DNA from: a virus
Length of the DNA: 33,907 nt
Virus record (IMG/VR): IMGVR_UViG_3300030382_002141
Span: 1 to 33,907 of that record
Reading direction: 5' to 3' (one strand)
Shown: piece by piece, positions 1 to 33,907 of the stretch
Numbering within the stretch: the stretch's first letter is position 1
Layout: each line of letters opens with the position of its first letter
Notes under the pieces: model-generated
Databases searched by the model: none
The model's input: the letters and a program-made list of their open reading frames with translations, nothing else
What the model was told of the DNA's origin: nothing
Program-made: the position numbers and the translations under genes

Positions 1-63
1 GTGTGGGGTTCCGTTGCAGCGGGCTGGGTCGTGTTTGGTTTGTCCGTTGTGTGGGGAGTCTAG
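1..63 (+). CDS. Possible 3' end of an upstream gene (partial)
   Basis: An open frame enters from the left edge and stops at TAG 61-63. The roughly 20 visible residues are strongly hydrophobic (Val, Gly, Trp, Ala), as at the end of a membrane segment. The piece is too short to identify or to prove coding. It may simply be open by chance. Confidence 0.2.
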   Translation: MWGSVAAGWVVFGLSVVWGV

Positions 64-333
64 TGGTTGTTCGTAGGGTAGTTTGCCCCTTGGTGCCCTC
101 CCGAGCATTGAGGTTGCTCTGACCTTGTAGTCACTTTGTCCTGTGTGCTACTGCCCCTGCCCCTCTTGGGTTTTGTGCAGGGGGCGGTGGCCCCTCTGAC
201 GGGCGAGCCTGACGCTGGTTGGGCGCGAAGCATCTTTTGGCTATGTGGGTGCCTGATGCTGTTGGGCATGGTATCATTTGTTGGCCCTCATCGTGGGGGT
301 GTGGTTATACTTTTTAGAGATAGGGATGTATCT
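64..333. other. Leader/intergenic stretch before the terminase operon
   Basis: No convincing gene was found here. The frame of the downstream small ORF stays open back to a TTG at 136. That extension would encode two hydrophobic stretches, but its codon choice (CTG, CCC, GCC) differs from the TTG/TCG-rich style that begins around 340. A GC-rich hairpin is possible at 181-194 (GGGGC, 4-nt loop, GCCCC). A -10-like TATACT lies at 306-311, 22 nt before the preferred start at 334, with no good -35 at a standard distance. Confidence 0.35.
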
Positions 334-495
334 GTGTCAGAGATAGTTGATGTGTCGGAGAATAGTGTTGGTGGTGCGCCTCCTGAGGAGGAGCAGGTTG
401 GGTTGGAGGAGGTTTTTAGGTTTTTGTCGGAGCGGGGTCAGTTGGAGTGGCAGTTGGCGTATCAGCAGGCTGTGATTGCGCGGCTTCGTGCCTGA
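334..495 (+). CDS. Small acidic pre-terminase protein
   Basis: I chose the GTG at 334, giving 53 aa with an acidic, Pro/Glu-rich N-terminal half and a likely helix at the C-terminus (FRFLSERGQLEWQLAYQQ). A short AGG-containing sequence lies about 8 nt upstream. Small proteins of this build, with an acidic head and a coiled tail, often sit directly before the large terminase gene in actinophages, but none has a firm function. A small-terminase role is possible and unproven. The frame is open back to TTG 136; if that start were used, the product would be a 119-aa protein with two membrane segments. The 3' end overlaps the terminase start by 8 nt, suggesting coupled translation. Confidence 0.5.
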   Translation: MSEIVDVSENSVGGAPPEEEQVGLEEVFRFLSERGQLEWQLAYQQAVIARLRA

Positions 496-2182
496 GAATG
501 TTTCTAAGCGGCGTGGGATAGAGCGTCGTGAGGCGTTTTTGGCTGCGTTGGCTGAGGTGGGGGGTGTCGGGGCGGCTTGTCGGACTATTGGGGTGTCTAG
601 GTCTGCGTATGAGAAGTGGCGGTCGCGGATTCCGGATTTCAAGGAGCGTGTTGATGCTGCCCGGTTGAAGGCTGGTGATGGTGCGGGGGAGAAGGAGTGG
701 GGGGATTCGTTTGAGGAGTTTCGGTTTCGTTATTTTCAGCATTTGTCGCCTTGGTTTCATTTGAAGGCGATTGATGCGTATGAGAATACGCCGCCGGGTA
801 ATGTGACTCTTATTTTGTGGCCTCCGGAGCATGGTAAGACGACTTTGGCTGAGGACTATTTTTGTTACAAGTTGGCGGTGGATCCTGAGTTTCGGATTAC
901 GGTCGGGTCGGAGGGTCAGGACATGTCGCGGAAGATTTTGCATCGGGTGCGTTCGCGTATGGAGTCTCATGGGCCGTATCCGGCGTATGTGGCGAGGTTT
1001 GGTCCGTTTACTCCGCAGAATGATTCGGGGCGTAGGACGTTGCAGCCGTGGGGTGCCGATTATTTCAATATTTTTAAGAAGGCGCGGCATGATGAGCGTG
1101 ATTATTCGATGGTGGGTTTGGGGTGGCGGTCGAAGATTGCGGGTACCCGTACTGATCATTTGCATATTGATGATATTCAGTCGCGGGTGTCGTTGAATTT
1201 GTCGGAGAACATGTTTGAGGTGTTTCGGCAGGATTGGTTGACTCGTCCGGGTGAGAATGGTGTGACGACTATTAATGGGACGCGGGTCGGGGAGGACGAT
1301 TTTTATGAGCGGGTCATGGCGGAGATTGATCCAGATATTTTGCAGGTGATTCGGTTTCCGGCGATTATTACAACGGAGATGGGGGAACCGGAGCCGTTGT
1401 GGCCTGAGATGTTTACGTTGGAGAAGTTGGATCGTATTCGTCGCAAGGTTGGGGAGGATGCGTGGGCGCGGAACTATATGCAGCAGCCGACTTCTTCTAC
1501 GTCTGCGACGTTTACGGATGCTTCGTTGAGGAAGTGTTTGAATCCGTTGCGGTCGGTGAATCATCATCCTCCGGAGAATTGTACGGTCTATATTGGTTTG
1601 GATCCGGCGTTGGGTTCGAATAATTGTGTGATTGCTGCTACTCCGCATGAAGGCAAGTTGAAGGTTTTGTTTGTGCGTGAGGATGTGGGTTTGACTCGCA
1701 ATGAACAAATTTTGGGGATTGTTGAGGATACGGTTTTGCGTTGTATGCAGAATGGTTCTACGGTGTCGGATGTTGTGATTGAGGCGATGGTGTTTCAGCG
1801 GGGTTTATCTAGGGATGAGCGTCTGATTGAGATGACTGACCGATATGGTTTTAGGGTTAGGGAACATTTGACAGGTATGAACAAGTATGATGAGTCGATT
1901 GGTGTACCATCTATGGCGTTGTCGTTTATGCGTGAAGAGATTGAGTTGCCGTATGCTGGCGATAATGCGACCCGTCATCAGACGGACGAGTTGATGCGCC
2001 AGTTGAAAGCATGGCGTCCCGGTAAGCGGGGTACGAGATTGAGGCAGGATCAGGTTATGGCTTTGTGGTTTATTTGGATTTTGTGGCGTCAAAGAAAACA
2101 ATCTTTTGACGTAGATACTTCACAATTCAACTTTAATGCGCTACCTTGGGCTAAGTCTAGGTCTACTGTTGGAGTGTATTAG
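488..2182 (+). CDS. terL: Terminase large subunit with N-terminal helix-turn-helix
   Basis: This is the packaging motor: the ATPase pumps DNA through the portal and the nuclease cuts concatemers. Numbering from GTG 488 (564 aa), residues about 15-60 form a helix-turn-helix-like segment (AACRTIGVSRSAYEKW). The Walker A motif PPEHGKTT is at 112-119. The Walker B hydrophobic stretch ending HIDD places the acidic pair at 228-229. The C-terminal RNase H-like nuclease shows acidic residues D372 (GLDPALG), E432 (VVIEAMVF) and D521 (RLRQDQVMALW). Length is normal for the family. The HTH may stand in for a separate DNA-binding small subunit, since none is obvious. TTG 476 is an alternative start. Leucine is nearly always TTG and serine often TCG, giving a strongly G/T-rich sense strand. 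The stop overlaps the portal start by 1 nt. Confidence 0.95.
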   Translation: MPENVSKRRGIERREAFLAALAEVGGVGAACRTIGVSRSAYEKWRSRIPDFKERVDAARLKAGDGAGEKEWGDSFEEFRFRYFQHLSPWFHLKAIDAYENTPPGNVTLILWPPEHGKTTLAEDYFCYKLAVDPEFRITVGSEGQDMSRKILHRVRSRMESHGPYPAYVARFGPFTPQNDSGRRTLQPWGADYFNIFKKARHDERDYSMVGLGWRSKIAGTRTDHLHIDDIQSRVSLNLSENMFEVFRQDWLTRPGENGVTTINGTRVGEDDFYERVMAEIDPDILQVIRFPAIITTEMGEPEPLWPEMFTLEKLDRIRRKVGEDAWARNYMQQPTSSTSATFTDASLRKCLNPLRSVNHHPPENCTVYIGLDPALGSNNCVIAATPHEGKLKVLFVREDVGLTRNEQILGIVEDTVLRCMQNGSTVSDVVIEAMVFQRGLSRDERLIEMTDRYGFRVREHLTGMNKYDESIGVPSMALSFMREEIELPYAGDNATRHQTDELMRQLKAWRPGKRGTRLRQDQVMALWFIWILWRQRKQSFDVDTSQFNFNALPWAKSRSTVGVY

Positions 2183-3990
2183 TGTATACGTTTGAAGAGA
2201 TCGTCGGCATTGTCCGAAAGCGGCAGGATTCGCAGTCGGCGTTGCTTACGAAGATGCGGGAGGTACGGGACAGGTATAACGGTGATTATGTTATTCCGTT
2301 GCCTTCTATGGATGAGGAACCGGTGTTGCCTCCGTTGACGCCTATGTTGATTACGGAAAATATTGATGCGGTCGCGCAGCGTGCCGCGTCGGTTATGCCG
2401 TTTATTGGGTGTCCTGCGATCAATCCGTCGAAGGAGCGCGGCAAGGAGTCGCGTGAGTGGGCGAATATTCGTCGTAAGGCTTTGGCTGCTACTTGGTACA
2501 GTTCGAAATATAAGGTGAAGTCTCGTCGCGCTTATCGGCATCTTGCTGGCTATGCGACTTCGTTGCTGATCGTGTCACCGGACTTTGACAACAATATGCC
2601 ACGCATCGATGTACGCGACCCGTTGAATGCGTTTCCAGAACCGCGCGCCTACGAAGACGTTGACCCGCCCCGTAATTGTGGATTCATTTACGGCAAGTCG
2701 GGTGACTGGCTGAGGGCGCATTATCCGGCGTCGCGGACAGAAAACGGTGGTCCTGTTGCCCGCGATTCGATTGCACGGCAGGATCTGTGGGATGTCGTGG
2801 AGTGGGTCGATGAGGAACACATCGTTGTCGGCATCATGGGTATGCGCCACGGCGGCTACTTTCAGGATTCACGCACCCACGCTGCGACGATAGAGTTGTC
2901 GCGTGTCCCGAACCGGGCGAACATGTCGTGCATTGTGACGCCGGGTCGTATCACGTTGGAGAAGGTCGCGTCGTCTGTGTCGAACGTGGTCGGCATGGTT
3001 GACTTGATGGCGAAGTTGATGGCCCTTGACTTGCTGGCGCAGGAGAAGGCAATCTTCCCTGATCGGTACATCATTGGCCGTTCTGGTCAGGTGCCGATGA
3101 TTGTCGGTGGCGAATGGAAAGACGGACGCGAAGGGCAGGTCAACATTTTGTTGGATGCCGAGTCGATTGGTGAGTTGCGTTCCACACCGGATGGTTCAAC
3201 GAGTCAGGCTATCGACAGGTTGGAACGAAACGCCCGCATCTCTACGGGCACTGTTCCGCAGATCGGTGGCGAAACGTATGGTGCGCTACGCACCGGACGC
3301 GGCATTGATGCGTTGATGGGTGCAGCGTTGGATCCTCGTATTCAGGAGTTGCAGGAAATCATGGAGGCACAGTTGCCTCATATCAATCAGGCAATTTTTG
3401 CGACTTACAAGGGTTACTGGGGGGCAAAGAACTATTCGATGTTCACAGGGTATGCTGGGGACTTCGGGCAGGTTGAGTTCACTCCCGATAAGCATTTCGA
3501 AACGTTCGACAATGTGGTGTCGCATTCGATACCGGGTGCCGACATTCAGGGAACGACGATCCAGTTGGGTCAGTTGTTGGGCATGAAGGGCATTTCGTTG
3601 CATACGTTCCGGACGAGGCATCCGTTTATCGATGATCCTGAGTTGGAGGGACGCAGGATTGATGAGGAAGCGTTGGAAGAGGCGGTGATGGCAGGGATTC
3701 AGCAGCAGGCGCTGTCTGGTCAGTTGCCTATCGTATATGTGGCAAAGATTGAGAAGTTCAGAAAGAAGGGTTTAGATATTTTTGAAGCAATTCAAGCGGC
3801 TGATGAAGAGATTCGTGAAGAGCAGGCAGAGACTGCGCCGCCGCCGGGAGAGGGGCAGGCTATCGCCCCGGAGCAGGCGTTGGGTTTGGCTGCCGGTCCA
3901 CAGGGGGCTGTAGCGGCCGGTGCGCCACCCGGTGGCGAATTCTCGCCGGGGGCTGCACAGCAACTTGTCGGCGCGTTGAGGGCAGGCTAG
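2182..3990 (+). CDS. Portal protein
   Basis: The 602-aa product fits the portal, the dodecameric ring at the capsid vertex through which DNA passes and to which terminase docks. It lies directly after terL, starts with GTG in a TAGTG overlap and has GGAG 8 nt upstream. Portal-like features are the N-terminal helical stretch with a YNGDY motif near residue 33, the LITENIDAVAQRAASVMPF segment that follows, and a long helical region around 370-410 (MGAALDPRIQELQEIMEAQL) expected for the stem and crown. The C-terminal 60 residues are Glu, then Pro/Gly/Ala-rich and probably disordered. Assignment rests on position, size and overall pattern, not a diagnostic motif. Codon use changes from G/T-rich (to about 2540) to more balanced afterwards. 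Confidence 0.85.
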   Translation: MYTFEEIVGIVRKRQDSQSALLTKMREVRDRYNGDYVIPLPSMDEEPVLPPLTPMLITENIDAVAQRAASVMPFIGCPAINPSKERGKESREWANIRRKALAATWYSSKYKVKSRRAYRHLAGYATSLLIVSPDFDNNMPRIDVRDPLNAFPEPRAYEDVDPPRNCGFIYGKSGDWLRAHYPASRTENGGPVARDSIARQDLWDVVEWVDEEHIVVGIMGMRHGGYFQDSRTHAATIELSRVPNRANMSCIVTPGRITLEKVASSVSNVVGMVDLMAKLMALDLLAQEKAIFPDRYIIGRSGQVPMIVGGEWKDGREGQVNILLDAESIGELRSTPDGSTSQAIDRLERNARISTGTVPQIGGETYGALRTGRGIDALMGAALDPRIQELQEIMEAQLPHINQAIFATYKGYWGAKNYSMFTGYAGDFGQVEFTPDKHFETFDNVVSHSIPGADIQGTTIQLGQLLGMKGISLHTFRTRHPFIDDPELEGRRIDEEALEEAVMAGIQQQALSGQLPIVYVAKIEKFRKKGLDIFEAIQAADEEIREEQAETAPPPGEGQAIAPEQALGLAAGPQGAVAAGAPPGGEFSPGAAQQLVGALRAG

Positions 3991-3991
3991 T

Positions 3992-4354
3992 ATGCCGAGG
4001 GTACGAAAGAATCTTGCACCACAGGCACCGGGCATGGAAGCCGGTGCCGGATATGGTGAACAGGGACAAAATCTGGCAGCGCAGAATCCAGCCCAAGGCG
4101 GGATCCCCCTGCCGGATCGGTCTGCTCCACCGGGGGCTCCTCCCCCACCACCCCTCCCGGTGGAGCAGGCCACTTCCTTCACTCCCGGTATTACTCCGTT
4201 GACTGCCCCCGGTTCAGGCAATCAACAGGTTGCCGGTACCGGGATGTTGCCTGCGACGAACATGGAGCGGGCTGCCGGATTGTTGGCTCGTTGGGCTGAG
4301 GCGACTGGCGATCCTCGAATCTTTGAAGCAGCAGCATTGCTGACCAATGGTTGA
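3992..4354 (+). CDS. Small Pro/Gly-rich protein
   Basis: This 120-aa protein of unknown function starts at ATG 3992, 1 nt after the portal stop, behind a GAGGGCAGG ribosome-binding sequence. The N-terminal two thirds is low-complexity, rich in Pro, Gly, Ala and Gln, with a run of six prolines near residue 50, and probably unstructured. A short C-terminal helix (MERAAGLLARWAEATGD) could be a docking segment. It looks like an extension of the disordered portal C-terminus and may act with the portal or the giant proteins. The last 8 nt overlap the start of the next gene. No enzyme motif is visible. Confidence 0.75.
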   Translation: MPRVRKNLAPQAPGMEAGAGYGEQGQNLAAQNPAQGGIPLPDRSAPPGAPPPPPLPVEQATSFTPGITPLTAPGSGNQQVAGTGMLPATNMERAAGLLARWAEATGDPRIFEAAALLTNG

Positions 4355-7300
4355 TGTTCGGTCCCCGGTTTGGAACGGCGGGACACGCGGTTCTGGATTC
4401 AATGATGAATTCTACGGTCGTCGCCTTCAACTGTTGTATGATTCCGGGGCACGTTATCTAGCACCTGATACGAATTCGCTTGTTGATCTTGCAGCAGGCA
4501 ATCTGTCCGATATGGATATGGTCGATGTGTTTCATCGGGCACAGGGCCAAGTTGGTGTTCTCAAGATGCGTGACACTTTTGAGGGAATGCCTCAATTGTG
4601 GCAGGAAGGCGAATTTGCTCGTCTGACTCGCACAACTCAAAATCTTATGCGTGCGTCTGGTTACCGTCTACCGGTAGACGAGGAGCGTGACACGAACCTT
4701 GTTGATCGAATTTTGGAGTGGGAATTTCCGATCATCGAAGGCTTGTTTGAAGATGCCGGTACGCCGTTGCGTGCCGCATTGTTTCCATTCCGGGCAATGG
4801 GTAAGGCTATCGCTGTTCCGACACAGAAAGCATGGAGTGATCTGAACTGGATGTGGGACCGCGTTAGACAGGCGGGGAATACTGCATTGGGGGTGCATGA
4901 ACGAACCGATTGGATGCAGGTACCGGGGGCAGGTTTCGGTGCCCAAGTACCAACATCATGGGAATTTTTGAATCCGGGAACATGGATCGAATCATGGAAC
5001 GCTGTTGCAGACGAAAAGGATGCCTACACGGATGCTGCGTTGGCGCAAGCCGAAGACCTGATCGGATCCACACGCGTCGGATTGATGAGAATATATCTAC
5101 GCGACGGGGTAGAAGGGGTGGCCGAAAAGTTTGAAGAGATAGGCATGGCGAGCGGCAAACCACGCGATCAGATTGCCCGCGCATTTACTGAATGGTATGG
5201 CTCGTTGGGAAGACCCGGCGAGACGGAAGCAATGGAAGTTCTCGGTGGCAACAGGCGAGATCTGTCCTCTTCCTATGTTGCACTCTACAACCGAAGCAAC
5301 TATGGCCTACCAGATGTTCGTCCCGGTACCAAACCAGCGATTCTTGTCGGTGGGGTACCTGCGTTGGCTACAGAAATCTTGTTGGATCCGTTGACATGGG
5401 CTGGCACAATCTGGACGAAGGTTATCAAGGCTGCACGCATGGGGCTGGTTGCGGGATCGACACGCAACCAGATTTATATGTGGAAACGGTTCACTGATTT
5501 CTTTCGTGAAGCAGAAATATTGGGATTATCAGGGAAGAAAGGGCTCACGGAGTATGTAGCCCGTGATCCTGAACTGGCTGCGTTCGTTGCAGAAAGCGGT
5601 GGGAACTTTGTAGCAAGAACGTTTCTGAATATTCGCGCACAGTCAACAGCGATGAATCGTTTCATCGAACGTATCAATGAAACGTTTCGTTTCATGGACG
5701 AATACGATGATACGAAGCGAATTGTTTGGGACGAATGGATCGATGCTGGTAAGACAGAATTCCCGATTGAGGAACTGGAAGCAGAAATCCTTGTCCGAAT
5801 GGGTGAGGTGGCGCATCCGGTGGAGCAGTTGCTGCGTGACATTCCGGCGATACAGGGCGCATGGGATCATATGTTGGGTTGGCATCGTGCGAGACGCGCA
5901 CAGGTTGCTGTTGTCGGCGTCGCAGGTGAAGCAGCAGAAGGACAAATGCGTCTCCTTGGTGGTGCTGGACATCGTATCCGAAACGTTCAGATCGGAGACG
6001 AAGTGGTGGAAGTCTTGGACGAACCGCTTGAAGCAGCCAAATGGGCTATGCGTTCCCCTCTCCCCACATTGTCCACACCTGACGGGTATTGGCAGTTCTT
6101 GAGCGAATCCGCTGAAGGAATGAGCGCGCTTGCCGGGACAATGGGGGGTGTCGATCCGGCGATGATGTTGCTGCCTCGTATCTCCCAGTTTGGCAGAGCG
6201 TGGGTGTGGGGCAAGAAGATGGTCAACAAGCCAATCGATTTTCTTAATCCATCTACTGAGGTCACGGCAGAAGTCGGACGCCTTGTCTCAGATTATCTTG
6301 CAGATGAATTCGCGCTGGTTACGACACGCGTGGCTGAACTGGCTGTGGGTTTGTCAAAACGTATTGATGAAGACATGGTGGCACGCCTTGTTGCTAGCCC
6401 GACGCAGGCTACAGCGAAGGCTCTCGGGTTGACGTTGGACGACATGGAGGAAATTCTGCGTATTCACAAAAATATGAGCGGCGTTGTTCGTCAGGAACTT
6501 TTCGATCAGGGCATGTTGGATGATTTGTTGAACTGGTATGGCGAGCATGGCTATCAACGGTTTAAACGCGATCCCGAAAAGGCAGCAGAACTGATACGAC
6601 GCGGCCAGTTTGCAGGAGAAGAAGTACGGTTACCGGGGGCACCATTCTCATCGGCCCGTCGGGCAGCCACAAACTATTACAAGTCGCGTATCCATCCTCC
6701 GGGTGGTGTCAACGATGAACTGTCTTGGCTAGAACACATCAAGGCGATACCCGGTGCGACAGCGATTGGCCTGTCTTACTACCCGGCCCGATTTGCAAGG
6801 AAACTTACGACATATGTGCCGAAGAAGGGCTATATGGACGTATTGGATGCCGACAATGCTGTTTCAGAATTTACGAAACTGGTCGAAATGGGGATGATGG
6901 CGCACATGCCCCGAACCGAAATTGATCGCATGATTCGCCTATTCGCCACCGGCAATGAGTCACAGCGATGGCTTGTACAGACTGAGTTCTTCATGGACTT
7001 CCTTGGTCGCTCTGGCGCATTGGTCAACGGGGGAAAGCATCTCGAAAAATTTGTGGACCGGTTCCTACGCCACGCAGATGCCAGATATTCGTTTCTTTCA
7101 GACGACGTTGTTGGCTTCCGTCGCCTCAACATGCGCCGTGCCGTTATCCCCGGTGTTGAACATGCCGCCGAATTTTCTCGTCTCAATGTCATTCCCAATT
7201 ATCGGCAACTCGGGGGACTAGCCCGCCACCTTTCTTTCTATCGAAAGATCGGATGGGGGCTACACGCGCCACAAATTGACAACATGTTTGCACGAACATG

Positions 7301-10300
7301 GCGTCCTGCCGTGCTGCTTCGATTGGGATATGTGGCACGTAACGGTGGTGAAGAATTGTTCTCATGGATGCTGCGGGAAGGGCCGTCAGGTTACGCCAAT
7401 CATCGTTTGGGACGCACCGCATTGGACATGGAAATCATGTGGGACGGGTATGGTCGAAAGGTATTGAAAGAGGTCAAACCTGAAGAAAGCCAGTCGATTC
7501 TGGCCCGTGGCCCGTTGCGTGTTTGGCGGTCCATCAACGAACTTTCCGGCGTTGGAGACTTTTCGCTTACGTTGAAAGGCATCGAAAAGGCGATGTTTGA
7601 TCCTGACAACATTAATCGATGGAAGTTTATGACCTCAGAGCAACGCATGGAAGCATTTGTGCAGGCTCGCAAGGCAGTGGTTCGTGAAACTGAACAGGGT
7701 TTCATTGCCCGTCAACTGCGGCATCGTTTCATGGAGGCTGAAGCAGTCGGCCAGAAACTATCCTATTTGTTTCACAAGGCAGGTCAACGTATTCCCGGCA
7801 AATGGGACACGGCCACAGGCAAACTTACGCAGGCAGATATTGCCCGTATGCTTGGCAAAAGATTTGATTCCAACCATGATGAGCGGGTACGACTTATCCG
7901 GTTGTCGATGACAAACCCGACAATCATGGATAGTTACATGCGTAACGTCTTGTCAACTTACGACACGTATACCAACTTTGAGGGTCTGCATCTTGATTCG
8001 ATGCTTCGCAAAGCCGGATTCGGTACTCCTACTCAACAGATGTTGAAGTTGCCACTCAACTACGAAAAGATGAAGTTGCAGCAAGTCGTTAACCGTGGAG
8101 CAGGAGATGTTGATGCTTGGGACAAGGGTGTCGCTGCAACGCAGCGCCTAACCTATCTGTCGGGTGATCCCGGCAGCAGGGGCGCATTGTTCGAAATGGC
8201 TCATTTTGTTTCCCCAGCGCAGGATGCCGTGGGGGGAGACTTGCATAGAACGATGGGTCGGTTGATAGATGCTGATCCGGAGTTGCGAACAGTGCGTGTT
8301 GCGGGTCGGGAAGAAACCGCAGAACGGCTTGTGGATGCTGAACCGGGTGTCGTTATCGAAACGTTGGAGGCTCCGTTGGGGCCGGGGAGTAATCGTGAGC
8401 GTGTTATTTATGATGCGGGGGTTCGGGATGCGCGTGACCGTGGCGACGATGTGATTGAAACGGTTGTTACGACTCCGGTTGAGGAGTATGCCCAAGTCCA
8501 AGATGTGACAATGAAATATGAGGGTGCGCTTAGGGCTGTCGGAAGAGGTAAGAAGACGGCAGATACGCGTCTCGCTAACCATTGGCGAGGGGGTCGTCCT
8601 TATGTCGGTCAGATTATTCGCTTTGTGGACAGTGAGGGTCGCGCTGTTTATGTTCGTGTCAAACGGGTTGAAACTTTGGAACGGACGCAGCGTGGACAGG
8701 CGTGGGTACGGGAGCGCACTATTCCCGGTCAGGATCTTCCGCAGCGCGAGGTTCACTATATTACGAATGCGGCAGAGGCACGGGGAGAAATTGCAGGCAT
8801 TTACCATATAGAAGAAACAGCAGATGAGACAGGCGAGATCGTTAGTCGTCGGGTTCAGGATCATCCGGGTGATGTCGGATACGAATTCAGAAACTGGAAT
8901 GTTCCCATTGAAGACGATCTACGTGTTGCCATGCGCCGTTACGAATCTGAAGGGTTTGAAACAACGGCTGAATATCAGAGCCACATTCGGGGCTTGACGC
9001 AACGTTCTGGAACAGACAGCATTATCCGTACCGAATTCGAAAAGATCGACTCGGTTGAACATACTACTGCAACGATTGTCGCTGGCGGTACTTCACAAAG
9101 CCAGCGCGTTATCCCCGGCAGCCCAGCAGTTTCCCCAATGGGGCCGTCGCAATTCATTTGGGAAGAACTTCATTACAACCATCCAAACTTTATTGAGAAA
9201 CTTTCCGAAGCATTTGACCAAGGTCATCTTCCCATGACACTATTTGATGATGCAAACGTTCAAGTATCTGGCACATGGGACGAAGTAGTCGAAAATCTGT
9301 TACTGCTTCTTCCAGAAGAGACACGCTACATCTGGCGCGACCTGTTCCTTCCCGGCGTCGCAGATACAGCAACCGGCCAAATTCTTTCAATAGGCAAACT
9401 AAACGACCGCATCCTTGCGTTCCTTCTCCACAATTCGAATCCTGCACGATTCACAAACGACTGGTCAGAGATCCTGACCCGGATGCACGCCGCATACAAG
9501 GCCGGATTGGGTACCGTGGAAGGACAACAGATGGCACGCTCTGCCGCACGCGCCAACATCGCCTATACCTCGCATGGTGATCGGATAAGCGACCCGCTAC
9601 CTCCCGGCTATTCACGCATCTTTATGCCGATGCTTCCGATTGAACATCGCGCACAACTTATTCAGATCCTTTCCGGTACAGATCCAACCAATGTCGGACG
9701 GGTTACATGGGTTGAAGAATTGGATCGGAGACTCAAGGATGCCTTCCATGCTGTCGGTCGTGACCATAATCCGACAATCGTTTCACATCTTCTTCATCCA
9801 CAGTACGGACCTGATCCGAGTGCGACAGCACTCAACTACTTCCGCGTATCGCAAGAATGGGCAGATTCTGGTGCGACTCACTTCCCACTTATTGTTGCAT
9901 CAGCCGACCCTGAGGTTGCAAAGATTGTAGGGGAGGTTCTGGATGAAATGCTTGGCCCGTTGCCACAACGGTCCCGTGTTGGGGCATTGCAGGTCAATTC
10001 GGAAACGTTGAATAATACTCCCGGTCAAATCTTAGAAGAACGTACTCTCTTCATGCCCGACTTGACTATCGAACAGACACAGGGTGGCATTGTTTCATCT
10101 ATCACCCATGCTGAACTTGGTGGCAGCATCGATCCGATCTTGGCGGATCCGTTTTACGGGTGGACAGATAGCGGTTCTGTCGCGTCATCGGCGTTCCCCG
10201 GCGGAAACGGTGTCAGCAAAGAATACGCATTCGGCATGTCTTCCCATCTGCTCAATCCCGGCTTGGAAGGTGTGGAAAGAATCCACTATATTGACGATGT

Positions 10301-12896
10301 TCCACAGGTTTCGAAACAGATGGTCTATCGGCATAAGCGTGATGGGCGAGAAGTCCAAATATCTGCGGCTGATGAGCGTCCAACAGAATGGTATGATACT
10401 GATGATTGGGAACTTGTCTCAGAACAGTGGGTGACAGGCCATTCGTTGCAGGACTGGATCGCAGATTCGGCATCACGAAACATACCTGAGATGGAACACT
10501 TCATGTCCGGGGTTGTGCAAGGGGTCCGCGAAGTTCAACATCCGTGGATCAGGGAAGTTTTGCAAACCAATAAGGTTCGTGAGGTCAGTGCGGAACGTGT
10601 CCTTCATTATGCTGAATGGGATCGGGCACCTAAGAATCTGTTGGCGATGATTCCTGCTACCAATGAGGCTGGTGGCAAAATGGAAGTCCCTGCCAAATTT
10701 TGGAAGACGTTGTTGCAGAACTGGTTTGAAGGTGTGGTCAATCCGATGATCGGTTCGATGGTGCGTGAACCCATGTTTCAGCATTATCTGTTGATCGGGA
10801 CACAACAGACTGCGATGGTGCGTCGCATCTATGATCTGCCAGTTCGGAAGACGACGCAGTTGAAGTCATGGTTTGGTGGTGCGGGTGCCCTTGATAATGA
10901 GGGTCAGTTTATGATTCCGGTATTGGAGGACTTCATAACGGGTGCTTGGTTAAATGTCACATCAGAGTCGCCTGTGATGCTGCGTCGTCTTGGGCATATT
11001 CTGGATAACGAGAACCAGTTTGCGTTCAGAAACTGGCTGGAAGAAGTCTTGGAGACAGCAGCAAAGCATGAGGTAGATGCGTATACCAAGTTGCTGCGTT
11101 TAACTGAAAATGATGAGGTGATGACAAACTTCTTCCAATGGGCAAAGAATCGCAAACTCGTAACTGAAGTACATCGTGATGTTTCATTGAAGCGGGCTTT
11201 CACGTTGACGGGTGCTTACATCGATGACCATCGAATCCGTTCACAGTTTCAGGAAATGGTCGGAACTCTGCTGCCGTTCTGGTTCGCGGAAGATAACTTC
11301 CTTCGCCGCATGGGTAGGGGTTTGCGGCACAATCCGAAGATGGTCCGCAACCTGCATCTGGTAATGATGGCCGGGGTTTATGGTGGTTTGATCCAAGAAG
11401 ATTCTCAAGGCGATAAGTGGTTGATCTATCCCGGTTCCGACATCGCAACTAACTTCATGTTGGAAATCGCTGACCATTTTCCGATTGTCAACAAGGTCGT
11501 CGGTGGCGGTTTGGGGGTTGTAGCGAACGAACCGTTGGCTTCAAGCCTCAACATCCTTCCCGGCTTCGATGCTGAACGCCTTGGACAACCCGGCTTCGGT
11601 CCCCTGTTGGCTATCCCGATCAATTGGATGGCGTCACGCGATCCGGCTATTCGCTCTATGTACGAGCCGAATCTGATCGGTGCCCGGTATGGTTCGGAGA
11701 AGGCGTCGGATGTGGTATTGGGGCCGATTATTCCAGCGGTGTTGGCACGTACAGCACAGGTGATTGGAATCAATTGGCCCGATACGCGTGCCCGCGACAA
11801 GGCAGCGATGGATGTGTTGCGACTGTTGGCGATTCAGGACAAGTTGCCGTCGCAGGAAGAGATCGTCGCATTGGAACAGCCGGAATTGTTCGAAGAACAT
11901 TTCTTGTCGAAGATCGACATGATGGCGCATCAGTATCAGATGCTGCAATCGTTGACTTGGTTCGGCGGGTTTTCGACAGGATCATTTTCGGAACTTCTTG
12001 TCCATGATGGTTGGGAATGGAGTAACGAGTTCCACGAATTGTTAGAGGCTGGTGTCCCGTATGAGGAGGCGTATCCGATGTGGATTGATCGTATCGAAAA
12101 GGATACGGGTAAGGAATTCAACCCGATGGAGTATTCGCCGTTCCATTCGTCTGCTACAACGAAGCGAACCTTCGGGGTGTTAGAGGCGACAGCGGAGGCT
12201 AACGAATGGTTGGTGAATAATCGTGCGTTTGTTGAGGATTATGGTTTGTCGGCAAGTTTCTTTATGCCAAGAAAGGTTGATTCTTCTGATGATAGGTATT
12301 CGTCGGAGGCGAAGCAGCGTGCTGTAAATTATGGATTGCGGGATTATAAGACCCCGGCTACGTTCTTGTCGGAATTGTATTATCAGGCTTCGTATCCGGA
12401 GTATCATCTACGCCGTATTTCTCATTTGGCTAGAAAGTATGCGTTGACGGCAGCCGGACTGCCAAGCACCAATGAGGATCGCAAGTGGACGGTTTGGTTT
12501 GATATGTGGTCGAATCGTAACCCGGTATTTTCTTCACGTATTTCTGGTAGCGATGCACAGGATCGTAGAGATGCTACGCTTGAGGAGTTTCGTCGTCTTC
12601 TGGCGGTTCCGTCGCTTATTCCTGATGGGTTGCATACGGAAGATTTGAAGGAGGCGATGCGTACAATCGTTGAGTTGGATAGTTTGTATGCAAGGTTGAA
12701 GAATGATCGTACTGCGTCGGCTCAGAGGCAGCGTGATTCGTTGAAGTATCTGTCGTACAAGTTTATGGAACGGTTTATTCAGGGGCGTCCGTGGTTGAAC
12801 GAAATGTATTATAGTGTATTCTTGCCACAGTTAGGCGATACGTGGTTGGCAAAGTTGCAAGCAGGAGTTATTGATGTACCTAGATTGGCGGCGTGA
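4347..12896 (+). CDS. Giant (2849 aa) polyvalent/ejection-type virion protein
   Basis: One uninterrupted 8.5-kb frame encodes a giant, largely helical protein, probably packaged in the virion and released into the cell with the DNA. That role is inferred from its position between portal and capsid genes, its size and its C-terminus. Recognisable parts: a conserved-looking stretch near residue 990 (WRPAVLLRLGYVARNGGEEL), a pattern I associate with giant actinophage proteins; an ASCH-like segment at about 1385-1480 (VTMKYEG, GKKTADTRL, VGQIIRFVDSEGRAVYVRV); and at about 2300-2480 a PFW...LRRMGRG...NP region followed by hydrophobic segments (VMMAGVYGGLI, VVGGGLGVVA), resembling the C-terminal associated domains of phage polyvalent proteins. 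No HExxH or lysozyme motif was found. The start ATG 4347 overlaps the previous gene by 8 nt and has no strong ribosome-binding site, so coupling is likely. Composition is patchy: 8260-8770 and 12180-12870 are G/T-rich, 9000-9900 is C/A-rich. Confidence 0.8.
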   Translation: MVDVRSPVWNGGTRGSGFNDEFYGRRLQLLYDSGARYLAPDTNSLVDLAAGNLSDMDMVDVFHRAQGQVGVLKMRDTFEGMPQLWQEGEFARLTRTTQNLMRASGYRLPVDEERDTNLVDRILEWEFPIIEGLFEDAGTPLRAALFPFRAMGKAIAVPTQKAWSDLNWMWDRVRQAGNTALGVHERTDWMQVPGAGFGAQVPTSWEFLNPGTWIESWNAVADEKDAYTDAALAQAEDLIGSTRVGLMRIYLRDGVEGVAEKFEEIGMASGKPRDQIARAFTEWYGSLGRPGETEAMEVLGGNRRDLSSSYVALYNRSNYGLPDVRPGTKPAILVGGVPALATEILLDPLTWAGTIWTKVIKAARMGLVAGSTRNQIYMWKRFTDFFREAEILGLSGKKGLTEYVARDPELAAFVAESGGNFVARTFLNIRAQSTAMNRFIERINETFRFMDEYDDTKRIVWDEWIDAGKTEFPIEELEAEILVRMGEVAHPVEQLLRDIPAIQGAWDHMLGWHRARRAQVAVVGVAGEAAEGQMRLLGGAGHRIRNVQIGDEVVEVLDEPLEAAKWAMRSPLPTLSTPDGYWQFLSESAEGMSALAGTMGGVDPAMMLLPRISQFGRAWVWGKKMVNKPIDFLNPSTEVTAEVGRLVSDYLADEFALVTTRVAELAVGLSKRIDEDMVARLVASPTQATAKALGLTLDDMEEILRIHKNMSGVVRQELFDQGMLDDLLNWYGEHGYQRFKRDPEKAAELIRRGQFAGEEVRLPGAPFSSARRAATNYYKSRIHPPGGVNDELSWLEHIKAIPGATAIGLSYYPARFARKLTTYVPKKGYMDVLDADNAVSEFTKLVEMGMMAHMPRTEIDRMIRLFATGNESQRWLVQTEFFMDFLGRSGALVNGGKHLEKFVDRFLRHADARYSFLSDDVVGFRRLNMRRAVIPGVEHAAEFSRLNVIPNYRQLGGLARHLSFYRKIGWGLHAPQIDNMFARTWRPAVLLRLGYVARNGGEELFSWMLREGPSGYANHRLGRTALDMEIMWDGYGRKVLKEVKPEESQSILARGPLRVWRSINELSGVGDFSLTLKGIEKAMFDPDNINRWKFMTSEQRMEAFVQARKAVVRETEQGFIARQLRHRFMEAEAVGQKLSYLFHKAGQRIPGKWDTATGKLTQADIARMLGKRFDSNHDERVRLIRLSMTNPTIMDSYMRNVLSTYDTYTNFEGLHLDSMLRKAGFGTPTQQMLKLPLNYEKMKLQQVVNRGAGDVDAWDKGVAATQRLTYLSGDPGSRGALFEMAHFVSPAQDAVGGDLHRTMGRLIDADPELRTVRVAGREETAERLVDAEPGVVIETLEAPLGPGSNRERVIYDAGVRDARDRGDDVIETVVTTPVEEYAQVQDVTMKYEGALRAVGRGKKTADTRLANHWRGGRPYVGQIIRFVDSEGRAVYVRVKRVETLERTQRGQAWVRERTIPGQDLPQREVHYITNAAEARGEIAGIYHIEETADETGEIVSRRVQDHPGDVGYEFRNWNVPIEDDLRVAMRRYESEGFETTAEYQSHIRGLTQRSGTDSIIRTEFEKIDSVEHTTATIVAGGTSQSQRVIPGSPAVSPMGPSQFIWEELHYNHPNFIEKLSEAFDQGHLPMTLFDDANVQVSGTWDEVVENLLLLLPEETRYIWRDLFLPGVADTATGQILSIGKLNDRILAFLLHNSNPARFTNDWSEILTRMHAAYKAGLGTVEGQQMARSAARANIAYTSHGDRISDPLPPGYSRIFMPMLPIEHRAQLIQILSGTDPTNVGRVTWVEELDRRLKDAFHAVGRDHNPTIVSHLLHPQYGPDPSATALNYFRVSQEWADSGATHFPLIVASADPEVAKIVGEVLDEMLGPLPQRSRVGALQVNSETLNNTPGQILEERTLFMPDLTIEQTQGGIVSSITHAELGGSIDPILADPFYGWTDSGSVASSAFPGGNGVSKEYAFGMSSHLLNPGLEGVERIHYIDDVPQVSKQMVYRHKRDGREVQISAADERPTEWYDTDDWELVSEQWVTGHSLQDWIADSASRNIPEMEHFMSGVVQGVREVQHPWIREVLQTNKVREVSAERVLHYAEWDRAPKNLLAMIPATNEAGGKMEVPAKFWKTLLQNWFEGVVNPMIGSMVREPMFQHYLLIGTQQTAMVRRIYDLPVRKTTQLKSWFGGAGALDNEGQFMIPVLEDFITGAWLNVTSESPVMLRRLGHILDNENQFAFRNWLEEVLETAAKHEVDAYTKLLRLTENDEVMTNFFQWAKNRKLVTEVHRDVSLKRAFTLTGAYIDDHRIRSQFQEMVGTLLPFWFAEDNFLRRMGRGLRHNPKMVRNLHLVMMAGVYGGLIQEDSQGDKWLIYPGSDIATNFMLEIADHFPIVNKVVGGGLGVVANEPLASSLNILPGFDAERLGQPGFGPLLAIPINWMASRDPAIRSMYEPNLIGARYGSEKASDVVLGPIIPAVLARTAQVIGINWPDTRARDKAAMDVLRLLAIQDKLPSQEEIVALEQPELFEEHFLSKIDMMAHQYQMLQSLTWFGGFSTGSFSELLVHDGWEWSNEFHELLEAGVPYEEAYPMWIDRIEKDTGKEFNPMEYSPFHSSATTKRTFGVLEATAEANEWLVNNRAFVEDYGLSASFFMPRKVDSSDDRYSSEAKQRAVNYGLRDYKTPATFLSELYYQASYPEYHLRRISHLARKYALTAAGLPSTNEDRKWTVWFDMWSNRNPVFSSRISGSDAQDRRDATLEEFRRLLAVPSLIPDGLHTEDLKEAMRTIVELDSLYARLKNDRTASAQRQRDSLKYLSYKFMERFIQGRPWLNEMYYSVFLPQLGDTWLAKLQAGVIDVPRLAA

Positions 12897-14896
12897 TGGC
12901 AGAAGATATTGATCCTGAATTACCTCAAGATTCTTTTCCTGACATCCTTGGCGAAGGTACGACGCCACCGTTCGACCCGGCTGGCGACGACGACTTTAAC
13001 TTTGCGGAGTTTGCAACGATGCTTGGTGGGTTTACAGGTATAGTGCGAGAAGGCAATGCGCCGCCTGAGCAGGTGCGACGCAATCAGGCGATTAAGCATA
13101 TCCATTGGGAGGAAGGTGGCCTGACGCGGGCGGGAAACAAGTTTACTAATTGGGTACTTGGTTTGAATTTGTGGGCGGAGGATATTCAGAAGGTTGGTAC
13201 GGGCGCAGGGCTTGGGGGTCTTATCGAATATTACGGCGTAGCACCACAGGGTGGTGATCCAACGATACCGGGCGGAACGCAGATCCTTGACTTTACTAAC
13301 GACGCGGATCAGGTCGCATTCGGTGGATGGTTGCAAAATTATGGATGGAAGTGGATTCCAGAATTTCGAGACATTATAAAACAGGCTGTTACCCGTGTAA
13401 TCGAAGCAGAAGATCCTGAGAAGCGACCTATCGAAGACGATATTACGAGAGCCATTGTAGAGGGTGGAGTGACTGGACTGGATCCGGAGGAGGTAGTACC
13501 TGAAGCAGAAGAAGATCTAGGATACACCCCGGAATTGATTCAAGGGTTGATGGCAGAATTTGGTGATCTTATCTCTGACGATGATGTTTTCACTGATAAG
13601 GGAACACTTCTTCAGCAGGCATTCGAAGAAGCCGCCGGTTGGTACACGGCACGACTCGCCAGCGAATCCAGATGGATTCTGGTTACTAAAGCACCGAACG
13701 ATGCTATTCTGGGTAAAACCAATGTCGCGTTTGTTCTCAGTTTCGACGGTACCCCATACGGGGATGTGAACACGGTTATGGATCTGTTCTCTGGCGGACA
13801 GTTGGGGCCACCCCGTGCCGACGCATTTCTTCACGATCTGTGGCGTAACGATCCAAACAAATTTCGACAATTGCAGCAGGAATTGTACGCTTTGGGGTAC
13901 ATGGATGATCCGATAGCAAATTTGGGAGTTGAGCCATTGTGGGGTGATATGTCGACTACGGGGCCGGATGTGACTCTTCAGGCATTCCATGATCTACAGG
14001 TCGATATGCTTGCTGAATCAGTTAAGGCAGAACGAAATTTGGAGTCGCTTAGGCCGTTGGATATTCGTGCCAGCCTTGTCGCAAAGCGCGCTCGGGCGGC
14101 AGGAGAACATGCTACAACGGAGCAGCAACTCCGCACTGAGGTTGCTAATGAAATCGGTGGCAGGGCGTTACAGGCCGTGGAGGATCTTGGTCAGCAGATC
14201 ACTCCGAAGGGTCAGCGTGAAATCATTTCGCGTGTCAACGAGTTGGTGGGTGAAATGTCAGGTGGTCAGCAGGAGCGGTTGTTTGGCGAGGGTGGAACGG
14301 AGCGGGAAGTTGCGTTGGCTGAAGCAGTTTTGGCAGAATTCTATGGGATGCCTGATTGGGCTGAAGAAGTCAGATTTGGTCACCATGATTCGGCTGCGTC
14401 GTATTTGAATTATGCACGCAACGTGGGTGCTGTATCTGAAAAGGAATATCAGATGTTGGAGTCGGGAACATTGACGCCGAATAATTATGGTCGTGATAAG
14501 AATGATGCTGGTATTCGTAAAGATATTGCGACGGCAAACTTTTTGAAGTTCCTCAACCATGAGGGTACCCGTAATGTGGCGGGCGATCAGGTATTGGATT
14601 TGGCTGAGTCGGTATCGAATGAACAGATTGAGCGTGCGTTGGTGATGTATGCGAACACGGTTGGTTTGGCTAATTTGGATGTGGCGAATGCTCCGGATTA
14701 CATGTCGTTGGTTCGTCGGGCACGCAATACGTTGCCTGCGTTGCATGAGCCGAATCAGGAGTTGATTGAGATGGGTGCTGGTGTGGTGGAGAAGATGGGG
14801 ATTGAGCGTTCTACGCCGGTTGTTGCGTTGGATGCGATTGCTCGCAGCATGTCTGGTGTGGGTAGGGTACAGCAATCACGGATTCCAAATGTCTGA
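12896..14896 (+). CDS. Internal/virion-associated protein with possible peptidoglycan-binding-like segment
   Basis: The 666-aa protein lies between two giant genes. ATG 12896 is preferred over the in-frame GTG at 12893 because it forms a TGATG overlap with the upstream stop. The N-terminus is acidic and Pro-rich. At about residues 322-370 the sequence FRQLQQELYALGYMDDP, followed by a Gly-rich stretch, a TTGPDVTLQAF segment and a second LQ, resembles a degenerate peptidoglycan_binding_1 repeat (LQ..L..LGY...G..G..T..A...FQ). The remainder is helical with no catalytic motif I recognise. A virion role is inferred from operon position. The final 500 bases (14380-14860) switch to TTG/GAT-rich codons. 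The last 8 nt overlap the next gene. Confidence 0.75.
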   Translation: MAEDIDPELPQDSFPDILGEGTTPPFDPAGDDDFNFAEFATMLGGFTGIVREGNAPPEQVRRNQAIKHIHWEEGGLTRAGNKFTNWVLGLNLWAEDIQKVGTGAGLGGLIEYYGVAPQGGDPTIPGGTQILDFTNDADQVAFGGWLQNYGWKWIPEFRDIIKQAVTRVIEAEDPEKRPIEDDITRAIVEGGVTGLDPEEVVPEAEEDLGYTPELIQGLMAEFGDLISDDDVFTDKGTLLQQAFEEAAGWYTARLASESRWILVTKAPNDAILGKTNVAFVLSFDGTPYGDVNTVMDLFSGGQLGPPRADAFLHDLWRNDPNKFRQLQQELYALGYMDDPIANLGVEPLWGDMSTTGPDVTLQAFHDLQVDMLAESVKAERNLESLRPLDIRASLVAKRARAAGEHATTEQQLRTEVANEIGGRALQAVEDLGQQITPKGQREIISRVNELVGEMSGGQQERLFGEGGTEREVALAEAVLAEFYGMPDWAEEVRFGHHDSAASYLNYARNVGAVSEKEYQMLESGTLTPNNYGRDKNDAGIRKDIATANFLKFLNHEGTRNVAGDQVLDLAESVSNEQIERALVMYANTVGLANLDVANAPDYMSLVRRARNTLPALHEPNQELIEMGAGVVEKMGIERSTPVVALDAIARSMSGVGRVQQSRIPNV

Positions 14897-17800
14897 CGAT
14901 GAGGTAACGCAACAAATATTGCAAACAATGGCTGCTGATGAGGCGGCTTTGAAAAACTCCGAAGAGGGGCAGAGGCGTGAACGTGAGAGACTGTCGTCTG
15001 CTCTGAGTGATTCTGAAAGAGATCGTGAAGAACAGGTTCCGGATACGGCAGGAGCGGCTAAAGTTGAGGAGTGGTTTAGGGGCACTTTAGATTTTGTTCC
15101 CGGTGCGGGTCATCCTTTAATGGCTAATACAACCCGTACTACTGCTGATCGTGCGCTAGTTGGTAGTTCACGAACAGAGTTCAGACCTCCCCGTGGAGAA
15201 ATTGCTTGGAACGACAAACATAAGGATGCGATGTGGGATCTTCGCCTCTGGGCGTTCCAAGCAGCACGCAACATGTTTCCCGATTCTCTTTATCAGGAAG
15301 GAGGAGCGGGAGATTACTATCGGGGAGATGCGGATCGGATACTTCAGGCATCAGTCGGGTTTGGATTAGAGGCGTTGGATGAGTTTCTGGCTGGTACGTT
15401 GGGGATGTCTGAGAATGATTTGTTGTTGAGCGAGTGGGCTGGCGAACCGGAACAGAATTGGTATCGGAGGTGGACAAATCCGGTTCTTGAAGCCATCGGT
15501 GAGGTGGTTGTTGCACCGATACGAGGGGCAGAGAATCTTTTGAATCTGCTTCCCGGCGAAGACGGGGGTTTTGCTATGGGTGGCGAACGTCTGACTGGTA
15601 CAGGTGAAGGCAAGTTGCAGGGAACTGACTTCAGGGGCCAGTTTGGCTATGAGGCACCGCATCCGGGTGGAACTGGGATCAGTCCGTTTGAGCAACAAAT
15701 GCCCGGTCACGATACCCGGTCGTGGTGGTGGGGAGAACCGGGTGATAGCGAAATTGGAGATAATCTGGTTCCGCATACTTGGCAGGGTCTTGCAGATATG
15801 GTAGCGATTGGGTTGGTATTCCCCTATCTTTTTCCGGGGGCAAATGCGGCTATGGGGGCAGCGTTAAGCAGACTCAATCCTGTTAGGGCGCTTTACAATG
15901 CTGGCCGATTGCCGAATTGGCTGATGCTGGCAATGCGGGAGCGCGTGGCGGCTGTACAGGCGTATCAGGCGAAATGGGGGCGTCTTCCCGAACAACGCGA
16001 TTTCTGGAATCGTTATCAGGCAGGAGAATATTTTCCAGAGGCAGGAGCATTTGGTGTTGAAAGCAGTATCCCTCAGGGTTATGCAGGGATAATAACACCG
16101 GACAATCCGACGGGTCGTTTGACCCCCACGCAGGTGGCAAATATGAAGCCGGGTGAAATCTTTACTGCTGATTTTCCGGTTGGTCCGGCGGGCGTTGGGC
16201 AGACAGAGCGGGCTTTCGGTCAGAAGCCTTTTGCGGATGCGTTGCCGCAGGGTCCGGTTCCGGCACCGTTCAGACCTATGTCGGAGTCGGGGACTGGTCC
16301 CATATTCGGGTCTACGTATAATCCAACTGGGCGCTTTATGGATGTTTTCGAGGGTCGTATCGGTAACATACCGACCAAGCAAATACCTGACGATATTGCG
16401 AGAGAAATTATTCATACTCCAAAGTTGGAGTTGAATCTCGAAACTTCGTTGAGAGACTTTTGGCAGAATCGTTGGGCGGAACTGTCATATAAAGAGCGGA
16501 TAAGTGTAACAGAAGCAGCCATTGCGCGTGCTTACGAGTTGAATCCCAATGCTGTGCAACTGGATGAACGATGGTTTGGGGAGCCGATAGAGATATTTTC
16601 CTTTTGGGATGACAAGCCGAATATTGTAGATCATGTTACTCAGTATGGAAGGGATACAGCACGATTTTTTAGAGGTGGGGCAGAAGAGCATAGTCTGAGG
16701 GCACATGGATTTAGAAATTCGCTTCCACGTATATGGGCGAATTGGATGACTAGGTGGGGTGGCGCGCTGCTTACCAATGAGGAGTTTCAAGGAATTCTTA
16801 TAGCGGCAGATCAGCGGAATATTGACAGATGGCATATGCCGCCTGCCAGTAATATATTTTGGGGACAGGAGCCGTCAACGACAGACTTCCTAAATATGAC
16901 TCCTGAACAAAGATCCAAAAATATGACTCCTGAACAGTTGTCGGATTACGTACAGCGTCACTTTCCGGGCCATGAGGATTTTGTTAGTCAATATGTCGCT
17001 CCACCGGAGGGTCCACCCGGTACGCCTGCTAGGGAATCCCAAGGCTTTCCGACTGCCTTAACTCCGGAAGAACAGGCACAGGACTTATGGAGACTAAGCC
17101 CGGAGGATTGGACAAGAATATCGGATCGGTTAAGCCCCGCTGAACGGGGTCAAGTAGCAGATGCGTTTCGGGCTATTCATGGCTGGCTTGGCGGTGAGGC
17201 CGAGATGCTGTCGTGGTATGAGATACAGCGTGTTGCGGGCTTCTCGCAGGAAGAGGCAGCGACGATAGCGGAGGGTCCACCCGGTACGCCTGCTGGCCCT
17301 GAGGCAGAACCACCCCCTCCACGGGAACGCCCCACTATATCAATGCATAGTCCGGAAGAAATTCGAGCGCGGCAGGAGGCTGAAGCAAGAAGACTGGCTG
17401 GGGGAGTGAACTATGGAAACAACCTTGCGAAAGAAATGGCTGATCAAGGAATGCCGGTAACACCTGCCGAATTTCAAGAGGCACTGATCGAATATTATTC
17501 AGACCAGTTTGACATGATTCATCCAATGGAAGGTTTGGAAGGCCCACCCGGCCTTGGTAGTCCCGAAGTAGTTGTTACCGAAATCGGAGAAGGGCATCCG
17601 GTACTTAATAAGGTTGATTGGATGGAAGCACGCATTGACGAGTTTTATGAGATGCATCCAACTTCCACTCAGACTGGTGGAGCGTTATCAGAATTTGGGG
17701 ACTACCCGGCTGAGTGGGATCATGTGCTGTCTCCAGAAGACAGGGCGGCACGCTTAGAGGGACATCCAGATGCGGAAGCCATTGAACGGCGAATAAGACA

Positions 17801-20800
17801 ACTCAAAGAAGCATACTCTGAAACAGGAGAGCCGTTTGTCGCGTGGCGACCTGAACCTGATCCTTCAGATTATGTTACGGAACGTGAATATTCTCGCGCA
17901 CATAATAAGTGGGAAGAGGAGATGTGGCCGGATTCCGATCCACCCGATATGCCTACTGGTGGCGAATCCCGTGGTCTTAATCTGACCCGTGATCCTGCAT
18001 TACCTGACAGTTCCTACGAAACGTTTGGTCAGGAGATGCTTGATGACGTTTTTGCTATTGTCAGACAGCACAAAGACCCAACTATTCCGCGTCAAACTGG
18101 GGAAGATGCATTAGAACTTGCACTCAGGAATCAATGGGATGCGTTATCTCCTGAAGATCAACACTCGGCCTATCGTTTTTATCTGGGAGAGATTGGTGAG
18201 CAGTGGCGACCGTATGATGTTGATAATCTTTCCGCAGATGAAATATCTGAGTTTATTACCGCGACTGTGCGTTGGCATCAAACAGGTACTCATCTTACTA
18301 GAGAAAATCAGGATGCTTTGTATCGCCGTGATTGGTTGGATCTTGCCGAATCGGAGCGTGTGCATATAGAAGAGTGGTGGAGGCGTATGCATCCAGAGCA
18401 GGCGTCGGGCCATGAGACTGATCCGTTGGATCAGATTGAAGATATTGCTAATGTAATGCGTTGGTGGAATGAGGGCGGCGGGTCAGGACTTGCTTCACCT
18501 ACAGAGGGTCCGCCGGGTACTCCGGGTGCGCCTCAGGCGGGAGAACTTCCCGAAGATGTAGAAGGTTTCCTTACCCCTGAACAGTTGGAAGCCATACGGG
18601 AAGACATAATGGATCAGATCTTCCTTGATGAAACAGGACTTCATGCAGAATTTCTTCATATGGGGCTTGGTGAACTAAGCGAACGTACATACATCGAAGA
18701 ACTAATGCGCTTGGCGATGGAGGCACAAGCCGCAGGAAAAGAAGAAATCACTTTTCTCAACAAGGTCTGGCGTGCAGACGAACTAGAAAAAACTCTCTAC
18801 ATACGGGTTCTCAACACCCTCTCCGATGCAGAACATTTAGAATTCCAAACACACATGATCGAATCAGCACAATCGGCTGCCCGTGGTGGCCGCATGGATT
18901 ACGACATGACCGGACAAGAATTACTGGCTGCCCTCTATTCCCTGTACCCATCTAAGTTCCCTGATTTCCCTGACTTAGAGGGCGGCATAACTATGACAAT
19001 GGATGATCCGCCAGAAGGGTACGAGAACCTTCCTCCAGAAGAAGTAGAACGGGTGCATCAGGAACTTATCGATTCAGGGATTTTGGATACGACCCCTCAA
19101 CAGTTGTTCGAAAGGATAGGCGGCTATGAGGTTAGGGGCCGTATCGGTGAGGGAGAAACAATTGCTGGAATGAGTGTCCCTGATGAGCAGGGGCAGCGTT
19201 GGCTACGCATAGATCCGGATCGTATTGTTCAGGTGTGGCGTGATGGTTTGGCAAGTTATGAGTCTCCAGCGATGGATGCGTTGTTGGAGATGGGGGTCAA
19301 TTTGGAGGAGTTTCAGGGGTTGCTTCGGCGCGGGTTTCGTGTCGATTTGTTGACGAACTCTGAGGGGTTCATGGAGATAGTTAATAGTTGGAGGGGTGGT
19401 CGTCCTGTGTCTGGGAGGGGGTTGCGGTTGACTGGTGAGTATGCGTTGATGGGGTTTATTTGGGAGCATGAGATGCAGCATTTCATGTTGCGGCATGGTT
19501 TGGATGGGAGGGAGCGTGGTTTGCGGGAGGTGCCTGCGAATGAGGCTGCGTTGGAGAGTTTGGGTTTGGAGCCTGTAATACAAAGAGAGGAGTACGACTA
19601 TTCGATGGAGGCAGAAGCACGGAACGAAGCGTCGTTTGAAGAGTCGGGAGAACTTATTGATCCAAGGGAGTTGGGGGATCCTGAGTTGGAACCTGAGGTA
19701 ACGGCTTCACCCGAAGGCGGCGACGATCTGTTGGAATACGCATGGCGTGTCCACGGTGAAACAAGCCCGAATATAGTACGGGGAGATTCCCAAGCCCCAT
19801 ATTCAAATGAACTTTCACAATTCTATCTTCCGGGACCGATGCGTGCATTTGGAGAACCGAATCCGGTTAGGATCGAACCTACTGGAGAAGAAACTGCTCT
19901 ATATCCTACTGGTCAAGCGGAACCACGTTCGGCTGGTATCTACGGTAGCGGATCGATTTCATATGCAATCGATCCGAATCTGCCCGTCATCACCGTACAC
20001 GGCGGCAACAACCAAAATCCGGTTCTATCCAATTTCTATGAAGCACCGTTTGAATTCGAGGGACACACATTCGCAAGCGCAGAAGGCGCTTATCATGCAT
20101 TCAAACGTGGACGATATGTACGCGGCTTTGAACATCTAGGTGGCGCGGCGGCTCATGCGCGGGCGCGAAGAATAAATGTTCCGACTGATCAATCGATTAC
20201 GGATGATTTGATGGATCGTATTTTGGCCGCAAAGTTCCAACAGGTTCCTGAGTTTGCGGAAGAGTTGTTGGCTACGGGGCTGGCACGAATCATACACCCG
20301 GTTCGTGATCCGCATTGGGGTACGGATGGGGATGATGCGTTTGCTCAGGCGTTGATGAATTTGCGGGACTTTGAAATGTTCCGTAGGGAGCATGGGTATG
20401 ATCCTGTTGCGGGTGAGGCGGATTTGGAGGATTGGCTCGAATCATACACCCGGTTCGTGACCAGCATTGATAGGCATGCGGATCCACCGGAGGTATCCGT
20501 TCGTACACCAGTAGAGGTCGAACCACTTCGGCCAATAAGGGATGTCTACCGTGACATGATGGCAACACTTACGTTGCGTTTAGACGACGTTTTCGGATTC
20601 CCCCCTATGGATCAATTGATAATGATTGGTTATGAGAATGAGGGGGAGTTAGGTCTTAGCGGAGTAGTTCATTCTACGCAGTCGGGGTTCGCGGAGTGGA
20701 CGGATAATATCGATCTCATTTCTGTCAATCCAAGGGGGGCGTTGGACTGGCTTGAATGGCATCGGATGGGGGATGCGACCCGGCAGATGAGTAACGAAGC

Positions 20801-22889
20801 ACAAATGTTTATAGAGGAAATAGAAAATATGTGGTTGGGGACCCCAGTTCATAGGCAGGGGGGTGATAATGGGTGGCTAGCAAGGAGGATTGAAAACGGT
20901 ATTAGGTCTTTGGATAAGATCGTTGCATATGTGGCAGAACACCCGGAAGTGGGTATTCCTCAACCCCCGTCGCCTGAAGAACGAGCGCGTCAGGTTGGGG
21001 AGATGGGTACTACTCCGGATAGTCCCGGATCTGAACCCGGATTTGATGCACACCGTAATGTTCCCGAAGGCGAAGATTTTCCTTGGGACGATCTGTTTCG
21101 TGGGCGTCTGGGAGAGTCGGATGAACCTATCATGGATCCGGTGTCGGCAGCAAATTGGGATTCGGCTGTGGTATTACCTACTGGGGCTGAAACACCTGCT
21201 CAGTGGTGGAGTCGTCTTAATGGACTAGAACAACGTTTTGTTATGAATGAACTGGATCCGTTCGGGCAGCCTGCCAGTGAGGGTTTCGCTTCACATGGGG
21301 TAGGAACTGGAATGCGGCCAGAACCTACTCCGGGGGGCGGCTATTTCGTCGGTGGCGAGAGACAAACTGAACCATTTTGGGATCCCATTTCGATGCGTGG
21401 GGTTTCACGGAGCGGGCGAACTGGGCCTCCGCGTGGAACTCCCAATTCAGAGGGTGTCGATTATAACGACGTTATTATGCAAGAATACCGATGGCTTGTG
21501 AGGGCCGATAGCCCCACTGGGGCTGTAGTTCGGGGAACTTTTGAAGCCCCATATCCTGAAGAAATAGAACGTTATATACGTGGTGGGACTGATCCTGATC
21601 CGGTTAGGATCGATGATATACCCGATACCCGTTCCAGTTTTGGCGAAAGACGACAGTCTAGTCAAGGACCGGGATCACAGTATCTGTGGAGTGGTAATAC
21701 TTTCGGATCGTTTGGTCCGAGCGGTGCAGGAAATAGTGTTTCAGACTTGCATGTTGCACAGATTCTTGGCAATCAATCCCTTGCTAGTATTGAAGGTGAT
21801 GCTTTAGCCCCAATTGGGCAACTTGCTTATCACGAACTTGCGTATCGTGGTTACGATGTGAAAAGTCTTGGGGTTGAAGGTACGTTTAGTGAACGTGACG
21901 TATTCGATTTGATTGGTGTCGATATTGACGATATTGCCGATATCCCGCGTCTAGTTGAGGAAAGCAGGACGATAGCACAGGGTATTGCTGATTCAGCAAC
22001 GCGCGGTATGGCTGAGGCGGAACGCTGGGATATGCTTGAAAGCATGTCGCAGCATATGCAGGATCCCAGCACTGTGGGAGATGCTCAGATACAAGATTTC
22101 TATAATAGGATTGGGATTGCCGGATCTGAACCCGGACCTGATGCACACCGCAATTATCCCGTCGGCGATGATCCGGACGTTCCTTATTATTCTGATCCGA
22201 CTGATGTTTATGGAGGACCGCTTGATCCAAGTATGCCCGGATCAGAGTTGATTGGTCTAGAGCAGGCTCGTGATCTTCAAGTCCATACAATTATTTCTGG
22301 TGGACAAGTCGGAGCAGATCAAGCCGGATGGGAAGTCGCCGCCGATCTTGGCTTTGAAACCGGTGGGCATATGCCAAGCCTATTTAGAACACACTTCGGT
22401 GATGATCCGGACGTTGGCGCACTTTATGGCGCTACTGAACATATATCTCGTAGATGGGAACCACGTACCCGAGAGAATGTTGCGAATTCTGATGCGACTA
22501 TTATCTTCACTAGAAATCTTCCAGATGAAGGCGTTTGGTTCGAAGGTCCGGGATTGCTCGAACCTCTACCACGTAGAATTTATTCGATGATTGCTGGGAA
22601 TTCTCGCGGTTCTCGTCTGACGATAGACATGGCACGGGGCGAGGCAGCGGCGAGGGGCGTCTCACCGATAGAGGGAGGTCGTCCATTTATTGTTGTGAGT
22701 GGAGATAGCATCGAAATTCGTCATACGATTCGTGAATTCCTACTTGCATATAATGTTGAGATACTTAATGTGGCTGGCCCAAGAGGCATGAGTAGAACCA
22801 GTTCAACTGATGAAGTTGCATTGGAAGAATCACAACAATATCAACAAACTATTCGTGAATTCCTTAACAGGGTGTTCACGGGAGAGTAG
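14889..22889 (+). CDS. Giant (2666 aa) polyvalent protein: zincin-like, NADAR and cpYpsA SLOG domains
   Basis: ATG 14889 is the likely start (8-nt overlap with the previous gene); the frame is open 123 nt further upstream, but only as a shadow of that gene. Residues 1-700 are largely unrecognised. About 700-1220 contains four copies of an EGPPGTP-type linker. HEMQH at 1527-1531, followed by NEAALESL with E1552, fits a gluzincin-type zinc metallopeptidase site. About 1700-1840 is a NADAR domain (NPVLSNFYEAPFEFEGHTF, then AEGAYHAFK, AAKFQQVPEFAEELLATG, HWGTDGDD, LMNLRDFE). About 2465-2666 is a circularly permuted YpsA SLOG domain (IISGGQVGADQAGWEVA, RTRENVANSDATIIFTRN, GSRLTIDMA, LNVAGPRG). Two GSEPGxDAHRN linkers flank the stretch before it. 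NADAR proteins act as N-glycosidases on ADP-ribosyl or related substrates; SLOG domains bind nucleotides. Delivery with the phage DNA is inferred. Confidence 0.85.
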   Translation: MSDDEVTQQILQTMAADEAALKNSEEGQRRERERLSSALSDSERDREEQVPDTAGAAKVEEWFRGTLDFVPGAGHPLMANTTRTTADRALVGSSRTEFRPPRGEIAWNDKHKDAMWDLRLWAFQAARNMFPDSLYQEGGAGDYYRGDADRILQASVGFGLEALDEFLAGTLGMSENDLLLSEWAGEPEQNWYRRWTNPVLEAIGEVVVAPIRGAENLLNLLPGEDGGFAMGGERLTGTGEGKLQGTDFRGQFGYEAPHPGGTGISPFEQQMPGHDTRSWWWGEPGDSEIGDNLVPHTWQGLADMVAIGLVFPYLFPGANAAMGAALSRLNPVRALYNAGRLPNWLMLAMRERVAAVQAYQAKWGRLPEQRDFWNRYQAGEYFPEAGAFGVESSIPQGYAGIITPDNPTGRLTPTQVANMKPGEIFTADFPVGPAGVGQTERAFGQKPFADALPQGPVPAPFRPMSESGTGPIFGSTYNPTGRFMDVFEGRIGNIPTKQIPDDIAREIIHTPKLELNLETSLRDFWQNRWAELSYKERISVTEAAIARAYELNPNAVQLDERWFGEPIEIFSFWDDKPNIVDHVTQYGRDTARFFRGGAEEHSLRAHGFRNSLPRIWANWMTRWGGALLTNEEFQGILIAADQRNIDRWHMPPASNIFWGQEPSTTDFLNMTPEQRSKNMTPEQLSDYVQRHFPGHEDFVSQYVAPPEGPPGTPARESQGFPTALTPEEQAQDLWRLSPEDWTRISDRLSPAERGQVADAFRAIHGWLGGEAEMLSWYEIQRVAGFSQEEAATIAEGPPGTPAGPEAEPPPPRERPTISMHSPEEIRARQEAEARRLAGGVNYGNNLAKEMADQGMPVTPAEFQEALIEYYSDQFDMIHPMEGLEGPPGLGSPEVVVTEIGEGHPVLNKVDWMEARIDEFYEMHPTSTQTGGALSEFGDYPAEWDHVLSPEDRAARLEGHPDAEAIERRIRQLKEAYSETGEPFVAWRPEPDPSDYVTEREYSRAHNKWEEEMWPDSDPPDMPTGGESRGLNLTRDPALPDSSYETFGQEMLDDVFAIVRQHKDPTIPRQTGEDALELALRNQWDALSPEDQHSAYRFYLGEIGEQWRPYDVDNLSADEISEFITATVRWHQTGTHLTRENQDALYRRDWLDLAESERVHIEEWWRRMHPEQASGHETDPLDQIEDIANVMRWWNEGGGSGLASPTEGPPGTPGAPQAGELPEDVEGFLTPEQLEAIREDIMDQIFLDETGLHAEFLHMGLGELSERTYIEELMRLAMEAQAAGKEEITFLNKVWRADELEKTLYIRVLNTLSDAEHLEFQTHMIESAQSAARGGRMDYDMTGQELLAALYSLYPSKFPDFPDLEGGITMTMDDPPEGYENLPPEEVERVHQELIDSGILDTTPQQLFERIGGYEVRGRIGEGETIAGMSVPDEQGQRWLRIDPDRIVQVWRDGLASYESPAMDALLEMGVNLEEFQGLLRRGFRVDLLTNSEGFMEIVNSWRGGRPVSGRGLRLTGEYALMGFIWEHEMQHFMLRHGLDGRERGLREVPANEAALESLGLEPVIQREEYDYSMEAEARNEASFEESGELIDPRELGDPELEPEVTASPEGGDDLLEYAWRVHGETSPNIVRGDSQAPYSNELSQFYLPGPMRAFGEPNPVRIEPTGEETALYPTGQAEPRSAGIYGSGSISYAIDPNLPVITVHGGNNQNPVLSNFYEAPFEFEGHTFASAEGAYHAFKRGRYVRGFEHLGGAAAHARARRINVPTDQSITDDLMDRILAAKFQQVPEFAEELLATGLARIIHPVRDPHWGTDGDDAFAQALMNLRDFEMFRREHGYDPVAGEADLEDWLESYTRFVTSIDRHADPPEVSVRTPVEVEPLRPIRDVYRDMMATLTLRLDDVFGFPPMDQLIMIGYENEGELGLSGVVHSTQSGFAEWTDNIDLISVNPRGALDWLEWHRMGDATRQMSNEAQMFIEEIENMWLGTPVHRQGGDNGWLARRIENGIRSLDKIVAYVAEHPEVGIPQPPSPEERARQVGEMGTTPDSPGSEPGFDAHRNVPEGEDFPWDDLFRGRLGESDEPIMDPVSAANWDSAVVLPTGAETPAQWWSRLNGLEQRFVMNELDPFGQPASEGFASHGVGTGMRPEPTPGGGYFVGGERQTEPFWDPISMRGVSRSGRTGPPRGTPNSEGVDYNDVIMQEYRWLVRADSPTGAVVRGTFEAPYPEEIERYIRGGTDPDPVRIDDIPDTRSSFGERRQSSQGPGSQYLWSGNTFGSFGPSGAGNSVSDLHVAQILGNQSLASIEGDALAPIGQLAYHELAYRGYDVKSLGVEGTFSERDVFDLIGVDIDDIADIPRLVEESRTIAQGIADSATRGMAEAERWDMLESMSQHMQDPSTVGDAQIQDFYNRIGIAGSEPGPDAHRNYPVGDDPDVPYYSDPTDVYGGPLDPSMPGSELIGLEQARDLQVHTIISGGQVGADQAGWEVAADLGFETGGHMPSLFRTHFGDDPDVGALYGATEHISRRWEPRTRENVANSDATIIFTRNLPDEGVWFEGPGLLEPLPRRIYSMIAGNSRGSRLTIDMARGEAAARGVSPIEGGRPFIVVSGDSIEIRHTIREFLLAYNVEILNVAGPRGMSRTSSTDEVALEESQQYQQTIREFLNRVFTGE
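16892..16936 (+). repeat. Short tandem repeat encoding NMTPEQ
   Basis: An 18-nt exact repeat with a 27-nt period (16892-16909 and 16919-16936) encodes NMTPEQ twice in the giant polyvalent protein. It is in frame and looks like a recent small duplication. Confidence 0.8.
17007..18527 (+). repeat. Four dispersed copies of an EGPPGTP linker
   Basis: Copies lie at 17007-17030, 17271-17294, 17538-17558 and 18504-18527. The first two are identical over 24 nt; the other two are diverged (EGPPGLG, EGPPGTPG). All are in frame and Gly/Pro-rich, like flexible or collagen-like spacers between folded domains. Confidence 0.85.
20282..20469 (+). repeat. 36-bp direct repeat read in two frames
   Basis: Copies at 20282-20317 and 20434-20469 match at 33 of 36 positions, including 23 consecutive identical bases. 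The spacing of 152 nt is not a multiple of three, so copy one encodes ARIIHPVRD and copy two encodes LESYTRFVT. The first copy lies inside the NADAR domain, the second just after it. Confidence 0.85.
21025..22154 (+). repeat. GSEPGxDAHRN linker duplicated
   Basis: A 35-nt near-identical repeat (21025-21059 and 22120-22154, 1095 nt apart, same frame) encodes SGSEPGFDAHRN and AGSEPGPDAHRN in the giant polyvalent protein. It brackets a segment of about 365 residues just before the SLOG domain. Confidence 0.85.
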
Positions 22890-22898
22890 GATAGACTC

Positions 22899-23333
22899 AT
22901 GCAAGCACTTTGGCGACCATTCTCAGACCGACTCAACGAACTATTCTCTGCTGCCCCCAAGCCCCCAACCCTCACTGCGGGCTTTATGAGCAACACCGAA
23001 TATCAAGAGTTGTATCATCAGGTAAAACGTATGAATCCTAAGGCAGCGGAACGTCTTGGCCTTCCCGGCGAGTCACCGTTTTTGCGTGGCCGTGCAGCAG
23101 TTCTTGAATATCCTGATGCGGAGACTGAGGAGTGGGTTAAGACCAACGCACCTAGATATGGGGTTCTTATTGATTCAGAGTTTTCTTGGTTGGCTCGCCC
23201 GACGGGTGATAGGTTTAAGGGCGCAGGAGCGAATCGTCTTGCGTCTGGTTCTGATTTGTTGGAGGCTGCGATGGGTTCGATGTTTTATGAGAATGGAGTG
23301 AACGATGGTTCAGCGATCACGCCTAGCGAATAG
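22899..23333 (+). CDS. Unknown 144-aa protein
   Basis: ATG 22899 lies 9 nt after the giant gene's stop, with GGAGAG about 15 nt upstream. The product has a short amphipathic N-terminus (LWRPFSDRLNELFS), a Pro-rich spacer and a mixed alpha/beta body; no family is recognised. The gene ends inside the next one (29-nt overlap). From about 23200 the codons become G/T-rich, as at the 3' ends of several neighbours. Position suggests a minor virion or internal protein, but nothing in the sequence proves it. Confidence 0.65.
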   Translation: MQALWRPFSDRLNELFSAAPKPPTLTAGFMSNTEYQELYHQVKRMNPKAAERLGLPGESPFLRGRAAVLEYPDAETEEWVKTNAPRYGVLIDSEFSWLARPTGDRFKGAGANRLASGSDLLEAAMGSMFYENGVNDGSAITPSE

Positions 23334-24402
23334 TACTCCCGTTACGACTTCCGTAGATCTTCCTAACTTTGAAGGCGATCAGTATTCCGATCCGCCTTCT
23401 TCCGCAGATCTTCCTAACTTTGAAGGCGATCAGTATCCCGATCCGCCCTCCGCGACCGATCCGCCCTCCGCGAGACGGGGTTCCTTTTCTTATGGTGATT
23501 TATTGTGGCTTACAGAAATCCCTGCCCTCGAAGGATTCATTGCAACGTGGGAGAAGAAACTTGCAGATCTTGAGGGAGGCTTCGTAGAACCAGACGCGGG
23601 TAGGTACGGCACTTTCGTAGATGACTTCATAAGAGATCTTCATAAACAGGATTGGTGGACAAGCCATACCGACCAGTGGCGTGCTGCTGAGAAACTGAAG
23701 CATACGGATCGGGCGACATACGATCAAACGTTGATGGTTAATCGTCAAGACGCAGACATTATTGCGAGACAACTAGGATTTCGTTTGACTGGTGAACAGT
23801 TGGATCGTCTTGCTAATGAGATGCTGGTTAAAGATTGGCAGGCTGGTCAACTGGCAGACATCGAACGATCTATTCTCAATACTGTTTACTTTGATGCAGA
23901 AGAACCAGCGCCAGTTTATGCAGGTACAGTCAAGACGACACATGATTCGTTGGAAGCGTATGCGTCAGAGTGGCTGGTATCGATGAATGATAAAAGATTG
24001 TGGGAATTTGCTTTTGATGTGAAGAAGGAAGGAAAAACGTGGGAGCAGGCAACACAGTTGATTGCAGATACGGCGAAGGTTCAGTATGATTGGTTGGATC
24101 CGTCGCTTATTGATCGTTTGTATACGTCGGGGATGACTATTTCGGATCATTTGGAGCCGGTGAAGCAGACTGTGGCAAAGATATGGGAGATGGATCCAGA
24201 GGAGTTGTCGTTGTCGGATGATTGGTTTCAGGATTCGTTGGTGGTTGGTGATGATAAGACGACACGGTTTGTGAATTCGCGGGAGGCGAGGATGTTGGCG
24301 TATAAGGATCCTCGGTATAAGAAGACGGATGATTTTCGTGGCAAGATGAATAACTTTACTTCTGCTATGTCTGAGTTCTTTGGGGTGCGGTCATGGCGAT
24401 AG
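23305..24402 (+). CDS. Unknown protein with tandem EGDQYPDPP repeats (365 aa)
   Basis: ATG 23305 lies inside the preceding gene, 7 nt after a GGAG. Residues about 16-55 are two copies of a 17-residue unit containing LPNFEGDQY(S/P)DPPS plus a partial third, probably disordered. The rest is helical and acidic, with a C-terminal segment (SREARMLAYKDPRYKKTDDFRGKM) of a type seen in internal or minor virion proteins of actinophages. No catalytic motif is seen. The same EGDQYPDPP peptide begins the next gene, suggesting that both N-termini bind a common partner or derive from one duplication. The last 320 bases are strongly TTG/GAT-biased. The 3' end overlaps the next gene by 10 nt. Confidence 0.7.
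   Translation: MVQRSRLANSTPVTTSVDLPNFEGDQYSDPPSSADLPNFEGDQYPDPPSATDPPSARRGSFSYGDLLWLTEIPALEGFIATWEKKLADLEGGFVEPDAGRYGTFVDDFIRDLHKQDWWTSHTDQWRAAEKLKHTDRATYDQTLMVNRQDADIIARQLGFRLTGEQLDRLANEMLVKDWQAGQLADIERSILNTVYFDAEEPAPVYAGTVKTTHDSLEAYASEWLVSMNDKRLWEFAFDVKKEGKTWEQATQLIADTAKVQYDWLDPSLIDRLYTSGMTISDHLEPVKQTVAKIWEMDPEELSLSDDWFQDSLVVGDDKTTRFVNSREARMLAYKDPRYKKTDDFRGKMNNFTSAMSEFFGVRSWR
23351..23448 (+). repeat. 51-bp tandem repeat, with a third partial copy in the next gene
   Basis: Two near-identical 51-bp units start at 23351 and 23402. A 27-bp piece of the second (23422-23448) recurs exactly at 24411-24437 near the start of the following gene. Each copy encodes EGDQYPDPP or EGDQYSDPP. Confidence 0.9.
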
Positions 24403-25916
24403 GTTGGGACGAAGGCGATCAGTATCCCGATCCGCCCGAAGAGAAGACATCTCCGCCTTCTTTAGGGTTCGATATTGTTGGTTACGCCCGGTCGATACTT
24501 AACGATGATCCTCGCTTTTCAGGGTTGAGTCAGGAGCGCAAGGATGCGATTATCGATGTTGCTGTCCAGCATGGGCGTGTTGACTTTAAGCAGTATCTAA
24601 ACGAGGTCGATGAGTTTCTTGGGACGTTGAAGCCTCCTGCTGACGAGCCTCCTGCTGACGAGCCTCCCGCTGACGAGCCTCCCGCTGACGAGCCTGACGA
24701 GACGATAGTTGAACCAGAAACAGACTTGGACGAATTGGATGAAGTTGAAGAGTTCGTTGAAGGGTTTGAAGCAGATCCCATTATCGATACAGACCCCAAT
24801 GAGATACCCGGCACAGGCGAGGGAGAAGGGGTAGGCGAACAGTTTGAGATACCCGGCACAGGCGAGGGAGAAGAGGTAGGCGAACAGTTTACCCAAGCAG
24901 ATATCGATGCAGCCACAGCAGCAGGAGCAGCGTCTGTTACTCAGAACTTTACCCAAGCAGACATCGATGCAGCCACAGCAACAGGAGAGGCAATAGGATA
25001 CGAGACAGCATACGCAGAGCAGGCTGACGCTGATCCCGCGTTCAGCAAAGAAGAGTTCGCTGCATTGATGAGCGAAATCGGTGTCACCACAGAACAGGCT
25101 AATCAAACATGGGATTTGTTTAGTGACCGATTCACTGACCCAACCTATGATCTTCCGCAGGCACTAATAGAAATCTACGATACACAATTATTTGAAGAAC
25201 GATTCCCCGGAATACACAACTTGAGGGCGGAGGATCCGGAGGGAGTGCGTGGTATCCCTTCGCCTCAATACTATCTTGCGGAAGAGCGGGCGGTAAAGGA
25301 TTTGCTAGCCGCTAAGGGCTTAGAAGACGGCATTGTTTTCGATGAGTTGATGACGAAACTGATTGTGAATCGGGTATCTTCCGGTGAGGTTGAGCAACGC
25401 CTCAATACAGCAGAAGAGATGATGTACTCTGTGCCAATAGAAGTAAAGGATAAATTCATTGAGTGGTATGGACCGAATCGTGCTGATCCGAATCTGATGT
25501 TGGCGTTCATCGATCCGGAAGATGAGTGGGGTGGATCGTGGGTTGATACCAAGTCTGATATTGCTGCTGCTAAGTTGGGTGGCTGGTCACAGATTTTGTT
25601 GAGTCTTGATACTGGAATTTCTCAAGCGTCTGCTGAGTCTATTGCACAGATGGGGTATTCTCAGGGTCAGGCTTGGGATCGGTTCCATCAGTTGAAAGAG
25701 GAAGAAGGTTTGTTTACTGAGAAGATAGGTGAAGAGGATTTGACTTTGTTGGAGCATGGGGTTGAGGCAAAGTTTGGTGCTGACGTATCTGATAAGTCGG
25801 CGCGGGAGATTGATATTATGTTGAAGCAGCGTAAGGGTCAGCGGTTGGCTGCGTTTCGTGGCGGCGGAGGTGCTATGGTTACACAGACGGGTACGGGGCT
25901 GGGGGTAGCAAGGTAA
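24393..25916 (+). CDS. Repeat-rich unknown protein (507 aa), likely minor virion component
   Basis: ATG 24393 overlaps the previous stop by 10 nt. The N-terminus carries EGDQYPDPP, then a small helical domain (residues about 25-75). A long acidic low-complexity stretch follows, with PPADE four times, EIPGTGEGE(G/E)VGEQF twice and FTQADIDAATA(A/T)G twice. The C-terminal 300 residues (from about 210) are helical and look folded, with patterns common to minor tail or internal proteins of actinophages (DLPQALIEIYDTQLFEERFPGI, SPQYYLAEERAVKDLLA). No enzyme motif is visible. Repeat number probably varies between relatives. The 3' end is G/T-rich and joins the next gene by TAATG. Confidence 0.75.
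   Translation: MAIGWDEGDQYPDPPEEKTSPPSLGFDIVGYARSILNDDPRFSGLSQERKDAIIDVAVQHGRVDFKQYLNEVDEFLGTLKPPADEPPADEPPADEPPADEPDETIVEPETDLDELDEVEEFVEGFEADPIIDTDPNEIPGTGEGEGVGEQFEIPGTGEGEEVGEQFTQADIDAATAAGAASVTQNFTQADIDAATATGEAIGYETAYAEQADADPAFSKEEFAALMSEIGVTTEQANQTWDLFSDRFTDPTYDLPQALIEIYDTQLFEERFPGIHNLRAEDPEGVRGIPSPQYYLAEERAVKDLLAAKGLEDGIVFDELMTKLIVNRVSSGEVEQRLNTAEEMMYSVPIEVKDKFIEWYGPNRADPNLMLAFIDPEDEWGGSWVDTKSDIAAAKLGGWSQILLSLDTGISQASAESIAQMGYSQGQAWDRFHQLKEEEGLFTEKIGEEDLTLLEHGVEAKFGADVSDKSAREIDIMLKQRKGQRLAAFRGGGGAMVTQTGTGLGVAR
24633..24692 (+). repeat. 15-bp unit repeated four times (PPADE)
   Basis: Four head-to-tail copies of a 15-bp unit start at 24633, 24648, 24663 and 24678. They differ only by T/C in the second proline codon and encode an acidic Pro-rich spacer. 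Confidence 0.9.
24801..24986 (+). repeat. Two adjacent tandem-repeat families in the same gene
   Basis: A 45-bp unit is repeated twice (24801-24845, 24846-24890; one base differs). A 60-bp-period repeat follows directly (similar parts 24891-24926 and 24951-24986), encoding FTQADIDAATA. All are in frame. Confidence 0.9.
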
Positions 25917-26002
25917 TGCCGAAGTATCAGACAGCAGGTTCGAAAGGAAAGGCTAAGAAGGTGGCGTATCAGAAGGTTTCTCGAAAGAAAAAGAGGAAGT
26001 AA
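25916..26002 (+). CDS. 28-residue highly basic peptide
   Basis: A small ORF sits exactly between two genes with TAATG overlaps at both ends (start 25916, stop 26000-26002). It encodes 28 residues, of which about half are Lys or Arg, ending SRKKKRK. The perfect fit into the overlap chain and a preceding GGGGGTAGCAAGG stretch support translation. No known family is recognised. The charge suggests nucleic-acid or membrane-phosphate contact. It could alternatively act mainly to couple translation into the holin gene. It ends with an AGAGGAAG stretch that serves as the holin ribosome-binding site. Confidence 0.6.
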   Translation: MPKYQTAGSKGKAKKVAYQKVSRKKKRK

Positions 26003-26190
26003 TGTTTACCAGAGATCTACTAGAACGGGTAGTAGCAACGTTTCTTCAAGCGTTCCTCGCTATCTATATTGTTGGCTCAACCGACACGCTCAAAACCGCA
26101 GGCATTGCGGGAGCGACGGCTGTGCTTAGTCTCGTCAAGGGCGTGGTTGCTACACGCTTTGGTGACGGGTCCGCTTCTGCTGCCTCGTAA
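26002..26190 (+). CDS. Holin (r1t-type)
   Basis: This 62-aa membrane protein has two hydrophobic segments: about residues 11-25 (ATFLQAFLAIYIVGS) and about 32-50 (TAGIAGATAVLSLVKGVVA). The opening FTRDLLERVVATFLQAFLA followed by a second helix with LSLVKG is the pattern of r1t-type holins, common in actinophages. Holins accumulate in the cytoplasmic membrane and open it at a set time so endolysin can reach the wall. A good ribosome-binding sequence (AGAGGAAG) precedes ATG 26002. No endolysin gene is visible in the window, so the lysis cassette is incomplete here or split. Confidence 0.8.
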   Translation: MFTRDLLERVVATFLQAFLAIYIVGSTDTLKTAGIAGATAVLSLVKGVVATRFGDGSASAAS

Positions 26191-26408
26191 TGGAATGGGC
26201 AGGGCCAATTGGCGCTATAGGTGCTGCTCTAATAAGCGGCGTCTTTGCTGTATTGATCACCCGCCTCCGACGAGAAAGCACTGATCAGCACGCTGCCAAC
26301 CAAGCCAAGTTGGAAGCAATTGGCGACGATGTGGGTGAAGTCAAGATAGATGTACGAGAAGTACGTTCTTCACAAATTCGCCATTTAGAGTGGCATGCAG
26401 AGAAATAG
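26190..26408 (+). CDS. Membrane-anchored coiled-coil protein, DUF2746-like
   Basis: The 72-aa product has one N-terminal transmembrane helix (residues about 6-24, IGAIGAALISGVFAVLIT) followed by RLRR, a positive-inside cue, and a charged heptad-like helix to the end (LEAIGDDVGEVKIDVREV). This layout, directly after a holin, matches the DUF2746-like proteins of mycobacteriophage lysis cassettes, which are thought to assist holin or act in envelope disruption. The exact role is unproven. ATG 26190 overlaps the holin stop as TAATG. Confidence 0.65.
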   Translation: MEWAGPIGAIGAALISGVFAVLITRLRRESTDQHAANQAKLEAIGDDVGEVKIDVREVRSSQIRHLEWHAEK

Positions 26409-26536
26409 TATGATAGAGTTATTACTGGATCGCCGTGAGCCCCCGATGGGCCGGTGGCTGTGAGCCCCTTGGGCCGGTCAGTATCCATCCATTAGGACTT
26501 CGCACGCTCCTGATGAGTAACATAGTGGCAGACAGA

Positions 26537-26567
26537 CCCGGAACGTGACGACCGGGAAATTCTGTTT
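26537..26567 (+). terminator. Weak intrinsic terminator candidate
   Basis: A CCCGG/CCGGG stem (26537-26541 with 26552-26556) is followed by AAATTCTGTTT. The stem is only 5 bp and the T run is broken, so this is tentative. Confidence 0.3.
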
Positions 26568-26580
26568 AGTCATCCACCCG

Positions 26581-26586
26581 TATAGT
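26581..26586 (+). promoter_or_regulatory. Candidate -10 element (TATAGT) for scaffold/capsid transcription
   Basis: The octamer GTATAGTA (26580-26587) stands 37 nt before the scaffold ATG. The identical octamer stands 40 nt before the connector gene ATG at 28795. No convincing -35 is present at either site. Confidence 0.35.
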
Positions 26587-26623
26587 ACCTCCACTATGCG
26601 CGATTCGGTAAAGGAGAGACACC

Positions 26624-27106
26624 ATGGTTGAAAATCAGGAATCCAGTATCAAGGATCTGCGAGAGGCAGCGACCCGAGGTCGTCAAGCATCACAGGAACT
26701 TGAGTCGGTGAAGCGCGAGATGGCGTTTCTAAAGGCTGGTGTAGATACAGAGTCGAAAGCAGGACAACTTCTGTTCAAGGCTTACGATGGAGATTTGGAA
26801 ACAGATCTGATTCGTACCGAGGCAGAAGAACTTGGAATTCTCAAAGGCGCAGTAGCGTCAACGGGAGTCTCTGAGGCTGATGAGGCTGCTGACCGTCAGG
26901 TTGGTCGCCAACGTCAGGATCTGGTTTCGGATAGCGTTCCACCTGATGAGCAGACAGAGAGTCCATACGACGCAGGCCACCGTGAATTCCAAGAGATGAT
27001 CAATGCGGGTCGTCCGAAGGAAGATTCCGCAGCACGATTCATCAATACGGTTTTAGAGGCGGCAGGCGGGGCAAACCCTGATCGAAGGGTTATCTCTGAA
27101 CGCTGA
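26624..27106 (+). CDS. Putative capsid scaffolding protein
   Basis: This 160-aa acidic, helical protein is encoded two genes before the major capsid protein and fits a scaffold that directs procapsid assembly and then leaves. The first 40 residues are a charged coiled-coil-like helix (IKDLREAATRGRQASQELESV). The middle is acidic and probably flexible. The C-terminal 40 residues (YDAGHREFQEMI...AARFINTVLEAAGG) form a helix pair that could contact the coat protein. AAAGGAGAG sits about 10 nt before ATG 26624, one of the strongest ribosome-binding sites in the window. The call rests on position, size and composition. The stop overlaps the next gene as TGATG. Confidence 0.7.
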   Translation: MVENQESSIKDLREAATRGRQASQELESVKREMAFLKAGVDTESKAGQLLFKAYDGDLETDLIRTEAEELGILKGAVASTGVSEADEAADRQVGRQRQDLVSDSVPPDEQTESPYDAGHREFQEMINAGRPKEDSAARFINTVLEAAGGANPDRRVISER

Positions 27107-27462
27107 TGCCTACATATGTTTACGAGTGTTCTGAGTGTTGCCACCGTTATGAGCGGCGGCATTCGGTAAACGACGAACCGGATACGTGTTGCCCTGAATG
27201 CGAAGAGGTTGCTGTAAAGCGAATTCTTCAGGCAGCAAATATTGCGCCTTCGTCTATGCCGTCACGGATGAACAAGGTTCCACCTCCTAAGGCCGATCCG
27301 GCTTGGGAACGAGGGATCGCTGGTGAACATAGGCGAGATGGATCGTTTGTTCCGTATCTGGATTCCAACGGCAACCGTATTGGTGTCAAAAAATTTGCCG
27401 ATAATCGCTCCAAGTATGAGAGACTATTACGGGAAAGAGAACAGAAGAAGACTTCTGTTTGA
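27106..27462 (+). CDS. FmdB-type zinc-ribbon protein
   Basis: The 118-aa protein opens MPTYVYECSECCHRY and continues with a second cysteine pair (CCPECEE, residues about 29-35), the CxxC...CxxC zinc ribbon of the FmdB family. The following VKRILQA also fits the family consensus. The tail (residues 50-118) is basic and unrecognised. FmdB-like proteins are small putative regulators or zinc-binding adaptors of uncertain function. Its place between scaffold and major capsid genes is unusual for a host regulator. It could bind DNA, act in assembly, or be a moron-type insertion. It is translated from a TGATG overlap. Confidence 0.8.
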   Translation: MPTYVYECSECCHRYERRHSVNDEPDTCCPECEEVAVKRILQAANIAPSSMPSRMNKVPPPKADPAWERGIAGEHRRDGSFVPYLDSNGNRIGVKKFADNRSKYERLLREREQKKTSV

Positions 27463-27493
27463 TCCCCATTTACTCATCTAGGAGAAAGACATT

Positions 27494-28696
27494 ATGACTA
27501 TTGTAGGATTTTCAAGTGCGGCACCCGGCGCGACCTCATATGATTTGGCCGTCGGTGTTAAGATCAATATGGACGAACTCATTTATATGATTTCGCCTAT
27601 TGATTCACCACTGATCAACGGCATTGGTACTGACGGGCGACAGTTGCTTGCCAGTTCCCCTGTCGATCAGACCACTTTCAAGTGGATGGACGAGGAACTT
27701 TTGCTTCCCCGTGCACAGACCACAGATACAGGAGCCGCAGGAGCAGGCACTACGACTATCACAGTCTCAGCCGCCGACTCTTACAAGTTCCAATTAGACG
27801 ATCTTCTCACCATTGGTGAGGAGGGCGGTATCGCTAACGGTGCTGTGAAAAGGGTTACCGGTATTAACACCACTACAGGTGTTATTACTGTAGTTGATTG
27901 GCAGAACGGGTCAGTTTGGCCCGCCACAACGTCCCATGCCACAACGGGTCAGGACACAGTTATTTGTGTCGGCTCTGCATTGCCTGAAGGTTCAGATCCG
28001 GGTGATTTCCGGGCGGCTGACCGGACGATCCGCGAAAACTATACGCAGATCTTTGGACCCACAAAGGTTCAGATGTCTCGTACAGAGCAGCAGATCACCC
28101 GGTATGGCGTGAGCGATGAGTTTGCAAAGCAGTTGTATGGTCGTTCCGTTGAGAACGTCATCACCCGTGAGCAGGCGTACCTTTATGGCAAGCCTTACGA
28201 TGATACTTCAAACAAGCGCCGGTCAACCGGTGGCTTGATGAACTTCATCACCACCAATACGGATGCGACCAACACTAGTTTGGACGTAGCCGAGTTGCAG
28301 ACGTTGATGCAGAAATGCTATAACGCAGGCGGTGTTCCCGATCTTCTGATCGCTAACCCGGCTACGTTCGCAGATCTGAACGCCGTCGAATCTAGCAGCC
28401 GGGTACGTACTGTCATTGATGATCCGCGCCGTGGCCGTGTGCCTGTTACCTCTGTGTTCCATGAGTTTGGTGAGACACAGATGGTACGGAACCGTTGGTG
28501 CCATTCTGAGACTGCTTTTGTAGTCAAAAAGGACAATGTCCAGCGTCGGGTCATGCAGCCCCTCATAGTTGAGGCGCTTGCTAAGACAGGTGACTCCGAT
28601 TCGGTCATGCTTCTGTGTGAGGAAGGGCTTCAGGTGAAGGGTGAGTCTCATATGGCGAGGTTCACTAACCTGACTGATTACACGGATACACCGTAG
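27494..28696 (+). CDS. Major capsid protein, SU10/DUF5309-like HK97 fold
   Basis: This 400-aa shell protein forms the hexamers and pentamers of the head. The N-terminal arm with MISPIDSPLINGIG and the TTFKWMDEELL stretch, a Thr/Gly-rich beta insertion at residues about 80-150, the FGPTKVQMSRTEQQITRYG segment and a C-terminal VTSVFHEFGETQMVRNRW segment fit the DUF5309/SU10 major capsid family. The first 12 or so residues may be a flexible arm. TAGGAGAAAGAC gives a strong ribosome-binding site before ATG 27494, as expected for the most abundant product. A strong terminator follows the gene, separating it from the connector gene. Confidence 0.88.
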   Translation: MTIVGFSSAAPGATSYDLAVGVKINMDELIYMISPIDSPLINGIGTDGRQLLASSPVDQTTFKWMDEELLLPRAQTTDTGAAGAGTTTITVSAADSYKFQLDDLLTIGEEGGIANGAVKRVTGINTTTGVITVVDWQNGSVWPATTSHATTGQDTVICVGSALPEGSDPGDFRAADRTIRENYTQIFGPTKVQMSRTEQQITRYGVSDEFAKQLYGRSVENVITREQAYLYGKPYDDTSNKRRSTGGLMNFITTNTDATNTSLDVAELQTLMQKCYNAGGVPDLLIANPATFADLNAVESSSRVRTVIDDPRRGRVPVTSVFHEFGETQMVRNRWCHSETAFVVKKDNVQRRVMQPLIVEALAKTGDSDSVMLLCEEGLQVKGESHMARFTNLTDYTDTP

Positions 28697-28711
28697 TAGT
28701 TGCGTAAGGTA

Positions 28712-28740
28712 GGGGGGCGGGGTATTCCCCCGTCCCCTTT
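28712..28740 (+). terminator. Intrinsic terminator after the major capsid gene
   Basis: G-rich 28713-28722 pairs with C-rich 28728-28737 around a 5-nt TATTC loop. The stem is about 10 bp with one G-U wobble and is followed by TTTCCTT. It sits 16 nt after the capsid stop codon. The stem is very GC-rich; the T tract is short. Confidence 0.8.
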
Positions 28741-28748
28741 CCTTGCTG

Positions 28749-28754
28749 TATAGT
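28749..28754 (+). promoter_or_regulatory. Candidate -10 element (TATAGT) for the connector/tail operon
   Basis: GTATAGTA (28748-28755) follows the terminator and lies 40 nt before ATG 28795. It matches the octamer before the scaffold gene exactly. The expected -35 position falls in the terminator stem, so this may be a minimal or activator-dependent promoter. Confidence 0.35.
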
Positions 28755-28794
28755 AAGAGCATGAGCCGCACGTACCTGTTTGATGGAGGGCTAG

Positions 28795-29730
28795 ATGCCT
28801 ACCTTGGGTGACCTTGTTGTTAAAACGAAACGGTTGTTACATAGCAACACACGCACTGAATTAGATAAACTCAATGGTGCCGCTGGAACGAGTGGAACTA
28901 TCACCGTTGAACATCAGGCTCCGGGTATCAGAGCAGGTTCGTATCTATCAATTGGTAGCCCAACGCAGGGCTATGAAACTATATATGTTTACTCTCGGTC
29001 GGGTGCAACTGTTACAGTTGAGCGTGGGATGGATGGGTCGTCTGCATTTAACTTTGCTGACGACACATTAGTTGAGGTAGAGCCACGGTTCACTGGGCAT
29101 CAGATCGTTGAGGCTGTTAAGGATGCGATCCATGCGTTACCTGAGAACCTGTTCGCTGTCGCTACCGGCAGCGCATCGTTCGCTGCAACAGATGACAGGT
29201 CGGTATCAATCACACTCTCCAATGGATTCACTCGGATCTTGAATGCTGTTCGTACTGCTAGGGATAGCGAAGATAGGAAACTGAGCGTCAATGTTAGTGT
29301 CCGCGAATACGGTGGTAGTTATTATCTGATTCTTCAGGAGTTTGTAGAGAAGGCAATCACTGTCGAATACACCTACGCCCACCCGTTCGTAACAACAGGG
29401 ATAGATGACGCTACGCTCGCTACCTCTATCGGCACACAGATAACTACTGGTGGCTCAAACCCTGTGTTGATGGATACGTCGATGGTTGACATCCCCTGCC
29501 TAGCAGCAGCATCGGCACTGATGATGGCCGACGAATCTCTACGCTCCGACACACACGCTATGGGTGCGTCAAGAGACGAGGGAGTGGTTGCTTCCGGCGA
29601 CAGGATCCGACAGTCGATGGTGCTTCGTCAGAAGTATGAGCAGCGTGTGTCTGAAGAGGCCCGCAGGTTGATGGCTAAGTGGGGCATTAGGGATCAGAGC
29701 GCCACTCCGTCTATATTCCCGACAGCCTGA
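28795..29730 (+). CDS. Head-tail connector/adaptor protein
   Basis: The 311-aa product is encoded directly after the capsid gene. The N-terminus (LGDLVVKTKRLLHSN) and a small beta-rich insertion (ITVEHQAPGIRAGSYLSIG, ATVTVERGMDGSSA) are followed by helices (HQIVEAVKDAIHALPENLF) and a second beta domain. The closing segment is helical (RQKYEQRVSEEARRLMAKWG). This resembles adaptor or neck proteins that sit under the portal and receive the tail. Assignment is from position and pattern. GGAGGG about 7 nt before ATG 28795 is a strong ribosome-binding site. The stop joins the next gene as TGATG. Confidence 0.65.
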   Translation: MPTLGDLVVKTKRLLHSNTRTELDKLNGAAGTSGTITVEHQAPGIRAGSYLSIGSPTQGYETIYVYSRSGATVTVERGMDGSSAFNFADDTLVEVEPRFTGHQIVEAVKDAIHALPENLFAVATGSASFAATDDRSVSITLSNGFTRILNAVRTARDSEDRKLSVNVSVREYGGSYYLILQEFVEKAITVEYTYAHPFVTTGIDDATLATSIGTQITTGGSNPVLMDTSMVDIPCLAAASALMMADESLRSDTHAMGASRDEGVVASGDRIRQSMVLRQKYEQRVSEEARRLMAKWGIRDQSATPSIFPTA

Positions 29731-31577
29731 TGGCTGTTCGAGACTCGCTGCCGGTTACGATTGGGGCACGTAAGTATAACGTTGACCTTGCAGGTCTGGC
29801 GAGATCTACTATTGATCCGATTAGGCAGGGGTTTGATACGCAGGGTACGCCGGGTGAGCAGTCGTTGAATCAGGCTGGTGTGTGGAAGCGGTCGCGGAAC
29901 AATTGGGATTTGGGTGCGGGTCAGCGTGAGGCTGACACTGATGAGGCTAACAATCGTAGGTTTTATACATCGACGGGTGTTGATGTATGGACCCGTAACG
30001 AAGTGACATTGTTGAAGACAACTGCACGAACTCTGAGTTCCGGTACGACTAAACTTTTCTTGACTACTGCCACAGTTGGCAGCACCCATTATGTTTATAC
30101 TCTTGCTGATAACGATGTGTGGTATTCAACAAATAATGGTGGTACGTGGACAGAGATTAACGAACCTGCTGGTGCTGGTGTGATAGACGTTCTTGCTAGT
30201 GATGGTGCGAATATCTATGTTGCGTCATCTGTCGGATCCGGTGAGGTTCAAAGGATCAATGGAGCGACTGTTCCTACTAGCACAGCGAACACGGACTATT
30301 GGGTAATAGATGATGTGGATGGTTTGTGGGTAGCGAACGGTTATCTGATCGCATCTGTTGGCCCTCGTTTAACTGTATTGGCACCGGGATCTGCTCCATC
30401 AACTACCCATGATATTGCAGGGGCTTCATTCAGTCAGATAGATACTTGGAAATCTGTTGTCAGTACCCCTGCTGGTATCTATGCAGCAGGCACCAAGGGT
30501 AACACTTCCCGAATCTTCTATATTGGGATCAACGACTCTACTATTTCTGCGGATCTTCTACCTCCTATTATCGCAGCGGAACTACCACAAGGTGAGACAA
30601 TCAACGTTCTCTCCTATTACGGTGGCCTTCTTTGCATCGGAACCAGCAAGGGTATCCGGCTCGGGATGATTAGCGGAAACGGATACGTTACCTATGGGCC
30701 ACGTATCGATATCAAAGACCACGACGGAAACTTTGTAGGGACTTCGTGCTTTGAACCACAAGGGGAATTCATTTGGTTTGGATGGACTGACTATGCTGCT
30801 ACTACGACAGGGCTAGGCAGGTTGGCTTTATCAGAGTTTACTTCGTCGCTTGTTCCAGCATATGCAAGTGATCTAATGACAACAGCAACAGTGCAGGGGG
30901 CTGTTCAAGGGGTTGTGGTTACTAACGACAACCGTTTGGTGTTCTCGGTTAGCGGCAATGGGGTGTGGCAGGAACACGCATCTGACTATGTGGCGACAGG
31001 TAACGTCGATTCGGGTCGGGTTAGGTGGGGAACAACTGAGAAGAAGGCTATCGTTTCCGGTGACCTACACCATAGCGAACTGGCAGCAAGTGAGACAGTT
31101 GCACTTACAATTATCTCTGACGATGAAAGCACAACACAGAAAGTGGCAACATCTGGTGATGTAGGTGCTTCAGGGGTTGGGATATTCGGGGTTACTACAC
31201 CCGTGAGTGGTGAATATGTTTCGGCTTTTGTAGAACTGACTGGTCCCGGTGGAACAACTCCGATCTTGAGACGTTGGACGGTTCGCGCAATCCCAATGCC
31301 ATTCGTTTCAGAAGTAATCAAAGTACCTATCATGCTGTCAACCTACACAGACTGGGACAACCGGCACGTATACCACGACACTTACGACGACTACGCCTAC
31401 CTTAAAGGACTGATGGAAGGGCGGACTTTGGTTGATTTCAAAATAGGGGAAGAGCCTACGTTGACGACGTATGTGGCAGGTGTGTCATACGATGAGGGGA
31501 GTTTAACAGAGTGGACTGATGATCGTCAGTGGTTTGAAGGGATCTTGACGGTTCAGTTGGTGACGGTGCAGACATGA
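29730..31577 (+). CDS. Beta-propeller-like tail protein (nozzle/tubular type)
   Basis: The 615-aa protein is almost entirely beta-strand and turn: repeated short strands ending in Asp/Gly turns, rich in Thr, Val and Gly. An Asp-box-like motif (STNNGGTWTE, residues 133-142) is of the kind found in beta-propellers. The N-terminus (DLAGLARSTIDPIRQGFDTQG) and the C-terminal domain with TDDRQWFEGILTVQL suggest a structural virion protein. In podoviruses the nozzle (T7 gp12-like) combines a propeller with tail-tube contacts, and the order capsid-connector-this-fibre fits. Sequence identity to that family cannot be judged by eye. The ATGA overlap with the next gene indicates coupled translation. Confidence 0.6.
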   Translation: MAVRDSLPVTIGARKYNVDLAGLARSTIDPIRQGFDTQGTPGEQSLNQAGVWKRSRNNWDLGAGQREADTDEANNRRFYTSTGVDVWTRNEVTLLKTTARTLSSGTTKLFLTTATVGSTHYVYTLADNDVWYSTNNGGTWTEINEPAGAGVIDVLASDGANIYVASSVGSGEVQRINGATVPTSTANTDYWVIDDVDGLWVANGYLIASVGPRLTVLAPGSAPSTTHDIAGASFSQIDTWKSVVSTPAGIYAAGTKGNTSRIFYIGINDSTISADLLPPIIAAELPQGETINVLSYYGGLLCIGTSKGIRLGMISGNGYVTYGPRIDIKDHDGNFVGTSCFEPQGEFIWFGWTDYAATTTGLGRLALSEFTSSLVPAYASDLMTTATVQGAVQGVVVTNDNRLVFSVSGNGVWQEHASDYVATGNVDSGRVRWGTTEKKAIVSGDLHHSELAASETVALTIISDDESTTQKVATSGDVGASGVGIFGVTTPVSGEYVSAFVELTGPGGTTPILRRWTVRAIPMPFVSEVIKVPIMLSTYTDWDNRHVYHDTYDDYAYLKGLMEGRTLVDFKIGEEPTLTTYVAGVSYDEGSLTEWTDDRQWFEGILTVQLVTVQT

Positions 31578-33907
31578 CCGAACCAATCATGGAGCCTCCG
31601 TTTTCGTTGCCTAGTGTTGTGCATCCTCAACAGGTGCTGGATGTCGGTTCGTTTAGGAAGTCAGCCAACTTTGTGAAGGGGAGTGCTGGTTGGAAGTTGG
31701 ATGGTGACGGCAAAGTCCATATTTACGGATTGGAGGCGTCGCTTGTTATTAATGATACGTCTGATACGTCTTGTTTCGTTGCGTTGTTTGAGGCTGCGAC
31801 GGGGAATCTGGTACCGAAGACTGATGCCGGGTTAACATACAATGCGGGTACGGGTGTTCTGACCGCAACCGGGTTCTCTGGGACTTCGGCCACGATCACT
31901 GGTGATCTGATAGTTGATACGTCCACACTCAAGGTGGATGCAACAAATAATCGTGTCGGTATCGGCACCACCGCACCCGTAACACCGTTGCATATCGCTG
32001 TGGCGAATGACACTGAAGCACTCCGCATAAGCGGCGCTGGTGGTAGCGGTAGCGTGACGGGTGCTGCCTATCTCGGCTTCAATCACTGGTCTACGGGAAC
32101 ACACCCGTCGGCTCGCATTGGCGTCATTGAAACGGATGCGGCTGACTATGACGCCAGTCTGGTGTTCCAAACTCGGAGCAGCGACAACGATTCTGTTCCC
32201 GTGACCCGTATGACAATCTCTGAAGCGGGCAAGGTCGGTATCGGCACCGCTAGTCCGGGGTCCAAACTGGAGGTATACCACAACGCTGCCAGTGAGCATG
32301 TGGCGGTCTTTGACCAAGACCATGCCACTGGGGAGGGCGTCAAGATCACGGGCGACATGGCCGGGGCTCAGGCTATGCTTCTTATTGAATCTGTTGACAG
32401 CGTAACAACGCCCAACGCACCCGAAATATTTAGGATCAACGCAAATGGTATGATCGGTATGGGCACTGCTAGCCCTGCTGATAAGATTCATATGGTCACT
32501 ACTACTGGTGACTGTTTATTGAGGACCTATAATCAGGTGTCTGGTCTTCTTGTCGGGTCCAGTTCTCCGGGTGCGATAGTCCAGACAACTGGTGCTGTTC
32601 CTCTTTCACTTGGCACTGCTGGTGTGGATCGGATGACGATTACGTCGACGGGCGTCGGTATCGGCATCGGAACGCCTGCATACAAGTTGGATGTGGACGG
32701 CGACATCAACTACACGGGCGGCAGCAGCATCTACTACGACACAGCCGACGCGGCTAATTCGGTTGCTTTCCGAATCGACGCTGGTAATCAGGATGTATCC
32801 ATCTTCCGGGTTTCCACTGACTCATGGTCAACCTCTGTCGACTACGGGGCGACCCTGAAATACATGGGAACGAGGACAGGCAACAACAACAGTCTGTCCA
32901 TTTTCATGGACAACCAAATAGGCACTCCGGTCGAAGCCATGACGATTTTGCAAGACGGCAAGGTCGGTATCGGCACCGCCAGCCCGACTCAATCGTTAGA
33001 GGTCAACGGACTAATCGTCGCAGGCAACACGACCGATGCTGTTGACATGGGGCTGGTTGGTGGGGCAGCCACCATCAGGGGAATCAACGCTGGGTTGAGT
33101 GCCTACAACGACCTGTCGATTCGGTGTACCGCTGCGGCACAGTTGTATCTGGCTACGTCGGGCAACGTCGGTATCGGAACCAGCGGTGCTACCTATCCGC
33201 TTACGGTTGGCGGTGAAACAGGTGTTGTCGTGGGGGGTTACACGTCGATGGGTCGCACCAAATCAGGGGCCATGTCGATCTTCGGCCACAACGTCCATGT
33301 GAACTCGGCGGTCAACAATCAGGTGTTGTCTACTAACTCTGGCTATTACGGCCAGATGATCAAGATGTATTACAATGAGGGGATCACGTTCCATGTCGTG
33401 AACGCAACGGTGACAGCAGGCAATGCGTTCTACACGGGTGGTGGTACGACGAATGAAGTTATGCGGATCACCAATGCGGGTCTTGTCGGCATCGGCACCG
33501 CTACTCCGAACAACACCCTTGATGTGATCGGTGACCTGTTCGTCGGGGACACCTCCCGTAACTACACCGGCCACGCCCAGTACGGCGGTCTGTGTTTCCC
33601 CCGTGGCGAGATTCTGTTCTCGAACACGAACGGACAGAACCAAATGTATTTCTGCTCGAACTTGACGATGACCGCCACCGGTGGATTCGTTGCGATCAAC
33701 ACGGGAATGTCGGCGTTTATGGCTGCTGACAATGGAACAATCAATATAGGCACGGCACCGTCGGCGTCGGCGGGGGCTGGACCGTCGTTTACGACTCGCC
33801 TCTCTATTGCGAACACAGGGCTGGTTTCTGTCGGGGCAATGTCCAAGACTTCAGGCACGTTCGACATTCCCCACCCGACGAGGGGCGGCGACTGGCGGCT
33901 CCGTCAC
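31574..33907 (+). CDS. Tail fibre/receptor-binding protein (3' partial)
   Basis: ATG 31574 overlaps the previous stop as ATGA, and the frame is open for 778 codons to the window edge. Residues 1-60 are probably the virion anchor. From about 128 on, a VGIGTxxPxxxLxV motif recurs near residues 128, 221, 294, 361, 464, 532 and 638, separated by variable beta-rich segments, typical of trimeric phage fibres. The last visible residues (GTFDIPHPTRGGDWRLRH) are a pattern often found near the C-terminal end of fibre shafts, sometimes before a chaperone or receptor domain. It should determine host adsorption. The stop codon and any C-terminal peptidase lie outside the window. Confidence 0.8.
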   Translation, partial: MTEPIMEPPFSLPSVVHPQQVLDVGSFRKSANFVKGSAGWKLDGDGKVHIYGLEASLVINDTSDTSCFVALFEAATGNLVPKTDAGLTYNAGTGVLTATGFSGTSATITGDLIVDTSTLKVDATNNRVGIGTTAPVTPLHIAVANDTEALRISGAGGSGSVTGAAYLGFNHWSTGTHPSARIGVIETDAADYDASLVFQTRSSDNDSVPVTRMTISEAGKVGIGTASPGSKLEVYHNAASEHVAVFDQDHATGEGVKITGDMAGAQAMLLIESVDSVTTPNAPEIFRINANGMIGMGTASPADKIHMVTTTGDCLLRTYNQVSGLLVGSSSPGAIVQTTGAVPLSLGTAGVDRMTITSTGVGIGIGTPAYKLDVDGDINYTGGSSIYYDTADAANSVAFRIDAGNQDVSIFRVSTDSWSTSVDYGATLKYMGTRTGNNNSLSIFMDNQIGTPVEAMTILQDGKVGIGTASPTQSLEVNGLIVAGNTTDAVDMGLVGGAATIRGINAGLSAYNDLSIRCTAAAQLYLATSGNVGIGTSGATYPLTVGGETGVVVGGYTSMGRTKSGAMSIFGHNVHVNSAVNNQVLSTNSGYYGQMIKMYYNEGITFHVVNATVTAGNAFYTGGGTTNEVMRITNAGLVGIGTATPNNTLDVIGDLFVGDTSRNYTGHAQYGGLCFPRGEILFSNTNGQNQMYFCSNLTMTATGGFVAINTGMSAFMAADNGTINIGTAPSASAGAGPSFTTRLSIANTGLVSVGAMSKTSGTFDIPHPTRGGDWRLRH
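31955..33499 (+). repeat. Seven GTCGGTATCGGCACC-like fibre repeats
   Basis: Copies near 31955, 32234, 32453, 32654, 32963, 33167 and 33485 encode VGIGT or close variants. Several are nearly identical at the DNA level, so they could serve as recombination points for swapping fibre segments. Confidence 0.85.

Follow-up and report, generated by a model that had tools for sequence, protein, structure and literature searches.

Polyvalent proteins of phages include multidomain proteins of more than 2000 aa in which HExxH domains recur, the N4 virion RNA polymerase being one example (PMC5512222). Giant virion proteins that are ejected into the host are established for N4, whose virion RNA polymerase is a podovirus giant of ~3500 aa (PMC12633501) fused to an HExxH domain (PMC5512222). 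Fusions of SLOG and NADAR domains in DNA viruses have been published together with a proposed role in ADP-ribose (ADPr) counter-defence (Iyer et al. 2022, PMC9503650). There, viral NADAR, SLOG and Macro domains, fused together, are proposed to counter host ADPr signals, viral SLOG domains are predicted to act as ligand binders or enzymes in NAD/ADPr signalling, and the likely packaging of NADAR proteins is also already in print (PMC9503650). The systems described are typically standalone, and NADAR was reported from 0.3% of small phages. The assayed phage-type NADAR is T4 gp30.3, which removes guanosine-ADPr in vitro (PMC11125620), on both DNA and RNA (PMC11125620; PMC11833690), and which gave no rescue from DarT1 toxicity in vivo (PMC11125620). 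Mutagenesis of the E. coli C7 NADAR showed that E88, K95 and D171 are essential, the last of these being a histidine in phage NADARs (PMC11543638).

The window, by which we mean the whole 33,907-nucleotide stretch analysed here, is part of a 34,620-base IMG/VR virus record. Its terminase, portal and major capsid protein (MCP) genes share one gene run with giant protein B, which combines HExxH, NADAR and cpYpsA regions (Table 1); the gene map thus agrees with the original prediction of a polyvalent-type protein with NADAR and SLOG domains in one chain between portal and capsid genes. The giant B ORF starts at an ATG and has an 8-base overlap with the preceding 667-aa gene; a longer in-frame ORF starts with TTG at 14766. 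About 700 bases (25917-26623) that follow the 507-aa gene and precede the next ORF listed for that strand hold no clear gene. Adenine_deam_C is matched weakly by the 144-aa protein (E 0.002, short of the cut-off), probably by chance. Giant protein A matched nothing in Pfam, PHROG or the PDB, and its identification as a known RNA polymerase or lysozyme protein was rejected on that ground.

Table 1. Features of the window and the evidence for their assignment
Feature	Positions	Strand	Evidence or remark
Terminase large subunit	476..2182	+	phrog_38, 1.3e-46
Portal protein	2182..3990	+	phrog_104, E 6.5e-10
120-aa protein	between portal and giant A		
Giant protein A, 2849 aa	4347..12896	+	orthologues in other phages bear the same cargo domains
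Giant A central insertion region, residues ~1304-1601	8256..9149	+	alignment blocks flanking the junction
Conserved 667-aa protein	12893..14896	+	lies between giants A and B
Giant protein B, 2666 aa	14889..22889	+	bears HExxH, NADAR and cpYpsA domains
HExxH domain, residues ~1440-1580, motif IWEHEMQHFMLR	19206..19628	+	zincin-like by motif only
NADAR domain, residues ~1699-1829, phage (gp30.3) type	19983..20375	+	profile, structure and active-site evidence
NADAR E1732 (= E88 of E. coli C7 NADAR)	20082..20084	+	32/32 homologues
NADAR K1739 (= K95 of C7 NADAR)	20103..20105	+	31/32 homologues; the remaining one R
NADAR H1803, histidine marking phage NADARs	20295..20297	+	28/32 homologues
C-terminal cpYpsA SLOG domain, residues 2465-2666	22281..22886	+	PF12694, 67.7 bits (cut-off 26.2)
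144-aa protein	22899..23333	+	homologous to part of the small protein filling that slot in relatives
365-aa and 507-aa proteins	between 144-aa protein and major capsid protein		
Major capsid protein	27494..28696	+	phrog_1328, E 1.7e-46
Further late genes and tail-fibre-like ORF	after major capsid protein		

The NADAR-like domain that had been read from the letters at about residues 1700-1840 is real, and its core does begin at base ~19983. In profile searches the PF08719 match within giant B (23.8-29.2 bits) stays under the Pfam cut-off of 35.1, which is a score threshold and not a defining trait of the NADAR fold, while a relative, G017, clears it with 46.6 bits in one search and 41.7 bits in another. 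The window domain is also matched by phrog_1017 (1.1e-10), and a profile built from the window and its relatives (six homologues) found YbiA (2B3W, 6.5e-12) and the NADAR structure 8BAU (1.7e-7) in the PDB. Structure prediction gave a YbiA-like fold, the AlphaFold2 model having a mean pLDDT of 87.6 with most of the core at 92-98; against 350,542 PDB chains it matched only the two solved NADAR structures, 2B3W (1.6e-6) and 8BAU (2.8e-5), at E<=0.001, by which a chance match is ruled out. E1732, K1739 and H1803 align with the active-site E, K and H positions of T4 gp30.3 and are conserved among homologues; the window NADAR, as judged from this alignment, is therefore of the phage type with an intact active site. 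T4 gp30.3 itself differs in being a standalone protein of ~152 aa, with 25% identity to the window domain (PMC11125620, PMC11543638).

The second predicted domain, a cpYpsA SLOG from about residue 2465 to the C-terminus, scores far over its Pfam cut-off and ends at the stop codon, and its profile matches 3IMK (7.8e-22). The GGQxGxD, GG, T..N and LNxAGxR motifs are all present in the window and are kept at those positions in 16-17 of 17 homologues. Both folds, with their active-site or core residues intact, are supported. Our literature search for a biochemical study of cpYpsA found none. Just upstream of NADAR lies an HExxH domain, absent from the original prediction and homologous to segments of the relatives' cargo. 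Its motif, WEHEMQH in the window, lies within a predicted helix (92-109; model pLDDT 76) and is retained in G005/G053, G072 and G029 and missing in the G003 group. The domain had no match in Pfam and its model no fold match in the PDB at E<=0.001; its status as a confirmed zincin-type metallopeptidase was accordingly dropped, leaving the motif as its sole basis. It may process the polyprotein.

Relatives were gathered as MCP-linked, giant-A-linked and NADAR-linked contigs and then mapped. Searches of viral contigs with the single window NADAR and cpYpsA sequences returned no relatives, and those of the window were reached only via alignments from MCP-linked relatives. The group is an uncultured, marine and podovirus-like one. 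The only contig of the genome collections found to encode giant A (a 2553-aa ORF) is a 17-kb viral contig, PBPE01000058.1, that was binned in a Red Sea Dehalococcoidia MAG; as binning of such a contig is unreliable, this points no more than weakly to Chloroflexota from the sea as hosts. Giant A orthologues share N-terminal (~1300 aa) and C-terminal (~1150 aa) blocks, which nearly abut (1253/1263) in a compact form of 2519 aa (G016). All sequence between the two blocks in the other orthologues is an insertion at this fixed central point; its length is about 300 aa in the window and about 1100-2000 aa in relatives that bear cargo. The insertion holds NADAR, cpYpsA, an AlkB-like 2OG-Fe(II) oxygenase or DUF7831 in at least 17 contigs, of which some are near-identical, e.g. 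G003 and G019 (G003, G006, G010, G017, G019, G022-G026, G045, G046, G048, G050, G062, G073 and G075), and the partial contigs G063, G064, G071 and G072 likewise carry cargo domains there. None of these four domains was found in any compact giant A (<=2849 aa). The AlkB-like domain and DUF7831 stand beside NADAR within giant A of G003 (L066:8171-12478) and others, and a NADAR-like domain was also seen in a 5845-aa ORF of another phage contig, G078 (L255:2458-19995).

In three contigs (the window, G001 and G029) NADAR and cpYpsA are borne not by giant A but by a distinct protein encoded close to the 667-aa gene, a location here called the second slot. The stretch from giant A through the 507-aa homologue is complete in 29 contigs. 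In all 12 of these with a giant A of at least 3551 aa, the extra protein in the second slot does not exceed 457 aa, and in 13 of the 16 with a giant A of at most 2849 aa the second slot has a gene of at least 860 aa (the exceptions being G049, G058 and G059); giant A of G053 is intermediate at 3189 aa. Large size at one site thus usually goes with small size at the other (Spearman rho -0.53, p 0.003, the p-value being only indicative since the contigs are related). In the giant A tree the second-slot phages included, the window and G029, fall in separate clades, and the sister of the window is G026 (100/100), which has cpYpsA inside its giant A. In the cpYpsA tree the second-slot copy of G001 clusters with the giant A copies of G026 and G017 (96/90), and at least two slot changes are forced by the starred branches. 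These placements in the two trees show that cargo has moved between giant A and the second-slot protein; the NADAR tree does not separate a single from a multiple origin of the second-slot copies. The N-terminus of giant B matches that of G001 weakly and, via a two-sequence profile, that of G057 (1.3e-5), with no match to the other second-slot groups and no conserved anchor beyond G001/G057; that giant B may be the cargo-loaded form of a conserved second-slot anchor protein is therefore a tentative idea.

This exchange of cargo bears on whether giant B is packaged at all. Giant B could be a factor for assembly or scaffolding that acts late and is not packaged, with its enzyme domains at work in the producing cell, given that packaging is argued from gene context and that a search for a cultured relative through giant A among 50,697 phage records produced no match. 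Such a role is improbable, as the domains that giant B carries are interchangeable with those within giant A, and podoviruses have known giant ejected proteins (PMC12633501). The reading that we prefer, and to which we give about even confidence, is that giant B is a virion-delivered polyvalent protein with exchangeable cargo that blunts NAD+/ADP-ribose immunity early in infection. Encoded among virion genes, it would probably be packaged and ejected with the genome, as its gene context and the analogy with N4 suggest (PMC12633501). Like the N4 virion RNA polymerase, it is a giant protein with an HExxH domain; it differs from that protein in that no RNA polymerase domain was detected in the window and in that its own ejection is a prediction.

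The physical link between NADAR and SLOG that the original prediction had drawn recurs in giant phage proteins; the general idea of such a fused system was already published. Among 80 viral cpYpsA loci, both domains occur in 10 of 23 cpYpsA proteins of at least 1000 aa and in 0 of 56 of at most 400 aa, the former figure being biased upward, since 6 of the 10 come from the window's phage group and some were search seeds. Outside the group, the two domains share giant proteins in G068, where a PIF1/UvrD-like helicase is also present, in L299/L314 and in L322. In five contigs (G024, G025, G048, G050 and G063) cpYpsA splits NADAR into an N-terminal and a C-terminal half, always in the same NADAR loop (model positions about 80 to 85-92), and in G072 (L246:6871-13887) DUF7831 is found inside NADAR close to the loop that accepts cpYpsA. 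The NADAR histidine is lost in the G048/G050/G063 group. A stronger version of the preferred reading, in which NADAR and cpYpsA form one composite enzyme that senses and cleaves ADP-ribose, preloaded in the virion as movable cargo of either of two ejected giants and disarming ADPr immunity before phage expression, strikes us as possible but unlikely.

The company that NADAR keeps also allows for a genome-repair kit, in which NADAR, SLOG and, in the relatives, the AlkB-like domain would mend damaged or modified bases of the phage genome or transcripts at entry, with no specific relation to immunity. The AlkB-like domain adjoins NADAR in many relatives, NADAR works on DNA and RNA bases, and E. 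coli ybiA lies within a LexA-controlled operon (PMC11125620). We nonetheless regard repair as an unlikely, if serious, alternative, because a Pfam search for AlkB in the window protein found none, cpYpsA and ART-PolyVal are not repair domains, and the partner domains vary between phages, as expected of conflict cargo. ART-PolyVal is present in the second-slot protein of the sister phage G051 (L215:15638-19621; 33.6 bits, cut-off 31.2) and matches more weakly in those of G020 (L079:8220-13163) and G001, the last of which also has NADAR and cpYpsA. It is thereby conceivable that NADAR and SLOG, in concert with the same-slot ADP-ribosyltransferases (ARTs) of sister phages, adjust ADP-ribosylation for which the phage itself is responsible and do not reverse a defence; this form of host manipulation seems decidedly doubtful, as a search of the window protein gave no ART at E<=1 and the combination with NADAR and cpYpsA is confined to G001, where the ART match is below cut-off.

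If giant B does act against host immunity, its cargo would reverse or sense an ADP-ribose-based defence. The NADAR domain would probably hydrolyse an N-glycosidic ADP-ribose bond, with bases of the incoming DNA or of early RNA, or a soluble ADPr-derived signal, as candidate targets, and the cpYpsA SLOG domain is predicted to bind or cleave a related nucleotide signal; acting jointly, the two would weaken host immunity that relies on NAD+/ADP-ribose at an early stage of infection. Guanine-ADPr made by DarT, which the original prediction had mentioned, is only one substrate option: T4 gp30.3 cleaves guanosine-ADPr in vitro, and the claim is weaker for DarT1 in particular because the T4 NADAR did not protect against that toxin in published tests (PMC11125620).

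Giant B resembles the polyvalent proteins of Iyer et al. 2017 (PMC5512222) in its multidomain make-up, length, position near portal and terminase genes, HExxH domain and ART-PolyVal siblings, whereas NADAR, SLOG and AlkB are absent from the text of that study and the cargo here is found in one or the other of two giants from a single virion module. In comparison with the systems of Iyer et al. 2022 (PMC9503650), the domains lie inside proteins of 1.5-4.5 kaa in phages whose known sequence spans about 50 kb or less, and in some the SLOG domain is nested within NADAR. As far as our searches show, what is new is the presence of NADAR/SLOG cargo in giant proteins of small podovirus-like phages, its alternation between two virion-module proteins, and the nesting of SLOG or DUF7831 inside NADAR. 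Counter-defence has been studied mostly as small, early-expressed proteins; a giant that arrives with the virion and bears swappable cargo for handling nucleotides, if this reading is true, would act ahead of gene expression. The series from a separate gene, to cargo inside giant A, to SLOG nested in NADAR allows the proposed functional link between the two domains to be tested directly, and unknown cargo domains in this uncultured marine phage group can be sought with the help of the fixed insertion points.
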